Of a DNA stretch of 64,000 nucleotides, positions 1-64,000 are shown piece by piece (positions within the stretch are counted from its first letter, which is position 1; each line of letters opens with the position of its first letter). The position numbers and the translations under genes are program-made. The notes below the pieces were generated by a model. That model saw only the letters and a list, made by a program, of their open reading frames with translations. It had not been told where the DNA came from and made no database searches. The DNA is from Lautropia sp. (lineage in GTDB: Bacteria; Pseudomonadota; Gammaproteobacteria; Burkholderiales; Burkholderiaceae_E): the NCBI GenBank assembly GCA_030527825.1, contig JAUNAC010000002.1, positions 320,001 through 384,000 on the forward strand, in the 5' to 3' direction.

Positions 1-1
1 G

Positions 2-919
2 CAGTCTGGGAGTTTCGAGATCCATGCCTGGCATCAGCTGCCACTGAGCATGCATGAGCAGGTGCTGATTTTCATCGCCTTCATGCTGGCATTCGCCGTC
101 AAGATCCCCATGTGGCCCGTGCATACCTGGCTGCCGGATGCCCACGTCGAGGCGCCGACCGGCGGTTCGGTGGTACTGGCCGCCATCATGCTGAAACTCG
201 GTGCCTACGCTTTTCTGCGCTTTTCGCTGCCCATCGCGCCGGATGCGAGCCGCGCACTGGCAGGGCTGATGATTACGCTGTCCCTGATCGCCGTCATCTA
301 CATTGGCCTGGTCGCGCTGGTGCAGACCGACATGAAGAAGCTGGTCGCTTATTCGTCGATCGCTCACATGGGGTTCGTCACCCTGGGTTTTTTCATGTTC
401 AATGAAACCGGGATGCAGGGCGCCGTTGTGCAGATGATTTCTCACGGCTTTGTTGCGGGTGCCATGTTCCTGTGCATCGGGGTGCTCTATGATCGCCTGC
501 ATACCCGCAACATCGCGGACTATGGTGGCGTCATCAACCGCATGCCAAAGTTTGCAGCGCTTTTCCTGCTGTTTTCGATGGCAAATGCCGGTTTGCCGGC
601 CACCTCGGGCTTTGTCGGCGAGTTTCTGGTGATCCTCGGCGCAGTGCAGTTCCAGTTCTGGATTGGCCTTCTCGCGGCAACCGCGCTGATCTGGGGGGCC
701 GGCTATTCATTGTGGATGTACAAGCGGGTGGTTTTCGGTGCCGTGGCCAATCCCAATGTAGACAAAATGGAAGATGTTAACCGGCGTGAGTTCTGGTTGT
801 TGATGCTGATGGCTGCCCTTGTGCTGTTCATGGGTATCTATCCCAAGTTTTTCACCGATATGATCCAGGTGTCAGTGGATTCGCTGCTCACCCATCTTTC
901 TCAAACCAAGCTCAAGTAG
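2..919 (+). CDS. nuoM: NADH-quinone oxidoreductase subunit M (C-terminal part)
   Basis: The reading frame is open from the window edge, so the N-terminal part of the gene lies upstream. About 305 residues remain. They are strongly hydrophobic and carry the proton-antiporter signature of the NuoL/M/N family, with a WLPDAHVEAPTGGSV stretch near the start and a conserved lysine-containing segment, QTDMKKLVAYSSIAHMG, about 100 residues further on. NuoM is one of three antiporter-like subunits in the membrane arm of respiratory complex I, coupling NADH:quinone electron transfer to proton pumping. nuoN follows after 14 bases on the same strand, the usual 3' end of a nuo operon. The internal ATG at 50 is not the start, because the homologous sequence continues upstream of it. 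Confidence 0.96.
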   Translation, partial: QSGSFEIHAWHQLPLSMHEQVLIFIAFMLAFAVKIPMWPVHTWLPDAHVEAPTGGSVVLAAIMLKLGAYAFLRFSLPIAPDASRALAGLMITLSLIAVIYIGLVALVQTDMKKLVAYSSIAHMGFVTLGFFMFNETGMQGAVVQMISHGFVAGAMFLCIGVLYDRLHTRNIADYGGVINRMPKFAALFLLFSMANAGLPATSGFVGEFLVILGAVQFQFWIGLLAATALIWGAGYSLWMYKRVVFGAVANPNVDKMEDVNRREFWLLMLMAALVLFMGIYPKFFTDMIQVSVDSLLTHLSQTKLK

Positions 920-933
920 AACATTGGAGAGGC

Positions 934-2427
934 ATGGCCGTGTCACTGACCCTGCATGAACTCAATCTGGCCGCGCTCGCCCCAGAGATACTGCTGATGC
1001 TTGGCATCTGTGTATTTCTGGTTATAGAGGCCCTGACTGGCAAATCTGAAAAACCGGTGCGGGCTGACCGCGTGGCACTGTCCATCCTGGTGCTCCCCCT
1101 CTTGGCTGTACTCTGGCAGTTCAGCCATGGTCCGCAGCAAGCATTTGGCCAGATGTATGTGGCTGATGATCTGGGTTATGTGCTCAAGGTCTGCGGAATC
1201 ATCTGTACTGGCAGCGTTATTATTTACTCCCGTCGGTATGTCGTAGCCCGCGGCATGCGTCCGAGTGATCTGTATGCGCTCTCCCTGTTTTCATTGCTGG
1301 GTCAGATGGTGATGATCTCGGGTGGCAATCTGCTGGTGCTCTATCTCGGTCTGGAGCTGATGTCGCTGTCCCTGTATGCCGCCATTGGTCTGCGTCGCGA
1401 CTGGATGAAAGGCAGTGAGGCGGCCATGAAGTATTTTGTCCTGGGAGCACTGGCCTCGGGCTTTCTGCTTTATGGCATGTCGATGGTTTATGGTGCAACC
1501 GGCTCACTGGACATTTCAGAGATCATGGGGCGTGTCTACAGCGGGATGGCATCTCCACAGGTACTGGCATTTGGCATGGTGTTCCTGGTGGCGGGGATTG
1601 CCTTCAAGCTGGGAGCGGTGCCGTTTCATATGTGGGTTCCCGATGTCTATCAGGGCGCTCCCACGGTGGCTACGCTGCTGGTAGCGGCTGGTCCGAAGCT
1701 AGGCGCCTTTGCACTGCTATTCCGCATTCTTGGCGAGGCCGTTGTGGAGATGGCCGGTCTCTGGCAGCAAATGCTGATCATTCTGGCGGTGCTCTCCCTG
1801 GGCATTGGCAATATCGTGGCTGTCGCCCAGACCAATCTGAAGCGGATGTTGGCCTATTCCACCATCTCACAGGTGGGTTTTGTGTTGCTTGGGCTGGTCG
1901 GGGTCTATGGTGGCGAGGGTTTTCCACCGTCGGACGAAGCATTCGGCAACGCGCTCTTCTACATGATCAACTATGTGCTGACGACATTGGGCACCTTCGG
2001 CATGATCCAGTTGATTGCCCGGGAAGGATTCGAGGCCGAGGAGATCACGGATTTTGCTGGTCTGGCGCGGCGCAGTCCCTGGATGGCCGGGGTCATGATG
2101 CTGCTGATGTTCTCCCTGGCCGGCATTCCACCGCTGGTCGGGTTCTATGCCAAACTGGCTGTCCTCAAGTCGGTGGTGGCCGCAGGATATACCTCACTGG
2201 CAGTTTATGCTGTGCTGATGTCATTGATAGGCGCCTTCTACTACATCCGTGTCATCAAAGTCATGGTTTTTGACAAGTCTGACGATACGACAGATATCAC
2301 GGTGGATGGTCAGGCACGCACACTGATGGCGATCAATGGCCTGGCAGTGCTGGTGCTGGGTATATTGCCAGGCCCGCTGATGTCGTTGTGCATCTCCGCT
2401 GTGCGCAGTGCCTGGCACTTGGGCTGA
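934..2427 (+). CDS. nuoN: NADH-quinone oxidoreductase subunit N
   Basis: A 497-residue, highly hydrophobic protein with about 14 predicted membrane helices, the normal size for NuoN. The antiporter core is visible: FHMWVPDVYQGAPT around residue 230 and QTNLKRMLAYSTISQVG around residue 300, matching the family signature also seen in nuoM. It forms a proton channel in the membrane arm of complex I. A GGAGAG ribosome site sits about 5 bases before the ATG. It is the last nuo gene here, and the NUDIX gene follows after 17 bases, so the two may share a transcript. Confidence 0.97.
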   Translation: MAVSLTLHELNLAALAPEILLMLGICVFLVIEALTGKSEKPVRADRVALSILVLPLLAVLWQFSHGPQQAFGQMYVADDLGYVLKVCGIICTGSVIIYSRRYVVARGMRPSDLYALSLFSLLGQMVMISGGNLLVLYLGLELMSLSLYAAIGLRRDWMKGSEAAMKYFVLGALASGFLLYGMSMVYGATGSLDISEIMGRVYSGMASPQVLAFGMVFLVAGIAFKLGAVPFHMWVPDVYQGAPTVATLLVAAGPKLGAFALLFRILGEAVVEMAGLWQQMLIILAVLSLGIGNIVAVAQTNLKRMLAYSTISQVGFVLLGLVGVYGGEGFPPSDEAFGNALFYMINYVLTTLGTFGMIQLIAREGFEAEEITDFAGLARRSPWMAGVMMLLMFSLAGIPPLVGFYAKLAVLKSVVAAGYTSLAVYAVLMSLIGAFYYIRVIKVMVFDKSDDTTDITVDGQARTLMAINGLAVLVLGILPGPLMSLCISAVRSAWHLG

Positions 2428-2444
2428 CATCAGAGGAGGTTCCC

Positions 2445-3092
2445 ATGTCCCATGACGCAGGTCCGGTCAACGATCCCGTGCCTGAACTGGCAGATCATGT
2501 CGATCCGTCGGCAGCGAAGCAATATCCTTCCCTGGCCGAGCAGACCCTGTCACGCGAATTGGTCTATCAGGGACGTTTCCTGAAGGTGCGCAAGGACGTG
2601 GCACGCCTGCCGAATGGCACGACCTCCACGCGCGAATTCATTATGCACCCCGGCGCGGCCGCGATGGTGGCTCTGGATGATGATGGTCGGGTGCTTATTG
2701 AACGTCAGTTCCGTTACGCACCCGGTCGGGTGTATGTGGAAATTCCGGCTGGCAAGCGTGATGCTGGTGAGACGACTTTTGATACGGCCCGACGGGAACT
2801 GATTGAGGAGACAGGCTATCGTGCCCGACAGTGGGCACATCTAACCACGATTCATCCTGCCATCGGTTTTGCCGATGAAGTCATGGATATCTACTTGGCA
2901 CGTGAGCTGGAGCAGGTTGAACGCCATCTGGATGAGGAAGAATTTGTCGAGATCGAGTGGGTGACGCTGGGTTGGCTTTGTGATGAGCTGCGCGCGCATC
3001 GTCTAGTCGACGTCAAAACTCAGATTGCCGTCCATTGGTTGCAAGGCATCTGCGATGGTCGTCTTCCCTGGCCAGACTTTTCGCTGGCTTGA
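2445..3092 (+). CDS. NUDIX hydrolase, ADP-ribose pyrophosphatase type
   Basis: A 215-residue protein with a complete Nudix box at about residues 105-127, beginning GKRDAGET and containing RRELIEETGY (pattern GX5EX7REUXEEXGU), which binds the Mg ions for diphosphate hydrolysis. The upstream AGFR-like strand (VLIERQFRYAPGR) and the short C-terminal helix fit the NudF/ADP-ribose pyrophosphatase subfamily, which cleaves ADP-ribose to AMP and ribose 5-phosphate. The start is set by a strong AGAGGAGG site just before the ATG at 2445. An upstream in-frame ATG lies inside nuoN and is less likely. A NUDIX gene at the end of the nuo operon is common in betaproteobacteria. Substrate is inferred from the family. 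Confidence 0.88.
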   Translation: MSHDAGPVNDPVPELADHVDPSAAKQYPSLAEQTLSRELVYQGRFLKVRKDVARLPNGTTSTREFIMHPGAAAMVALDDDGRVLIERQFRYAPGRVYVEIPAGKRDAGETTFDTARRELIEETGYRARQWAHLTTIHPAIGFADEVMDIYLARELEQVERHLDEEEFVEIEWVTLGWLCDELRAHRLVDVKTQIAVHWLQGICDGRLPWPDFSLA

Positions 3093-3178
3093 ACCGTGTG
3101 TGCACGACATCAGGGGGGCGGTATTTTTCTGTCCTTTTAAGGGGTTCGGGTTCTCCCAAACGCGTCATGGTTTGCTGA

Positions 3179-4348
3179 TCAGGCGGTGGCTCTTTTCTCG
3201 GTGTAGTGCCCGTTTAGACGCAGTGGCAGCGCTTGCCAGGCATTGACCACTTCCCGTGTCTGGATGGCGCTGATATGGGCCTGCCCCTGGTGTTCTCCGC
3301 GGAGTACCCGTATTGGTGTAACGCCCCCCCGGGGGCTGATCCGTACGGGATCGGCAATACCGAACAATACGACCAATGGGCAGCCAACCGCGGCAGCTGT
3401 GTGAGCCGGACCCGTGTCGACAGAGATCATGCCAGCTGCTCGTGCCTGCAGGGCGATAAGACGTGGGATGGGTAAGTCTCCCGCCACATTAAAGGCGTTA
3501 TCGACTTGCGCCTGTCGCAGCAGCTCTTCATTGAGATCTACTTCAGGAGGGGCACCCACCAGCAGAATGACGGCTTGTGGATGCAGGCTGGCCAGCATGC
3601 GGATAATGACGGCCCAACGCTCCTCGGGCCACCACTTGGTATTAGTTGCCATCCGACGGCGCAGGCCGGTGCGCATCGTGCGCCGGTTGCCAGCCTGCAG
3701 CAGCAGTAAGGGGCGGTTAGTCCATCCACGGGCAGCCAGCCAGTTGGTGAGATCAGCTTGCATGGGATCGCTGACCTGCAGGGTTGGATCCTGGAAGGCC
3801 GGGGTGGGCTGTCCTTTCCCGGTTTGGGGGGGCGTGTCGGGTTTGCTTCCGGGGTGTTCACACCAAGCGGAGGGCAGCGTCGAGGCCAGCCGCTGTGACC
3901 AGTCAACCAGGTGCTCGTTATCGAGAATCGGCAGCTGACGTGCCCGAAGCAGATGCTGGTCATCCAGTCCAGCGCGGGCCAACAGTGGCAGCAGGCGCTC
4001 GTCCGAATCACAGTACCACACGGGTCGCGGTCCCTGTGCCCGCAGGTAGGCTACCAGCGCCTGTTTCTCGGCGCTCAGCCAGAAAGGCAGCTTGCGCCGG
4101 CGTAACACCAAGATCTCGCCTACGCCAGGTTGCCCCTGGTAGAGCGGACGTACCCATCCCCCTGATGCCAGAATGTCCACTGGCGTGCCAAAGCGTGTAG
4201 ATAGTAACCGTATCATTGGTTGAATCAGAACCAGGTCTCCCATGGCTCCGAAACGGACCAGTAGGGGCCGGGGATTCGTGTGCTTCTGCGCGGCAGAGGG
4301 CTGGATGGCTGGGCGAAGGTCTGATGAAGGGGTGAGGGGCTCGGACAT
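3179..4348 (-). CDS. Glycosyltransferase family 9 (heptosyltransferase-like) protein
   Basis: About 389 residues. The N-terminal LLVRFGAMGDLVLIQPMIRL segment and the C-terminal SVDTGPAHTAAAVGCPLVVL segment are the two hallmarks of GT9 ADP-heptose:LPS heptosyltransferases (GT-B fold, donor site in the C-terminal half). The acceptor half is divergent and contains a Pro/Gly-rich insert around residues 165-195, so the exact sugar step is uncertain. The core waaC homologue is at 12257, which makes this a second, different LPS-core or glycan transferase. The gene stands alone, convergent with the NUDIX gene. The start is taken at the ATG at 4348; a GTG at 4357 is also possible, and neither has a clear ribosome site. 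Confidence 0.8.
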   Translation of the reverse strand: MSEPLTPSSDLRPAIQPSAAQKHTNPRPLLVRFGAMGDLVLIQPMIRLLSTRFGTPVDILASGGWVRPLYQGQPGVGEILVLRRRKLPFWLSAEKQALVAYLRAQGPRPVWYCDSDERLLPLLARAGLDDQHLLRARQLPILDNEHLVDWSQRLASTLPSAWCEHPGSKPDTPPQTGKGQPTPAFQDPTLQVSDPMQADLTNWLAARGWTNRPLLLLQAGNRRTMRTGLRRRMATNTKWWPEERWAVIIRMLASLHPQAVILLVGAPPEVDLNEELLRQAQVDNAFNVAGDLPIPRLIALQARAAGMISVDTGPAHTAAAVGCPLVVLFGIADPVRISPRGGVTPIRVLRGEHQGQAHISAIQTREVVNAWQALPLRLNGHYTEKRATA

Positions 4349-4693
4349 GGGGGGCACGTGATGATCGGGCTGTGTCGGGCCGGTTCAGCGATAGGCTCGC
4401 CATGAATGATAGCCTGTCACCTGTCTGCCTGCGGGATGCAACATGCTAGCGGCGGGCTTGGCTCCTGTTGAATGCTCAACACAGGGGTGTTGGCCTCAAG
4501 AGGGGATGATAGGGTAGAATCCGGAGCTATTGCAGTTGCCGGGGCCAGCCGCTGAGGAATCCTCCTGTCCCTGTTCTGACAGATGCGGGTGTTGTGCTGG
4601 TCGGGTAGATTATTTAAGAAGTAGTCCGCTATTGTTGTAATGACGATCGCTGCAGCGCAGTTTTGTGGAAGATCCTCGGAAAATTGTGAACGT
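4349..4693. other. Intergenic region between GT9 gene and tRNA-Ser
   Basis: 345 bases with no convincing gene. It must hold the promoter of the leftward GT9 gene and the promoter of the rightward tRNA gene. An imperfect dyad (CCTGTTG ... CAACACAGG, about 4465-4491) and a TAGAAT hexamer at about 4513 are visible, but no well-spaced pair of promoter hexamers could be assigned with confidence. An open frame that runs across the tRNA on the minus strand is treated as an artefact. Confidence 0.5.
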
Positions 4694-4783
4694 GGTGGGT
4701 TGGCAGAGCGGTTGAATGCACTAGTCTTGAAAACTAGCAAGGATGCAAGTCCTTCCAGGGTTCGAATCCCTGACCCACCGCCA
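4694..4783 (+). tRNA. tRNA-Ser (anticodon UGA)
   Basis: A 90-nt class II tRNA with CCA encoded in the DNA. The acceptor stem GGTGGGT (4694-4700) pairs with ACCCACC (4773-4779), followed by discriminator G and CCA. The anticodon stem CTAGT/ACTAG encloses the loop CTTGAAA, giving anticodon TGA at 4728-4730. A long variable arm (AAGGA-TGCAAG-TCCTT) and a T-arm with GGGTTCGAATCCC complete the serine-type fold. It reads UCA/UCG-type serine codons. Confidence 0.97.
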
Positions 4784-4847
4784 CTTGTGAAAATTTCCGG
4801 AAATGCTCCTTGTGATGGGCAGCGATGCAAAAAAATGCCTGGCGCCG

Positions 4848-5240
4848 CTATCTAGATAGTGCGTATAAAAAAGCATCATCTCGCGCGAAGCCAATCTTGT
4901 CATCCGGCTGATGAGCTGGGTTCTTGCAGAAATTCATCGGCTTGGGTAGATCTGGCGCGCGTTTAGTGCCTGGAGCGTTGCTGACGCTCAAACTGGTTTC
5001 AGGTGAAAGCCGCGTTTCGGCCAGATTTTTAGCTATGTAATGCACCAAGTTTTGACCTGGATCATAGTCTATGCCCATGAAAGCATTATTGTTATCCTTA
5101 GGCACGGGTATCGGCCGCTGTTGATGGGTCGTCTGCATTGGGTTCTGGCTAAGCCGGACGGGCTGGCTTACCTTCAGCTTTGACTGCTGTTTCAGTTGCT
5201 TGATGTGTATTAACAGTTGCCTTCGGCTATGGCCGGACAA
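4848..5240 (-). CDS. Unrecognised ORF, possible gene remnant
   Basis: A 130-codon open frame in the otherwise empty 500 bases between the tRNA and the NYN gene. The predicted product is hydrophilic and rich in Gln, Asn and Pro, and it resembles nothing I recognise. It would need a TTG start; the first internal ATGs are far into the frame and none has a clear ribosome site. Codon choice looks less GC-rich than the neighbouring genes. It could be a real small gene, a decayed fragment left next to a tRNA (a common integration target), or chance. No recombinase, attachment-site duplication or repeat is visible beside it. Confidence 0.25.
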   Translation of the reverse strand: MSGHSRRQLLIHIKQLKQQSKLKVSQPVRLSQNPMQTTHQQRPIPVPKDNNNAFMGIDYDPGQNLVHYIAKNLAETRLSPETSLSVSNAPGTKRAPDLPKPMNFCKNPAHQPDDKIGFARDDAFLYALSR

Positions 5241-5284
5241 CGCATTCAGCCAACAGGAAACCGTGCCGGCTAGTTAATTTCTTA

Positions 5285-6247
5285 ATGGAATCTCTCGATA
5301 TGGATCGTTTTGTAGTCATGGTGGATGCTGGCTATCTGCTGCATCAGTCTGCAGAAATTGTTAGTGAACGCGCCTCCACCAAGCGGCATCATCTAGAAGT
5401 CATGAATCCGGCGGCATTAGTCAATCTTCTGCTGGAAAAAACCCGTACGGCATTAGGGCTTACTTCGCGGGAACTTTTGCGCGTGTACTGGTACGATGGA
5501 GTGATGGCCAGTGGCCTATCCCCCCAGCAGCGAGCCATTGCCGAGTTGCCGGATGTACATTTTCGGTCGGGCATTGTGAATGCAGCAGGTCAGCAGCGTG
5601 GTGTTGACTCCCTGATTGTGACGGATCTTATCGAGCTAGCCAGTAACAGTGCCATTTCTGATGCTGCGTTGGTCACTGGTGACGGTGATTTTGCCATTGG
5701 TATCGAAATGGCGCAGAAGAAAGGGGTGCGGATTGCCGTTATTGGTGTGGAAGATGTGGAGTTAGGTGTTTCGCACCGTCAGAGTTTCGAGATCACCAGT
5801 CGGGCTGATCGCGTGGCTCGTTTGAATGTTTATGATTTATCGGCCGTGATGCGCTACGCGCCGCCTACCAGTTCCAGCGCTGCCGCAGGAGACTATGAAT
5901 ATAGTCAGCCGCTATCGTATGCCAGTGGGTTGGCCGGTGCGGCCGCGCCTCAGACAGGCTATTCGGTCCCGCCTTCTGCTGCCGTCTATCCAGGTGTGCG
6001 CAATGAACACACGCCACTTGATGAAGAAAGTCGCCTGCAGATTATTGAGTCTGTCAAAGTCTTTGTGGAAGAGCAGGCCGGACTATGTTCTGAAATTGAT
6101 CCAACCAGCAGGCGCATTGATGCAGCGCTGGATCGGTTGTTGATCCATCATATTTATGCCGATCTGGGGCACGGTAAGCTGACGAACGCAGAGAAGAACT
6201 TTGCGCGTGATCGCCTGCGTGCCGAATTGCTCAATAGTGATGATTGA
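5285..6247 (+). CDS. NYN-domain (LabA/DUF88-like) protein
   Basis: 320 residues. The first ~185 form a NYN (PIN-like) domain with the acidic residues expected at the metal site: D14 in VMVDAGYLL, D106-107 in the RGVDSLIVTDL segment, and the TGDGDF motif at about residues 130-135. NYN domains are RNA-processing nuclease folds (the family includes LabA and, in eukaryotes, MARF1 and Zc3h12a). The middle (about 195-245) is a low-complexity Ser/Ala/Pro/Tyr linker. The C-terminal ~75 residues look like a helical OST-HTH/LOTUS-like or unknown domain. The ATG at 5285 has a weak ribosome site, and the ATG at 5300 is an alternative. Neighbours give no pathway hint. RNase activity is inferred from family only. 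Confidence 0.75.
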   Translation: MESLDMDRFVVMVDAGYLLHQSAEIVSERASTKRHHLEVMNPAALVNLLLEKTRTALGLTSRELLRVYWYDGVMASGLSPQQRAIAELPDVHFRSGIVNAAGQQRGVDSLIVTDLIELASNSAISDAALVTGDGDFAIGIEMAQKKGVRIAVIGVEDVELGVSHRQSFEITSRADRVARLNVYDLSAVMRYAPPTSSSAAAGDYEYSQPLSYASGLAGAAAPQTGYSVPPSAAVYPGVRNEHTPLDEESRLQIIESVKVFVEEQAGLCSEIDPTSRRIDAALDRLLIHHIYADLGHGKLTNAEKNFARDRLRAELLNSDD

Positions 6248-6308
6248 ACCAAGCGCTAGGCGGGGACTCTGCTTGGCGGGCAACTTCAGATACGGCTATC
6301 ACTGAAAA

Positions 6309-6343
6309 CGCCCCGGCCAAATGATTTTGTTGGGCTCGGGGCG
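6309..6343. terminator. Hairpin between convergent genes
   Basis: CGCCCCG-GCC (6309-6318) pairs with GGC-T-CGGGGCG (6333-6343), leaving one bulged T and a 14-base loop. It lies between the convergent NYN and hsp20 genes, so it could stop both transcripts. There is no clear T tract on either side, so an intrinsic terminator is only probable. Confidence 0.5.
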
Positions 6344-6413
6344 ATGATTCCGATTAGGGGAACCGATTCCGTACGAACACAGGCTCCCCTCAGTGGATCG
6401 GGTTGAGCTAGCG

Positions 6414-6923
6414 TCAGGTCTGGCTGTCGACTGGCTGGGCCTGGACAGCAGGGGCAGGTGTTTGTGCCTGGTTTTCCAATATTTCACCACGGGGTGCCGA
6501 CGGACCATCGCTGATATCAATGCGCCGCGGTTTCATGGTTTCCGGTATCTCCCGAACCAGATCGATATCCAGCAGACCATTGTTGAGTGAAGCACCAACA
6601 ACCCGAACATGCTCGGCTAGCTGGAAACGGTGAGCAAAGTCCCGTGCAGCAATACCGCGATGCAGATAGGTCGGCTGAGGCTGAACGGGGCGTTTGTGGC
6701 CGGTGATTTTCAGCCCATCCTGCTCCACCTCGATGTCGATTTCCGAGCGCTCGAAGCCTGCGACGGCCATAGTGATCCGGTAGGCGTTTTCACCGGACAC
6801 TTCGATGTTGTAGGGGGGATAGCTAGGCTGGCTGTCATTGCGCAGCGAGCTGTCAAGCATGCGTGCCAGGCGGTCAAAGCCAATGGCAGAACGGTACAGG
6901 GGGGCAAAATCGAATTGGTTCAT
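6414..6923 (-). CDS. Small heat-shock protein (Hsp20/IbpA family)
   Basis: 169 residues. The N-terminus MNQFDFAPLYRSAIGFDRL and the alpha-crystallin domain at about residues 35-130 (PPYNIEVSGENAYRITMAVA, GFERSEIDI, HRGIAARDFAHRFQLAE, GLLDIDLVREIPE) closely follow IbpA/IbpB-type ATP-independent holdases that bind unfolding proteins at aggregates. The C-terminal tail after the PRRIDI motif is about 35 residues, Pro/Gln/Ala-rich, and longer than in E. coli IbpA. An AAGGA ribosome site precedes the ATG. Upstream are a CTTGAAA heat-shock-like -35 box and a GC-rich hairpin, annotated separately. It is monocistronic, converging on the NYN gene. Confidence 0.93.
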   Translation of the reverse strand: MNQFDFAPLYRSAIGFDRLARMLDSSLRNDSQPSYPPYNIEVSGENAYRITMAVAGFERSEIDIEVEQDGLKITGHKRPVQPQPTYLHRGIAARDFAHRFQLAEHVRVVGASLNNGLLDIDLVREIPETMKPRRIDISDGPSAPRGEILENQAQTPAPAVQAQPVDSQT

Positions 6924-6961
6924 AGTTTTTCCTTATCCTCGTTTATCAAGCGATGGAATGT

Positions 6962-6988
6962 CACGGGCCCGGCAGATCAGCGCCCGTG
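6962..6988 (-). promoter_or_regulatory. 5'-UTR hairpin of the hsp20 gene
   Basis: A perfect 7-bp GC-rich inverted repeat (CACGGGC/GCCCGTG, 6962-6968 and 6982-6988) with a 13-base loop, about 40 bases upstream of the start codon and close to the predicted transcript start. It does not contain an obvious anti-Shine-Dalgarno arm, so a ROSE or fourU RNA thermometer cannot be claimed. It could instead stabilise the mRNA. Confidence 0.35.
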
Positions 6989-6993
6989 CTTAT

Positions 6994-7023
6994 CAGATAA
7001 AGGTGGGTCAGATTATTTTCAAG
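6994..7023 (-). promoter_or_regulatory. Candidate heat-shock (sigma32-like) promoter of hsp20
   Basis: Read on the minus strand, CTTGAAA (7017-7023) matches the sigma32 -35 box. Downstream are CCCACCTTTAT and, at 17-base spacing from TTGAAA, the hexamer TATCTG. The -10 part is an imperfect match to the sigma32 consensus CCCCAT. Predicted transcript start is near 6987, giving a leader of about 60 bases. Confidence 0.45.
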
Positions 7024-7056
7024 GGGTCAAATGCCTTTTCTCTCACAGCCCCCAAT

Positions 7057-7524
7057 TCAGTGCAGCGGGCCGCCGCGTGTCACCAGAAAGCGCTCGATGA
7101 CCATTCGGGCACCTTCATAACCAGCGTGCCGGGAAAAGAAATGAGTGTCCAGCCATGATAGGTGGTGTTGTAGTTCACTCATCGTGGCGCTGTTGAGCTG
7201 TTCCAGATATTCCTCGAAGTATTCGCGGGCTATCTCATACCAGCGCTCTTCCCCAAGACGGCAGGAGGCCCCGGTGCCCGCACAGGCAGCTGCGTAGGCT
7301 TCATCAATGACCATGCTGGCGCGTTCAGCAAAGGTGGTGAAGGTCAGCAAGGTTGCAAAGGTTTCCACTTCACGGCCGGCTTCAATTGGGCCTATGAAAG
7401 TGAGCCGTGTGCCGTCGACATCTAGGGATGGGGTGAGGAACTGGTTGGCCTCCATGGGAGTATTCGCTGTAAGAGAGAGCCCATGATCATCCGGGTTGTA
7501 CAGTTGCTTGTCTGTCGAATCCAT
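7057..7524 (-). CDS. Conserved-looking protein of unknown function
   Basis: About 155 residues from the ATG at 7524. The frame is open up to a GTG at 7629, but that start would overlap the TATAAT promoter region of the divergent thioredoxin gene. The protein is acidic, with no signal peptide or membrane segment, and is mostly helical in its second half (RWYEIAREYFEEYLEQLNS). I do not recognise the family. It is a single gene sitting between hsp20 and the trx/asmA pair, with no context that fixes a role. Confidence 0.6.
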   Translation of the reverse strand: MDSTDKQLYNPDDHGLSLTANTPMEANQFLTPSLDVDGTRLTFIGPIEAGREVETFATLLTFTTFAERASMVIDEAYAAACAGTGASCRLGEERWYEIAREYFEEYLEQLNSATMSELQHHLSWLDTHFFSRHAGYEGARMVIERFLVTRGGPLH

Positions 7525-7639
7525 CACGGTTTGGATGTCGGCGAAAAACGACGTTGTCGCCGATCTGTCGCTTTGGCACAGCACGGCTCTGTCCAGCCGG
7601 TTATCGCGGCTGGATGGACGTATCCGCACAGGCTGCTTC

Positions 7640-7645
7640 TATAAT
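7640..7645 (+). promoter_or_regulatory. -10 box (TATAAT) upstream of the thioredoxin-like gene
   Basis: A perfect TATAAT lies 73 bases before the ATG of the thioredoxin-like gene. The best -35 candidate, TGGACG, has a 19-base spacer and is weak, so the -10 assignment is better supported than the full promoter. Confidence 0.45.
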
Positions 7646-7717
7646 GGAGGACGTGTTACCCTGACCGGTATTGTTCCGGCCCCCGCACTGGCCTTCCGTT
7701 GTCACTCTTCCTGATAC

Positions 7718-8113
7718 ATGTCCGAGTCATCGTTGCTGATACATCGTCCCGCCGGGGGGGCCGTCGAGACGATGGTGGCCTGTCTGTGCGCAGACTGGTG
7801 CAGTACCTGCCGTGATTATCACGCCATGTTGCAGGATCAGGCAGCCCGGCATGCCGGCACGGCGTTTGCCTGGGTGGATGTGGAAGAGGAGGGTGAGCTG
7901 ACCGCCGATCTCGACATCGAGACCTTTCCGACCCTGCTGGTCACGGTCCGGGGAGATCTGCGGTTTTTTGGCCCGGTTCTGCCGGGGCCGGAAACGCTGG
8001 GCCGGTTGCTGAGAGCGTTGCGCGATTCAGCCGGCCAGCCTCCCATCCCGGTGGAGGCAGGCATTGCTGCGCTTGCCGGATATCTGAATTCGCTGATTGG
8101 AGTCCAATCATGA
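7718..8113 (+). CDS. Thioredoxin-like protein
   Basis: 131 residues with a thioredoxin fold. The active site ADWCSTC has the redox pair C28/C31, and a cis-proline segment (ETFPTLL) follows at about residue 68. There is no signal peptide, so it is probably cytoplasmic. Two extra cysteines (C22, C24) just before the active site are unusual. Its stop codon overlaps the ATG of the asmA-like gene (ATGA), showing translational coupling. The family reduces protein disulfides, but the specific partner is unknown. Confidence 0.82.
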   Translation: MSESSLLIHRPAGGAVETMVACLCADWCSTCRDYHAMLQDQAARHAGTAFAWVDVEEEGELTADLDIETFPTLLVTVRGDLRFFGPVLPGPETLGRLLRALRDSAGQPPIPVEAGIAALAGYLNSLIGVQS

Positions 8114-10455
8114 TCAAGAGGTTGTCGATCGCCATTGGTGTGCTGCTGGGCCTGCTGGTCATAGCCGCCGTGGCGGTCAGTTTTGTTGATGTGAATTATT
8201 TCAAGCCGCAGATAGCCCGTTTCGTGGAAACCCGCTATCACCGCACGCTGTCTTTTGACGGCAACCTGAAGCTGTCGATTTTCCCCAGTGTGGGGGTGAC
8301 ACTGCCGGTGGTTCGTCTGTCGGAGCCCGGGCATGCCGATCGTGAGGCGGCGAGTCTGAAGGGGGCACGCGTCAGCGTCGCGCTCCTGCCGTTGCTGAAA
8401 GGTCAGGTACAGGCGGATTCTGTCACGCTGGACGGTTTGAAGGCGAAAGTGGTGCGGCTGCCCGATGGTCACCTCAGCATTGATGATCTGCTGGGTGGAC
8501 AGCCGGAGGCCGGCGCTCAGCCGGCCCCCGAGGAGGGAAAGTCGGCTGCCACTCCGGTCTTTCATGTCAACGGCGTGACATTGACCAACGCACAGATCGT
8601 GTTTGATGACCGTCAGGCAGCGCAGACCTATACGCTGGAGCGGGTCAATCTGGAAACCGGCCCGCTGGCCAATGTCATCGAAACGCCGTTGACAATGTCG
8701 CTGGGATTCGCCGCGACCACTCCGGAGGCACGAGGTGATTTCACTCTCAAGGGACAGCTCAGCATCGACCTTGAGCATAACCGCTTTGGGGTCAGCGACA
8801 TGACGGCTGGCATGAAGGGAGCTATCGACACGTTGCAGCTGCAGCAGTTTGCCTTCAAGCTCAAAGGATTTTCGCTGGATCCGGCCGGGCCGGTCATTCA
8901 AGTCAGTGACATGGCACTGGATGCGCAGGGGCGGATGGGGGCAGACAGTTTCCGCAGCACGCTGGCTGTGCCAAAGTTGGCCATTACTCAGGATAAGGCG
9001 TCGGGTGATGCTGTTCAGGCGCACTGGAGCATGGGGGACAAGGAGTGGTTGACTGCAGCCTTGACCATGACTGGTGTGGGCGGTACAGCGGACAATCTGC
9101 AGATTGGCCGTCTTGGTCTGGATGCCACGCTGAAACAGGACGGACGCAAGGTGCTGGCCAAACTGGTCTCGCCCGTGCAGGCGAGCTTGGCGGGAGGCCG
9201 CTATCAGCTCAGCGCGCTTGATGGCCAGGTCGATATTGAAGATCCCGCGCTGCCCAAGGCTGCTTCATCGCTCAAACTGTCGGGGAAAGTGGCTGCTGAC
9301 CTGAAGAAGGAAAAAGCCTCGGCTGATCTGTCAGCCTTGCTGGATCAGGCAAAGATGGTCTTGAAAGCGGCGGTCAACGGTTTCAAGACCCCTCGGATCG
9401 CTCTGGCACTGGATGCTGATGCTCTCAACGTGGATCGCCTCTTTCCACCAGCGAAGGCATCATCCGCAACGGCACCGGCTGCGACACCGACGGCCGCACC
9501 GGGTAATGCCGCAGAAACGCCTGTTGATTTGTCGGCACTGAAAAACCTTGCACTGGATGCTCGGGTTAGCATTGACCATCTGATTGCCCGCGGCTTGGAA
9601 GCACGGCAGTTGCGGGCGAGTGCCAAGATTGCTAACGGTCAGCTGGTACTTTCTCCAGTCACAGCCGCTCTATATCAAGGTCACCTCAACGCGGCTGCCC
9701 AGGTCGCCACGGGTTCGTCGCCAGCTGCCAACAAGGTGGCTCTGAAGGCTGATTTGAGTGGTATCGAGATCGAGCCGTTGCTCAAGGGCTTGCTGAAGCA
9801 GGACATGCTGGAAGGCAGTGGCAATGTGACACTTGATGTCAATACTGGCGGTGGGACGGTTGAGGCGCTGAAGCGCTCGCTGGGCGGCAGCGCAGCGCTT
9901 TCCCTGAAGAACGGCGCCCTCAAGGGGATCAATCTGGGCGAGAAGCTGCGTGAGGCACGCAACATGTTCAGGGCCAGTGCCGGTACACAGCGTCAGGTTG
10001 CAGACAGCCGCCAGAAGACGGATTTCACCGAACTGGGTGTCAGTTTCCAGCTACAGAATGGCGTGGCGCGCAGCAATGACCTGAGCCTGAAGTCCCCGTT
10101 GCTTCGGGTCGGGGGTGACGGATCCATCGACATCGGCCGAAGTGTGCTGGACTACACGGTTCGTGCATCGGTGGTGGGCACCAGCAGCGGCCAGGGGGGC
10201 AGGGATCTGGCGGATCTGCACGGCGTGACGATCCCTGTCCGGTTGACCGGGCCGTTCGATGCGCCGGCCTGGCAGATTGACTGGGCTGCCGCAGGCAAAG
10301 AGGCCCTGAAATCGAAGGTGGGTAACGAAGTCAAGGAGAAAGCTGAAAGTGCACTCAAGAAAACGCTCGAAAAAAATGGCCTGAGTGACAAGCTGAAAGA
10401 CAAGGTGGATACGAAGAAAGCCAAGGATCTACTGAAGGGCTTTCTGAGTCACTAA
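8110..10455 (+). CDS. AsmA family protein
   Basis: 781 residues with one N-terminal membrane helix (LSIAIGVLLGLLVIAAVAV), then an AsmA N-terminal domain beginning DVNYFKPQIARFVETRYHRT and a C-terminal AsmA-like beta-rich domain (VARSNDLSLKSPLLRVGGDG, VLDYTVRASVVG). A low-complexity Ala/Thr/Pro patch lies near residues 450-475, and a Lys-rich helical tail ends the protein. AsmA-like proteins are inner-membrane anchored periplasmic beta-groove proteins; the wider family (TamB, YhdP, AsmA) is linked to phospholipid transport to the outer membrane. It is longer than E. coli AsmA (617 residues). The ATG overlaps the thioredoxin stop. Confidence 0.88.
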   Translation: MIKRLSIAIGVLLGLLVIAAVAVSFVDVNYFKPQIARFVETRYHRTLSFDGNLKLSIFPSVGVTLPVVRLSEPGHADREAASLKGARVSVALLPLLKGQVQADSVTLDGLKAKVVRLPDGHLSIDDLLGGQPEAGAQPAPEEGKSAATPVFHVNGVTLTNAQIVFDDRQAAQTYTLERVNLETGPLANVIETPLTMSLGFAATTPEARGDFTLKGQLSIDLEHNRFGVSDMTAGMKGAIDTLQLQQFAFKLKGFSLDPAGPVIQVSDMALDAQGRMGADSFRSTLAVPKLAITQDKASGDAVQAHWSMGDKEWLTAALTMTGVGGTADNLQIGRLGLDATLKQDGRKVLAKLVSPVQASLAGGRYQLSALDGQVDIEDPALPKAASSLKLSGKVAADLKKEKASADLSALLDQAKMVLKAAVNGFKTPRIALALDADALNVDRLFPPAKASSATAPAATPTAAPGNAAETPVDLSALKNLALDARVSIDHLIARGLEARQLRASAKIANGQLVLSPVTAALYQGHLNAAAQVATGSSPAANKVALKADLSGIEIEPLLKGLLKQDMLEGSGNVTLDVNTGGGTVEALKRSLGGSAALSLKNGALKGINLGEKLREARNMFRASAGTQRQVADSRQKTDFTELGVSFQLQNGVARSNDLSLKSPLLRVGGDGSIDIGRSVLDYTVRASVVGTSSGQGGRDLADLHGVTIPVRLTGPFDAPAWQIDWAAAGKEALKSKVGNEVKEKAESALKKTLEKNGLSDKLKDKVDTKKAKDLLKGFLSH

Positions 10456-10482
10456 CCGATCTGGATGGATTTTCGTCACTCT

Positions 10483-10513
10483 GGACGGCCCGCTGCCCTG
10501 CATCGGGCCGTTC
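10483..10513. terminator. Hairpin between asmA and crp-like genes
   Basis: ACGGCCCG (10485-10492) pairs perfectly with CGGGCCGT (10504-10511), extendable by a G-T and a G-C pair. It lies in the 69-base gap between convergent genes and could terminate both. No long T tract follows on the plus strand (TTCGCTTTGG). Confidence 0.6.
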
Positions 10514-10524
10514 GCTTTGGTGAC

Positions 10525-11247
10525 TCAGAAAGGTCTGGTCTTTCCTTCGGCCATCTGTTTTAGCGGGGTGGTTTCGCACAACTGCCAGTGGCGGCGCGAG
10601 CCACTGATCCATCCCCGGTTTTGCCAGTCGGCCAGCAGGCGGTTCAGGGTTTCGGGCCTGATGCCGAGCTGGGCAGCTACATGCCGTTGGCTGTAAGGGA
10701 ATGACAGGTCACTGCCCTGATTTTGGCTGAGCGACATGAAATATGCGGCCAGCCGCTGCTGTGCCGTGCTGCTGGTCAGCCACTCGACTTCGTTCACGCG
10801 GTGATAGAGCCGCAGGCTCAGGCGTTCGAGCATGCGCATGGCCAATGGGGGATGGCTTTCACAGCCGGCGCGCAGACTACTCCCGGAGAGGCGCCACAGT
10901 GCGACGGGGCCGCCACTTGCCTGCGAGCTCATAGGATAGCGTCCGTGGGGCATGAACATGGCTGCATCGGCGACCAGTGAACGGGGGCCGAACGATTGAA
11001 AAACATGTTCATCACCGTCCTGGCTGAAGCGCACCATCTCCAGCTGGCCACTTTCGATCAGCAGGTAGTGAGTGGCATGATCGCCTTCGTGAAAGGCGGA
11101 TTCACCACTGTCCAGTTTCTGGTACTGTGCATGCTCGGCCAGGCGCCGCAAGACATCCGGCGCCAGGCCCGAAAAGAGAGGATGCTGCTCCAGCAGACCA
11201 GTGAGACGGATGGTGGCCGGTGAAGGGTCAAGCGGCAGCTGGTTCAT
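10525..11247 (-). CDS. Crp/Fnr-family transcriptional regulator
   Basis: About 240 residues: a cyclic-nucleotide-binding-type beta barrel (HPLFSGLAPDVLRRLAEHAQ through the FHEGDHATHYLLIESGQLEM segment) and a C-terminal winged helix (YSQRHVAAQLGIRPETLNRL). The cysteine cluster that binds Fe-S in FNR is absent, and the RXS/T pocket of a cAMP binder is not obvious, so the ligand is unknown. The closest functional class may be Dnr/NnrR-type or stress sensors. The ATG at 11247 is chosen; a GTG at 11313 would overlap the dsbB 3' end. It follows dsbB on the same strand and is probably co-transcribed, which makes a redox or respiratory role plausible but unproven. Confidence 0.85.
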   Translation of the reverse strand: MNQLPLDPSPATIRLTGLLEQHPLFSGLAPDVLRRLAEHAQYQKLDSGESAFHEGDHATHYLLIESGQLEMVRFSQDGDEHVFQSFGPRSLVADAAMFMPHGRYPMSSQASGGPVALWRLSGSSLRAGCESHPPLAMRMLERLSLRLYHRVNEVEWLTSSTAQQRLAAYFMSLSQNQGSDLSFPYSQRHVAAQLGIRPETLNRLLADWQNRGWISGSRRHWQLCETTPLKQMAEGKTRPF

Positions 11248-11293
11248 GGGGGGCAGGAGAAAGTGGCGGGGCCGTTGCGTTGGCGTCGTGACC

Positions 11294-11836
11294 TCAATCC
11301 GACATTTTGCCACGTACCGCCTGACCTGACCGTGATCGCCACAGCATTCGGATCGTCAGGCAGGCCAGCACCAGCAGCAGAACGGCCAGCGCCGCGCTCC
11401 ACAGGGAATAGGGCAGGTTCATCAAGGACTGGTCTGCCTCGGCGCACGAGGCACGGGGTTCGAAGATTTCCGGCTGCCAGTCAGACAATCCGGTATACAT
11501 CAGAAACCGGTCGACTGCCGTGATGGCGCAGCTGCCGGTGGCGGCTGCGACCAGATGCTGGTAGAGCGCGGTCACCACCGTTGCCAGTGCAGACAGGGCG
11601 GTCAGGGCCAGAAACAGGCTGGCGACCAAACGTCCCGCGTATGAACGGGAAGAGGGCCAGGCGGCTAGCAGAGCCATGGCACCGCAAAGCAGATAGAGCA
11701 GGCGCTGGGCTATGCACCAGGGACACGGCTCCATGCCCAGCCGGTGTTGCGTGAACAGTGCCACGCCGACACTGCCCCAGGAGAGAAGGACGATGGCGAG
11801 TGACAGGCGGCGGTGTGTTATACTATTCATTCTCAT
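11294..11836 (-). CDS. dsbB: Disulfide bond formation protein B
   Basis: About 180 residues with four membrane helices. The first periplasmic loop carries the redox pair in MEPCPWCIAQR (C38/C41), and the second loop has the other pair (GSC and ASC, about residues 103 and 131). DsbB reoxidises periplasmic DsbA and passes electrons to quinone. The ATG at 11836 fits the family's N-terminus; a longer open frame to 11923 has no homologous look. No dsbA is in the window. A crp-like gene lies directly downstream. Confidence 0.92.
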   Translation of the reverse strand: MRMNSITHRRLSLAIVLLSWGSVGVALFTQHRLGMEPCPWCIAQRLLYLLCGAMALLAAWPSSRSYAGRLVASLFLALTALSALATVVTALYQHLVAAATGSCAITAVDRFLMYTGLSDWQPEIFEPRASCAEADQSLMNLPYSLWSAALAVLLLVLACLTIRMLWRSRSGQAVRGKMSD

Positions 11837-11946
11837 CGTGTTTCGTGAATTTGCTCTAGCAAGGGTTCTGTTGTCATGCGGCAACGCAGCCTTCCTGCCA
11901 ATGGCAAGAAGCACGCCTTTCATTCTTAGCTTAACGGGACTCAGGG

Positions 11947-12162
11947 ATGAAATCGACTCGTAAACCTAATTCAGCTATGACCGCGCATCATCATAGCGCC
12001 ATCGTCACGGCAAGGCACGCCGCCCGTATGCGTGCTGGTCGTGTCGAATCGCGCCCGGAAGATTATGCAGATATCGCTGTCACCGAGCAGGCCAAGCGTC
12101 TGCGTGAGGCGCGTCGGGCTATCGAAGAGCGTAACATGCTCCGTGAGCTTGGTCTGGGCTGA
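11947..12162 (+). CDS. Small basic protein of unknown function
   Basis: 71 residues, strongly basic and helical (RHAARMRAGRVES, AKRLREARRAIEERNMLREL), with no signal or membrane segment. A CAGGG ribosome site lies immediately upstream of the ATG. It is divergent from dsbB and followed by a terminator-like hairpin, so it is probably its own transcription unit. It could be a nucleic-acid- or ribosome-associated protein, but this is a composition-based guess only. Confidence 0.6.
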   Translation: MKSTRKPNSAMTAHHHSAIVTARHAARMRAGRVESRPEDYADIAVTEQAKRLREARRAIEERNMLRELGLG

Positions 12163-12195
12163 CTCATCTATCGATCTTATTAGTATTTATCTGGA

Positions 12196-12234
12196 GCGCC
12201 GTATCGGTTGATGAACTGGTACGGCGTTTCGGTT
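12196..12234 (+). terminator. Terminator-like hairpin after the 71-aa gene
   Basis: CGCCGTA (12197-12203) pairs with TACGGCG (12220-12226), with a G-T closing pair, followed by TTTCGGTTT. It lies between the small gene and waaC. Confidence 0.55.
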
Positions 12235-12256
12235 TCTGGCTCCCCCATTGCCTCCG

Positions 12257-13303
12257 ATGACACGAATCCTGATCATCAAGATGTCCTCGATGGGGGATAT
12301 CGTCCACGCGCAGCCGCTGGCCACTGATTTGCGTCGGCAGTTTCCCCAGGCCCGTATCGATTGGGTTGTCGAGGCGGCATTCAGTGCATTACCGGCCATG
12401 AATCCGGCAGTCGATGAAGTCATTCCGATAGCTTGGCGTCGCTGGCGCAAATCATGGATGAATCCCGCTACACGAACCGCCATGGCAGCGTTCTGGCGGC
12501 TTCTACGTCGTCGGCAGTATGACTGGGTCCTTGATTGTCAGGGTCTGATCAAGAGTGCAATCGTAACGCGCATGGCCCGTGGCAACGTGCGTGCGGGACC
12601 AGATCGTGCCTCCGCCCGGGAGGCATTGGCCACATTGGCATATGATCGACGGATCTGCGTTCCACGTCACTGGCATGTCGTGCAACGAAATCGCGCCATC
12701 GGTGCAGGTGCATTGGGATATACGCTGGATAGTCCTGCCCGTTTTGGCCTGGCTGCTGCACCGTTCAGTGCCAACGAAGCGCCCTGGCTGCCCATGAACC
12801 GGCCCTTTGCATTGCTGGTGACCGGGGCCAGCCGTGATGAAAAACTCTGGCCGGAAGCACAGTGGCTGGCCGTGGCTGCCCACCTGCAGAGATTGGGCCT
12901 TGACCTGTTGTGGTTCTGGGGGTCGGCTGCAGAAGAGGCGCGGGCCCATCGGCTGGCGGGGGCGGCGCATGCAGCTGCAGGTGCGGAAGCTACTCAGGCT
13001 ATCGTACCGCCATTTCTGACCGTGCAGGACGCGGCGCGGGTCATACAGCAGGCCAGCATCGTGGTCGGACTAGATACCGGATTCACACACCTGGCCGGAG
13101 CACTTGGGCGCCCGACAGTTGGGATCTATACAGACTTTGACGCTGTGCAGTGCGCCGTATCCGGGGACAGTTTCTGTGCCAGTTTCGGTGGGGTTGGCGT
13201 GATCCCGGCTACGACGGACATCCTGGGTGCCATCGACAAAGGCTTGCTGCATACTGGCATGCACGCCCCGGAAAGCTCTCCAGCGTTTTCATCCGATCAC
13301 TGA
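12257..13303 (+). CDS. waaC: Lipopolysaccharide heptosyltransferase I
   Basis: 348 residues from the ATG at 12257; a TTG at 12248 would add three residues. The N-terminus RILIIKMSSMGDIVHAQP and the segment IDWVVEAAFSALP ... VIPIAWRRWRKSW follow E. coli WaaC closely. The donor-site segment VVGLDTGFTHLAGALGRPTV near residue 270 is the GT9 signature. WaaC adds the first heptose from ADP-heptose to Kdo2-lipid A at the inner membrane. It is followed 15 bases later by the permease gene, so they may be co-transcribed. No clear ribosome site is seen. Confidence 0.93.
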   Translation: MTRILIIKMSSMGDIVHAQPLATDLRRQFPQARIDWVVEAAFSALPAMNPAVDEVIPIAWRRWRKSWMNPATRTAMAAFWRLLRRRQYDWVLDCQGLIKSAIVTRMARGNVRAGPDRASAREALATLAYDRRICVPRHWHVVQRNRAIGAGALGYTLDSPARFGLAAAPFSANEAPWLPMNRPFALLVTGASRDEKLWPEAQWLAVAAHLQRLGLDLLWFWGSAAEEARAHRLAGAAHAAAGAEATQAIVPPFLTVQDAARVIQQASIVVGLDTGFTHLAGALGRPTVGIYTDFDAVQCAVSGDSFCASFGGVGVIPATTDILGAIDKGLLHTGMHAPESSPAFSSDH

Positions 13304-13318
13304 AAGGACGGGTGACTC

Positions 13319-15910
13319 ATGCCGCCGGTCATCACATCCCGCCAGTCTGCCTGGCGTCTGGCAGCGCTCTTTCTGTGGCGAGACGCCCGCGCCCGGGAAC
13401 TCAATCTGCTGTTTCTGTCGGTGCTGGTCGCCATAGCCGCCATCACAACGGTCGGATTTTTTGTTGATCGACTGAACCGCGCATGGGATGCCGAGGCGTC
13501 CCATCTTTTGGGGGCTGATTTGGTGATCCGCGCAGACCGACCATTGCCGGCTTCCTGGTCTTCTCAGGCCCGGGCCAGAGGGCTGCAGATTGCTAGCAGT
13601 GTGGCATTTCCCAGTATGGTCATGGCTGCGCCCGAGCGGCAGAATGTGGATGTTTCCGAGGACGGATCTGCCGAGGATGATTCGTTGCCCTCCACCCGAC
13701 TTGCCGCCGTTCTGGCCGTCAGCCATGCATATCCCCTGCGTGGCAGTCTGACCGTAACCGCAGATATACATGCTGCTGAAGCACCCGGCGCCCCGGTTTC
13801 CCTGAACACGGGGCCCGCTCCGGGCACCGTGTTCATTGACGAAACGCTGGCTGGACAACTGGGGGTGAAACCGGGAGGCCGGTTGATCCTGGGCCATGCA
13901 GACTTTCTTGTCAGCCGTCTCATCCGGCTGGAACCCGGCCGTGGTGCAGCATTCACCCGTTTCGCTCCCCGGCTCATGCTTTCGCTGGATGACCTGGCCC
14001 GCACCGGGCTGGTGCGCCCGGGTAGCCGGCTGACCTACAGTCTGCTGCTTGCGGGACAGGCGCCCGGTGTTGCGGCGTTCCGGCAATGGCTGACCCCGCA
14101 GCTGAGCCGTGGCCAGCATCTGGAAAACCTGGGCAGTGGTCGTCCTGATGTCCAGCGTACCCTCATGCGGGCGCAGCAGTTTCTCGCTTTAGTTTCGTTA
14201 TTGACGGCAGTGATCGCCGCCGTGGCAATTGGTTTGGGGGCCCGCTCTTTTGCTGAGCGGCATCTGCAAGGGTTTGCCGTTCTCAAGGCGATGGGAATAC
14301 CGCAGACCCTGCTGCTTCACAGTCTGACGCTGGAAATGTTTGGCCTGGCGCTCATCAGCGGTGCCGCCGGTGTGGTGCTGGGGTGGCTGGGGCATCATGC
14401 TCTGACTGGTTTGGCCGGCCTGGTGCTGGATACGGCATTGCCCGGTGTGTCCTGGCAGCCTGCTGCCCAGGCAATGCTGCTGGCCATCGTGCTCGTACTG
14501 GGATTCGCCTTGCTACCTGTCCTGCGGCTGGCGGGTATTCCGCCGTTGCGGGCCATGCGCCAGGATCTGGATGCTCCACAACTGTCCGTCTGGCTGCTGT
14601 GGGGCGTTGCGCTGCTGGCCTTCGGCGTGCTGATGTTCTGGCTAGTTGGTGACATCCGCCTGTTGCTGTATGCCCTGGGCGGCTTTGCGCAGACGATTCT
14701 GATATTCATGTTGTTGACCATGTTCAGCATCTGGCTGGCAAGGTTTCTGGCATCACACCATATACGCGGCGGTGGCGGACAGATCCTGCGTCTGGCTATC
14801 CTTGGCTGGTCGCGTCATCCCTCGATCACCGCAGTTCAGGTCATTGCTCTGAGCAGTGCGCTGATGGCGCTGCTTTTGTTGACCGTGGTGCGCCATGATT
14901 TGGTAGGTGCCTGGGAGCAGAGCATTCCGGTGAATGCGCCTGATCATTTCATGATCAATATTCAGCCCGAACAGCGTGACGCGGTACAACAGGCCCTGGG
15001 TGATGCGGGACTGGGGCGTCCAGTGCTCTATCCGGTCGTGCGAGCCCGTCTGGTGGCGATCAATAACCGGCCGGTCCAGCCGCAGGCGTATCCGAGTGAA
15101 CAGGCGCGGCGACTGCTTGATCGTGAGTTCAACCTCTCCTATACAGAGGCCCTGCCCGAGCACAATCGACTGGAAACAGGGCGCTGGATCCGGCCCGAGG
15201 CAGCAGAGGTTTCGGTTGAGGCGGGCATCATGAAAACGCTGAACCTTAAACTGGGGGATGAGGTGCAATTTGACATAGGTGGCCAGTCGGTCACCTTGAA
15301 ACTGGTTGGCAGTCGCCGCCTGCGGTGGGACTCCATGCGGGTCAATTTTTTCATGATTGGCTCTCCATCCGCCCTGGCCAGCATGCCGCAGAGCCTGATT
15401 ACCTCCTTTCGAGTGCCTGTTGACAGAGCTTCGGCTTTAGTCCGGCTCAACACCCGGATGCCCAACCTGACCATCATAGATATTGGAATGATGGTTGGCC
15501 AGGTACGTGCCTTGATTGATCAGCTTGTTCAGGCCGTTCGGCTGCTGTTTTTATTCACCCTGCTTGCCGGATGTGTGGTGCTTCACGGCGCGTTGGGGCG
15601 TGTGCGCGATGAGCGTATGGCAGACACGGCGCTGATGAGGGTTCTTGGCGCATCCCGTCGGCAGTTGATCATGATCCAGATCGTTGAGCTTGGACTCACT
15701 GCTTTGCTTGCGGCCACCATGGGAACTGTCGGTGCTACGCTGCTGGGCTGGCTGCTGGCCTACGCAGTATTTGATTTCCCGTATTACCCGGATATCTGGC
15801 TGTTGTTGAGTGGCCTTTTGGCCAGTGCCACGTTCATCCTGGTGGTGGGGACTTGGAACACCTGGCGTCTGTTCGACATTCCGCCGTTGCGGATCTTGCA
15901 GCAAAGATGA
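13319..15910 (+). CDS. Large FtsX-like ABC transporter permease (YbbP type)
   Basis: 863 residues. One N-terminal membrane helix (LNLLFLSVLVAIAAITTVGFF) is followed by a long periplasmic region, then clusters of helices near residues 280-420 and 425-520, a second periplasmic region, and three helices at the C-terminus in the FtsX layout. The repeated FtsX-type segment is seen in SFAERHLQGFAVLKAMGIP and again in RMADTALMRVLGASRRQL. This is the YbbP/MacB-related class of permease that works mechanically with a separate ATPase, in other bacteria YbbA. No ATPase gene is adjacent here, so it must be encoded elsewhere. Substrate unknown. Confidence 0.88.
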   Translation: MPPVITSRQSAWRLAALFLWRDARARELNLLFLSVLVAIAAITTVGFFVDRLNRAWDAEASHLLGADLVIRADRPLPASWSSQARARGLQIASSVAFPSMVMAAPERQNVDVSEDGSAEDDSLPSTRLAAVLAVSHAYPLRGSLTVTADIHAAEAPGAPVSLNTGPAPGTVFIDETLAGQLGVKPGGRLILGHADFLVSRLIRLEPGRGAAFTRFAPRLMLSLDDLARTGLVRPGSRLTYSLLLAGQAPGVAAFRQWLTPQLSRGQHLENLGSGRPDVQRTLMRAQQFLALVSLLTAVIAAVAIGLGARSFAERHLQGFAVLKAMGIPQTLLLHSLTLEMFGLALISGAAGVVLGWLGHHALTGLAGLVLDTALPGVSWQPAAQAMLLAIVLVLGFALLPVLRLAGIPPLRAMRQDLDAPQLSVWLLWGVALLAFGVLMFWLVGDIRLLLYALGGFAQTILIFMLLTMFSIWLARFLASHHIRGGGGQILRLAILGWSRHPSITAVQVIALSSALMALLLLTVVRHDLVGAWEQSIPVNAPDHFMINIQPEQRDAVQQALGDAGLGRPVLYPVVRARLVAINNRPVQPQAYPSEQARRLLDREFNLSYTEALPEHNRLETGRWIRPEAAEVSVEAGIMKTLNLKLGDEVQFDIGGQSVTLKLVGSRRLRWDSMRVNFFMIGSPSALASMPQSLITSFRVPVDRASALVRLNTRMPNLTIIDIGMMVGQVRALIDQLVQAVRLLFLFTLLAGCVVLHGALGRVRDERMADTALMRVLGASRRQLIMIQIVELGLTALLAATMGTVGATLLGWLLAYAVFDFPYYPDIWLLLSGLLASATFILVVGTWNTWRLFDIPPLRILQQR

Positions 15911-16305
15911 CGGCCAACTTGGGGTATCGCTAGCCAATTGCTGTTTTGCAGCCGTGTGAGGTGGATTTCAGAAACCTTCAGGTATTTTTATATTATGAGA
16001 CAAACCCGGGCTAGAGGGTCGAGTGATATTTCGTATTATGGTAAATTTATTTCACATCAAGAAATTTTGATTTTATCCTGCTGATTTATAAGAACAAATA
16101 TTTCATCCCTTTTCTCTCTTGTCACCTTGTACAGAAGGTGTCGCTGTCTATCATCTATACCCATGTTCAGGGTCAGATATGAGGTGCTTCACAGGATGGC
16201 CCGGGACATGGCAATGGTAGCCAGATATCGCGTGTGATGTGGTCAGACCACTATTGCACACATGGCCCATTTGCCCCCAACTCAATACGACAGGAGACAA
16301 CTCGA
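15911..16305 (+). promoter_or_regulatory. Upstream region and candidate promoter of isocitrate lyase
   Basis: 395 bases without a gene and visibly more AT-rich around 15980-16120 than its surroundings. A promoter-like pair is TTGTAC (16127-16132) and TATCAT (16149-16154) with a 16-base spacer, about 150 bases before the aceA ATG. The long leader and AT-rich upstream tract leave room for regulators of the glyoxylate shunt, but no specific operator could be recognised. Confidence 0.4.
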
Positions 16306-17616
16306 ATGACGACACGAGAGCAGCAGGCTCAGGCCCTCCAGAAAGAATGGTCGGAAAACCCGAGATGGCGGAGTATTCGGCGCAGTTACAGCGCCGATAC
16401 TGTCGTGCGTCTGCGCGGATCCAGAAACATCCAGCACACATTGGCCTCGCAGGGTGCAGAGAAACTGTGGCAGCTTCTCCATCAGGAGCCATTTATTCAT
16501 GCGCTGGGAGCCCTGACCGGAAATCAGGCCATGCAGCAGGTGAAGGCTGGGCTCAAGGCCATCTATCTGTCCGGTTGGCAAGTTGCGGGAGACAACAATG
16601 ATGCCGGTGAGATGTACCCTGATCAGTCTCTTTATCCCGCCAACTCGGCCCCACAACTGGTTCGGCGAATTAACAATACCCTGACCCGAGCCGACCAGAT
16701 CCAGTGGGCTGAAGGCAAAAACCCTGGCGATGATGGCTACCTGGACTATTTTGCACCAATTGTTGCCGATGCTGAGGCCGGGTTTGGCGGCGTCCTCAAT
16801 GCCTTCGAATTGATGAAGGCAATGATCAATGCCGGTGCATCGGGCGTGCATTTTGAAGATCAGCTGGCTTCGGTCAAAAAATGTGGCCACATGGGCGGCA
16901 AGGTACTGGTTCCGACCCGTGAAGCGATCGCCAAACTGACAGCTGCGCGCCTGGCTGCGGATGTTTGCGGCGTCCCGACGGTGCTGGTAGCACGCACTGA
17001 TGCTGAAGCAGCTGATCTGATCACCTCGGACGTGGATGACAATGACAGACCATTCCTGACGGGCGAGCGAACGGTCGAAGGGTTTTTCCGCACCCGTCCA
17101 GGTCTTCAGCAGGCCATTGCGCGTGGATTGGCCTATGCACCGTACGCCGATCTGATCTGGTGCGAGACAGCCAGACCTGATCTGGAGTATGCCCGGCAAT
17201 TTGCCCAGGCCATACACAAACAGTTTCCGGGAAAACTGCTGGCGTACAACTGTTCACCGAGTTTCAACTGGAAACAGAATATCGATGACGCCACGATTGC
17301 CGGATTTCAGGCGTCATTGGGTGAAATGGGCTATAAATTCCAGTTTATTACGCTGGCAGGCTTTCACGCACTCAACTACTCGATGTTCAATCTGGCGCAT
17401 GGATATGCAAGAAAGAACATGTCCGCGTTTGTTGAGCTTCAGCAGGCCGAGTTTGCCGCCGCAGATATGGGCTTCACTGCCGTCCGGCATCAGCGTGAGG
17501 TGGGAACCGGGTATTTTGATGCGGTTACCACGGCCATTGAGGGAAGTGAAAGCTCCACCACCGCCTTGATAGGGTCAACGGAAGATGCCCAGTTTACCGA
17601 GGCGGAAAGGAAATAG
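16306..17616 (+). CDS. aceA: Isocitrate lyase
   Basis: 436 residues, matching the E. coli enzyme (434). It cleaves isocitrate to succinate and glyoxylate, the first step of the glyoxylate shunt needed for growth on acetate or fatty acids. The catalytic loop [13 protein letters not shown] contains the active-site cysteine C193; [13 protein letters not shown] and NCSPSFNWK are further family segments. The ATG at 16306 has a CAGGAG ribosome site; an in-frame ATG at 16234 lacks homology. Malate synthase is not in the window. The gene is monocistronic, ending at a strong terminator. Confidence 0.97.
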
Positions 17617-17655
17617 TGCAGGAACGGCATTCGGAGACATCGAATGCTGAAGCAG

Positions 17656-17690
17656 CGGAAAGGGCCGTCAGTGTCCTTTCCGTTTTTTTT
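17656..17690 (+). terminator. Rho-independent terminator of aceA
   Basis: CGGAAAGG (17656-17663) pairs perfectly with CCTTTCCG (17675-17682) and is followed immediately by eight T (17683-17690). Confidence 0.93.
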
Positions 17691-17828
17691 CAGGACCCGG
17701 TTTGAAGGGCAGGGACATGTTGGTATGCTGGCTGGCCTAACCTATCTCATCCATGCGACCGATCGTCACTGCATGTTTTATCCAGCAAGATGGAGCCTCC
17801 TTGAACAAGCCAAACGGAGCGTTCCATC

Positions 17829-18113
17829 ATGGCACACACATTTAAGTCCCCAAGAGCATCATCCAAGAAAAAATCCCTCGGTCAGGGCATGACTGAATAC
17901 ATCGTCATCGTCGCACTCGTTGGGGTGGCTGCGATCGGTGTCTATTCCTTCCTGGGGCAGTCGGTAAGAGGGGCTACTTCCAGTATTGCCATGGAAATTG
18001 CAGGTGAGAATGGCAATGACGGTATTAAAGCAGCCAAGGATGCCAGCGACAAGGCACTGAATGCTGCCAAGACAAAAGCAACACTCAAAAACTATAACAG
18101 CAACAACCATTGA
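17829..18113 (+). CDS. Flp-like type IVb pilin (GQGMTEY type)
   Basis: 94 residues. A basic leader ends in KKSLG, followed by QGMTEYIVIVALVGVAAIGV. Cleavage after G18 would leave Glu at +5 and Tyr at +6, the Flp prepilin signature recognised by TadV-type peptidases. The mature protein is about 76 residues: one hydrophobic helix and a hydrophilic Ala/Lys/Asn-rich tail. It would be the major pilin of the Tad-like system encoded downstream. GGAG precedes the ATG. It is the first gene of the locus and is separated from the next by 163 bases, a common arrangement for a highly expressed pilin. Confidence 0.85.
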   Translation: MAHTFKSPRASSKKKSLGQGMTEYIVIVALVGVAAIGVYSFLGQSVRGATSSIAMEIAGENGNDGIKAAKDASDKALNAAKTKATLKNYNSNNH

Positions 18114-18276
18114 TCGTCACCGTCGTGATCACGGTCGCAGGTATCAACGGCATCTGGTACAGCAGCGCCTGGACGCTAGCCAAGCACGTTGCGAACCAGC
18201 TGTATTGAACGAGAGCCTGCGACCGGATCGACCGCGGACAGTTGAGCGACATTCGTACCGTTTTCTGGAGAACAGG

Positions 18277-19665
18277 ATGACTGGGCACAGGCACGTATCC
18301 GGAACCCAGCGTGGCAAGAAAAAGGATTGGCCATGCCGCTATGGTGATTGGCGTGTGCGTCAACAGGGGCAGGCGCTGATCATGAGCCTGTTTCTGTTGG
18401 TCATCATTGCCATGATGACCTTCTATCAGTTCTCTACGGGCCAGATCACGACGGCTCGCATGCGGCTGGAAAATGCGACGGACGCTGCAGCCTACAGTGC
18501 TGCAATCATGCGTGCCCGGGTATTCAATTACTACGCCTACAGCAACCGGGCGATTCTGTTCAATGAAGTTGCCATTGCCCAGACAGCTACCTTGACGTCC
18601 TATGCGGGATTTCTGGCTCAGGGGATACACAACATCAAGAAGTATGGTCAGTATATACCGTATATCCGCAATGTCATTGTTCAGATTGATGCGATTGCGA
18701 GCGCAATGAATCGCGCGCTTCGTGTGCTTAGCGCTGTCGAGGTAGGCAGCCGCAGTGCCTATGCACATGCGCTGGCTGCGAGTCAGGAGGCGATGTGGTT
18801 GACCACCAGTGGTTACTTTTTAAGTCAGGTGACCAATGAAGTCATGAGAAAAAGTGACGAGCATTTTCATGCCTATCTGCTGAGGGGAACGACGGCAGAA
18901 AGGCTCAGCAGACGATATGAAGGAAAAGGACGCAGCCGTCTGCAGGATATGGTCAATCGATCCTTGGATGGATATTCAAAGAATCGCTCATTCGATCTGA
19001 AGCTGCCTGGATTGCGAACCTGGATTTCAATGCGCGGCCAGACCGAGATGATACGCGACCATGACACCAGCGAACTTGAACGATGGCAGGCGTACGACAC
19101 GATGTCAATACATCACAAGAGACTTTTTCGAAAAAGAAGACATGAAATGCCCCTTGCCTGGAGTGGTGTTGAATTGGCACGCAGGTCTGAGGGAGGCATG
19201 GATCGATTGAATAATCGGGCAGACCACAACAAGACAGACAACGCCAAAGCCTATCAGAACATACACGACAGATCGTTTTGGTCGACGATCGCCTATCTTG
19301 GCCTGCCCACGGTCAGGGATCTGGATGAGGGAAGCACCGCGTTCCGACAGAATCATCGATTCCCGGCGGATCGGATCACTGTGGTTGGCGTGGTCAAGAA
19401 AAGAAATGACATCAACACTGCCCGTCAGATCGGGTTGGGCTCTGGTCGACTCATGCTTGAAGATAGTCTGCCGGACTTCAGGCAGGATGCGGTGATGATG
19501 GCCATGTCCGCAGCAGAGATCTATTTCCGCCACCCACCTGGAGCGGATGAGCGGATCGAGTATGCCAGCATGTATAGCCCGTATTGGCAAGTCAGGCTGG
19601 CCGGTGTCCAGGCACAAGAACGTCTGTTGGCGGGCGCATCCGCCTCACTTGGGAGATCGTCGTGA
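18277..19665 (+). CDS. TadG-like pilus assembly protein
   Basis: 462 residues from the ATG at 18277, which has GGAG nine bases upstream. A basic N-terminus with RQQGQALIMSLFLLVIIAMM forms a single membrane anchor, and LENATDAAAYSAA follows, the standard start of TadG/TadE-related proteins. At +5 after the glycine there is Met rather than Glu, so peptidase processing is doubtful. The rest (about 80-460) is a large, charged periplasmic part rich in Arg with no von Willebrand domain that I can see, unlike classical TadG. The stop overlaps the next start (GTGA). Role inferred from the N-terminus and context. Confidence 0.72.
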   Translation: MTGHRHVSGTQRGKKKDWPCRYGDWRVRQQGQALIMSLFLLVIIAMMTFYQFSTGQITTARMRLENATDAAAYSAAIMRARVFNYYAYSNRAILFNEVAIAQTATLTSYAGFLAQGIHNIKKYGQYIPYIRNVIVQIDAIASAMNRALRVLSAVEVGSRSAYAHALAASQEAMWLTTSGYFLSQVTNEVMRKSDEHFHAYLLRGTTAERLSRRYEGKGRSRLQDMVNRSLDGYSKNRSFDLKLPGLRTWISMRGQTEMIRDHDTSELERWQAYDTMSIHHKRLFRKRRHEMPLAWSGVELARRSEGGMDRLNNRADHNKTDNAKAYQNIHDRSFWSTIAYLGLPTVRDLDEGSTAFRQNHRFPADRITVVGVVKKRNDINTARQIGLGSGRLMLEDSLPDFRQDAVMMAMSAAEIYFRHPPGADERIEYASMYSPYWQVRLAGVQAQERLLAGASASLGRSS

Positions 19666-20672
19666 CCCTATCAGGTGATACGGCGACTGAAGGGATCCCC
19701 ATGAAGGTGATGGGGCAATCCTTGCAGGGCGGGCAGGCACTGGTTGAAACCTGCGTAGTGTGTCTATTTGTCCTGGTGCCATTCTTTGTGTTGTTGCCAC
19801 TGTTGGCGAAGTATCAGGACATCCGCCAGGTGACCGTGGCAGCGTCCAGAACAGCTGCTTTTGAGTGTGCTGTCTATGCGGATGAATGTTCGAATGAACA
19901 GACCGCCAGGCGTGTCGCGGAGCAGTTGCGGAGTCGTCATTTCAGTCAGGGTCATATTGCCCTGCGCTCGGATAACGTTTCCCTGAATGAGCGGCCCGGT
20001 CAGGAAGGTAATCCCTTTTGGGTGGGAAACAATGGGGATCCCCTGATAAAGGGCGATCAGCAAGTGTCATTAAAGCTGGCGCATGAGCGATTTGATGCGA
20101 TCAAGGCCGGGCACGGTCTGATTGATCGGCTCGCTGGTGCAGCAGGCGACATTGCAGGTCCTTCACGATTTGGGCTGTCGTTCAGAAACAGTATTTTCTC
20201 AGCGCAAGTGCAGAGCAGGGTGCCGATGGATATATCGTTTCGCCAGAAAGCAGATGTGAAACAGGACGGTGGGGTATCTGAGCGTCCTGTGCATGAGTTG
20301 ACGTTCAACAGTCAGGTTGGAATTCTGGCAGATGCGTGGAATGCATCCAGTGCCAAGGGTCAGGAGGGACGCAGCATGCAAAGTCGGGTGGATCGGGGAC
20401 GGCGCCTGCCTTCAGCTGGGGATCTTGCGCAGGCGACGAGGGATGCACTCCATTTTATGCCTGCTGCAGTGGCAAACCATTTTCCTGATCTTGATCCTGA
20501 CCGGATGATTGAATTTGTGCACAAACCATTGGTGGATCTCATTCATGCACAGCGCCCGCTTGCCAGAGGAAAACTGCCCAGATTTGAGTATCACAAAGTT
20601 GATGTAGAAATTGTTCCTGCAGATCGTCTTCCTGGTGACAGGGGCGTGGATGATCTATCGAAAAACCGGTAG
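19662..20672 (+). CDS. TadE-like pseudopilin with large C-terminal region
   Basis: 336 residues from a GTG at 19662 that overlaps the previous stop and has GGGAG upstream. An ATG at 19701 is the alternative. The class III leader LQGG/QALVETCVVCLFVLVPFF has Gly24 before the cleavage point and Glu29 at +5, then a hydrophobic helix to about residue 50. The remaining ~285 residues are periplasmic and unrecognised, much longer than classical TadE (about 190). TadE-type proteins are pseudopilins of the Tad machine. Two Cys pairs near the helix and the following segment might form a disulfide. Confidence 0.7.
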   Translation: MTLSGDTATEGIPMKVMGQSLQGGQALVETCVVCLFVLVPFFVLLPLLAKYQDIRQVTVAASRTAAFECAVYADECSNEQTARRVAEQLRSRHFSQGHIALRSDNVSLNERPGQEGNPFWVGNNGDPLIKGDQQVSLKLAHERFDAIKAGHGLIDRLAGAAGDIAGPSRFGLSFRNSIFSAQVQSRVPMDISFRQKADVKQDGGVSERPVHELTFNSQVGILADAWNASSAKGQEGRSMQSRVDRGRRLPSAGDLAQATRDALHFMPAAVANHFPDLDPDRMIEFVHKPLVDLIHAQRPLARGKLPRFEYHKVDVEIVPADRLPGDRGVDDLSKNR

Positions 20673-20760
20673 ATGCGACGGCCCAGCCAAACCGTGGTTG
20701 ACAGATTTCAGTTCTCTCGACTATCGCACGAATCATCGGTTCATTGAAACAGGTTGCCTC

Positions 20761-21495
20761 ATGAGTGCACTCAATCCATTTTCATTCAGGCGTCCGGATG
20801 GGTCGACGTTGTCGAATGCAACGGCCTGGCTGTTATGTCATCTGACGCTCGCCAGTATGTTGGCAAGTGTTCCTGCTCATGGCGCATCCGGCGGGCATTT
20901 TGTACCCCATGAACAAGTCATCATGAAAGATACGCTGGTGCCTGGCGGTCGGGTCAGCATCAGCCAGTTTGAATCCAGTCTGTCAGTTGATGACGCATTG
21001 CGCATGATTGAGGATGACTGGTCATCGACGCTACTTCCGCCAATGCGCAGTCATCACGATGGATGGCAGGTCATTACCCATCTGGATGGCAGCGTTGTGG
21101 AATCAATAGAGCTCCACACAGATGGTGGCGGGCTGTACGGAAGACGTGTTCGCTGGTCTGTTGACTCACACGATGCTGCCTCCCTGGATGCGGATGCCCA
21201 ATGGTTTCAGAGGCTCTTGCCGGGTACGGCACGGCCGATGCCTGTCATTTCGCATCTGGACGGGGGGCGCCGGGCGAGCACGTTGGTGGCCTGCGCGGAT
21301 GACAGTGTGGTGCGTCTGGATCATTGGGTCGGCCACAGATTGCTCAGACTTGGCTACCAGATGATCAGCGAGGGAGGTGGAGAGTCGAGTCAGTCTCCTG
21401 TTGTATCGCTGTACTCGCGTGATGGTGAGGAGATTGCCTTGTCTGTATCCAGAGAGGGCGCCAGGCAATTTCTGGTGATGCACTGGAGACGCTGA
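20761..21495 (+). CDS. Exported protein of unknown function in the Tad-like locus
   Basis: 244 residues from the ATG at 20761. A long hydrophilic N-terminus precedes a hydrophobic stretch (TAWLLCHLTLASMLASVPA) ending AHGA, a probable Sec signal with cleavage near residue 42. The mature part has no motif I know; repeated short His/Asp segments (HHDGWQVITHLDGS, VISHLDGGRR) suggest two related beta-rich halves. It sits between two pseudopilin genes and its stop overlaps the next start by one base, so it probably belongs to the pilus apparatus, possibly as a periplasmic partner replacing RcpB/CpaD. That role is inference. Confidence 0.6.
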   Translation: MSALNPFSFRRPDGSTLSNATAWLLCHLTLASMLASVPAHGASGGHFVPHEQVIMKDTLVPGGRVSISQFESSLSVDDALRMIEDDWSSTLLPPMRSHHDGWQVITHLDGSVVESIELHTDGGGLYGRRVRWSVDSHDAASLDADAQWFQRLLPGTARPMPVISHLDGGRRASTLVACADDSVVRLDHWVGHRLLRLGYQMISEGGGESSQSPVVSLYSRDGEEIALSVSREGARQFLVMHWRR

Positions 21496-21797
21496 TGAGA
21501 TCGGCCAATACGAGCATGAGCAGGAAATGTCGACGCCTGAGCTGCATCGTCTGGATTAGGCTGCATGCGTATTACGGGTTGTTTTGCAAGGCGGATCGAT
21601 TCCAGATGCTGGATCATTTTCCATACGCGGTACGCATCTGCAATAGGCAGAGGGGACAGGCATCTGTCGAATACCTCCTGATGACCATCGTTATGTGCCT
21701 GGTGCTGTTTCATGGTCAACCCAGTCTGCTGAGCAGGGTGTTGCGGGCAATACAGCAGAGCTATTCTTTTTTTTCCTATGGAATGTCATTGCCATGA
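21495..21797 (+). CDS. Small Flp/TadE-like prepilin with long leader
   Basis: 100 residues. RQRG/QASVEYLLMTIVMCLVLF gives Glu at +5 and Tyr at +6 after Gly54, the class III prepilin pattern. The mature peptide would be only about 46 residues. The 54-residue leader is very long; an ATG at 21606 would shorten it to 17. The upstream start is supported by GGAG and by the one-base TGATG overlap with the preceding gene. Its stop overlaps the cpaB start (ATGA). A second, minor pilin or an initiating pseudopilin is the likely role. Confidence 0.65.
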   Translation: MRSANTSMSRKCRRLSCIVWIRLHAYYGLFCKADRFQMLDHFPYAVRICNRQRGQASVEYLLMTIVMCLVLFHGQPSLLSRVLRAIQQSYSFFSYGMSLP

Positions 21798-22825
21798 AGC
21801 CCATCGTTAATAGATTGCTCACTCGTCATCGCCAGGTAGTATTGATGCTGGCCGCGGTCTTATGTGGTGGCGTTGCCGTTTACGCCGGATCCCATTATCT
21901 GCACGACCAGATTCAGGCAGAGCGGCTGCGGCTTACACCGCCACCGCAGGAAATGGTGGATGTGGTGGTTGCCAAAGAGTCTCTTGACAAAGGAGATGAA
22001 GTCAGCACCGAGACGATGGCAATCCGCTCGATGCCGGCACAATATGTGCCTGTTTCCGCTGTTACCCCATCTCAATTTGAGTCTTTGGTTGGTCAACGTC
22101 TGCTGCAGCCATTGCAGGCAGGTGAAATGCTTGTGGCATCAGAGGTGTCGTCGGCAGACCTGAAGTTGTTTTCCTCACGTGTCCGGCCAGGCATAAGGGC
22201 CATGACTATTGCGGTGGACGAAATCAATTCATTGTCAGGCATGTTGCAGCCTGGCGATCACATTGATCTGCTCATGACAGCCCGTCCGCCAACCGGCCCA
22301 GGGCAACGTGAAGCGGACCACGAGGTGACGGTACCGCTTCTGCAAAATTTGCTGGTGATGGCGACTGGGCGTCGTGTTCGTGCGGCGACTGATGACGGGG
22401 GAGATCCATCGGGGTATTCCGCAGTAACCGTGGAAGTCTCTCCTGCACAGGCAGCCCGCCTGGTGGTCGCCCAGCGAGCAGGGCGTTTAACGGCAGTGCT
22501 GAGAAATCCAGATGATGGATTGCCAGTAGTGGCTGATGCAGTTGATTTGAGCAGTCTGTTTCCTGTTGCGCCACCACCAGCTTCAGCCCCTGCGCGCAGA
22601 CGTTTCGCTGGCACTGACCGGCGACCCCAGATGATTGTCGGTGGGCTTGGCAAGGTGCTGGTTGGACGATTGCCGACATACAACCTGCACCACTCATCAG
22701 GGATCGCCCCTCAACCGCCGGCCCGTGACAAGGCACCTGACGGGGACGTGGCGTCGACTGATGCAGATGAGTCTATCGTAGCCGATGGCAAATACGGGGA
22801 TCACATCGATCGCAAGCACATGTGA
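21794..22825 (+). CDS. cpaB: Flp pilus assembly protein CpaB/RcpC
   Basis: 343 residues. One N-terminal membrane helix (QVVLMLAAVLCGGVAVYAGS) is followed by an SAF domain (VDVVVAKESLDKGDEVSTET ... GEMLVASEV) and then the CpaB C-terminal domain (RPGIRAMTIAVDEINSLSGML, QPGDHIDLLMT). The last ~90 residues are Pro/Asp-rich and probably disordered. CpaB is a periplasmic Tad protein that works with the secretin. The ATG overlaps the previous stop, and the secretin gene follows after 81 bases. Confidence 0.9.
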   Translation: MKPIVNRLLTRHRQVVLMLAAVLCGGVAVYAGSHYLHDQIQAERLRLTPPPQEMVDVVVAKESLDKGDEVSTETMAIRSMPAQYVPVSAVTPSQFESLVGQRLLQPLQAGEMLVASEVSSADLKLFSSRVRPGIRAMTIAVDEINSLSGMLQPGDHIDLLMTARPPTGPGQREADHEVTVPLLQNLLVMATGRRVRAATDDGGDPSGYSAVTVEVSPAQAARLVVAQRAGRLTAVLRNPDDGLPVVADAVDLSSLFPVAPPPASAPARRRFAGTDRRPQMIVGGLGKVLVGRLPTYNLHHSSGIAPQPPARDKAPDGDVASTDADESIVADGKYGDHIDRKHM

Positions 22826-22906
22826 TCAAGCGAGACCACATTTCCGCAGGAAAGCGGTTCCGCACGATCGATTTTCGATGAATTCATTTTTCAGACGAGA
22901 ACAATT

Positions 22907-24487
22907 ATGTCTGTTAGCGTGAAGTTACAGCATGTCCGTCATATGGCTGAATCTCTTCAACCATGCCATCGTCCCCTCATGCGAGGGACGTCATTGATCT
23001 GGATGGCTTGTGTTGCCCTGATGGGGGGTGCCTCAGCTGGCACAGCCTGTGCAGCCATGCCCGTTACGGGCTCATCGCTGTCCAGTCAGACATTATTGAT
23101 TAACCAGATAAAACCGACTGAGCCAGCAAAAGCGCCTAAGCCAGCAAAACAGTCTGTCCACGGTATGGGTCGCCAGCGGCCCGGCGCTCAGGAGAGGGGG
23201 GGACATCTGCCGTCCGGGCTGCATGTCAACCGCCAGCAGGCAGCAGCGATGTCCCCCGATATCCAGAAGATGACGCTTGCTGTTGGTCAGGCACACCTCT
23301 TGGAGGTTGGTGACGTGCTGCGTGTGGCGCTCGGTTCCGGGCGGGTTCTCCAGGCAAACTGGCTGGATGACCGGCAGATTCTGTTGATTCCCGAGGCGCC
23401 AGGCGAGACGACACTGCATTTCTGGCTCAAGCGCGGTGGCATGAAAACCTATCAGATTCTGGTGACCGAATCCAATGGATCCCGCCTGGTTGATGAAATG
23501 AATGATTTGTTAGGGACAAACAGTGGTGTGCGAGCGCGGCTGATGGGCGATCGAATTCTGCTGGAGGGACAGCATCCGACCGAGGAGGGAGCATGGCGGG
23601 CGGCAGAGCTGGTCAAGCGAAACCCGCAAATCATCAATCTGGTCAGTCGCCATGGCTACGAGCAGATGATCAGTCTCGATGTGAAGATGATAGAAATAGG
23701 TCGCAATGCCTTAAAGCAATTAGGTGTTCGCTGGCAAGGTGGGCCTGCGGGTGACTGGGCTGTTGTGGGACCGAGTTTTGGGGTGATCGGTGATTTTCAT
23801 CGCAGCGCCGCTTTTACGCCGGTGGATGGTTCCGCCGCTGCAAGAGGGTTTGCGGTTGCCCCCGTTTTGCACCCGCTGGCTACCAGTGCTTCCTTGGTTT
23901 CCTCGCTGAGCAGCATGATTGATCTGATGGTTCAACAAGGGGATGCGGCGGTTTTAGCAGAGCCGAGGCTCTCGACCCGATCAGGTGGCAAGGCCCGTTT
24001 TGTTGCCGGGGGGGAATTGCCCATTCCGGTCATCAACGCGAATGGCGCTGCCAATGTGGACTTCAAGGAATATGGTGTGCGATTTGAAATTGAACCGGTG
24101 CTCAATGCGCAAGGGGTTATCTCTGCAAGTCTGCATACGGAGGTGTCCAGCATTGATGAGGAGGTGAGCGTCAAGGGGGTTCCGGGTCTGCGCAAGCAAA
24201 GCTCCAATACGGATGTGAATTTGCGTCCAGGTGAAACCCTTGTTATTGCCGGTATGGTTCGAAACGAGATGTCGAATGTCGTGACCAAGATTCCGGGTCT
24301 GGGAAATCTTCCAATTTTGGGAAATCTGTTTCGATCCAAACGATTCCGGCGTCACGAGTCGGAAATGGTGGTTCTCATTACCCCTCATCTGAGTGGCCAG
24401 GGAGAGTCCCAGGCAGAAGATGAGCGCGCCCGCGCCATTCAGACGCGTTTTTCGGACATGAAGAAGCGCTTTGAAATGCTGGAATGA
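22907..24487 (+). CDS. cpaC: Tad secretin CpaC/RcpA
   Basis: 526 residues. A signal peptide (hydrophobic about 30-47) is followed by the N-terminal pilus/secretin domain (QKMTLAVGQAHLLEVGDVLR ... GETTLHFWLK), a BON-like segment (about 185-250, GVRARLMGDRILLEGQHPTE) and the secretin core (VLAEPRLSTRSGGKARFVAG, LRPGETLVIAGMVRNEM, KIPGLGNLPILGNLFRSKRF, EMVVLITPHL). It forms the outer-membrane channel for the pilus. The start at 22907 has only a weak ribosome site and may lie slightly downstream. No pilotin-like RcpB/CpaD gene is adjacent. Confidence 0.93.
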   Translation: MSVSVKLQHVRHMAESLQPCHRPLMRGTSLIWMACVALMGGASAGTACAAMPVTGSSLSSQTLLINQIKPTEPAKAPKPAKQSVHGMGRQRPGAQERGGHLPSGLHVNRQQAAAMSPDIQKMTLAVGQAHLLEVGDVLRVALGSGRVLQANWLDDRQILLIPEAPGETTLHFWLKRGGMKTYQILVTESNGSRLVDEMNDLLGTNSGVRARLMGDRILLEGQHPTEEGAWRAAELVKRNPQIINLVSRHGYEQMISLDVKMIEIGRNALKQLGVRWQGGPAGDWAVVGPSFGVIGDFHRSAAFTPVDGSAAARGFAVAPVLHPLATSASLVSSLSSMIDLMVQQGDAAVLAEPRLSTRSGGKARFVAGGELPIPVINANGAANVDFKEYGVRFEIEPVLNAQGVISASLHTEVSSIDEEVSVKGVPGLRKQSSNTDVNLRPGETLVIAGMVRNEMSNVVTKIPGLGNLPILGNLFRSKRFRRHESEMVVLITPHLSGQGESQAEDERARAIQTRFSDMKKRFEMLE

Positions 24488-24592
24488 TTGATCGTGCAAT
24501 AACGATGTCAGCGAATGGCGTATCGCAGATTGCAATTCAGGCAGATGCGATACATCTGGATGTGTATGAGCATGGCGACGGAGATGAATGGA

Positions 24593-26533
24593 ATGTTGGC
24601 GATTCTGATCGAGGAAGAGGGAAGAGATAGTCGGCTGGTCCGAGTGCCAAAGCTGCCCTGTCGCCTGGGGCGGGGCAGGGAGGCGGACGTGCAGTTGCCT
24701 GGCTGGCGGGTGGCCAAGGTTCATGCCGAATTGCAGCCGATGGGCCGGGGAATAAAGCTGGTGGATATGGGCACCATCGCGGGAACCAGGGTGAATGGTG
24801 AGCGGGTGGTTGAATACGGCCCCTTGCTGGAACAGGATGAAATCCGTTTGCCTGGTTATCGGATCATGGTCCAGGGGGAGGCGCTTCGGCATGGTCGGAT
24901 GATGGCTGGCTTTTCGGAGACAGATGAGCATGCGAATGCACGGGTTTGCGACGCTCGTACGGGTTCCGGAATGGTGATGTCAAGCGATACGCCCGGTACG
25001 GTATCGACCGGGCCGGCGCAGCAGGATGATTTCTTCGTGGCTGACAAGGTGAATCCGGACGGCGGCAGTCATGCGCCCGAATGCAGCCATTCACGCTCTG
25101 GCAAGGATCACGCTGCTGCCGAATATATGATGTCGCAGCGTGTGGGGGAGCCATCCACGTTGACGGATGAAGCGGAAAATACGCGTGTGCTGCCGGAAAT
25201 TCGCCCAGACCATTCTTTGCATCAGAAACCGGATTTCGCCCGGATGGCGCAGGCACAGTTGCAGGCGCTGGGCTGGCGTCGTCGCGTGCATCGTCAGCTG
25301 CTGGAAGTGATTGACTTGCAACGCAGCAATCTGACGCAGTTTTCTGCAGACGAGGTCCGGGCAGAAGTGTATGCGGCAGTGAAGCGGATTGTTGCTGAGA
25401 TGGATGCCTTGCCGTCGGAAATAGACCGGGAACTGCTCATACAGGATACGGTGGATGAAGCCGTTGGGCTGGGCCCGCTGGAGCGCTTGATGGATGATCC
25501 ACTGATCAGTGAGATCATGGTGAATGGTGTCTCGGATATTTTCATAGAACGCCAGGGCGTACTGCAGAAAGTTCCTCTGGCATTTTCTGATGATGAGGCC
25601 ATCCGAAATGTCATCGAACGCATCGTTGCGCCCCTGGGACGACGTATCGACGAGTCCTGCCCGCTGGTCGATGCGCGGCTTTCAGACGGTTCCCGTGTGA
25701 ATGCGATCATTCCGCCAGTTGCACTCAAGGGGCCGACAGTCACGATTCGACGTTTCAATCGAACGGTCATGACTCCGGAGACTTTGCTGTCCGGTCAGAG
25801 CGCCTCTGCCGCCATGATGGCATTCCTGCGCATCTGCGTGGAACAGCGAAAAAGCATCATTGTGTCCGGGGGGACCGGATCAGGAAAGACGACGTTGCTG
25901 AATGTGCTGTCCAACCTGATCCCTGCGGGGGAGCGCTTGATCACGATCGAGGATGCCGCTGAGCTGAAACTCGCGCACGCACATCTGGTTTCCCTGGAGG
26001 CGCGTCCGCCGAATGCAGAAGGCAGGGGAGCCATTTCAATTCGTGACCTGGTTAGAAATGCGTTGCGCATGCGTCCTGACCGGATCATCGTGGGTGAGTG
26101 CCGAGGTGCGGAGGCTTTGGATATGCTCCAGGCCATGAACACGGGGCATGAAGGATCAATGACGACCGTTCATGCCAATACACCCAGGGATGTGCTGTCA
26201 CGCCTGGAAGTACTGATGCTGATGGCCGGCATTGAGTTACCGCTGACAGCATTGCGAGAGCAAATTGCCAGTGCGGTCGATCTGATCATTCATCAGGCCC
26301 GATTTTCGGATGGTGCACGGCGTATCACGTCCATTACGGAGGTTTGTGGGGTGGAAAGCGGAAAAATTCAGCTTCAGGAGATCTTCCGGTATGAGCAGAC
26401 GGGCATGAAAGGTGGACGGATTCAAGGTCGGTTCCGCGCATGTAACGCAGTTCCTTCCTTTTACGAAGCCTTGAGAGCCCGAGGTGTTGCGGTGGATCTC
26501 GACATTTTTGAAGATGCGATGGTCCAGGCTTGA
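24593..26533 (+). CDS. cpaF: FHA-domain/CpaF (TadA) ATPase fusion
   Basis: About 646 residues from the ATG at 24593, supported by GGAG at a good distance; the frame is open to an ATG at 24515. Residues 1-95 form an FHA domain (CRLGRGREADVQLPG, VNGERV), 95-225 an Asp/His/Ser-rich linker, and 225-640 a CpaF/TadA type secretion ATPase. The Walker A motif GGTGSGKT is at 426-433, with LITIEDAAELKL, LVRNALRMRPDRIIVGE and MTTVHANTPRDVLSRLEVLM following. It powers pilin assembly at the inner membrane. In the FHA part, the phosphate-contacting Ser is Ala41 (AKVH) and the Asn of the S/T-x-N-G-T turn is Ala, so phosphothreonine binding is doubtful. Confidence 0.93.
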   Translation: MLAILIEEEGRDSRLVRVPKLPCRLGRGREADVQLPGWRVAKVHAELQPMGRGIKLVDMGTIAGTRVNGERVVEYGPLLEQDEIRLPGYRIMVQGEALRHGRMMAGFSETDEHANARVCDARTGSGMVMSSDTPGTVSTGPAQQDDFFVADKVNPDGGSHAPECSHSRSGKDHAAAEYMMSQRVGEPSTLTDEAENTRVLPEIRPDHSLHQKPDFARMAQAQLQALGWRRRVHRQLLEVIDLQRSNLTQFSADEVRAEVYAAVKRIVAEMDALPSEIDRELLIQDTVDEAVGLGPLERLMDDPLISEIMVNGVSDIFIERQGVLQKVPLAFSDDEAIRNVIERIVAPLGRRIDESCPLVDARLSDGSRVNAIIPPVALKGPTVTIRRFNRTVMTPETLLSGQSASAAMMAFLRICVEQRKSIIVSGGTGSGKTTLLNVLSNLIPAGERLITIEDAAELKLAHAHLVSLEARPPNAEGRGAISIRDLVRNALRMRPDRIIVGECRGAEALDMLQAMNTGHEGSMTTVHANTPRDVLSRLEVLMLMAGIELPLTALREQIASAVDLIIHQARFSDGARRITSITEVCGVESGKIQLQEIFRYEQTGMKGGRIQGRFRACNAVPSFYEALRARGVAVDLDIFEDAMVQA

Positions 26534-26569
26534 TTTTGGATCAGTACATGGTTTGGCAGGAGGCGCGAA

Positions 26570-27442
26570 ATGATCGTCTTGGGCGGTTTTGATCCATGGT
26601 TCTGGCTGGGCATGATGGCGGCAGGCCTGGCGGTTGCAATGGCTGCACTGGTGCTGTTACCCAGATCTGTGCAGGGACTTGCGGGCTATCGACGTCATTT
26701 TAAAGGCCGCGTGGGCCTTGGCATGAAAGACTTGCTTCTGTTCGTCGATGTGGATCGGCTGTTCCGGGCAAATCTGCTTGTCTGTATGGCGGCGAGTGCT
26801 CTCGTCTGGCTGGTGAGCGGATCGTTGTTTCTGGTGTTTCTGGTGATCGTGGTGGGAGGGGCATTGCCAGGCATGGTTGTATCCCGTTTGAATGAACGGC
26901 GGCGTTATCAGTTTGCACGACAGTTGCCTGATGCCATGATGCTGATCGCGGGTGCCGTTCGTGCGGGTGCTGGCATGACCCTCGCTTTGGGACAGATGGC
27001 TAGTGAGTTGCCTGCGCCGGGTGGGCAGGAGTTTGATCTCATGCTGCGTGAGCTGAGACTGGGGGTGACGCTGGAGAATGCCTTGATGAGTCTGGAGCGC
27101 CGGATGAACTGTGAAGATCTCAGGCTGTTCGGAGCGGCGGTGCGCATAGCGCATGAAAGCGGGGGAAATCTTGCAGAAACCCTGGAGCGCCTGGCGAATA
27201 CGATTCGCAAAAAGATGGCGCTGGAGGACAAGATTGTGGCGCTGACTGCACAGGGGCGAATGCAGGGCTGGGTCATGGTGCTTTTGCCGATCGGTGTTGG
27301 GATTGCGCTGTTTGCCATCGAGCCAGACAGCATGGCGCCTCTCCTTCACAGCTGGCAGGGATGGATCGTCTGCTCGGTAATCGCTGTTCTGGAGGTGGTG
27401 GGCTTGATGTTGATTCGCCGCGTTATGGCGATTGATATTTAG
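26570..27442 (+). CDS. tadB: Tad inner-membrane platform protein TadB
   Basis: 290 residues, with membrane helices at both ends and in the 65-105 region. A T2SSF/GSPII_F domain lies at about 110-240 (QLPDAMMLIAGAVRAGAGMT, SLERRMNCEDLRLFGAAVRI, GGNLAETLERLANTIR). With TadC it forms the inner-membrane platform on which CpaF acts. A GGAGG site precedes the ATG. tadC follows four bases after the stop. Confidence 0.9.
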   Translation: MIVLGGFDPWFWLGMMAAGLAVAMAALVLLPRSVQGLAGYRRHFKGRVGLGMKDLLLFVDVDRLFRANLLVCMAASALVWLVSGSLFLVFLVIVVGGALPGMVVSRLNERRRYQFARQLPDAMMLIAGAVRAGAGMTLALGQMASELPAPGGQEFDLMLRELRLGVTLENALMSLERRMNCEDLRLFGAAVRIAHESGGNLAETLERLANTIRKKMALEDKIVALTAQGRMQGWVMVLLPIGVGIALFAIEPDSMAPLLHSWQGWIVCSVIAVLEVVGLMLIRRVMAIDI

Positions 27443-27446
27443 GTGT

Positions 27447-28349
27447 ATGAACATGTCTGAATTTATGGCTTCTATATGGTTTTGGGGTGCGGCCGTTGCC
27501 TTGTTGCTGTGTGTATGGTTATTCATGTTGCTCGGACATCAGCTGGTGGGCGCGGTGCCCGCTCGTCAGGTGAACGAATATCATGATGCTCCTCCCCGTT
27601 ACTGGGCGATGCTTGGATGGGTGGGGCATGCACTGGCGTACTGGGTGAAGTCATGGATGCCGGCATCGTGGAGATCGCATTTGCAGGATAAGCTGCGCGT
27701 TGCCGGACTTGAATATTCACTGGTGCCAGAGTTGTTTGTAGCGGGTCAGATCGCGGCGGGTGTGGTTTCAGGTCTAGTGCTGCTGCTGATATGGTTCCCA
27801 CGTGGGTGGTCAGGGGTTCTGGTGCTTATCCTGGTGTCGGGGTTTTCGGCTGCTTTACCTGTCAGTTGGTTGCGTGATCAGGGCTTGCGACGCAAGCGGC
27901 AGATTTCAAAAGCATTTCCCTTCTATCTGGATATCATCACGCTGGCAATTGAGGCGGGCTCCAATATGACAGGTTCCTTTCAGCATGCCGTTGACAAGGG
28001 ACCAGGAGGCCCCCTGGCAGATGAGCTGCGGCGTGTTTTACGTGATATTCGGGCGGGAAGAAGTCGCGCCGAAGCTGTCAGGGCGCTTGCGGATAGGCTG
28101 AATATTCCGGCTGTTTCGAATTGGGTTGCTGCAATTTTGACCGCTGAAAAGCAGGGGGCAAGCCTTGGCCCGATTTTGCGGGCGCAGGCAGATCAGCGTC
28201 GCAATGAGCGATTCATGCAGGCAGAGGCCATGGCGCTGAAGGCGCCAGTCAAAATGCTCTTTCCATTAATTACATGCATTTTCCCCTGTACTTTCATCAT
28301 CGTATTCTTTCCGATCGCCATCCGGATTATGGGAGGTGGCCTATTGTGA
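27447..28349 (+). CDS. tadC: Tad inner-membrane platform protein TadC
   Basis: 300 residues with an N-terminal membrane helix, two further helices near 90-140, and a T2SSF domain (FPFYLDIITLAIEAGSNMTG, ADRLNIPAVSNWVAAILTAE, KAPVKMLFPLITCIFPCTFI). This is the second platform protein of the Tad machine. The ATG at 27447 is preceded by TAGGTG. Its stop overlaps the next start (TGATG). Confidence 0.9.
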   Translation: MNMSEFMASIWFWGAAVALLLCVWLFMLLGHQLVGAVPARQVNEYHDAPPRYWAMLGWVGHALAYWVKSWMPASWRSHLQDKLRVAGLEYSLVPELFVAGQIAAGVVSGLVLLLIWFPRGWSGVLVLILVSGFSAALPVSWLRDQGLRRKRQISKAFPFYLDIITLAIEAGSNMTGSFQHAVDKGPGGPLADELRRVLRDIRAGRSRAEAVRALADRLNIPAVSNWVAAILTAEKQGASLGPILRAQADQRRNERFMQAEAMALKAPVKMLFPLITCIFPCTFIIVFFPIAIRIMGGGLL

Positions 28350-28714
28350 TGATCGACAGGGATGAGTTCCGCACAGATTGCATTGGCATTGAGGTGCATC
28401 ATGCCAACACATGGTGGTGTCGCGCCCGAGGTCTGATTGGCCGCCCTCGACCTGGAAGGGGGGCCGGTATGTATTTCCCCCGGACATTTGCCGTGCACGG
28501 CATTGGCATGTTCAGGGCGTTGGATGTGCTATTTGTGGACCGGAACAACCATGTCCTGAGTTGCCGCAGGCTCTTGCCTTTCGGGATGTGTTTTTGTTGG
28601 TCTGCCAGTGCCGTGCTGGAAATGCGTGCGGGAGAGATCGCGCGCCTGGGCATTCGCCCTGGAGACCGGCTGCGATTAATGAGGACGGAGAACATGTTCG
28701 TTGATGTCTCCTAG
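28349..28714 (+). CDS. DUF192 family protein
   Basis: 121 residues, almost entirely one DUF192 domain: RARGLIGRPR, HGIGMFRALDVLFVDR, SASAVLEMRAGEIARLGIRP, GDRLRL. DUF192 proteins are small beta-rich proteins of unknown biochemical function, often exported, but no signal peptide is seen here. GGAGG lies upstream and the start overlaps the tadC stop by one base, so it is translated as part of the pilus operon. DUF192 genes inside Tad clusters occur in other proteobacteria. What it contributes is unknown. Confidence 0.85.
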   Translation: MIDRDEFRTDCIGIEVHHANTWWCRARGLIGRPRPGRGAGMYFPRTFAVHGIGMFRALDVLFVDRNNHVLSCRRLLPFGMCFCWSASAVLEMRAGEIARLGIRPGDRLRLMRTENMFVDVS

Positions 28715-28781
28715 GCAATCTGATGGATAGTTGTTGATTTGGCTTGTTGATAGGTGATCGTATCGATTTAAGGAGTATTTC

Positions 28782-29726
28782 ATGCAATCAAGGACTGTGT
28801 GTTCGATGCGGTTTACACGGCGTGTCTGGTGTCTGTCTGGAGGGGTTGCGTTTGCGATGATGGCATTGCCGGCTGCGCACGCCGCTTATGGTGACAGGGA
28901 TGTTCATTCCGCTCCCGTATCTGCCCAGGTGCCGATGCAGTTATCCAGACCAGCGCTTGTCATGCCAGCGACTGCGCCATCCAGTCAGGCGCTGCGTCAG
29001 TATTTTGATGAGGCGGAGCGCTGTTATGGGAAAAGAGATGACGTGACGGCGCTGAGAATTTTTTCATCCCTGGTCGAGTTGGCTCCTGATTATCGACAGC
29101 AGTCCTGGTTCAGGTTGGGCAATATCCATCAGCGGATGGGGTCTGTTGGCCAGGCGCTGGACGCGTATCGGCATCTTTTGCCGACCGGCAGTGACGGTGA
29201 TCTGGCCACCCCGGCTCATCCCGATTCGCGTCCGGCCTTGCGTTCATTTGGCACTGATCGAAATGCGGCCGGTATGCGGCGAAAAACGGATACCCTTGAT
29301 GTGCATAAGAAAGCAGTGGCGCTAAAAGGCATGGTCAATCTGATCATGCTGTCTATGCAGCAGACGCAGTCGGCGATGGATTATTTGTCTGCGTTGCTGA
29401 GTGATCCGTCGGTGGCTCAGGCTGCGGGCTTTGGTGAGGCGGAAAAGGGTGCGTTATGGAGTGGCATTCATTCTCAGCTTCGGGAGCTGCAGCGCGTGTC
29501 CTCGCATGCGACAGCCCGCGTGGCTGTGGCGGATAGAACCAGATCCACGTTGACGTCTGCGCTCAATGCAGACGCGTCCGGGCAGAATGTGCCGCGGTCA
29601 GTGGCGGCCACGTTGCCGGATCATTCTGTCATGCCATCAGGGCACTTCTCATCGACACGCCGTCCAAAGATCGAATACCTGGCAAATGCGCCGGGTGGTG
29701 TCAAGAAATCTGTAGAGATCCGCTGA
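28782..29726 (+). CDS. TadD-like TPR protein
   Basis: 314 residues with a signal peptide (CLSGGVAFAMMALPAAHA). TPR-like helices occur at about 70-130 (YFDEAERCYGKRDDVTALRI, SWFRLGNIHQRMGSVGQALD), followed by a helical middle and a Ser/Arg-rich tail. TadD is the TPR lipoprotein or periplasmic protein required for Tad pilus biogenesis. Here no lipobox is seen, and only about two TPRs are recognisable. AGGAG precedes the ATG. Assigned from domain type and position. Confidence 0.72.
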   Translation: MQSRTVCSMRFTRRVWCLSGGVAFAMMALPAAHAAYGDRDVHSAPVSAQVPMQLSRPALVMPATAPSSQALRQYFDEAERCYGKRDDVTALRIFSSLVELAPDYRQQSWFRLGNIHQRMGSVGQALDAYRHLLPTGSDGDLATPAHPDSRPALRSFGTDRNAAGMRRKTDTLDVHKKAVALKGMVNLIMLSMQQTQSAMDYLSALLSDPSVAQAAGFGEAEKGALWSGIHSQLRELQRVSSHATARVAVADRTRSTLTSALNADASGQNVPRSVAATLPDHSVMPSGHFSSTRRPKIEYLANAPGGVKKSVEIR

Positions 29727-29816
29727 TCGCTTGATGGTTGTTGCGGTACGGATCCAGGGGGCCCATGAATGTGTGAGCCAGATACTTTCAAGGGGTGTTG
29801 TGAGGGGGGAGCAAAT

Positions 29817-31028
29817 ATGTCCTTTCGGTCGTGGTACATGACAGCGCCTGTAAAAGCTTGCAGCGTGATGGCTGGCGCAGATCCTGATCATGGCGCTCAC
29901 GCCGTCTGTCGTGGCGTGGGGCGAGGCAGTGCAGGCAGGTCAGTCCAGAAAGGTGTTTCCCTGGTGGAAATGATTGTGGCAGTGCCGGTGTTGCTGCTGC
30001 TGGGTATGGCTGTCATTCAGATGATCCTGATTTTTCATGCGCGCCAATCAGTGACTTATGCGCTGCAGGAGGCCGTCCGTCAGGGCGCTGTTGAGCATGC
30101 GGATGAGCACGCCATTACGCAGGGATTTGCCCGAGGACTGGTGCCGTGGCTGTATGGGGCAAACAGTTTGAGTGATAAGATGCTGAAGGAAAAGGAGGCG
30201 ATGCTGCATGTTGCGAAGGCACGAGTGCAGCGCTGGCTGGTCTTGGAGCAGTTGTCCCCTACCCGTGAAAGTTTTGAGGACTGGTCTGTACCGGCACGAG
30301 ATCCGTTTGGTGAGATCATCGCGGGTCAACGAGAGATTCCCAATGATAATCTGGACAGTCGTCGGGAGAGGTCTGTGCCTGCGACGGGTATCGTGGGATA
30401 CGCTGGATCGGCGCCGATCGGTCGTCAATCGGGTCAGACGCTGGCTGATGCGAATTTGTTGCGTGTCGAAGCTACCTACGGCGTGCCGCTGGTGGTGCCG
30501 GGCATATCGCGGCTGTTTCTGAAGGCTATGCGTGCCTGGTACGGTTGTGAGTCGACGGCAGGCGCGCTTGCCAATGCGGCTGCGGGCGACAGGCAGTGTC
30601 TGTATTATTTGCAGGGAAGGATTCCCATCAGGGTCGTGGCCATGACCAGGATGATGTCACCAGCCCGACCTTCTCCACTGTTGAGTGCCACTGTGTCATC
30701 ACATGTGTCCCCTGGACAGGTGGCCACTAGCCAGGGCTCAGGTGAGATACGTCCGCTGCCGGTACGTGAAGCGTATATCAGCCATACCGGGCCAGCCCCA
30801 CATCGTTCTGATTCCGCTGATTTTCATTCTGTCGATGAAGGGCCGGTCCGCTGGGGGTCAACGACACCGGTCAGTGTGTCGGGGGGCGTCCTGGCTGCAG
30901 GGCTATCCCGGCAGGAGGATATCCCTGGCGAGTCCTTCGCGACGCCAGTGTCCGTAGACCAGGCCGATCAGGTGGCAGGCGAGATGCTAAAACCCGATCA
31001 TCCGTCCATTTGTCTTGATGGAACATAA
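29817..31028 (+). CDS. TadE-like pseudopilin with long C-terminal domain
   Basis: 403 residues from the ATG at 29817, which has GGGGAG upstream. The leader VQKG/VSLVEMIVAVPVLLLLGM has Gly46 at the cleavage point and Glu51 at +5, then one helix and ARQSVTYALQEAVRQGAVEHA, a typical TadE segment. The remaining ~330 residues are periplasmic and include YGVPLVVPGISRLFLKAMRA and a CESTAG ... DRQC cysteine pair. The final ~120 residues look disordered. It is the last gene of the locus on this strand, and the opposite-strand transglycosylase begins 98 bases on. Confidence 0.72.
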   Translation: MSFRSWYMTAPVKACSVMAGADPDHGAHAVCRGVGRGSAGRSVQKGVSLVEMIVAVPVLLLLGMAVIQMILIFHARQSVTYALQEAVRQGAVEHADEHAITQGFARGLVPWLYGANSLSDKMLKEKEAMLHVAKARVQRWLVLEQLSPTRESFEDWSVPARDPFGEIIAGQREIPNDNLDSRRERSVPATGIVGYAGSAPIGRQSGQTLADANLLRVEATYGVPLVVPGISRLFLKAMRAWYGCESTAGALANAAAGDRQCLYYLQGRIPIRVVAMTRMMSPARPSPLLSATVSSHVSPGQVATSQGSGEIRPLPVREAYISHTGPAPHRSDSADFHSVDEGPVRWGSTTPVSVSGGVLAAGLSRQEDIPGESFATPVSVDQADQVAGEMLKPDHPSICLDGT

Positions 31029-31126
31029 ACGTAGCCGGGATGCCGTGGTCAGGACAATGGCAATGCAAGGGATGTGTCTTGTATGGTCCAGAGGTGGAGT
31101 GGACAGCAAGAGGTATGCCCTGTATG

Positions 31127-32497
31127 TCAGCCGTCGTGGCCGCCCCGCGATGCGGGCTGGCTGGAGGATACGGTTGTATCTGAAGATTTGCCAGGGTTTC
31201 TGTTGAAAATGCCGCTGCTGGTGGTTGCAGACGGATCATAGGGATGAAAATCAAAGGGGTAAGCGGCCCGGATGCGCTGGACATAGGCGAGTGTTTCGGC
31301 ATAGGGCGGAACGCCGTTATATCGGTCCACGGCACCTTCACCGGCGTTATAGGCTGCGAGTACCAGGCTGACATCACCCCGGTAGTAGTTGAGCAGCCAG
31401 CGGAGATAAGCCATTCCACCACGAATGTTCTGCACTGGATCCATGATGTCCTTGATACCAAAGCGCTCAGCGGTTTCTGGAAGAATTTGCATAAGTCCAA
31501 AGGCATTGCGATCCGAGCGGGCGTTAGGATTGAATGCGGATTCGGTGGACATGACGGCCAGGACGAGGCGGGGGTCGAGTTTGTAGTTTTTGGCTTCTGC
31601 GATGACGTGGTTAACAATTTTGGTTCGGGCGGCGCCTGCTACCGGATTGCGGCTGAAGGCTGTGTGTTTACTGAGTGCTGCAAGTTCGGCGACGCTGGCT
31701 GACCGCTCAGCGGAGCCTTTTTCGACAACACTACCTTTTACGCAGCCGGGTAGGATCTCTTTGCCTGTTTTGTAGCGCTGAGATAGATCCTGCGCAATGT
31801 CACTGCCAAATTGAGCGGCTCGCTGAAAGAGGGTGGCGGCGATGTCATGGTTACGCGACACCCCCTTGCCTTCTTCGTAGATCCAGCCCAAGCGTACCAT
31901 GGCATCAGGATATCCACCCCGGGCAGCTTCGCAGTACAGGGACTGGGCACGATCGTAATCAGGTTTTCCAGAGAATCCGGATTCAGACAACATGCCTTGC
32001 TGGACTAGATCGCGGTAATGTTCAATGGGATTGATGTCCTTACGCACCACTTTCTGGGTAAAAGATGGCAGTTTGACGGTATCTCTAATATGGCGTGTGT
32101 TGGCCTTGGTATTTCCAGCTAGTGGCCAGGCGTCGTCTTTGCCTGGACGGATTTTTTTCTGTAGTGCGGCACTAGGTTGAGCTTGTCCAGGAATTGCTAC
32201 GTTGCTAGATCGGCTATTGAATCCGGATGCTCGATAGCTATTGTAAGACTGATTGCGCCTATCCATTTCGTAGGTGCCACGTCCAGCCCGTCCGGACGAC
32301 CAGTTACCGCTAGGTGCGGCAAGTGCACCACGGCTACCCTGGTAGTAGGTACTACCCGTGGCGCCATTTGCGCCAGTCGGGGAACCGACGGGACCTCCGA
32401 TGGGACCTCCCGTCTGTGCAGCTGTATAGTGGCAGAGGAGCAGGAGAGTGGAGCCCAGCAAGAAATTGGGGCGCAGGGGAACCCATGCGGAGATCAT
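31127..32497 (-). CDS. Sel1-repeat lytic transglycosylase
   Basis: 456 residues. A signal peptide (NFLLGSTLLLLCHYTAAQ) is followed by a Gly/Ser/Asn-rich low-complexity region to about 130. Two Sel1-like repeats lie around 185-250 (YDRAQSLYCEAARGGYPDAM, RLGWIYEEGKGVSRNHDIAA), and an SLT catalytic domain around 300-420. The catalytic Glu is E319 in STESAFNP; GLMQILPETAERFG and AAYNAGEGAVDRY are the other SLT motifs. It would cut the glycan of peptidoglycan in the periplasm. It converges on the Tad-like locus, so it may open the wall for the pilus. ATG at 32497 chosen over TTG at 32503 because AGAGGTGG lies upstream. Confidence 0.88.
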   Translation of the reverse strand: MISAWVPLRPNFLLGSTLLLLCHYTAAQTGGPIGGPVGSPTGANGATGSTYYQGSRGALAAPSGNWSSGRAGRGTYEMDRRNQSYNSYRASGFNSRSSNVAIPGQAQPSAALQKKIRPGKDDAWPLAGNTKANTRHIRDTVKLPSFTQKVVRKDINPIEHYRDLVQQGMLSESGFSGKPDYDRAQSLYCEAARGGYPDAMVRLGWIYEEGKGVSRNHDIAATLFQRAAQFGSDIAQDLSQRYKTGKEILPGCVKGSVVEKGSAERSASVAELAALSKHTAFSRNPVAGAARTKIVNHVIAEAKNYKLDPRLVLAVMSTESAFNPNARSDRNAFGLMQILPETAERFGIKDIMDPVQNIRGGMAYLRWLLNYYRGDVSLVLAAYNAGEGAVDRYNGVPPYAETLAYVQRIRAAYPFDFHPYDPSATTSSGIFNRNPGKSSDTTVSSSQPASRGGHDG

Positions 32498-32671
32498 TGC
32501 CAAGAGACCACCTCTAGTGTGGGATCTGCCCGAAGGAAGGTCACCCGGGCTCGGAGACGGCGAAACAGCGCATTCAATAGGGCGTACCGTCTGTTGATGA
32601 TAAAGTCGGCCCGCCCCACTCTCCTATTTTAGCGCATGTGCTGGCAAGGGGGTATGAGTGCAAGCCTTGCT

Positions 32672-34039
32672 TTAGCGCATGTGGTGTTTGGCCAGAAGAT
32701 CATAGAGTGTTGGGCGGCTTACACCAAGCGTGAGCGCAGCCTTGGCAATATTGTCGTTGGCATCTTTCAGCGCCCTGATGATGGCGTCGCGTTCGGCTTC
32801 ATCACGGGCATGTTTGATGGTGACTGGCGGCAGGGTTTCGTTGGCCGGCAGGCCCAGGTCACTGGCCTGGATGACGACGCTGTCGGTGGTCAGTATGGCC
32901 TGCTGGATAATGTTGCGCAGTTCGGTGACGTTGCCATGCCAAGAGTAGCGGCTGATGGCTACTAATGCATCGTCAGAGAGCACCATGCGGGCTGTATCCG
33001 GCTGCTGTGTGTGGGCCTGATTGAGCAGCCACTGGGCCAGCTCGCGGGCGTCATCCCCCCTCTGGCGCAGGGGGGGAAGACACAGGTGAACCTGGCCGAG
33101 CCGGTCGTAGAGGTCCCGACGGAACTGGCCTTCCACGATCCGGTTGCCCAAGGCGGGACTGGCGATGCTGATGATTTGGGGCAGGGTATTGACGTCTTTC
33201 CAGCGGGTTTCGCTGTTGTGGATCAGGTAAAGGAGCTCCGTCTGGATGGTGGGATCGAGTTGTTCGATGTTTTCCAGGATGATGATCGGCTGGCCCGCCC
33301 CCTGATATTCGGTGGAGGCTTGACGGAATGCGACTTCGATATCTATACCGCGGGTGTAGCGGCTGCAGCTGATGATGGGGGGCATCGGTACGGGGGGCAG
33401 TTGCGTGCTGTCGGTGCCAGGGCGATGGCCGTTGTATTGGGCAAAATAATGTGCCAAGGTCTTTCGGCCGGTGCCGGGTTCGCCCTGGATCAGGATCCGC
33501 AGATTGTGGCCGAGCAGGCGACGTGCGCGTTTGACTACTCGGCGCATGGCGGCATCACTGCTCATTAAACCGGGAATCAGCTCGTTGAGCGGGCGAACTT
33601 TGGTCAGGCTGATATTGTGCAAGCGGATTTGCTGCAGTCGTCGGGCGCGCTGGACTGCGTAAGCAAGCATCTGGGTATCGGAGGGATAGGCGAGAACATC
33701 GTAGATATTGGGCAGCAGGAGTTGTCCGGCCAGATAGTCATCTGTTGCGCCAATGGCAATGATCTTGGCGTTGGGGCGGGCCGCCGTAAGCTGGCGGCAG
33801 GCATCGACCGGGGAACTGGCTTGCGGGCCGCCGTGGGTACCAAAGTCGAGCACAATGACGTCGACATCCGCTGTATGCAGTTTGACAATTGCCTTCTTGA
33901 TCCCCTGAATAAACAGGGCGTCTCTGGCCAGAGGTGTGTGCTGCAGGCCGATGGCATGTTCAGGTGAAAGTTCTACGATCATCAGCTGCTTGTTGCTCAT
34001 GGACAGAATGTGTAGTCGTCTAGGTGTCGGGTATTCCAT
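32672..34039 (-). CDS. Degenerate sigma54-activator-like response regulator
   Basis: Up to 455 residues (ATG at 34039; an ATG at 34000 gives 442). The N-terminal receiver-like domain (about 17-135) keeps a candidate Asp65 (VIVLDFG), but the switch Lys before Pro is Tyr118. The AAA+ domain (about 155-385) reads GEPGTGRKT where activators have GESGTGKE. The GAFTGA sigma54-contact loop is missing and Walker B is IIILENIE. The arginine-finger region FRRDLYDRLGQVHLCLPPLR is intact. A Fis-type HTH ends the protein (NIAKAALTLGVSRPTLYDLL). It probably binds DNA but cannot activate sigma54 in the usual way. It resembles PrsR-like regulators in layout. Confidence 0.82.
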   Translation of the reverse strand: MEYPTPRRLHILSMSNKQLMIVELSPEHAIGLQHTPLARDALFIQGIKKAIVKLHTADVDVIVLDFGTHGGPQASSPVDACRQLTAARPNAKIIAIGATDDYLAGQLLLPNIYDVLAYPSDTQMLAYAVQRARRLQQIRLHNISLTKVRPLNELIPGLMSSDAAMRRVVKRARRLLGHNLRILIQGEPGTGRKTLAHYFAQYNGHRPGTDSTQLPPVPMPPIISCSRYTRGIDIEVAFRQASTEYQGAGQPIIILENIEQLDPTIQTELLYLIHNSETRWKDVNTLPQIISIASPALGNRIVEGQFRRDLYDRLGQVHLCLPPLRQRGDDARELAQWLLNQAHTQQPDTARMVLSDDALVAISRYSWHGNVTELRNIIQQAILTTDSVVIQASDLGLPANETLPPVTIKHARDEAERDAIIRALKDANDNIAKAALTLGVSRPTLYDLLAKHHMR

Positions 34040-34333
34040 CAGAAAGGAAATTTCGGCCGAAGGACATACTGCACGCTTCAGTCATGGTCAATATTGGCAG
34101 AATGATATTTGTTGCATTGTGTTGTTAGCGTTGCGCGAGTGATGGCGTACTTTTGTCAGCCAATGTGAGAACTATTGTGAAATGTATGAATTTCTCAGTC
34201 GCCTGCTTTGAGAGATAGGCTCTTTATTTGGGGTCATCACGCGGTGGCCATTTATAGGAGGTGACGGCTATTGTGTAGATTCCTGCGCGATGGTGTGTAA
34301 CATCGAATGGATGACGGTAGGTGAGGGAGAGCC

Positions 34334-36790
34334 ATGATGCCGGGGTGCAGACGAAAGGGAGGGGCGCATGATTGGGGGGCGCATGATCGGCACGCTGTGA
34401 CGACGACGGATGGCCGTGTTGGCGCGGCCTCTGGCGATCGCTGGGCTGATAATGGGGCGAGGGAGTCGGGGACTCTGGTCGAAGGGGGTGAGGGGGAGGT
34501 CATTCCCGGAGGTGTCGATGACATGTTGGCTTGGGCTTCTGCCTGGCTGGCCAAGCATGGGCATGGTCCGTGGCCGGTCAGTGGCTGTGCCTCGCTGGGA
34601 GAGGAGCGTCTGGTACATGGACAGGGGATGGCGCAGGTGCTGGCGTTGCAGGGGGCGGATCCCATTACCCGCATGTTGGGGCTGCTCGTGTGCAGCGAGC
34701 CATGGCCGGATCAGAATGAGCTGGATGCCCGCCTAGGTGATGATATGGGGGCGTATCTGGGGACATTGCTGGCGAATTGTCAGCGGCTGCTGGATCTGCC
34801 TTTCGGCGCACTGGTTGGCAGCGCCGAGGCACCCGGACAGTCGCAGCCGGAAGTGTTGCGACGTATGACGCTGGCCATGGCCAGGGATGTGCGGGTGGTG
34901 ATGGTGCATTTGGCATCGGCCCTGCAGTCATTGCGTCATGTGGCGGCCGGACAATCTGCGGGTGGCGCGGAGCAGGCTCGGGATAGCACGCTACCGGTGG
35001 CTGGCATCCGGGCGCAGGATGAGGCGGTATCGGTGCAGGATGCGTCACGGCTGGCACGGGAGGTTTTGCAGGTGTTGGCACCCCTGGCAAATCGTCTCGG
35101 ACTGTATCGGATCAAGTGGGAGATGGAGGATCTGGCATTTCGGTGCCTGGAGCCGGTTCGCTATCGGGAACTGGCCCGGGCGCTGGACAGCAAGAAGCTG
35201 GAGCGGGATGCCTTTGTGGCCAATGCAGGGGCTGAATTGGCGGCTTTGCTGAATCAGAACGGGATTCAGGCGGAGGTTAAGGGACGATCCAAGCATATTT
35301 ACAGTATTCATAACAAGCTGCGGGCGAAGAATCTCAGTATTGAGAAGCTGCATGATCTGCGTGCGTTGCGGGTGATGGTGGAATCGCTGGCGGATTGCTA
35401 CGCAACGCTGGATCTGGTGCACCAGCGCTGGGTGCCTCAGATGGATGAGCTGGACGATTACATTGCCGATCCGAAACCGAATGGCTATCAATCGCTTCAT
35501 ACGGTGGTGATGGCTGATGATGGACGACCCATGGAGGTTCAGATCCGAACAAGGGCCATGCATGATGCGGCCGAGTACGGACTGGCTGCTCACTGGCGCT
35601 ACAAGGAACGGGGGACAGCGACAGGAGGCAAGGTGGTGGTGCCGTCACTGGACGGTGAGGCAAGGATTTCGTGGTTGCGGCAGTTGCTCGCCTGGCAGCA
35701 GGATCTGGGCGGAACCAGACTGCCAGGGAAGGAGACCAGTACGGCGGATGATTCGGTGATTTTCGCGATGACGCCACAGGGCCGGGTGATCGAGCTGCCG
35801 ATGGGATCGACTGCAGTGGATTTTGCCTATCACGTGCACACGTCGCTGGGCCATCGGTGCCGTGGGGCGAGGGTGGATGGACGGATGTTACCGTTGAATA
35901 CGCCGTTGACCAATGGTCAGGTCGTGGAGATTGTGCAGGCACGAGCTGGTATGGATGAGCCGGGGCCTTCGCGGGACTGGCTCAATCCGGTGTTGGGTTT
36001 TGTGCGCAGTACGCGGGCACGTCAGAAGGTACGGCAGTGGTTTAATGCGCAGGCCCGCGGGCAGGAGCAGGCAGAAGGCAGGGAGCGGGTGGAGCGGGCA
36101 CTGGCGCGCGAGGGGTGCAGTGGCCTGTCGCTGGAGGTTCTGGCTGAGCGTCTGAAGTATGAGTCTACGCAGGAGCTGTTTGCGGCTGTGGCTCGTGAAG
36201 TGGTTGGTGCCCGTACGCTGGAAGCCGCTATTCGCAATGAGCCGCTGGTGCCGCTTTTGGCAGCTACTGCTCCAGAACCTGCACCCGAGGCGCGCCGTGC
36301 TGCACATCCGGGGGGAAATCCGGTATTGGTGATGGGGGTGGATTTTCTGATGACCCATCTGGCGGGGTGCTGTCATCCAGTGCCACCGGATGAGATCAGC
36401 GGGTTTGTGACCCGGGGGCGTGGTGTATCGGTGCACCGTAAGGGATGCCCGGCACTGGCCGCGTTGCGGGCGCGGGCGCCGGAGCGTGAGCTGGCGGTGT
36501 CCTGGGGGGACGACTGGCAAAGGCCTGTGAAGGGGAAAGGGGGGCAGATCCGGGCGCGGCGCTATTCAGCGGGGGTGACGGTGACGGCCGAAGACCGGAC
36601 CGGGATTTTGCGGGACATTCTGGATATGTTGGCGCGCGAGCAGTGCCCGCTGCTGTCGGTGCGCACTCAGACGGTCAGGGAAGTGGCGCGTTTCACGCTC
36701 GTGCTGGACGTGTCCTCCGGACAGGTGCTGGATCGACTGCTGCAGTCCATTCGCCAGATTGCTGGCGTGGTGGGTTGCCATCGCGCATGA
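34334..36790 (+). CDS. relA: GTP pyrophosphokinase RelA
   Basis: 818 residues with AGGGAG before the ATG. The N-terminal hydrolase-like domain lacks the HD(xxEDT) metal motif, as in RelA. The synthetase domain (about 300-440) has YSIHNKLRAKNL, DLRALRVMVE and DYIADPKPNGYQSLHTVVM. TGS (VIFAMTPQGRVIELPMGSTA), zinc-finger-like (LAGCCHPVPPDE) and ACT domains follow. RelA makes (p)ppGpp from ATP and GTP/GDP at stalled ribosomes. The first ~60 residues are extra and Gly/Arg-rich. A separate SpoT homologue at 48358 supplies hydrolysis. Confidence 0.95.
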   Translation: MMPGCRRKGGAHDWGAHDRHAVTTTDGRVGAASGDRWADNGARESGTLVEGGEGEVIPGGVDDMLAWASAWLAKHGHGPWPVSGCASLGEERLVHGQGMAQVLALQGADPITRMLGLLVCSEPWPDQNELDARLGDDMGAYLGTLLANCQRLLDLPFGALVGSAEAPGQSQPEVLRRMTLAMARDVRVVMVHLASALQSLRHVAAGQSAGGAEQARDSTLPVAGIRAQDEAVSVQDASRLAREVLQVLAPLANRLGLYRIKWEMEDLAFRCLEPVRYRELARALDSKKLERDAFVANAGAELAALLNQNGIQAEVKGRSKHIYSIHNKLRAKNLSIEKLHDLRALRVMVESLADCYATLDLVHQRWVPQMDELDDYIADPKPNGYQSLHTVVMADDGRPMEVQIRTRAMHDAAEYGLAAHWRYKERGTATGGKVVVPSLDGEARISWLRQLLAWQQDLGGTRLPGKETSTADDSVIFAMTPQGRVIELPMGSTAVDFAYHVHTSLGHRCRGARVDGRMLPLNTPLTNGQVVEIVQARAGMDEPGPSRDWLNPVLGFVRSTRARQKVRQWFNAQARGQEQAEGRERVERALAREGCSGLSLEVLAERLKYESTQELFAAVAREVVGARTLEAAIRNEPLVPLLAATAPEPAPEARRAAHPGGNPVLVMGVDFLMTHLAGCCHPVPPDEISGFVTRGRGVSVHRKGCPALAALRARAPERELAVSWGDDWQRPVKGKGGQIRARRYSAGVTVTAEDRTGILRDILDMLAREQCPLLSVRTQTVREVARFTLVLDVSSGQVLDRLLQSIRQIAGVVGCHRA

Positions 36791-36792
36791 GA

Positions 36793-36812
36793 CTGCCCGG
36801 CCTGCCGGGCAG
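36793..36812. terminator. Perfect hairpin between relA and mogA
   Basis: CTGCCCGGC (36793-36801) pairs with GCCGGGCAG (36804-36812). It begins two bases after the relA stop in the 40-base gap between convergent genes, so it may act for both. No T tract follows. Confidence 0.5.
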
Positions 36813-36830
36813 GTCGAGGGATGGCGGCGG

Positions 36831-37901
36831 TTAACCGAGGCCCGGCAGATCGGTATCCGGGATGGGTTGATCGGGGATGAAGATGTCGTCCTCGTCGTTT
36901 TCCGCCACGGGGGGTTCGGCGGCCGGCTTGGCCGGCAGCCGTGGCGGGACACGGGGAAGGGTGGCAGCCGGTTGCTGCTCGGCTGGCCCGGTCATGGTTG
37001 TGGCGCCGGGGGTGGGCGGGGCTGGTGCTTCCTCCGGCAGGAGCAGGACGGGAGACGGCTCAGGTGCCGGTGATGTGCTGATGTCGGGGAGCAGGGCAGG
37101 CGCGGAGGAGTCCTGGGCGTGGAGCGGTACAGGATCGACGGGTGTCTGCGCGCTGGTCATGGGGTCTTCCCTGTCGGCATACATCAGCAGCTGTCCGGCG
37201 GCGGGGACAAGACTGTGAGGGGAAGGCAGGGAAGGCTCTGCGGTGGGCAGGGAGGCAAGGCCGTCGGTATCGTCTGTCCGGGCAGGTGGGGCGACGGGGG
37301 CAGGCTGGGCGATGGAGCGGGGGCGGAAGGCGGGACAGATGTCCGGGTTGGTTTCGATATAGGGAGCGCCGATCAGATCCAGGCAGTATGGTACGGCGGC
37401 GAAGATGCCGGGTATCCGCAGTGTGCCGGTCTCGGGGTCGCGAACCCCTTCCAGAATTTCCCGGATGGATTTTGGCTGGCCGGGCAGGTTGATGATGAGC
37501 GTGTGGCCACGAATGACTGCCGTTTGTCGGGACAGGATGGCGGTGGGCACAAAGTTAAGGCTGATGGCGCGCATTTGTTCGCCAAAGCCAGGCAGTTCGC
37601 GTTCTGCCACTGCACGGGTGGCCTCAGGTGTGACATCCCGCGGTGCAGGGCCGGTGCCACCGGTGGTCAGAATCAGGTGGCAGCCGATCTCGTCAGCCAG
37701 GTGGCACAGCGTCCGGCTAATGGTTTCGGCATCATCCGGGATGACACAGCTGTTGCCCAGCCAGGGGGATGTCAGCGCGGTGTCCAGCCAGTCGGCCATC
37801 GCCGGGATACCGAGATCCTGGTAGGTGCCGTTGCTGGCTCGGTCGCTGATTGAGACCAGACCAATCTGAAGGGGGGCGGTATCCTGGAGCGAGGTGGACA
37901 T
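36831..37901 (-). CDS. mogA: Molybdopterin adenylyltransferase MogA with proline-rich C-terminal extension
   Basis: 356 residues from the ATG at 37901. Residues 1-185 are a MogA/MoaB domain: IGLVSISDRASNGTYQDLGI, LILTTGGTGPAPRDVTPEAT, LPGFGEQMR, INLPGQPKSIREILEG. It adenylylates molybdopterin before molybdenum insertion. Usual MogA is about 195 residues, but here some 165 more follow. That tail is almost wholly Pro/Ala/Ser/Glu, low-complexity, and ends with an acidic ENDEDDIF patch. The extension could be real or could reflect a fusion with a divergent frame. The ATG at 37901 is preferred because the upstream frame (to 38231) looks non-homologous. Confidence 0.82.
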   Translation of the reverse strand: MSTSLQDTAPLQIGLVSISDRASNGTYQDLGIPAMADWLDTALTSPWLGNSCVIPDDAETISRTLCHLADEIGCHLILTTGGTGPAPRDVTPEATRAVAERELPGFGEQMRAISLNFVPTAILSRQTAVIRGHTLIINLPGQPKSIREILEGVRDPETGTLRIPGIFAAVPYCLDLIGAPYIETNPDICPAFRPRSIAQPAPVAPPARTDDTDGLASLPTAEPSLPSPHSLVPAAGQLLMYADREDPMTSAQTPVDPVPLHAQDSSAPALLPDISTSPAPEPSPVLLLPEEAPAPPTPGATTMTGPAEQQPAATLPRVPPRLPAKPAAEPPVAENDEDDIFIPDQPIPDTDLPGLG

Positions 37902-38049
37902 GGCGTGAGAAAGCGCAAGATAAACAGGCGGGCCGATGATAGCGCGTACGGGGCAAACGACACGTTGTGTGCATGCATCATTGAGGCTATCTGTGGGTGC
38001 TGACGGAGTGCCGGGTCGATGGCGGGAGATGAACGGCCGGCAGGGGCTT

Positions 38050-38619
38050 TCAGGCGAGCGGGGCGCTGCCTTCGACGCTGCTAGCGCTGGTCCGCCAGGC
38101 TTCAACCATCGTGCTATGTAGTAGCCGGTAGAGCTGGCGTTGCTGCCGTGGAGGTTTGGCGGCCGCTTTTTCGCGTCTGGCCTGAGCCAGGAGCGCGGGC
38201 AGGCCAAGCTGCGCGGCGGCCGGGTGCTCATCGATGAAGGTGGTCAGCGAGAGCGAGCCATCCAGCAGACCGTCACGCCAGTATTCGGCACGGTGCATCA
38301 GGTGGATGGCACCCTGGTGGCGCTCTTCGTCCACGATCAGCGCCTGGGCGATGGCCTGGGCATCCACGCTTCGCATCAGTTTACCGACGTATTGAAGCTG
38401 GCGGCGCAGTCCCTCGTGGCTCCTTGTGCGCCGGGCTTCATGGACGGCCTGGGCCAGATCGTCTGGCATGGGCACTCTGGCGAGTTGCTGCTCAGGCAGC
38501 TTGACCAGCCGTTCACCCAATGCCTGCAATGCATGCATCTGCTGTTTCCGACGGGTCTTGCTGAGCGGGGCATCCGGTTCAGGGGGCTGGTCGGTGAGGG
38601 GGGATGTACCGTTGTTCAT
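38050..38619 (-). CDS. darP: Ribosome-associated protein DarP/YjgA (DUF615)
   Basis: 189 residues, mostly helical and basic, with the DUF615 features SKTRRKQQMHALQALGERLV at the N-terminus and RRQLQYVGKLMRSVDAQAI in the middle. DarP assists late assembly of the 50S ribosomal subunit. It is divergent from pmbA, 137 bases away; this pairing of yjgA and pmbA is widespread in proteobacteria, which strengthens both assignments. Confidence 0.92.
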   Translation of the reverse strand: MNNGTSPLTDQPPEPDAPLSKTRRKQQMHALQALGERLVKLPEQQLARVPMPDDLAQAVHEARRTRSHEGLRRQLQYVGKLMRSVDAQAIAQALIVDEERHQGAIHLMHRAEYWRDGLLDGSLSLTTFIDEHPAAAQLGLPALLAQARREKAAAKPPRQQRQLYRLLHSTMVEAWRTSASSVEGSAPLA

Positions 38620-38756
38620 GGGCAGATGGGTGGAACAGGGCTGTACGAGTGCTATATGATAATTGCGGCAGTTTTCATCTGGACGCCGGAATGTGTCGTT
38701 CGGCTGCGCAGTTGCGGACTTTTCTGTTCATTTCCATTTCACATAGTCTATTGCCC

Positions 38757-40214
38757 ATGAGCAAGTCTTCCAAAGCCTTGGCGCGCCAGCCGGTGCGTCG
38801 TCTTCGTGCCCGAGCGGGCCATCTGCCGGCTCATTATCTGGAAGGGCAGGCTGATGCCGGGCGACCTCTGTTCGATTATCGGCGGGAGGATTTTGCCGAA
38901 CTGGTCGACGAGGCGCTGCGACAGGCGCGGGGGCTAGGGGCAACAGCGGCCTCTGTCGAGGTGTCCGAGTCTTCCGGTCTGGCCGTCAGTGTGCGCCGTG
39001 GCAAGGTTGAAACCATTGAGCAGACCAGGGACAAGGGTCTGGGCATTTCCGTGTACGTAGGACAGCAGCGCGGGCATGCCAGCACGAGTGATTTTTCGCC
39101 GCAGGCATTGCGCCGGACGGTCCAGGCCGCGTATGACATCGCGTCGATCACCGGCGAAGATCCCTTTGCCGGATTGCCTGACAAGGCACGCCTGTCGCGG
39201 GGCGAGCAGGATGTGTCGGGGCTTGCGCTGTTTCAGCCCTGGCATCTTGCCGTCGATCGGGCCATTGAGCTGGCACAGGAGACGGAGTCGGCCAGTTTTG
39301 CGGTCAGTCCGCAGATTGCCAATAGCAATGGCGCATCCGTCTCGGTGGGGCATGGGCATTTCCTGTCGGCCAACTCGCTTGGTTTTTGTGACGGATTCTG
39401 TTTCAGCCGGCACACGCTGTCCGTCGGGCCGATCGCCCGGAAGGGGCGTGACATGCAAAGTGATGGCTGGTATTGTTCGGCCCGTTCCCCAGCCGATCTG
39501 CCTTCGCCTGACGCGCTGGGCCGCTACGCGGCGCAGCGGGCGCTTTCCCGCCTCGGAGCCCGCAAGCTGAGTACGCGCAAGGTACCCGTGCTCTTTGAGG
39601 CGCCGCTTGCCCTGGGGCTGCTTGGCAGTTTTGTCCAGGCGGTCAGCGGTTCGGCACTCTACCGCCGTGCCTCTTTTTTGGTGGACTCGCTGGGCACTCG
39701 GGTTTTCCCTGACCATATTGACGTTGTGGAAGACCCGTTCATTCCAGGCGCGATGGGGTCTGGGCCCTTCGATGACGAGGGCGTGGCTACATCTGCGCGG
39801 GATGTCGTGACCGGGGGGGTATTGCAGGGGTATTTCCTGTCAAGCTACAGTGCGCGCAAATTGGGCATGAAAACCACCGGCAATGCGGGTGGATCTCACA
39901 ATCTGCGCCTGTCCAGCCGTCTGACGAAGCGGGGCGATGATTTTGCACGCATGCTGAAGAAGCTCGGTACCGGTTTGTTGGTCACCGAGGTGATGGGGCA
40001 GGGGGTGAATTACGTGACCGGTGACTATTCGCGTGGGGCTAGCGGCTTCTGGGTGGAAAATGGGGTGATTCAGTATCCGGTGGAAGAAATTACCATTGCG
40101 GGAAATCTGGCAGACATGTTTCGCGGTATCGTGGCCGTGGGCAGGGATGAGCTGACACGGGGCACCAAAACCAGTGGTTCGATTCTGATCGAGGAAATGG
40201 CAGTGGCCGGTTAG
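38757..40214 (+). CDS. pmbA: Metalloprotease-related PmbA/TldE
   Basis: 485 residues from the ATG at 38757. The N-terminal domain (LGATAASVEVSESSGLAVSV, RRGKVETIEQTRDKGLGISV) and the C-terminal domain (GPFDDEGVATSARDVVTGGV, GNAGGSHNLRL, FWVENGVIQYPVEEITIAGN) match TldD/PmbA proteins. PmbA (TldE) pairs with TldD, which holds the zinc HEXXXH site, to degrade unfolded peptides and mature microcins. TldD is not in the window. No purine-rich ribosome site is seen. A TATGAT hexamer at 38655 is a possible -10 box about 100 bases upstream. Confidence 0.93.
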   Translation: MSKSSKALARQPVRRLRARAGHLPAHYLEGQADAGRPLFDYRREDFAELVDEALRQARGLGATAASVEVSESSGLAVSVRRGKVETIEQTRDKGLGISVYVGQQRGHASTSDFSPQALRRTVQAAYDIASITGEDPFAGLPDKARLSRGEQDVSGLALFQPWHLAVDRAIELAQETESASFAVSPQIANSNGASVSVGHGHFLSANSLGFCDGFCFSRHTLSVGPIARKGRDMQSDGWYCSARSPADLPSPDALGRYAAQRALSRLGARKLSTRKVPVLFEAPLALGLLGSFVQAVSGSALYRRASFLVDSLGTRVFPDHIDVVEDPFIPGAMGSGPFDDEGVATSARDVVTGGVLQGYFLSSYSARKLGMKTTGNAGGSHNLRLSSRLTKRGDDFARMLKKLGTGLLVTEVMGQGVNYVTGDYSRGASGFWVENGVIQYPVEEITIAGNLADMFRGIVAVGRDELTRGTKTSGSILIEEMAVAG

Positions 40215-40227
40215 GGTTAGGGGTCCC

Positions 40228-40788
40228 ATGAACAAGGCATTTGTGCGTGAGTCGGATGATGCTCCGGACGAGGAAGACGGTGCACAGGCACAGCTGGAAA
40301 CGCCTGGGGGCAAGAACTACATCACGCCCGCTGGCTATCAGGCATTGCGTCAGGAATTGACCCATTTACTCGATGAGGAGCGGCCGGCGGTTGTCCAGGT
40401 GGTGTCCTGGGCCGCCTCCAACGGAGATCGATCGGAAAATGGGGACTATATCTACGGCAAGAAGCGCCTGCGCGAGATTGATCGGCGTATCCGTTTCCTG
40501 ATCCGGAGAATAGACCTGGCGGAGGTTGTTGATGCATCGGTGCACCATGGCAACGACCAGGTGTTTTTTGGTGCGACGGTAACGTACAGCGAACCGGACG
40601 GCACAGTGCGACAGGTGCAGATTGTCGGTGTGGACGAAACGGACCCCCTGGGTGGTCGGATCAGTTGGGTCTCGCCGGTTGCCCGGGCGCTGATAAAGGC
40701 CCGGGAGGGGGATGAGGTCTCCCTCATGACGCCTCAGGGGCCTACGGAATTGCTGATCGAGTCCGTTCACTACCCTGAGCCGGACTGA
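40228..40788 (+). CDS. greB: Transcription elongation factor GreB
   Basis: 186 residues. After about 28 extra N-terminal residues, the coiled-coil domain begins YITPAGYQALRQELTHLLDE; its tip holds the acidic pair in NGDRSENGDYIYGKKRLREI. The C-terminal FKBP-like domain follows (VFFGATVTY, EGDEVSLMTPQG). The longer GDYIYGKKRLREIDRRIRFL region is the GreB rather than GreA pattern. It stimulates RNA polymerase to cleave backtracked transcripts. It lies 13 bases after pmbA and probably is co-transcribed; it converges on galM only nine bases away. Confidence 0.95.
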   Translation: MNKAFVRESDDAPDEEDGAQAQLETPGGKNYITPAGYQALRQELTHLLDEERPAVVQVVSWAASNGDRSENGDYIYGKKRLREIDRRIRFLIRRIDLAEVVDASVHHGNDQVFFGATVTYSEPDGTVRQVQIVGVDETDPLGGRISWVSPVARALIKAREGDEVSLMTPQGPTELLIESVHYPEPD

Positions 40789-40797
40789 CGGAACTGG

Positions 40798-41916
40798 CTA
40801 GTACCGGAAGGTATACCGGATGATGTGGCAGTAGGTATCGCCTGGTTGCAAAATGGCTCTGCCATGATGCGGGCTATCGGGTGGATATTGGCTCTCCAGG
40901 GCAATGCCGGCCAGATTCGCGTAGGCTGAGCCGTCACGTTTTTCTGTGTTCTGCAGATATTGGCCCGTGTAGAGATGAATCGCTGGCTGATTGGTGTGGA
41001 TCTCGACGGTGACGCGGCCGTCGGCGGAGCGCAGGCTCGCTGCCGGCTGCAGTGTGACCGAAGTGATGTCCCCGGTGGTGATGGGGGGCATGGTGGCCGA
41101 TGGATCTGCCGATGACTGTCCTGAGGCACCTGAGAGCAGAAAGCTGTGGTCATAGCCGCCCACGAGGCGCTGGTCGGGATCACGCAGAAAATCCTTGTCC
41201 AGCCATTTGCCCTGTCGAAAATCAAAACCGGTACCGTCGACTGGACGTGGCGACATGAGGGGAATGCCATCGGCGCCGACAGGCTGATAGTGATGGGCGG
41301 GGATAGTCAGGAATTGCGCGAGCCCGTTATCCCCATCACCGCCGTTCAGGTTGAAATAGGCATGGTTGGTGAAGTTGCAAGGGGTGGGGGCATCGCTGGT
41401 GGTTGCCGTGTAGAGAATGGTCAGGCTGTCATCGTCAGCCAACAGATAATGGACACGGGCCAGAAGATGTCCTGGGAAGCCCTGATCGCCAGCGGGACTG
41501 TTGATCTGCAAGGTCATGCCACGGCAGCCCAGGTCTGGGGTCAGCCTGGGCAGGCTGGCAGGGGCGATGTCCGTCAGCCCGTCGCAACAGCTGATGGCCT
41601 GTATCTGCCACAACCGTCGGGATAGCCCATGTCGTCCTCCATGAAGCGTATTGGGGGGCTGGTTGGCATCCAGCGCGTGCCCGCTGAACTCTGCTCCTGC
41701 AATTCGCCCAGCATAACGGCCGATGCTGGCGCCAAGATAACTGCTGCCAGCCAGCATAGCTGCAATATCCCGGCTGCCGAGCAGCAGTTCGCGCATCTGG
41801 CCATTGACTGGTACCTGGCAGCTAGTCCAGGTGGCTCCCAGGAGATGGACGCTCACACAAACGCCGTTTTTGTTTTGAAATGTGAATTCGGCTGGTTGTT
41901 GGGACAGGTGGTTCAT
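40798..41916 (-). CDS. galM: Aldose 1-epimerase (galactose mutarotase)
   Basis: 372 residues. Family segments include LGASIGRYAGRIAGAEF, NTLHGGRHGLSRRLW, the catalytic region CNFTNHAYFNLNG, and the C-terminal AGIALESQYPPDSPHHG with the base Glu. It interconverts beta- and alpha-D-galactose before GalK acts. It is the third gene of galT-galK-galM. A Ser/Ala-rich insert at about 275-300 is longer than in E. coli GalM. No strong ribosome site precedes the ATG. Confidence 0.94.
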   Translation of the reverse strand: MNHLSQQPAEFTFQNKNGVCVSVHLLGATWTSCQVPVNGQMRELLLGSRDIAAMLAGSSYLGASIGRYAGRIAGAEFSGHALDANQPPNTLHGGRHGLSRRLWQIQAISCCDGLTDIAPASLPRLTPDLGCRGMTLQINSPAGDQGFPGHLLARVHYLLADDDSLTILYTATTSDAPTPCNFTNHAYFNLNGGDGDNGLAQFLTIPAHHYQPVGADGIPLMSPRPVDGTGFDFRQGKWLDKDFLRDPDQRLVGGYDHSFLLSGASGQSSADPSATMPPITTGDITSVTLQPAASLRSADGRVTVEIHTNQPAIHLYTGQYLQNTEKRDGSAYANLAGIALESQYPPDSPHHGRAILQPGDTYCHIIRYTFRY

Positions 41917-41977
41917 GGTGGGGCCGGCAGATTGGTCGGCCTGGCTGGTGCGTCAGCAGAAGCATTACCCATGGCTA

Positions 41978-43147
41978 TCAAACAGTATGGGCTCCCTGAC
42001 GGGCATGGCACAGGTGGATCTGTGCCTGAAGCCCGCTACGCGCAGGATACTGCTGGTTCACGGCATCTGCTACCGGCTCGACTAGTGCGGTCGGCACCAA
42101 TGCCACGACGCACCCGCCAAAGCCGCCGCCGGTCATGCGTACGCCCCCCTGATGGCCGATAACCCCGGAAATAATGTCTACCAGCGAATCAATGGGATCA
42201 ACCGTGATGGCAAAATTGTCGCGCATGGATGCATGACTTTCGGCCATCAATGTGCTGAGCCGGGCGACATCCCGGGCCTGTAGTGCCTCGGCAGCGGCCA
42301 GCGTCCGGGCATTTTCGGTGACGACATGAAGCGCCCGACGATAGACGGTCGGGTCAAGGCTGGCGCGGGCGGCCTGGAGAGCCGTCAGGGAAACATCCCG
42401 CAATGCCTTTGCACCCAGGTGGCTGGCCGCTGCCTCACACTGAGCTCGTCGGGTGTTGTATTCGCTGCCGACCAGGCCGCGCTGAACCTTGGAATCAACG
42501 ATCATGACGCAGAGGTCTGGCGGCAGGGGCACACTGCGGGTCTCCAGACTGCGGCAATCAATGAGCAGCGCGTGACCGTCTTCCCCGAGGGCAGAGATGA
42601 ACTGATCCATGATGCCGCAGCGACAGCCGACAAATTCATTCTCGGCCTGCTGACCCAGCAGCGCGAGGTCACGCGGCAAAGCGTCAAGCCCGTACAGCAC
42701 CTGCAATGCCTTGCCAGTGGCCACCTCCAGCGATGCGGACGAGCTCAGTCCTGCGCCCTGGGGGACATTGCCACTGACAACCATGTCAAGCCCGTGTGGC
42801 AGCGGGCCGAAACGCTGAATGAAGACATCGACGACCCCGCGAATATAGTTGCACCACGCCCGCTCACTGCGTGCCGGGCGCTGATGGGACTGAAATTGAT
42901 CCTGCTCCATTTCATAGTCGGCTGCTACGACGCGAATCAGCTGGTCAGAACGTGGTGCCAGTGCAATTTCGGTAGCGAAGTCGATGGCGCAGGGCAGTAC
43001 AAAACCATCGTTGTAGTCGGTATGTTCGCCGATCAGATTGACCCGGCCGGGAGCGCGAACTTTCAGACAGGCCGGTACGCCGAGGATGCTTTCCAGCAGC
43101 GCGCGGGTATCCTGGATGATTCGTCGGGGGGGGATGGTGGTCTTCAT
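41978..43147 (-). CDS. galK: Galactokinase
   Basis: 389 residues of the GHMP kinase family. [20 protein letters not shown] is the galactokinase signature; [20 protein letters not shown] is the ATP loop; [16 protein letters not shown] is motif 3. The catalytic Asp lies in [13 protein letters not shown]. It makes galactose 1-phosphate with ATP. It lies 54 bases after galT and 61 bases before galM in the same operon. It lacks an obvious Shine-Dalgarno. Confidence 0.97.
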
Positions 43148-43201
43148 GGAAGGGAAAGGCGTGGTATGGGCTGCACTGCGCGTGATGTCGCACTCGTATA
43201 T

Positions 43202-44230
43202 TTATTGCCGGTAATGAGTGTCGGGCAAGGTGCGTAAACGCTCAGCAGCCTGTTCTGCGGTCAGGTCGCGCTGTGCTTCGGCCAGCAATTCATAGCCAAC
43301 CATGAATTTTTTGACGGTGGCCGAGCGCAGCAATGGGGGATAGAAATGAGCATGGCATTGCCAGTGCTGGATGCTGTCTTGAGCGAATGGCGCGCCATGC
43401 CAGCCCATCGAATAGGGAAAGCTGGTGTGGAAAAGATTGTCATAGCGGCAGGTGAGCCTTTTGAGAAGCACGGCCAGATCCTGCTGCTGTTCCGTGTTGG
43501 CGTCAACGAGCCGGGCCAGGGGAGCACGGGGTAGTACCAGCGTCTCGAAGGGCCAGACGGCCCAGTACGGGACTACCGCCAGCCAGTGTTTTTCTTCGAC
43601 GACTATCCGGCAGCGTTCGCTCAGTTCACGCTCGACGTAATCCATCAGAAGATTTCGGCCGTGCTGCTCGAAATAGCGACGCTGACATTGATCCTCCCGC
43701 TGAACCTCGTTGGGCAGGAAATCACTTGCCCAGATCTGGCCATGCGGATGGGGATTGGAACAGCCCATGGCCGCGCCCTTGTTTTCAAAAATCTGGACCC
43801 AGCGCCAGCGGCTGCCCAATTCGCGATACTGCTGGATCCAGGTGGCAATGATGGCCTCGATCTCAGCAGGTGACAGCTCGGGCAATGTCTTGCCGTGATC
43901 GGGCGAAAAGCAGATCACCCGGGCGGTACCACGAACGGACATGCTTCGCAGCAAGGGGTCTTCCGACTGATAGCCAGGCGTGTCGCTCAGCAGCGCTGGA
44001 AAATCATTCGGAAAAACAAAAGGCTGGATATAGTCAGGATTCGTTTCACCGCCGATCCGGGTGTTTCCGGGGCATAGATAGCATTGTGGGTCGTGGGATG
44101 GGCGAGGAGCATCATCCAACGTTTCCTGCTGCCCCTGCCAGGGGCGCTTGGCCCGGTGAGGGGAGACTAATACCCAATTGTCAAGTAGTGGGTTATAACG
44201 ACGGTGAGGTTGTTCGGTGGCGTCGAACAT
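43202..44230 (-). CDS. galT: Galactose-1-phosphate uridylyltransferase
   Basis: 342 residues. The active-site NPHPHGQIW motif holds the nucleophilic histidine, and CYLCPGN carries zinc-binding cysteines; [12 protein letters not shown] near the start is also typical. It exchanges UMP between UDP-glucose and galactose 1-phosphate (Leloir pathway). It is the first gene of the leftward gal operon, reading away from mglB. UDP-galactose 4-epimerase (galE) is not in this window and must be elsewhere if the pathway is complete. No purine-rich ribosome site precedes the ATG. Confidence 0.97.
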
Positions 44231-44302
44231 GGTGTGCGAGGAAAGACGGCATGCAGAACCGGAGGGTGCGGCGCTATTCCGGCATGGCCTGCCTGATGAG
44301 AG

Positions 44303-44319
44303 TCAGACAGTCTGTCTGA
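44303..44319. promoter_or_regulatory. 17-bp palindrome upstream of galT (operator candidate)
   Basis: TCAGACAG-T-CTGTCTGA is a perfect dyad with one central base, 73 bases before the galT start. It shares the AGACAG/CTGTCT half-site with the dyad at 44461. Confidence 0.55.
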
Positions 44320-44460
44320 ATATTGGGGTAATCCCTAATCATCAGGCGAGTGTGCATTGAATGTTCTGTTGTTTCATGATGACAGTTTTGCCCACTCTAT
44401 CACAGGGTACAGCTGAAGGGTATACTCGCGTCGCGACAAAGATGAAAAAATTAATCTGGT

Positions 44461-44481
44461 AGACAGAATATGATTCTGTCT
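44461..44481. promoter_or_regulatory. 21-bp inverted repeat in the gal/mgl control region (operator candidate)
   Basis: AGACAGAAT-ATG-ATTCTGTCT: perfect 9-bp arms with a 3-base spacer. Its outer hexamer equals the half-site of the palindrome at 44303, which suggests one dimeric regulator reading both sites. Confidence 0.6.
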
Positions 44482-44505
44482 CAAAGGATTTCGAAACGGA
44501 TGTAG

Positions 44506-44519
44506 GGGATAGCTATCCC
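44506..44519. promoter_or_regulatory. 14-bp palindrome in the gal/mgl control region
   Basis: GGGATAG-CTATCCC, a perfect even palindrome with no spacer. It differs from the AGACAG dyads, so a different binding protein is possible. Confidence 0.4.
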
Positions 44520-44533
44520 TGTTCCGGTCAGCG

Positions 44534-44548
44534 CATGCCGGCGGCATG
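44534..44548. promoter_or_regulatory. 15-bp palindrome in the gal/mgl control region
   Basis: CATGCCG-G-CGGCATG, perfect 7-bp arms around one central G. Confidence 0.4.
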
Positions 44549-44607
44549 TAGACAAAATACCGGTGTGTGCTTGATCGAAATGTTTGGGTGGATTGAGTCG
44601 GTAATGT

Positions 44608-44613
44608 TGACAT
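44608..44613 (+). promoter_or_regulatory. Possible -35 box of mglB
   Basis: A consensus TTGACA lies about 115 bases before the mglB start. At 17-base spacing the -10 hexamer (TCCTGA) is poor, which would fit an activator-dependent promoter. The assignment is tentative. Confidence 0.35.
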
Positions 44614-44635
44614 TGGCTGAATGCCATCTTCCTGA

Positions 44636-44666
44636 TCGCCTACACTTGCCTGTATCGTGTAGGCGA
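44636..44666 (+). promoter_or_regulatory. 10-bp stem-loop upstream of mglB
   Basis: TCGCCTACAC (44636-44645) pairs perfectly with GTGTAGGCGA (44657-44666) around an 11-base loop, 60 bases before the mglB ATG. There is no T tract, so a leader structure or operator is more likely than a terminator. Confidence 0.55.
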
Positions 44667-44726
44667 ACGCTGCGACAGTCGGCCCAGTGCCCCTGACAAT
44701 ATTTTCCTATTACGGAGATGATGGAA

Positions 44727-45707
44727 ATGAAAAAGACTGTACTGGCCATTATGCTGTCGGCACTCACGATTGCCTCGGCACAGGCTGCTGACCGGGTGGG
44801 CGTCACGATTTACAAGTATGACGACAATTTCATGTCGACCATGCGCAAGTCGCTGGAAAATGAGGCCAGCCGCCATAAAGATATTTCACTTCTGATGAAT
44901 GATTCACAGAATAACCAGTCGGTGCAGAATGACCAGGTCGATATTCTGACGGCCAAGGGCGTGAAGGCTCTGGCCATCAATCTGGTTGATCCGGCCGCGG
45001 GCCCGACGGTTATCGACAAAGCCATGTCGGCAGATATTCCGGTGATCTTTTTCAACAAGGATCCTGGACAGAAAGCCATTGATTCTTATCCGAAAGCCTA
45101 CTATATCGGTACCGATCCCGTGCAGTCTGGCGTCATTCAGGGCGATCTGATTGCGAAGGGGTGGAAAGCTCATCCGGAATGGGATCTGAACAAAGATGGC
45201 AAGCTGCAGTTTGCACTGATCAAGGGTGAGCCAGGTCATCCGGACGCCGAGGCTCGCACTGAATGGGTAGTCAAGGAACTGGCCGAGAAAGGTATCCAGG
45301 CCGAGCGTTTGTATCTGGATGCCGCGCTGTGGGATGCCGCCAAGGCCAAGGATATCGTTCAGGCGTGGCTGTCTGGGCCGAATGCCAGCAAAATCGAGGT
45401 GATCATTTCCAATAACGATTCAATGGCGATGGGGGCCGTCGAGGCTGCCAAGGCGCAGGGCAAGAAGCTGCCGATCTTCGGTGTGGACGCTTTGCCCGAG
45501 GCGCTGCAGCTGGTGAAGAAGGGCGACTTGGCCGGTACCGTGCTGAATGATGGCGCCGCCCAGGCCAAGGCGATTGTGACTGTGTTGCCCAACCTGATTG
45601 CCGGCAAGGATGCAGCCGATGGCACCCAATATGCATTCAAGCAGCATTACCTGCGGCTGCCCTATATCGGGGTGGACAAAGATAACCTGGGCAAATTCCT
45701 GAAATAA
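44727..45707 (+). CDS. mglB: Galactose/methyl-galactoside ABC transporter periplasmic binding protein
   Basis: 326 residues from the ATG at 44727, with CGGAG at good spacing; an in-frame ATG at 44718 is too close to it. A signal peptide ends SAQAADR. The mature protein tracks E. coli MglB almost throughout: [34 protein letters not shown], the calcium loop [35 protein letters not shown] and YIGVDKDNL. It binds galactose and glucose in the periplasm and delivers them to MglAC. First gene of mglBAC. Confidence 0.97.
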
Positions 45708-45720
45708 CGCATCCATGGAC

Positions 45721-45748
45721 GGAAACGGGTGGTAGCGCCCGTTTCTGC
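45721..45748 (+). promoter_or_regulatory. Stem-loop between mglB and mglA
   Basis: CGGAAACGGG (45721-45730) pairs with CCCGTTTCTG (45739-45748) with one G-U pair and an 8-base loop. Placed just after the binding-protein gene, it would protect the mglB message or cause partial termination, giving more MglB than MglA and MglC. No T tract is present. Confidence 0.6.
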
Positions 45749-45769
45749 CGTGAGCCGATTGAGGTATCT

Positions 45770-47293
45770 ATGTCCTCCCCGATCACGGATGTCACGCCTA
45801 CAGGTGATTATTTGCTGGAGATGCGTGGCATTTGCAAAAATTTTCCAGGCGTCAAGGCGCTGGATCATGCGCAGTTGCAGGTCAGACCGCATTCCGTTCA
45901 CGCCCTGATGGGCGAGAATGGCGCGGGCAAATCAACTCTACTGAAATGCCTGTTCGGCATCTATCACGCCGATGCCGGCGAAATCCTGTTTTGTGGCCGG
46001 CCGGTATCCTTCCGGAATTCAAAAGAGGCGCTGGAAAACGGTATTTCCATGGTTCATCAGGAGCTTAACCTGGTGCCGCAGGTTTCCGTCATGGATAACA
46101 TCTGGCTGGGTCGATATCCCCAGAAGGGGCCTTTTATTGATCATGGACGGATGTATCGCGAGACCCAGGCCATTTTCGATGAGCTTGATATCGACATCGA
46201 TCCGCGCCAGAAGGTCGCGTCGCTGAGCGTGTCGCAGATGCAGATGATCGAGATTGCCAAGGCATTCTCGTATAACGCCAAGATCGTCATCATGGATGAG
46301 CCGACATCGTCGCTGTCCGAGAAAGAAGTGAACCATCTGTTTGGCATCATCGAGAAGCTCAAAGCGCGCGGATGCGGGATTATCTACATTTCGCACAAAA
46401 TGGATGAGATCTTTCGCATATGCGACGAGATCACTATCCTGCGCGACGGAAAGTGGATTGACACCAGGCCAGTCAAGGGCTTGTTGTTCGATGATGTGAT
46501 CAGAATGATGGTTGGCCGTGATCTGGGCGAGCGCTTTCCAGAAAAGACTAATACGCCAGGTGAGGTTATTCTGGAGGTCAGGGGGCTGACTGCCAAGAAT
46601 CAGCCATCCATTCAGGATGTCTCGTTCGATCTGCGCCGCGGTGAGGTACTGGGGATCGCCGGACTCGTGGGCGCCAAGCGTACCGACATCGTTGAAACGC
46701 TGTTCGGCATTCGGGTAGCCAGTGCCGGTGAGGTTCGGGTCCGGGGCAAGGCTATTCACAATACCAGCAGCATCAAGGCCATTCGCAATGGTTTTGCCCT
46801 TGTCACCGAGGAGCGACGTGCCACAGGCATTTTTGCCGGACTGGGGGTGGACTTCAATTCGCTCATCGCCAATATGCCCCAGTATGAGCATGCAGGTCTG
46901 TTGAAGAAAAAGGGTATGCAGGGCGACACGGATTGGGTCGTCAGGTCGATGAACGTGAAAACACCCCACCAGCGAACATTGATCGGTTCATTGTCCGGGG
47001 GAAACCAGCAGAAGGTAGTGATCGGCCGCTGGCTGCTGACCAAGCCCGATATCCTGATGCTGGATGAACCCACCCGCGGTATCGATGTGGGGGCCAAGTT
47101 CGAGATCTATCAGCTGATCAATGATCTGGCTGTCCAGGGCAAAAGCATCATCATGATCTCGTCTGAAATGCCGGAGCTGCTTGGCGTTTCAGATCGCATC
47201 ATGGTCATGAGCAATGGGCGGGTGGCCGGTATTGTCAATTCCCGTGAAACCAGCCAGGAAGAAATCCTGCAGCTGGCCGCCAAGTATCTGTAG
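45770..47293 (+). CDS. mglA: Galactose/methyl-galactoside ABC transporter ATP-binding protein
   Basis: 507 residues with two ABC domains. The first has Walker [31 protein letters not shown] and [15 protein letters not shown]. The second has the degenerate Walker [17 protein letters not shown], as in E. coli MglA, then [17 protein letters not shown] and [20 protein letters not shown]. It energises galactose import. GAGGT precedes the ATG. mglC starts 13 bases after the stop. Confidence 0.97.
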
Positions 47294-47306
47294 AAAGGAA
47301 ACCATC

Positions 47307-48338
47307 GTGAGCTTCTCCCGCACCCCCCTGCAGATGGCCGGGGAATTCTTTAAGGAATACGCGCTGTATTTTGTGTTCGTGATCCTGCTGGCTGTCATCA
47401 TCGTCAAGGACAGCAGTTTCCTGAACATCATCAACCTGTCCAATATCCTGACCCAGTCATCCGTGCGGATGATCATCGCATTGGGTGTGGCTGGCGTGAT
47501 CGTGACCCGAGGCACTGATCTGTCGGTTGGACGTCAGGTCGGCCTGGCGGCCGTGGTGGCGGCTACCATGCTGCAGGCTGTTGACAACGTCAACAAGGTG
47601 TTCCCGGAATTGGGGGTCGTGCCCATCCCTCTGGTCATCCTGCTGGTCTGTGCGATCGGGGCGCTCATTGGCCTGCTTAACGGGCTGATTGTGGCCATTT
47701 TGAATGTGACGCCGTTCATTGCCACCCTCGGCACGATGCTGATCGCTTATGGCGTGAATTCACTGTACTACGACGCGGTGGGCTCTGCTCCCATTGCTGG
47801 CTTCGACAGTGCGTTCCGCGGTTTTACGCAGGGCTATTTCCTGATACCGCTGGCTGGTCTGGGGAAATTCCGCCTGAGCTACATCACGATCTATGCCCTG
47901 ATCGCGATCATCTTCACCTGGGTGCTCTGGAACAAGACCCGTTTCGGCAAAAATCTTTTTGCCATCGGCGGCAACCCCGAGGCAGCGGCGGTGTCGGGGG
48001 TGAATGTCACGCTGAACCTGATTGGCATCTATGTCATGTCGGGCGTGTTCTACGCCTTTGGCGGCATGCTGGAGGCTGGCAGGATCGGTTCAGCCACCAA
48101 TAACCTGGGCTTCATGTATGAGCTGGACGCCATCGCTGCCTGCGTGATCGGCGGGGTCTCATTCAGCGGTGGTGTAGGTACGGTAGCCGGGGTGGTGATG
48201 GGGGTGATCATCTTCCAGCTACTGAATTACGGCCTGAGTTATATCGGGGTCAATCCGTACTGGCAGTACATTATTAAAGGCAGCATCATTGTGCTGGCCG
48301 TAGCTATGGATTCCATGAAGAACGCTCGCCGTAAATGA
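47307..48338 (+). CDS. mglC: Galactose/methyl-galactoside ABC transporter permease
   Basis: 343 residues from a GTG preceded by AAAGGAAA. It is highly hydrophobic and follows E. coli MglC nearly residue by residue: NLSNILTQSSVRMIIALGVA, TDLSVGRQVGLAAVVAAT, ILNVTPFIATLGTM, LWNKTRFGKNLFAIGGNPEA, NNLGFMYELDAIAACVIGG, YIGVNPYWQYIIKG. It forms the membrane channel of the galactose importer. Last gene of the mgl operon, convergent with spoT, 19 bases apart. Confidence 0.97.
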   Translation: MSFSRTPLQMAGEFFKEYALYFVFVILLAVIIVKDSSFLNIINLSNILTQSSVRMIIALGVAGVIVTRGTDLSVGRQVGLAAVVAATMLQAVDNVNKVFPELGVVPIPLVILLVCAIGALIGLLNGLIVAILNVTPFIATLGTMLIAYGVNSLYYDAVGSAPIAGFDSAFRGFTQGYFLIPLAGLGKFRLSYITIYALIAIIFTWVLWNKTRFGKNLFAIGGNPEAAAVSGVNVTLNLIGIYVMSGVFYAFGGMLEAGRIGSATNNLGFMYELDAIAACVIGGVSFSGGVGTVAGVVMGVIIFQLLNYGLSYIGVNPYWQYIIKGSIIVLAVAMDSMKNARRK

Positions 48339-48357
48339 GCTAGCCAGATTGCTGTCC

Positions 48358-50736
48358 TCAGGTACGCGTGATTGTCCGGGTCTGAGGCAGCTTGCGCAGG
48401 CGCCTGAAGACTTCGGCAAGATGGTCCCGATCCTGTATCTGAAGGGTAAAACGGATAATTGCTACCTGTTCGGACTCCGTATCCATGGCCACCTGCAGGA
48501 TGTCGGCGTTACTTGCAGTGATTTCGGTAGCAATGCGACCCAGAATACCGCGTTCATCATCGGCCGTGATTTCGATGAGGGTCCGGAACATGCCACTGAC
48601 TTCATCACCCCATTCCACATCGATCCACCTTTCTGCATCACGACTGATCTGCTTGCGGGCTGTTTCACAATCAAGACGGTGAATGGCCAGACCATGGCCA
48701 CCGCGCATCTGACCGATGATGCGATCACCTGGTACCGGGTGACAGCAGTTGGCAGCCTGCAGCGAAATATCATCAATGGACTGGATGATGATGGGTGCAG
48801 CATGGGGGGCGAGGGTGGACGTGGCGGTGTTGCTACCACCACTGATATTCAGTGAGATGGCCCGGGCCACGACCGGTGCCAGTTTCAAGCCGAGACCGAC
48901 GTCTGCGTATAGATCGGTGATGGATTTGGCCGCAGTGTCCCGCGCGGCCTTTTCCAGTACGGCCGGGTTTAGGTCGTCCATGTTGATGCGCAGGCAGGCC
49001 AGCGACTGGCCGATGAGCCGGTGCCCCAGTTCAACCGACTCGTTATATTTCATTCGTCTCAGGAAATGCCGGATTTCGGCACGGGCTTTACCCGTGCGGG
49101 CAAAGCTGAGCCAGGAGGGACTGGGCCGTGCGTTGGGGTCGGCGATGACTTCGACGATGTCGCCATGTGAGAGTTCGGTACGCAGGGGTACCGGATCCCC
49201 GTTGATGCGTGCCGCGACGCACTGGTTGCCTAGATCCGTATGTACGCTATAGGCAAAATCTATGACCGTAGCTCCCCGAGGCAATCCCCGGATCTGGCCC
49301 TTGGGTGTGAAAACGTAGACCGCATCAGGATAGAGATCGACTTTGACGTGGTCGATGAATTCCAGTGAATCGCCAGTCTGCTGTTGGATATCGAGCAGGG
49401 ATTTCAGCCAGTCGAGTGTCTTGACCTGCTGGTTACCGCTATTATCACCTTCAGTTTTGTACAGCCAGTGGGCAGCAACGCCCGCTTCCGCCATACGATG
49501 CATCTGTGGGGTACGGATCTGGAATTCAATACCTCCCCCATGAGGGCCGACGACGGTGGTGTGCAGGGACTGGTAACCGTTCTTCTTGGGAATGGCGATG
49601 AAATCCTTGAAGCGGCTGGTATTGGGCCTGAAGGCACTGTGGATGGCGCCCAGGGCAAGATAGCAGGAGGCGAGGTCGGGTACGATCAGCCGCACGCCGA
49701 ACAGGTCGTAGACTTCAGAAAAGGAAATGTGCTTGTCCACCATCTTGTGATAGATGGAGTAGAGCGATTTTTCCCGTGTGCTGATCTCTGCCTTGACGCC
49801 CAGACGGGCGAGAGATTTTTCAATGGTGCTGGTGACCCGACCAAAGGCATCCCTACGTGTGCGGGCCGCAACCTGCATGGCTTTGGCCAAGGTACGGTAC
49901 CGCAGTGGATGCTGGTAGCGGAAGGCAAGATCTTGGAGTTCCCGAAAGAGGCAGTGCAGCCCCAGCCGGTTGGCGATAGGGGCGTAGATTTCGATAGTTT
50001 CGCCTGCGATGCGTATCTGTCGATGGCGACTGACGGCGTCCAGCGTACGCATGTTGTGCAGGCGGTCAGCCAGTTTGACGAGGATGACCCGGACGTCCCG
50101 GGCCATGGCCAGCAGCATTTTGCGAAAGCTTTCTGCCTGGGCCGTTTCCCGGCTGCCGAACTCCATTTTGTCCAGTTTGGACAGGCCATCAACCATGTCG
50201 GCTACGGCGCGGCCGAATTGCTGGGTCAGCTCTGCCTGACTGACGGCCGTGTCTTCCAGCGTATCGTGCAACAGGGCGGCGCACAGCGCATCGCCATCAA
50301 GTTGCCAGCTTGCACAGATCAGGGCTACCGAGATGGGGTGCGTGACATATGGCTCACCACTGGAGCGTTTCTGTCCGCTGTGTGCCTGTTCAGCGAGTCG
50401 AAAGGCATGGCGGATGCGCTGCAGGTCAGTCTCGGACAGATAGGTGCGTGCCTCGGCAAGCAGGGGCTCGATGGAGACGTGTTCTGACCAGCCTGGATCG
50501 TTCGTTAAGGAGGCGCTGAGGTGGGCAGCCGGTGCAAAGGTGGTGATGGAGGCCGTGGCGGGTGGGGATGAAAATTCGTCGTCGGCCGGGCGGCTGCTGT
50601 CAGGCGAGGGGACAGCAGCTGGGGCAGGGCCAGGCCGGGGGAAATCTTCCTGCTGAACACTGGGGGCTGGTGCACCGGATACCGGGGGCATCATGGAGGT
50701 CGGCATATCGGCAGCAGGGCCGCTCGGTGAAGACAT
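48358..50736 (-). CDS. spoT: Bifunctional (p)ppGpp synthetase/hydrolase SpoT
   Basis: 792 residues from the ATG at 50736; a TTG six codons upstream is possible. The hydrolase domain keeps the HD motif (AALLHDTLEDT), and the synthetase domain has SIYHKMVDKHISFSEVYDLF and FKDFIAIPKKNGYQSLHTTV. TGS (VYVFTPKGQIRGLPRGATVI), zinc-finger-like (AANCCHPVPGDRI) and ACT domains follow. The first ~90 residues are an extra Pro/Ser/Ala-rich region. It balances (p)ppGpp during nutrient stress. It sits downstream of gmk and rpoZ, a conserved order in proteobacteria. Confidence 0.97.
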   Translation of the reverse strand: MSSPSGPAADMPTSMMPPVSGAPAPSVQQEDFPRPGPAPAAVPSPDSSRPADDEFSSPPATASITTFAPAAHLSASLTNDPGWSEHVSIEPLLAEARTYLSETDLQRIRHAFRLAEQAHSGQKRSSGEPYVTHPISVALICASWQLDGDALCAALLHDTLEDTAVSQAELTQQFGRAVADMVDGLSKLDKMEFGSRETAQAESFRKMLLAMARDVRVILVKLADRLHNMRTLDAVSRHRQIRIAGETIEIYAPIANRLGLHCLFRELQDLAFRYQHPLRYRTLAKAMQVAARTRRDAFGRVTSTIEKSLARLGVKAEISTREKSLYSIYHKMVDKHISFSEVYDLFGVRLIVPDLASCYLALGAIHSAFRPNTSRFKDFIAIPKKNGYQSLHTTVVGPHGGGIEFQIRTPQMHRMAEAGVAAHWLYKTEGDNSGNQQVKTLDWLKSLLDIQQQTGDSLEFIDHVKVDLYPDAVYVFTPKGQIRGLPRGATVIDFAYSVHTDLGNQCVAARINGDPVPLRTELSHGDIVEVIADPNARPSPSWLSFARTGKARAEIRHFLRRMKYNESVELGHRLIGQSLACLRINMDDLNPAVLEKAARDTAAKSITDLYADVGLGLKLAPVVARAISLNISGGSNTATSTLAPHAAPIIIQSIDDISLQAANCCHPVPGDRIIGQMRGGHGLAIHRLDCETARKQISRDAERWIDVEWGDEVSGMFRTLIEITADDERGILGRIATEITASNADILQVAMDTESEQVAIIRFTLQIQDRDHLAEVFRRLRKLPQTRTITRT

Positions 50737-50795
50737 GATGGGCTGTTCTGGCAAGAAAACCGGGGAAGAGCCTGCCGGGTCAGGGCAGTGCAGTC

Positions 50796-50999
50796 TCAGG
50801 TGGGCACGCGACGCAGCATTTCACGACCAATCTGGCCACTGGCGACTTCCCGCAGGGCGGTCACGGTGGGTTTATTGCGGCTTTCAACCTTCGGCGTATG
50901 GCCCTGTGCCAGCATGCGGGCGCGATAGGTGGCAATCAGGGTCAGTTCGAACCGGTTAGGAATCTGTTTCAGGGAGTCTTCAACAGTGATGCGGGCCAT
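50796..50999 (-). CDS. rpoZ: DNA-directed RNA polymerase omega subunit
   Basis: 67 residues: [20 protein letters not shown], then the ARMLAQG helix. This is the typical omega N-terminal sequence with a shortened C-terminus (E. coli 91). It aids RNA polymerase assembly. GGACTCC-like upstream bases lie in the 15-base gap after gmk; operon order gmk-rpoZ-spoT supports the call. Confidence 0.96.
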
Positions 51000-51014
51000 G
51001 GGGGAGTCCTTGCG

Positions 51015-51644
51015 TCAGATAGAGGTCATGCCAAGGGAAAAAAAGAGCGGGCCATGCCGGGCAGCCTGCTGCTGGAAGCGGCATCTTGCTGCGTCTGCGA
51101 TGCTGATGAGTTGCTGGGTAGCCCGGTCAAAGTCCTGATTGACAATGATATATTGAAACTGGTCCGCGTGTGCCAGTTCGCTGCGCGCCGCCGCCAGGCG
51201 GCGTTCGATGGTGGCGGCGCTGTCTTTGCCCCGTTGCAGGAGGCGCTGTTGCAGCTCTGGCAGCGAGGGGGGGGCGATGAAGACGGACACTGACTCCGGG
51301 TAGCGGGCCTGAACCTGGGCTGCCCCCTGCCAGTCTATTTCAAGGGCAATATCCGTGCCGGCTGCAATCTGCTGGTCGATCCATAGACGGGAAGTGGCAT
51401 AGAAGTTGCCGTGCACCTCGGCCCATTCCAGGAATTCACCAGCATCGCGCCGGGCGATGAAATCGGTTTCATCTGTGAAAAAGTAGTCGACGCCGTGCCG
51501 CTCGCCGGTCCGGGGTGCCCGGGTGGTGAAGGAGACGGAGTGACGGATGTGGGGACGCGCTTGCTGCAATGCGCGCACCAGCGAGGTTTTTCCGGCCCCG
51601 GACGGAGCTGCGATGATCAGAATGGTGCCAGCGGAAGACGACAT
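51015..51644 (-). CDS. gmk: Guanylate kinase
   Basis: 209 residues. P-loop APSGAGKTSLVRAL at about 13-26, the GMP-binding segment SVSFTTRAPRTGERHGVDYF, and EWAEVHGNFYATS and ALEIDWQGAAQV follow the family. It phosphorylates GMP to GDP, feeding GTP and (p)ppGpp pools. First gene of gmk-rpoZ-spoT. An AT-rich TAAAAT on the minus strand at 51689-51694 is a possible -10 box. Confidence 0.97.
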   Translation of the reverse strand: MSSSAGTILIIAAPSGAGKTSLVRALQQARPHIRHSVSFTTRAPRTGERHGVDYFFTDETDFIARRDAGEFLEWAEVHGNFYATSRLWIDQQIAAGTDIALEIDWQGAAQVQARYPESVSVFIAPPSLPELQQRLLQRGKDSAATIERRLAAARSELAHADQFQYIIVNQDFDRATQQLISIADAARCRFQQQAARHGPLFFSLGMTSI

Positions 51645-51966
51645 GGAGACGGCCAGGAAAAAGGCAGGAAAGAGAGACGTTGTCCTGCATTTTATCCCTG
51701 CCTGTTACGGTATCCGTGCGGTTTGATGGTTTTTTGTGCTCTGGCTGACGCCAGCTGCCCCGCTGCCGGGGTCACGCTGGGAGCGGATTATTGTTTTATT
51801 TTGTGAGATATCAGTTGCTCCGGGCCGGACTTTGTTTTTGTGTTCTTTATCGTTACAGTCTGGTGGCGTGGACAGGCGCCGGGGTGCTGTCAACTGGTGT
51901 ATCTTGCCCGTGTCATCGTTTTCATCATGTCAGACGTTTCTTCGACATTCGTTCAGGGTGTTTGTC
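51645..51966. other. Divergent intergenic region gmk / cytochrome b561
   Basis: 322 bases without a supportable gene. It must contain promoters in both directions. A weak -10 for gmk is noted above, and an AT-rich stretch (about 51789-51850) precedes the b561 gene. No clean -35/-10 pair or operator dyad was recognised. Confidence 0.45.
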
Positions 51967-52533
51967 ATGTCTGGAAATTCCATCCGCTATTCTTCATTCG
52001 CCATTGGATTGCACTGGCTGATCGCATTGATGCTGTTCGGTATGTTGGGTCTGGGCTTTTACATGACGGGCCTGTCGATATCGCCGGCCAAGCTCAGATA
52101 TTTTTCATATCACAAATGGGTCGGGGTGACGGTGTTCCTGATGGCGCTGATTCGTCTGGCATGGCGTTTTATGAATCCGCCGCCGCCGTTGCCGGCACAT
52201 ATGTCCGCATTACTTCGGCTGGCAGCCCATGGTGGACATCTGATGCTCTATGGTCTGATGTTCTGCATTCCGCTATCCGGCTGGCTGATGAGTTCGGCCA
52301 AGGGCTTTCAGACCGTATGGTTTGGTGTACTGCCCTTGCCCGATTTGCTCGGGCGGGATCCCGTATTGGGAAAGCAGTTGACGACCGTGCATCTTGCACT
52401 AAACGTTGTTCTGATCGTAGCCGTCGTGGGTCATGCACTGGCCGCGCTATTTCACCAGTTTGTGCATAAAGACGGCACGCTCTACCGCATGTTGCCGCTG
52501 ATGCGGCTACAGCCGAAGGTGGCGAGCGACTGA
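51967..52533 (+). CDS. Cytochrome b561 (CybB/YceJ type)
   Basis: 188 residues with four membrane helices. Haem-ligand histidines are visible as GLHW near residue 16, SYHKW near 48, the HGGHLMLYG segment near 95, and GHALAALFHQFVH near 160. These are di-haem inner-membrane quinol-oxidising cytochromes. The ATG at 51967 matches the family N-terminus (YSSFAIGLHWLIALMLFGML). Two YceI genes follow, as yceJ-yceI do in E. coli. Confidence 0.92.
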   Translation: MSGNSIRYSSFAIGLHWLIALMLFGMLGLGFYMTGLSISPAKLRYFSYHKWVGVTVFLMALIRLAWRFMNPPPPLPAHMSALLRLAAHGGHLMLYGLMFCIPLSGWLMSSAKGFQTVWFGVLPLPDLLGRDPVLGKQLTTVHLALNVVLIVAVVGHALAALFHQFVHKDGTLYRMLPLMRLQPKVASD

Positions 52534-52577
52534 CTCTTTCTGCTTTTATCTGACGCTAAAAAAGAAAAAGGAGCGAC

Positions 52578-53153
52578 ATGATGCGTATTTTTCGTTTGCC
52601 GGTGGCCATGGCCGCTGCTCTGACGCTGGCGGCGCTGCCGATGGTGGCCTCCGCCGCAGGGTATACCAGACTGGTCCCAGCCGACAGCAAGGTGACTTTC
52701 CAGTACCAGCAGCTGGGGGTCAAGCTTGATGGCCATTTCAAACAGTTTTCGGGTGATATCCAGTTTGACCCTGCCAATCCCGGCGCGGGCCGGGCGGCAC
52801 TGGATGTCGCGCTGGCCAGTGTGGATGCCGGGTCGCCGGATGCTGATTCTGAGGTGGTGACCGCGCCCTGGTTCAATGTTGAAAAGTTTCCGAAGGCGCA
52901 TTTTGAGTCCACCAGCATCAAGTCTCAGGGGGCTGGCCAGATCGAGGTTGCGGGCAAGCTGAGCATCAAGGGCGTGACCCGGGATGTCAGTTTTCCGGCC
53001 ACCTTCAAGGGGGATGGCCAGTCAGGCACCTTCACAGGAACACTGACCATCAAGCGGGGAGACTTCTCGATCGGTGAAGGTGAATGGGCGTCAACCGAAA
53101 TTGTCGCCGCTGATGTGAACATTCATTTCGAGCTGCACGTTGCTGCCAAGTGA
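52578..53153 (+). CDS. YceI family periplasmic protein (first copy)
   Basis: 191 residues. A signal peptide (VAMAAALTLAALPMVASA) is followed by a YceI lipocalin-like barrel: LVPADSKVTFQYQQLGVKLD, FNVEKFPKAHFEST, GKLSIKGVTRDVSFPATF, IKRGDFSIGEGEWAS. Related proteins bind isoprenoid quinone-like lipids. AAGGAG precedes the ATG. It differs considerably from the next copy, so it is an old duplication. Confidence 0.93.
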   Translation: MMRIFRLPVAMAAALTLAALPMVASAAGYTRLVPADSKVTFQYQQLGVKLDGHFKQFSGDIQFDPANPGAGRAALDVALASVDAGSPDADSEVVTAPWFNVEKFPKAHFESTSIKSQGAGQIEVAGKLSIKGVTRDVSFPATFKGDGQSGTFTGTLTIKRGDFSIGEGEWASTEIVAADVNIHFELHVAAK

Positions 53154-53287
53154 AAGCGTGCGCGAGGGCCGTCATTCGTAGTGCCTGAGCGCGTGATGCA
53201 TCTGGCTGGATTGTTGCCTGGCGGACAGGTTTGCCGGGCGTGCTCTGGCCGTCCAACAAATCATCCAAATGACTAAAGGAGCTGGTG

Positions 53288-53869
53288 ATGATGAACAAAC
53301 TGGGCAAACTGTCCGCGATTTCCCTGCTGGCCATGGTGTGTTCGGCCCCTGCGCTGGCAGCCCCAAAAACGTATGTGATTGACCCGAGCCATTCGTTTGC
53401 AAATTTTTCGTACAGTCATATGGGGCTGTCCGAACAGGAAAGCCGCTTTGTCAAGACGGCAGGTACGATTGTGTATGATGCAGCAGCCAAGACTGGGGCG
53501 GTTGATGTTGAAATTGACACCTCGTCGGTTGATACAGGCTCCAGCGCGCTGGATACGCATCTGAAGGGCCCTGATTTTTTTGATGTGGCGAAGTATCCAA
53601 AAGCTGTCTACAAATCGACTCGCGTGATCTTCAAAGGGGGAAAACCTGTCGCTGCAGAAGGTAATCTGACCATCAAGGATGTGACGAAGCCCGTGACGAT
53701 GAAGATTGATCTGTTCAATGCGAAGGAGCATCCGATGAAACATAAGGATGCCCTGGGCGCAAAGGCACATCTGACCATCAAGCGTTCTGATTTTGGTTTG
53801 AGCAAGTTTATTCCGGCCGTGGGCGATGAAGTGACCATTACGGTTCGGGTCGAGGCCGCTGCCAGTTGA
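53288..53869 (+). CDS. YceI family periplasmic protein (second copy)
   Basis: 193 residues from the ATG at 53288 after AAGGAG. The signal peptide ends APALAAPK. The YceI motifs are VIDPSHSFANFSYSHMG, LDTHLKGPDFFDVAKYPKAV, GNLTIKDVTKPVTM and LTIKRSDFGLSKFIPAVGDE. Its H and DPSHS start is the commoner YceI form. Probably one operon with b561 and the first copy, ending at a strong hairpin terminator. Confidence 0.94.
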   Translation: MMNKLGKLSAISLLAMVCSAPALAAPKTYVIDPSHSFANFSYSHMGLSEQESRFVKTAGTIVYDAAAKTGAVDVEIDTSSVDTGSSALDTHLKGPDFFDVAKYPKAVYKSTRVIFKGGKPVAAEGNLTIKDVTKPVTMKIDLFNAKEHPMKHKDALGAKAHLTIKRSDFGLSKFIPAVGDEVTITVRVEAAAS

Positions 53870-53960
53870 GTCTCGTCTTGCTCATCTGAGCGGGGCTCAG
53901 CGCGGCGTTTGATGCCATGACCGGCCCGGGTCAGGGTGGCCTTGGGCGGGCGCGTACTGG

Positions 53961-53998
53961 AACAGGCCAGGTGCAGCAATGCTCTGGCCTGTTTTATC
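53961..53998. terminator. Bidirectional terminator
   Basis: AACAGGCCAG (53961-53970) pairs perfectly with CTGGCCTGTT (53984-53993), followed by TTATCTG on the plus strand. The AA at its start gives a short T run on the minus strand. It lies between the convergent yceI and carboxynorspermidine synthase genes. Confidence 0.8.
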
Positions 53999-54006
53999 TG
54001 ATGGCG

Positions 54007-55266
54007 TCAGTTCGCCTGTGGCTGACTGCTGGCGTCGAGAAGGGGTTGATCGGTGCAGCCTTCCCGCACCCGACTGGGTAGCCCCATGTTTTCCTGCAGG
54101 GTGAGTAGCGGCAGTGCCGGCAGCTCTTCCACATTGACCATGCGATGCACGTCCCAGGTACCGTTGGCGATTAACAGGGCGGCTGCGGCAGCAGGTACGC
54201 CGGCGGTATATGAAATGGCCTGACTGCCTACCTCGGCGTAAGTGTCGGCGTGGTCGCAAATGTTGTAGAAAAATACTTCACGAGGTTTTCCGCGGTGGAT
54301 GCCTTTGATGAGGGTGCCAATGCAGGTCTTTCCCGTGTAGTCGGGTGCGAGCGAGGCGGGGTCGGGCAAAACGGCTTTGACCACCTGCAGGGGGACGACT
54401 TCCTGGCCATTGTCCAGCCTGACGGGTTGCTCCGACAGCAGGTTTAACGACTTGAGTACCGAAAATACATTGATGTAATGTTCGCCAAAGCCCATCCAGA
54501 AGCGGATGGTGGGAATTTTCAGGGTCTGCGACAGAGAGTGGATTTCATCGTGTCCGGTGAGGTAGGTGCTCTGTTGGCCTACGACGGGAAGGTTGTCTGT
54601 ACGGCGGACTTCAAACATCTGGTTAGCGATCCACTGGCCTTGCTGCCAGCTCCAGACCTGCCCGGTGAACTCACGGAAGTTGATTTCGGGGTTGAAGTTG
54701 GTGGCGAAGTAGCGGCCGTGGCTCCCGGCGTTGACGTCTATGATGTCGAGTGAGTCGATCTGGTCAAACCAGTGCTGCTGGGCGAGTGCGGCGTAGGCAT
54801 TGACTGTACCGGGGTCAAAGCCGATGCCAAGAATGGCGGTAATTCCTTTTTGCTGGCATTCGTCGCGCAGTTTCCATTCATGGTTGGCATACCAGGGCGG
54901 GGTTTCGCAAATCTTGTCTGGATCTTCGTGAATGGCCGTGTCCAGATAGGCTGCGCCGGTATCAATGCAGGCGCGCAGAATGCTCTTGTTCAGAAAGGCA
55001 GTGCCGACGTTGATGACGATGTCGGCCTTCGTCTGGCGAATCAGGGCGCGGGTGGCTTCGATGTCCAGGGCATTCAGTGCATGGGCCTGCAGTGTGCCAG
55101 GGCCTTGAAGGTTACCGTGGGCATGGATGCTGTCGATGATCTGTTGACACTTGACCAGGCGGCGGGAGGCCAGGTGGATGGCGCCAAAGTGCTGGTTGTG
55201 CTGGGCGCATTTGTGCGCCACGACATGACCGACACCACCTGCGCCAATGATCAGGACATTTTTTTT
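54007..55266 (-). CDS. Carboxynorspermidine synthase (saccharopine dehydrogenase-like)
   Basis: 419 residues from the ATG at 55266. The N-terminal Rossmann segment KNVLIIGAGGVGHVVAHKCA binds NAD(P)H; AYLDTAIHEDPDKI, ILGIGFDPGTVNAYAALAQQ and IIDVNAGSHGRYFATNFNPE match the carboxynorspermidine/carboxyspermidine dehydrogenase branch rather than lysine enzymes. It condenses a diamine with aspartate semialdehyde. Its partner decarboxylase follows upstream in the same direction, which fixes the pathway. Upstream in-frame ATGs at 55317 and 55287 lack homologous sequence. Confidence 0.9.
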   Translation of the reverse strand, partial: KKNVLIIGAGGVGHVVAHKCAQHNQHFGAIHLASRRLVKCQQIIDSIHAHGNLQGPGTLQAHALNALDIEATRALIRQTKADIVINVGTAFLNKSILRACIDTGAAYLDTAIHEDPDKICETPPWYANHEWKLRDECQQKGITAILGIGFDPGTVNAYAALAQQHWFDQIDSLDIIDVNAGSHGRYFATNFNPEINFREFTGQVWSWQQGQWIANQMFEVRRTDNLPVVGQQSTYLTGHDEIHSLSQTLKIPTIRFWMGFGEHYINVFSVLKSLNLLSEQPVRLDNGQEVVPLQVVKAVLPDPASLAPDYTGKTCIGTLIKGIHRGKPREVFFYNICDHADTYAEVGSQAISYTAGVPAAAAALLIANGTWDVHRMVNVEELPALPLLTLQENMGLPSRVREGCTDQPLLDASSQPQAN

Positions 55267-55368
55267 CATGCCAGAATGACTCCGCATGTAGAAGAAAGGG
55301 TTGAAAGAGGCCGACATCGGGTGGGGGCCCGTTTCCGGTTCGCTGACGGGAGAGCGGGGCGGCCAGGC

Positions 55369-56472
55369 TCAGGACAGACTGTTGCGATAGTCTTCGTAGC
55401 CAAAGCGGCGCCGGAGCTCGATGCGTCCATCCAGGCGCCGTACCGCAATCGCAGGCATGGACACCCCGTTGAACCAGTTTTTCTTGACCATGGTGTAACC
55501 GGCCGCATCCTGTATCGAGAGCCGGTCACCGGGTTGAAGGGGATGCGGGAAGGAGAATTCGCCAAAAATATCACCTGCCAGGCAGGTATTGCCAGTGACC
55601 TGGTAACGCCAGGGGCCTTCATCGGGCAGTATCCGTGCCGGAAGCTGGTAGGTGAGCAGATCCAGCATGTGTGCTTCGGTGGACGCATCGATGACCGCGA
55701 TCGGGGTCGCCCGATCCGCCAGCACATCCAGGACGCTGACTTCGAGCGTGGCCGCGCCGGCCACGGCGGCTTCGCCCGGCTCCAGATACACCTGTACCTG
55801 CATGCGATCGGCAAAGGCCCGCAGACGGTCGGCCAGCTTTTGAAGTGGGTAATCCGGGGCGGTGAAATGAATGCCTCCACCCAGGCTGACCCAGGTCAGA
55901 CGGCGCAGCAGCGAGCCGAAATGTTGTTCGATCCGGTCAAGCATGTCCGAAAACTGGGCGAAATCACGATTTTCACAGTTATTGTGGATCATGACGCCGC
56001 TGATGCGGTGCTGCACCAGTTCGATCCGGGCCAGATCGCTTTCTCCCAGGCGGCTGTTTGGGCGTGCCGGGTCTGCCAGCAGATAGGGAGAGTTGCTGAT
56101 GCCCGGGTTCAGACGCAGACCGAGGGGGGTGTCGTTGCACTGGTCGCCCAGCCGTTCCAGCTGGCTGATGGAATTGAAAATCAGCTTGTCGGCCAGACGG
56201 GCGGCCTCGCCGATGTCCTGTGCTGACCAGGCGACACTGTAGCCATGGGTTTCGCCACCGAACTCGTCATGGCCCAGGCGGACCTCGTTCAGTGAGGATG
56301 ATGTGGTGCCATCGAGATACGCCCGCATCAGTGGAAAGACGGACCAGCTGGCAAAGCACTTGAGGGCAAGCAGCGCTCGTGCCCCGGAATGTTCTCTCAG
56401 CCAGGCAATGGTTTCCAGATTGGCGCGCAACCGCGATTCGTCGATCAGGTAGCAGGGCGTCGGCAGGGTCAT
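55369..56472 (-). CDS. nspC: Carboxynorspermidine decarboxylase
   Basis: 367 residues of the fold III PLP decarboxylase family. The PLP lysine lies in LLALKCFASW near residue 38; VMIHNNCENRDF, VSLGGGIHFTAPDYPLQ, YLEPGEAAVAG and VTGNTCLAGD are CANSDC-type motifs. It converts carboxynorspermidine or carboxyspermidine to (nor)spermidine. Together with the downstream synthase it gives an S-adenosylmethionine-independent route to spermidine. The 102-base gap to the synthase is compatible with one transcript. The 247 bases upstream (56473-56719) hold no recognisable gene. Confidence 0.94.
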   Translation of the reverse strand: MTLPTPCYLIDESRLRANLETIAWLREHSGARALLALKCFASWSVFPLMRAYLDGTTSSSLNEVRLGHDEFGGETHGYSVAWSAQDIGEAARLADKLIFNSISQLERLGDQCNDTPLGLRLNPGISNSPYLLADPARPNSRLGESDLARIELVQHRISGVMIHNNCENRDFAQFSDMLDRIEQHFGSLLRRLTWVSLGGGIHFTAPDYPLQKLADRLRAFADRMQVQVYLEPGEAAVAGAATLEVSVLDVLADRATPIAVIDASTEAHMLDLLTYQLPARILPDEGPWRYQVTGNTCLAGDIFGEFSFPHPLQPGDRLSIQDAAGYTMVKKNWFNGVSMPAIAVRRLDGRIELRRRFGYEDYRNSLS

Positions 56473-56719
56473 TCCGCGAAAGGCTCCAGGCAGCGGGGGA
56501 TGAATTGGGAACAGGGGAAAGATCCGGACACTGTCGTTCCCGGATACGGCAGCATGCTGGCGGTGGCGGTTGCAAGTTGGTGTCTGCCCTGATGAAGGTG
56601 GTCAGGGCGCTGCGTTCGGCACGTGTGCAGCAGGGGCCACACTGCGCGCGAAATATACCGCCTGTGGCATTTTTGTCAATTTTAACGGGGGAAGACGGCG
56701 GCTTGCGCGCGCAGTCACC

Positions 56720-57337
56720 TCAGGGCATGCCTGAGCTGGCTGGATGCTGATGGGTGAATCCGGGTGTACTGAACGCTTTCATTCGGGTGAATTCAAAGAC
56801 TTCGTCAGCGACAAGCTGGCAGGCCCGCAGGGCGGCAGGGTCACTTTCCTGGCCGTCCCCACCGAAAGGATGGCCGGTATTGAGGATGGAAGCGGCATAG
56901 GGGGTGGGCCAGCCCCGAAGTGCATGAATGATGTCGCGCAGTGAGCTGATGGTCGAGCCGATAGCCTGCAGGCCGTCGGCGCAGACGATGATGCCCACTG
57001 CACGCCCTTCAAGATAGGGGCGCTCGTCGTTGCGCAGATCTTCGATGAAATCGATGGCGTTCTTGATGAGGCCGGAGACCCCGCAATGATAGGAGGGTGT
57101 GGCAATAATCAGCCCATCAGCCTGGCGCAGGCTGTCGACCAGGTGGTGTGCCCGTTCGGAACGTTCCCGGGTGGCAGGATCAAAGAGCTCAAGGGGCATC
57201 TCGGCGTGACCGAGCAGCTGTGTGCGGCAGCCACGGCGGGCAACATGTTCGAGCGCTATGCTGATGGCCCGCTCGCTCATGGCGTTCGGGCGTATGGATC
57301 CGCCCAGGCCAACGATCAGGGGGCGTTTGCTGTGCAT
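56720..57337 (-). CDS. NADPH-dependent FMN reductase family protein
   Basis: 205 residues from the ATG at 57337, with GGAGA 11 bases upstream. A flavodoxin-like fold is shown by LIVGLGGSIRPNAMSERAIS, the FMN loop IATPSYHCGVSGLIKNAIDF and GIIVCADGLQAIGST. Such enzymes reduce FMN, quinones or azo/metal substrates with NAD(P)H. Substrate is unknown. It lies downstream of the efflux operon on the same strand, about 135 bases after the outer-membrane factor, and may be a separate unit. Confidence 0.87.
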   Translation of the reverse strand: MHSKRPLIVGLGGSIRPNAMSERAISIALEHVARRGCRTQLLGHAEMPLELFDPATRERSERAHHLVDSLRQADGLIIATPSYHCGVSGLIKNAIDFIEDLRNDERPYLEGRAVGIIVCADGLQAIGSTISSLRDIIHALRGWPTPYAASILNTGHPFGGDGQESDPAALRACQLVADEVFEFTRMKAFSTPGFTHQHPASSGMP

Positions 57338-57473
57338 GATAGGTCGGTCTCCTGCGCAGGAATCCGCATTCGGGATTCCGTCTGTCCACATTCTACCGTG
57401 CCTCCCCGGTGCAGGGGGCACGGTACCGATCAGTGACGGTATCGACCGGGACTGCAGGCACGGGCAGAACGGG

Positions 57474-58961
57474 TCATTTCCAGCCGCCGCCGAGCGCCTT
57501 GTAGAGTGTGACCAGATTCTGCCGCTGGGCAGTCCGGGTGTTGATCAGTTCCTGCTGGGCGGCGAAGTGCGAGCGTTGCGCATCGAGTACGTCAAAATAG
57601 CTGGCCACGCCGTTCTTGTAGCGTAGGTTGGCTAGCGCTAGCCGTTCGCCTTCGGTCTTGACCAGCCCTTGCTGGGCATCGAGCTGCTCAAGCAGACCTT
57701 TCCGGTTGGCCAGAGCATCCGAGACTTCCGCGAAGGCCGTCTGGATGGCCTTTTCATAGTTGGCAATGGCAATTTTCTGATCGACTTTGGCGACGTCCAG
57801 ATTCGCACGGTTGCGACCATAGTCGAAGATGGGCAGCAACGCCTGTGGATTCAGGGTCCAGATGAATTTGCCATGGTCAAACAGATCATCCAGTGCACTG
57901 CTGCTGACGCCCGCGGTGGCCGTGAGCGAGATGCGCGGGAAGAAAGCGGCTCGTGCAGCACCGATGTTGGCTTCTGACGCCCGCAGCTGCTGTTCGGCCT
58001 GACGGATGTCGGGGCGGCGTATCAGCGTTTCGGAGGGCAGTCCTGCCGGGACCTCCTGCAGTTCGACAGGATCATCGTGCGTATCGCCGCTGATCAGATC
58101 GGCAGGCGGTTGCTGTCCCAGCAGCGTGATCAGCGCATCATAGGCAACATCACGCTGACGCTGCAGGGATGCGAGGGTGGTGCGGGCGGTATAGACCAGT
58201 GAGTCAGCCTGTTTGGTGTCGATTTCCGAGGCGGCGCCGTTTTTGAACTGCAACTGGGTGAGTTTGCGGGATTCTTCACGGGTACGAAGCGTGGCACGGG
58301 TCAGGGCCAGCTGCTCATCAAGCGATTGCAGGCCAAGATAGGCATTGGCGACCCCGGCCACCAGTGAGATCTGGGCGGTGCGCTGGGCCTCCATCGTTTC
58401 CAGGTAGCTGGCCAGTGCGGCTTTGCTGAGTTCGCGCACCCGGCCAAAGAAATCCAGCTCGAATGCGGTGATACCCAGGCCGACACTATAGGCACTGCTT
58501 TGCTGGCCAGTGAGCAGACTCGGCTGGCGCTGCAACCCGGCCGTACCGCTGATCCCCGGCAGCCGGTCGGCACGCTGAATGCGGTACCTGGCCTGGGCCC
58601 GTTCGACATTCAGTGCGGCGACCCGCAGGTCGCGGTTATTGTCCAGCGCAATCTGGATCAGCTGCTGGAGTGCCGGGCTGGCGAAAAACGTTTTCCAGCT
58701 GATGTCGGCTGCCATGCTCTCGGTGGCGCCAGCCTTCGCTCCCGGAGTCTGTTGGCCGTGACTGACACTGTCCATCACAGGAGACGCATGGGCATACTGG
58801 CCAGGCACGGGGGCATTGGGGGTCATCGGCGCGGGAGCCAGTGAGCCGCAGCCCGCCAGCACCAGCAGCAGAGTCATGCCCGTGCAGGGAACCGCCGCAT
58901 GGCGGGCTGCGTGCAAGCTCATACGAGAGGACAGGGGCTGGCGATCAGCGGTCATTGCCAT
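57474..58961 (-). CDS. RND efflux outer-membrane factor (OprM/NodT family lipoprotein)
   Basis: About 495 residues. A signal with lipobox (LLLVLAGC, lipidated Cys) is followed by two OEP (TolC-like) repeats: LQQLIQIALDNNRDLRVAAL, RADRLPGISGTAGLQ, LPSETLIRRPDIRQAEQQLR, AARAAFFPRISLTATAGVSS, ANLRYKNGVASYFDVLDAQR. It forms the outer-membrane and periplasmic tunnel of the pump. The start overlaps the end of the RND gene. Starts at 58961, 58955 and 58922 are all possible; the last gives the most usual 25-residue signal. Confidence 0.94.
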   Translation of the reverse strand: MAMTADRQPLSSRMSLHAARHAAVPCTGMTLLLVLAGCGSLAPAPMTPNAPVPGQYAHASPVMDSVSHGQQTPGAKAGATESMAADISWKTFFASPALQQLIQIALDNNRDLRVAALNVERAQARYRIQRADRLPGISGTAGLQRQPSLLTGQQSSAYSVGLGITAFELDFFGRVRELSKAALASYLETMEAQRTAQISLVAGVANAYLGLQSLDEQLALTRATLRTREESRKLTQLQFKNGAASEIDTKQADSLVYTARTTLASLQRQRDVAYDALITLLGQQPPADLISGDTHDDPVELQEVPAGLPSETLIRRPDIRQAEQQLRASEANIGAARAAFFPRISLTATAGVSSSALDDLFDHGKFIWTLNPQALLPIFDYGRNRANLDVAKVDQKIAIANYEKAIQTAFAEVSDALANRKGLLEQLDAQQGLVKTEGERLALANLRYKNGVASYFDVLDAQRSHFAAQQELINTRTAQRQNLVTLYKALGGGWK

Positions 58962-61900
58962 GGGCGTGGTTCTCCAGGGAGGGAGCCGCCTGCGCGGCAC
59001 GTTGCTTGCGTCCGAAAATTTTCATGACGATCACATAGAACAGGGGTACCAGCAGCAGACCGAGAATGGTGGCCGAGATCATGCCGCCGGCAACAGCGAT
59101 GCCGATGGCGCGCTGGCTGGCCGAGCTGGCGCCTGTGGCCAGGGCAAGCGGGATGACGCCGAGCGTAAAGGCCATCGATGTCATCAGGATCGGCCGGAAG
59201 CGCAGGTGGGCTGCTTCCAGTGCTGCTGCCACCAGGGATTTGCCCTCTTTTTCATGGAGATCCTTGGCGAACTCGATGATCAGGATCGCGTTCTTTGCGG
59301 ACAGACCGATGATGGTGATCATGCCGATTTTGAAGTAGACATCGTTGAGCTGTCCTCCCCAGGTCGAGGCGAGAATGACGCCCAGCAGTCCCAGCGGAAC
59401 AACCAGCAGCACCGACAGCGGAATCGACCAGCTTTCATACAGGGCGGCCAGGCACAGGAAGATGGCCAGCAGCGAGAAGGCGTACAGAACGTAGACCTGC
59501 GAGCCAGAGCGCTGTTCCTCGTACGAAATGCCTGTCCACTCATGTCCGAAGCCTGCTGGCAGCTGGGCGCTGAGCCGTTCCAGCTCGGCCATGGCCTGCC
59601 CGGAGCTGTAGCCCGGCGCAGGCACGGCTTCGAGTTTCATGGCGGGATAGCCGTTGTAGCGCACGGTCTGCATCGGGCCCACGACCCAGCGGGTTGTGGC
59701 AAACGAGGAGAAGGGCACGGATGCTCCGGCCGTGTTGAGGACGTTCAGCTTCAGGATATCCTCGGGTTGCATACGTGCCGGTGCGTCTGCCTGAACGATG
59801 ACGCGCTGCATCCGGCCTTCGTTGGGGAAGTCGTTCACGTAGCTCGAGCCCAGCATGGTGGAAATGGTGTTGCCAATGGAGGCGAACGGAACACCCAGGG
59901 CGTTGGCCTTTTCCCGGTCGATCTCGATCTCCAGTTGCGGGGCATCTTCCAGCCCATCGGGCCGTACCGATGCGAAGACCTTACTCTTGAGTGCCATGCC
60001 CAGAAGCTGGTTGCGGGCCTGGAGCAGTGCCGCATGGCCTTTGTTGGAACGGTCCTGCAGGCGGAAGGTGACCCCGTTGGCATTACCCAGTTCCTGAATT
60101 GGCGGGGGACTGAGCGGATAGATGAAGGCATCGCGGATGTGGGCAAGCTGCTGGAAGGCACGGCCTGCCAGCGCCTGGGCCGAGTGCTCCGCACCGATGC
60201 GTTCGCTCCAGGGCTTGAGGGTCACGAATGCTATGGCGGCGTTCTGGCCCCGGCCACTGAAGGAGAAACCCAGTACGCCAACCGTATGGTCAACTTCAGG
60301 CTGCTTTTTCATGTAGTCATTGATCTGCATCATCGTCGCTTCCGTCCGTTCCTGGGAGGCGCCGGAGGGAAGCTGGATATTGACGACGATCACGCCCTGA
60401 TCTTCGTTGGGCAGGAAGGAACTGGGCAGGCGCAGGAAGAAGTAGGCCGTGACACCGATGATGGCAGCGTACAGCAGCATCCACCAGCCGGCGCGACGAA
60501 CCATTTTCGCCATGCCCCCTTCATACCGCTTGGCCGAAGCGGTAAACCCGCGGTTGAACCAGCCAAAGAAGCCGCGTTTGGCGTGATGGTGCCCGGCCTG
60601 GACAGGTTTGAGCAGTGTGGCACATAGTGCTGGGGTGAGCGTCAGCGCCATCAGGGCGGAAAAGCCGATGGAGCCGACCATGACTGCCGAGAACTGGCGG
60701 TAGATGTTGCCGACGGCGCCCCCAAAGAAGGCGAGCGGGATGAAGACGGAAATGAGGACCACAGTCACGCCGATGATGGCCCCGGAGATCTGGCCCATGG
60801 CCTTGACGGTGGCCTTGAGTGGCGAAAGACCTTCTTCGCTCATGATCCGTTCAACGTTTTCAACCACGATGATGGCATCGTCAACGACAATCCCGATGAC
60901 CAGCACCATGCCAAACATGGTCAGCACGTTGATCGACATGCCCAGTGTCAGCAGTACGCCGAAGGTGGCCAGCAGCGAGACGGGTACGACGATGGTGGGG
61001 ATAAGGGTGTAACGGACATTCTGCAGAAACAGGAACATCACCACGAACACCAGCACCATCGCCTCCAGCAGCGTGTGCACGACCTGTTCGATCGACAGCC
61101 TGACAAAGCCTGATGAATCATAGGGAACCGTGATTTTCACGCCCTGGGGCAGGAATGCCTTGATGTCTTCCAGGCGCTGACGTGTTTCCTTGATGGTGGC
61201 CAGGGCATTGCCGCTGGAGGACAACTGTATGCCGATCCCGACTGATGCACGGCCATCAAGCTGCATCGAGGTGGCGTAACTCTGTGCGCCCTGCTCGATC
61301 CGGGCCACATCCCGCAGGCGCACGGCCGAACCGTCCCGATTGCTGCGCAGTACAACGTTGCCGAATTCCTCGGGGGTTTTCAGCTGTCCTTTGACGGTCA
61401 CGCTGGCGGACATGGATTGCCCCGCCACGGCTGGTAGCGCGCCAATGGCGCCGGCGGAAATCTGGATGTTCTGGCCCTGCAGGGCCGAGATGACATCGGA
61501 AGAGGACAGGCGATAGCTCTCCAGCTTACTAGGGTCCAGCCAGACGCGAACCGCCTGCTCAGCGCCGAAGAGCTGTGCCTTGCCTACGCCATGGATCCGC
61601 TGGATTTCCGGCAGGACATTGCGGGAGGCGTAATCACCCAGCGTCGTCGTGTCATAGGCCGGGTTGTCAGACGACAGTATGGCAAAGGCGAGGAAATTCG
61701 AACGGGCCCGGTCTACCGTGACCCCCTGCTGTGTCACGGATGAGGGCAGACGTGGTGTGGCACGCGATAGCCGGTTCTGGACATCGACCTGGGCGAGCGC
61801 CTCATCGGTACCAGTTTCGAAGGTGAGGGTCAGTGATCCGGTGCCGTCGGCCTGCGAGGCAGCCTCCATGTACATCAGGCCGGGCGAGCCGTTCATTTCG

Positions 61901-62100
61901 CGCTCGATGACGCTGAGCACCGAATCTTCCAGCGTCTGGGCTGAGGCCCCCGGATAGGCAACGCTGAGCTGGATGGTGGGCGGAGCGACCTGCGGATATT
62001 GGGCAATGGGCAGCTGGGTGGTGGCAGTCAGCCCCAGCACCATGAGAAACAGGGCAACGACCCAGGCAAAAATGGGTCGGTGAATGAAAAAATTGGCCAT
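58945..62100 (-). CDS. RND (HAE1) multidrug efflux transporter, AcrB/MexB type
   Basis: 1051 residues, usual HAE1 length. The N-terminus MANFFIHRPIFAWVVALFLM is diagnostic. The proton-relay Asp pair lies in GIVVDDAIIVVENVERIM (TM4), with the TM10 lysine in LSAKNAILIIEFAKD. Two large periplasmic loops follow TM1 and TM7. It exports hydrophobic compounds using the proton gradient. It lies 17 bases after the adaptor gene and overlaps the outer-membrane factor gene, forming an adaptor-pump-channel operon. Confidence 0.97.
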   Translation of the reverse strand: MANFFIHRPIFAWVVALFLMVLGLTATTQLPIAQYPQVAPPTIQLSVAYPGASAQTLEDSVLSVIEREMNGSPGLMYMEAASQADGTGSLTLTFETGTDEALAQVDVQNRLSRATPRLPSSVTQQGVTVDRARSNFLAFAILSSDNPAYDTTTLGDYASRNVLPEIQRIHGVGKAQLFGAEQAVRVWLDPSKLESYRLSSSDVISALQGQNIQISAGAIGALPAVAGQSMSASVTVKGQLKTPEEFGNVVLRSNRDGSAVRLRDVARIEQGAQSYATSMQLDGRASVGIGIQLSSSGNALATIKETRQRLEDIKAFLPQGVKITVPYDSSGFVRLSIEQVVHTLLEAMVLVFVVMFLFLQNVRYTLIPTIVVPVSLLATFGVLLTLGMSINVLTMFGMVLVIGIVVDDAIIVVENVERIMSEEGLSPLKATVKAMGQISGAIIGVTVVLISVFIPLAFFGGAVGNIYRQFSAVMVGSIGFSALMALTLTPALCATLLKPVQAGHHHAKRGFFGWFNRGFTASAKRYEGGMAKMVRRAGWWMLLYAAIIGVTAYFFLRLPSSFLPNEDQGVIVVNIQLPSGASQERTEATMMQINDYMKKQPEVDHTVGVLGFSFSGRGQNAAIAFVTLKPWSERIGAEHSAQALAGRAFQQLAHIRDAFIYPLSPPPIQELGNANGVTFRLQDRSNKGHAALLQARNQLLGMALKSKVFASVRPDGLEDAPQLEIEIDREKANALGVPFASIGNTISTMLGSSYVNDFPNEGRMQRVIVQADAPARMQPEDILKLNVLNTAGASVPFSSFATTRWVVGPMQTVRYNGYPAMKLEAVPAPGYSSGQAMAELERLSAQLPAGFGHEWTGISYEEQRSGSQVYVLYAFSLLAIFLCLAALYESWSIPLSVLLVVPLGLLGVILASTWGGQLNDVYFKIGMITIIGLSAKNAILIIEFAKDLHEKEGKSLVAAALEAAHLRFRPILMTSMAFTLGVIPLALATGASSASQRAIGIAVAGGMISATILGLLLVPLFYVIVMKIFGRKQRAAQAAPSLENHAHGNDR

Positions 62101-62117
62101 GGGTTGCTATATCTCCC

Positions 62118-63380
62118 TTACTGCTGCCCAGCGGGCTTGGCGCCAGGCGCGGGCTGGGCGGTCCGGGAATCGGCGCCCGGTTTCCAGGGAACGGGAATGA
62201 CTTTGTTGACCCGCATCATCTGGACCAGCTGAAAGCCATCGACCATGACTTTTTCGCCGTTTTTCAGGCCATCGGTCACGACCCAGTTCTGGCCGTTGGA
62301 GCCCGAGATCTTTACTGCGCGCTGTGACATGGCGCCCTGCTCATCGACCACCGTCAGAGTGTCACCGGCAGCAGTACGGGTGACGGCTTGCTGGGGAACG
62401 AGGATGGCTTCGGGGATGGCGGCCTGTTCCAGCTCGGCCCGAACATACATGCCGGGCAGCAGCTCCCCGTTCGGATTGGGCACTTCAGCGCGCAGCGTAA
62501 CCTGTCCGGTGCTTTCGTCGACCGTCAGATCCGTGAACAGCAAGGATCCTTTCTGGGGATACTCGCTGCCGTCATCGTAGCGGATGCGCACACTGGCTGC
62601 TTCTCCTGCCTGCTGACTGGCAGGCTTGAGGCGGCCACTGTCCAGGCCACTTTTCAGCTTCATGACGGTTGAGGCCGGTTGTGTGATGTTGACGTAGACA
62701 GGGTCGATCTGCTGTACGGTGGCCAGCACCGTGGCATCGCCCTGGCCCACCAACGCGCCTTCTGTGACCAGCGCACGGCCAATACGGCCACTGATGGGGG
62801 AGGTGACCGATGCATAGGACAGGTTGATCTGGGCCGTTTTGACGGCCGCCCGGGCCACGGCCACATCGGCAGCTGCCTGTTTCTGGGCAGAAACGGCATT
62901 GTCATAGTTCTGGCGGCTGATGGCATTGGCTTTCAGCAGCGGAGTGTACCTGGCAACGGTCTGGGCAGAGAGCCGCTCGTTGGTCTGGGCGCGGGCAAGT
63001 GAGGCATTGGCACTGTTGAGCGCTGCGCGAAGCGGGGCGGGATCAATCAGAAAAAGGGGTTGCCCTGCCTTGACATCGCTGCCTTCTTTGAAGAGCCGTT
63101 TTTCAAGAATACCGGCAGCGCGGGCACGGATCTGCGCCACACGGGAGGCTTCCACCCGCCCGGGCAAATTCTGGGATATGCCGACAGGCTTGCGTTCGGC
63201 AATCACCACGCCGACTGGCAGTGCCTGGGGCTTGCTGTTGGCCGCTGCCTGCTGTTGGGAGGTTTCTCCCTGATGGCAGGCAGCAAGCGTAGCCAGCAGC
63301 ATGCTGATGGTCAGTGTTTTGACAGCAAAAGCGAGCTGGCGCGAGTCGCCTGCCGGCCGGGAATAAGGTGTCTGCATCAT
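62118..63380 (-). CDS. RND efflux periplasmic adaptor (AcrA/MexA type)
   Basis: 420 residues. The lipoprotein signal ends LATLAAC35. A hairpin/lipoyl region follows (LPGRVEASRVAQIRARAAGI, KRLFKEGSDVKAGQPLFLID), then ISRQNYDNAVSAQKQAAADV, the barrel segment YASVTSPISGRIGRALVTEG and VNITQPASTVMKLKSG. It joins the pump to the outer-membrane factor. First gene of the efflux operon. No divergent TetR-type repressor gene is present upstream, where the next gene is suhB-like on the same strand. Confidence 0.95.
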   Translation of the reverse strand: MMQTPYSRPAGDSRQLAFAVKTLTISMLLATLAACHQGETSQQQAAANSKPQALPVGVVIAERKPVGISQNLPGRVEASRVAQIRARAAGILEKRLFKEGSDVKAGQPLFLIDPAPLRAALNSANASLARAQTNERLSAQTVARYTPLLKANAISRQNYDNAVSAQKQAAADVAVARAAVKTAQINLSYASVTSPISGRIGRALVTEGALVGQGDATVLATVQQIDPVYVNITQPASTVMKLKSGLDSGRLKPASQQAGEAASVRIRYDDGSEYPQKGSLLFTDLTVDESTGQVTLRAEVPNPNGELLPGMYVRAELEQAAIPEAILVPQQAVTRTAAGDTLTVVDEQGAMSQRAVKISGSNGQNWVVTDGLKNGEKVMVDGFQLVQMMRVNKVIPVPWKPGADSRTAQPAPGAKPAGQQ

Positions 63381-63589
63381 GAAAAACGTAAGGTTGTGTC
63401 GGTGAACGACGAGCAAAGGGGAGGCGTGATGAACAGCTGGCGTCCTGCTGCAGCATGCTGCGGACGGCAGATGCGGCAGACAGACGCCTTTTCTGGGCCG
63501 AGGGCTTTGTCGGGGTTAGGGCAGCGGGCCCGGGCTGCCGGTCGGGGAAACGTCAGGGAGGCAAGGGAGCCGTGCTGCGAGAAGGTGAA

Positions 63590-64000
63590 TCAGCCATGAG
63601 AGCTTCCCGAAGCGTTGTCAGCTGATCGGGCGGCCGGAGTGTCATCGGAATTGCCGTCCGGTTTGAGGCGCGGGGTATGCCGGATCTGGCGTCGCGGGCG
63701 CCGTAGGCCGGATGGTGACGATTCGTCCAGTACGACAGGTTCGCCGGGACGTCCGGAAACTGGATGCAGCAGGGGGACCAGTGCTGAAAATATCTTGGGA
63801 TTGGCCGCCATAATCTGGCCAGCCTCCAGATAATCGCCATCACCACTGAAATCTCCCACTAGGCCGCCAGCCTCGGTGACCAGCAGACTGCCGGCAGCCA
63901 CATCCCAGGGCTTCAGCCCCACCTCGAAGCAACCGTCATAGCGACCACTGGCCGCGTAGGCCAGGTCAAGGGCGGCGGAACCCGAGCGACGCATGATGGC
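63590..64000 (-). CDS. suhB: Inositol-1-monophosphatase family protein (SuhB-like, C-terminal part)
   Basis: The frame runs off the window edge, so the N-terminal half with the metal-binding DGT motif is missing. The visible part has [40 protein letters not shown] and [13 protein letters not shown], matching SuhB/IMPase. The Asp in KPWD is a metal ligand. A tail of about 50 basic and Ser/Asp-rich residues follows the usual end of the domain, which is unusual. SuhB is a phosphatase fold that also joins rRNA antitermination complexes. Confidence 0.9.

Follow-up and report, generated by a model that had tools for sequence, protein, structure and literature searches.

A 13-gene Tad locus in Lautropia sp.

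The window, a stretch of 64,000 nucleotides from a Lautropia sp. genome (2.80 Mb, 99.4% complete), contains 13 co-oriented genes on the + strand between positions 17829 and 31028, and all 13 reading frames are present in the open reading frame list. Their order is Flp, TadG-like, TadE-like, exported protein, small prepilin, CpaB, secretin, FHA-CpaF, TadB, TadC, DUF192, TPR, and a second TadE-like protein. Domain searches support most of these assignments, confirming the compact Tad-like locus of the original prediction and its altered order with TadG/TadE-type genes at the 5' end. The genes and two neighbors are as follows (↓ marks the prepilin cleavage site).

17829..18113, + strand: Flp-type major prepilin; SLG↓QGMTEY cleavage site read from the sequence; no Pfam match
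18277..19665, + strand: TadG-like protein; QG↓QALIM site; PF13400 (Tad) at 1.3e-7; start codon inferred within a frame open from 18061
19701..20672, + strand: first TadE-like prepilin; GG↓QALVE site; no Pfam match; clade orthologues carry G↓Q...E
20761..21495, + strand: exported protein; start codon inferred; no Pfam match; orthology; model with two PsbP/DcrB-like domains
21495..21797, + strand: small "VEY" prepilin; RG↓QASVEY site; best match PF04021 at 0.0092, below the cut-off
21794..22825, + strand: CpaB/RcpC alignment-complex protein; TIGR03177 at 157.7 bits (cut-off 71); PF16976 and SAF
22907..24487, + strand: RcpA/CpaC secretin; PF00263 at 4.3e-37; PF13629 (T2SS-T3SS_pil_N) at 3.5e-12
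24515..26533, + strand: CpaF/TadA motor ATPase with an N-terminal FHA domain (class III CpaF); T2SSE at 7e-63 and FHA at 5.5e-10
26570..27442, + strand: TadB platform protein; PF00482 (T2SSF) at 1.1e-15
27432..28349, + strand: TadC platform protein; PF00482 (T2SSF) at 5.8e-17
28346..28714, + strand: DUF192 protein; start codon inferred; PF02643 at 1.2e-15
28782..29726, + strand: TPR protein; TPR matches below the cut-off; no visible lipobox
29769..31028, + strand: second TadE-like prepilin; KG↓VSLVEM site; PF07811 at 9.6e-10
31127..32503, - strand: neighboring Sel1 and SLT lytic transglycosylase; stays next to the locus in the genus
32672..34039, - strand: neighboring NtrC-like sigma-54 activator; adjoins the locus in only some loci of the genus

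Flp, the first TadE-like protein, and the exported protein had no Pfam match up to E = 1, and their identities rest on motif and orthology; the Flp motif G↓QGM(T/S)EY is conserved in the clade of related loci described below. The best profile match of the "VEY" prepilin was to a class III signal peptide, and clade loci likewise show a small prepilin match at the corresponding position. The secretin is 526 residues long, and the motor matches the solved CpaF structure 9e24 at 1.5e-110. Starts overlap stops at 21493-21497 and 21794-21797, read directly in the sequence, and by the frame list TadB overlaps TadC and TadC overlaps DUF192, as the prediction of several such overlaps had it; the FHA fusion, DUF192, and exported protein that it named were likewise found. 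The features by which Tad (type IVc) systems are broadly recognized are all present: a CpaF/TadA motor, a TadB/TadC pair, an RcpA/CpaC secretin with CpaB, and an Flp protein with G↓xxxxEY. Judged by its sequence, the locus is a Tad (type IVc) pilus machine.

An AlphaFold2 model of the exported protein (pLDDT 84.8, pTM 0.57) gave PsbP/DcrB-like structure matches, and we model this protein as two PsbP/DcrB-like domains that may serve as a periplasmic accessory. In 7 of 35 clade loci, a single reading frame contains both the DUF192 and the TPR match, suggesting that the two proteins work together. A lipobox was seen in TPR proteins of six relatives. What had been called simply a TPR protein does have TPR matches, albeit below the cut-off, and is better described as a probable TadD counterpart.

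Recurrence of the gene set in beta- and gammaproteobacteria

Using the window motor as the query, we scanned contigs and took the best 80 loci among the matches listed. The 17 nearest of these (L002-L018) and 17 loci of relatives (L103-L119) were compared in detail by iterated profiles. These 34 loci share most of the gene set and its order with the window locus and come from Burkholderiales, Rhodocyclaceae, Acidithiobacillus, and Pseudomonas, among others. The recurrent order, flp-tadG-tadE-exported-small prepilin-cpaB-secretin-FHA-cpaF-tadB-tadC-(DUF192)-(TPR)-tadE, is present in Quisquiliibacterium, Rhodocyclaceae, Massilia, Telluria, Paraburkholderia, Pseudomonas, and Chromatiales, among others. 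Acidithiobacillus has a modified order with the tadB/tadC matches on the opposite strand, and L113 one with DUF192 on the opposite strand.

Counting the window, the exported protein occurs in 34 of 35 loci, the sole miss being L013, which is cut off upstream by a contig end. The second TadE is present in 33 of 35, and both misses are loci that are cut off. Profile matches to DUF192 were obtained in 31 of 35 loci (missing in L003, L010, and L011, with L116 cut off by a contig end) and to TPR in 23 of 35. DUF192 also lies close to Tad genes in other phyla.

The gene set is thus real, conserved, and widespread across beta- and gammaproteobacteria, though the branch is little studied, rather than a one-off, and the peculiarity ascribed to the locus did not hold, given this recurrence and a motor whose FHA-CpaF architecture is already known as class III CpaF (PMC12019362). 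On whether the locus belongs to an already described Tad subtype, the motor is in print, and we found no locus-level description of the gene set in a search limited to open PMC papers.

FHA domains and TadZ among CpaF motors

Because PF16968 failed its own controls as a TadZ profile, TadZ was sought with a profile built from the TadZ proteins of four classical Tad loci in relatives, and 18 genomes were searched. Full-length TadZ (>560 bits) was confined to the four genomes that supplied the profile, so these make a circular positive control; independent sensitivity is given by 29 separate and 12 motor-fused TadZ detected in loci of other phyla outside the build set. The window genome gave no full-length match, its best being a partial one of 25 bits over a receiver-like part, and none was obtained in seven other genomes of the genus tested with this profile. 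These results agree with the absence of TadZ originally proposed, and the refuting case named with it, TadZ hidden under the unrecognized proteins, was not borne out, since the profile had no match among the window's own frames. Five AAA_31 places in the genome were rejected as TadZ candidates; by eye, they look like a ParA beside ParB, two Wzc-like proteins, an Mrp-like protein, and a CpsD-like protein. The proposed absence of RcpB/CpaD stands for CpaD: PF09476 had no match in the window genome, the control matched in Caulobacter only, and RcpB of other families falls outside this profile.

Described as ubiquitous in Tad machines, TadZ/CpaE is placed around CpaF, with six CpaE dimers modeled as a ring round CpaF in Caulobacter (PMC13170226, available in part). 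We compared FHA and TadZ occurrence in two samples. The first, biased because its members were chosen for resembling the window motor among the matches listed, comprised 102 motor loci, of which 80 had at least 4 kb upstream and at least 3 kb downstream and 22 were dropped for short flank. Among the 80, 47 had FHA on CpaF only, 31 had TadZ only, 2 (both Planctomycetota) had neither, and none had both. The 31 TadZ-only loci comprised 24 with a separate TadZ and 7 with a ParA-like TadZ domain fused to the motor N terminus. By Pfam, ParA/CbiA was found in 12 of 49 non-FHA motors, equal to the number of fused cases among all 102 loci, and in these 12 the domain is N-terminal on CpaF, where the window motor has its FHA.

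The second sample came from 160 Pseudomonadota genomes with 85 motor places; after removal of the window's own, L113, and L155, 80 of the remaining 82 were taken and the two weakest omitted. TadZ without an FHA profile match was found in 67, and neither was found by profile in 13. Of these 13, L240 and L242 have an FHA-like N terminus by eye and were entered as FHA in the motor tree, six had no other Tad profile match nearby, and five belong to family f52. Containing no FHA profile match at all, this sample tests exclusivity from the TadZ side only, and it indicates that FHA-type motors are uncommon among Pseudomonadota as sampled. FHA was not among the 25 most frequent Pfam families shown for these 80 motors and the 49 non-FHA motors, which leaves room for a few FHA matches. 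The two Planctomycetota loci and the five f52 loci demonstrate that absence of TadZ does not require FHA.

A motor tree of 112 rows was built by a quick method with the FHA part left out (L021 absent; L045 and L054 unlabeled). It places the window motor in a clade of 37 rows with SH-aLRT 99. Every row with a separate TadZ belongs to a clade of 45 rows (support 98), which also includes four rows with neither. FHA requires three changes on the tree, of which only one is forced; grouping all FHA motors in a single clade was not rejected (p-AU 0.354), and an independent-pair test of FHA against TadZ had no power; the p-AU and pair tests left out L013, L023, L045, and L054. Together, these results point to a deep split rather than many repeated exchanges, and the exclusivity may reflect one old exchange.

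The FHA domain is recognized both by Pfam and by a structural model (pLDDT 92.1), which has an intact fold and best matches FhaA and GarA. In FHA domains, Arg, Ser, His, and Asn contact phosphothreonine. Read against the Myxococcus motors and FhaA, the window FHA keeps Arg and His and has Ala in place of both the Ser of S-x-x-H and the Asn that precedes GT. All four residues are kept together in 0 of 36 clade FHAs versus 10 of 17 FHA motors outside the clade, and 32 of 36 clade FHAs lack Ser as well as Asn. All 36 retain Gly and 35 retain His; 35 of the 36 also have a Trp no more than four columns ahead of the Ser position, a feature present in 0 of 17 outside. Phosphothreonine binding by FHA in the window clade therefore looks unlikely from these residues, which puts in question whether class III motors read phosphothreonine. 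We found no description of either the degenerate FHA pocket or the FHA/TadZ exclusivity in our search of open PMC papers.

Prepilin maturation, a working model, and relation to known systems

The predicted absence of TadV was upheld, as the only A24 peptidase in the window genome lies inside pilB-pilC-pilD-coaE and is the PilD of a type IVa pilus. A combined A24 profile had no match in the 35 clade loci, the window locus included, and the same profile had one match in each of four classical Tad loci of relatives. The FHA-type locus is present in 21 of 41 genomes, window included, all confirmed on sequence (G002, G004, and G016 among them). Exactly one A24 peptidase was found in 14 of the 21, and four had a second, the TadV of a separate classical Tad locus; G009 had a second weak match below the cut-off, and two incomplete genomes (81 and 83%) had none. 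Absence of A24 from the loci and a mostly single A24 per genome imply that either PilD matures the Tad prepilins or no A24 enzyme does. Since no other A24 peptidase is present, PilD probably matures the Tad pilins of the window genome. Flp of the window has Gln at +1, which counts against PilD processing, as PilD substrates usually have Phe at this position. For other systems, PilD has been suggested as an alternative peptidase for Kil (PMC8460266, available in part), and MSH pilus loci without a prepilin peptidase may borrow one from another system (PMC6668835, likewise in part). Reliance on PilD, if true, would make two pilus systems depend on one enzyme.

We think it fairly likely that the locus encodes a Tad pilus machine of a deep CpaF class III lineage in which PilD cuts the prepilins and FHA stands in for the TadZ ring. 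By homology, Flp would be the main pilin, with the TadE-like, TadG-like, and "VEY" proteins as minor subunits, TadB/TadC the platform, the CpaF hexamer the motor, CpaB the periplasmic conduit, and RcpA the outer-membrane gate. Prepilins would be cut by the type IVa PilD, and cleaved Flp would be polymerized by CpaF with TadB/TadC and exit via CpaB and the secretin. Given the FHA/TadZ exclusivity, the FHA domains of the CpaF hexamer may replace the TadZ/CpaE ring as a docking or recruiting module, and because phosphothreonine-contact residues are lost, such docking would more likely be phosphorylation independent. Only tentatively do we extend this model to two old Tad lineages, one with TadZ/CpaE round the motor, separate or fused, and the other with an FHA domain per motor subunit that in beta- and gammaproteobacteria has turned into a phosphate-independent docking module, the latter running on PilD and sharing maturation with type IVa pili.

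The FHA/TadZ pattern may instead reflect shared descent only, a lineage without TadZ happening to carry FHA with no functional replacement. We give this reading serious weight, if less than an even chance: a single FHA clade is compatible with the tree, the independent pairs are powerless, and some loci have neither component; against it stand the ubiquity claimed for TadZ/CpaE around CpaF (PMC13170226, in the part available) and the ParA-like TadZ domain found at FHA's place on the motor. Were FHA a working phosphothreonine sensor, a Ser/Thr kinase would mark a partner or the CpaF linker and FHA would couple this signal to pilus extension, as in the cascade suggested for Myxococcus Kil. The intact fold with its FhaA and GarA matches, the retained Gly and His, and the description of class III FHA as phosphothreonine binding (PMC12019362, available in part) all suit a sensor, which the widespread loss of Ser and Asn, and of the full set of contact residues, nonetheless makes unlikely in our view. 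That three canonical genes were not found could suggest a Tad locus in decay with essential genes lost, but every frame is intact and the same set is maintained in the genus and well outside it, which contradicts decay and leaves it practically no probability.

An alternative to an adhesion pilus is an apparatus for contact-dependent secretion or killing similar to Kil of Myxococcus xanthus, and two shared features favor it: an FHA-fused motor (KilF) and a single ATPase. Kil is, however, reported as restricted to deltaproteobacteria and, in the part of PMC8460266 available, has neither TadG nor TadD and only a short secretin without an N0 domain, whereas the window encodes TadG-like and TPR proteins, and its secretin includes PF13629, the pilus N-terminal domain. 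Kil further differs from the window locus in having a predicted peptidase of its own, KilA, and a larger number of FHA proteins. We consider a Kil-like apparatus quite improbable.

The locus is more ordinary than first thought, with a lineage-level substitution on the favored reading of a Tad pilus machine with FHA in place of the TadZ ring. A proteobacterial branch without TadZ yet with the Tad core makes the role of TadZ testable by comparison, and this branch matters because TadZ/CpaE has been called ubiquitous (PMC13170226, in part).

MSH pili likewise have no peptidase in the locus but belong to a different type IV filament family (PMC6668835, from the part available). In class III CpaF, such as that of Achromobacter xylosoxidans, FHA is likewise N-terminal to CpaF, and this class is mostly betaproteobacterial; the available part of that account (PMC12019362) covers the ATPase, without locus content, TadZ absence, or pocket loss. 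With the canonical flp-tadV-rcpCAB-tadZABCDEFG set, the window locus shares Flp, CpaB/RcpC, RcpA, TadA, TadB, TadC, TadE/TadG-like proteins, and probably TadD. It differs in that TadZ, TadV, and CpaD were not found in it, and it adds FHA, DUF192, the exported protein, and an extra prepilin, with the pilin genes placed first.

Genomic neighborhood of the Tad locus

Genes flanking the Tad locus in the window were as follows:
16306-17616, isocitrate lyase gene, upstream of the Tad locus
31127-34039, strand opposite to the Tad locus, Sel1-SLT lytic transglycosylase and NtrC-like activator

Of the 17 loci fetched from relatives (L103 to L119), 10 have the isocitrate lyase gene adjoining the Tad genes; our comparison thus suggests that the locus was inherited vertically. 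Among the six fetched loci from within the genus (L103 to L108), some of which were incomplete, we also observed the transglycosylase next to the Tad locus in five and the activator in three.

Sequence upstream of flp

We detected a promoter-like element 5' of flp in the following loci:
window 17710-17840, and also genus loci L103, L105, and L106, CTA(A/G)-N15-18-(A/G)CCGAT

This pattern, which was picked post hoc, occurred in 4/7 genus loci versus 0/27 others, and single-base shuffles contained it in a mean of 0.02 of 7. A leader, AAGATGG(A/C)G, lies 3' of the element and was conserved in all seven genus loci. Since the window genome encodes FliA, one thought is that the flagellar sigma factor might exert control here.

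TadZ and FHA domains at other motor loci

Within a second motor sample of 80 loci from Pseudomonadota genomes, we found neither TadZ nor FHA matches within ~4.5 kb at five Tad loci of family f52 (L176, L180, L181, L182, and L187). TadZ was likewise not detected by profile in two divergent loci, L240 and L242, where by eye the CpaF N terminus was FHA-like and a separate FHA-like protein was encoded downstream. The exported protein had a weak match in L240.

Among the 102 motor loci compared, 12, mainly from Omnitrophota and Bdellovibrionota, encode CpaF with a ParA-like TadZ ATPase domain fused at its N terminus:
L022, L029, L032, L034, L039, L040, L042, L049, L052, L062, L065, L078, ParA-like TadZ-CpaF fusion

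DUF192 at Tad loci

Since DUF192 and TPR profile matches share a single reading frame in 7 of the 35 clade loci (L018, L106, L107, L108, L109, L111, and L117), these proteins appear to be fused there. In Omnitrophota loci L029, L034, L049, and L078, DUF192 frames were found immediately at the end of the TadZ-fused motors; DUF192 is therefore recurrent at Tad loci outside the window's clade.
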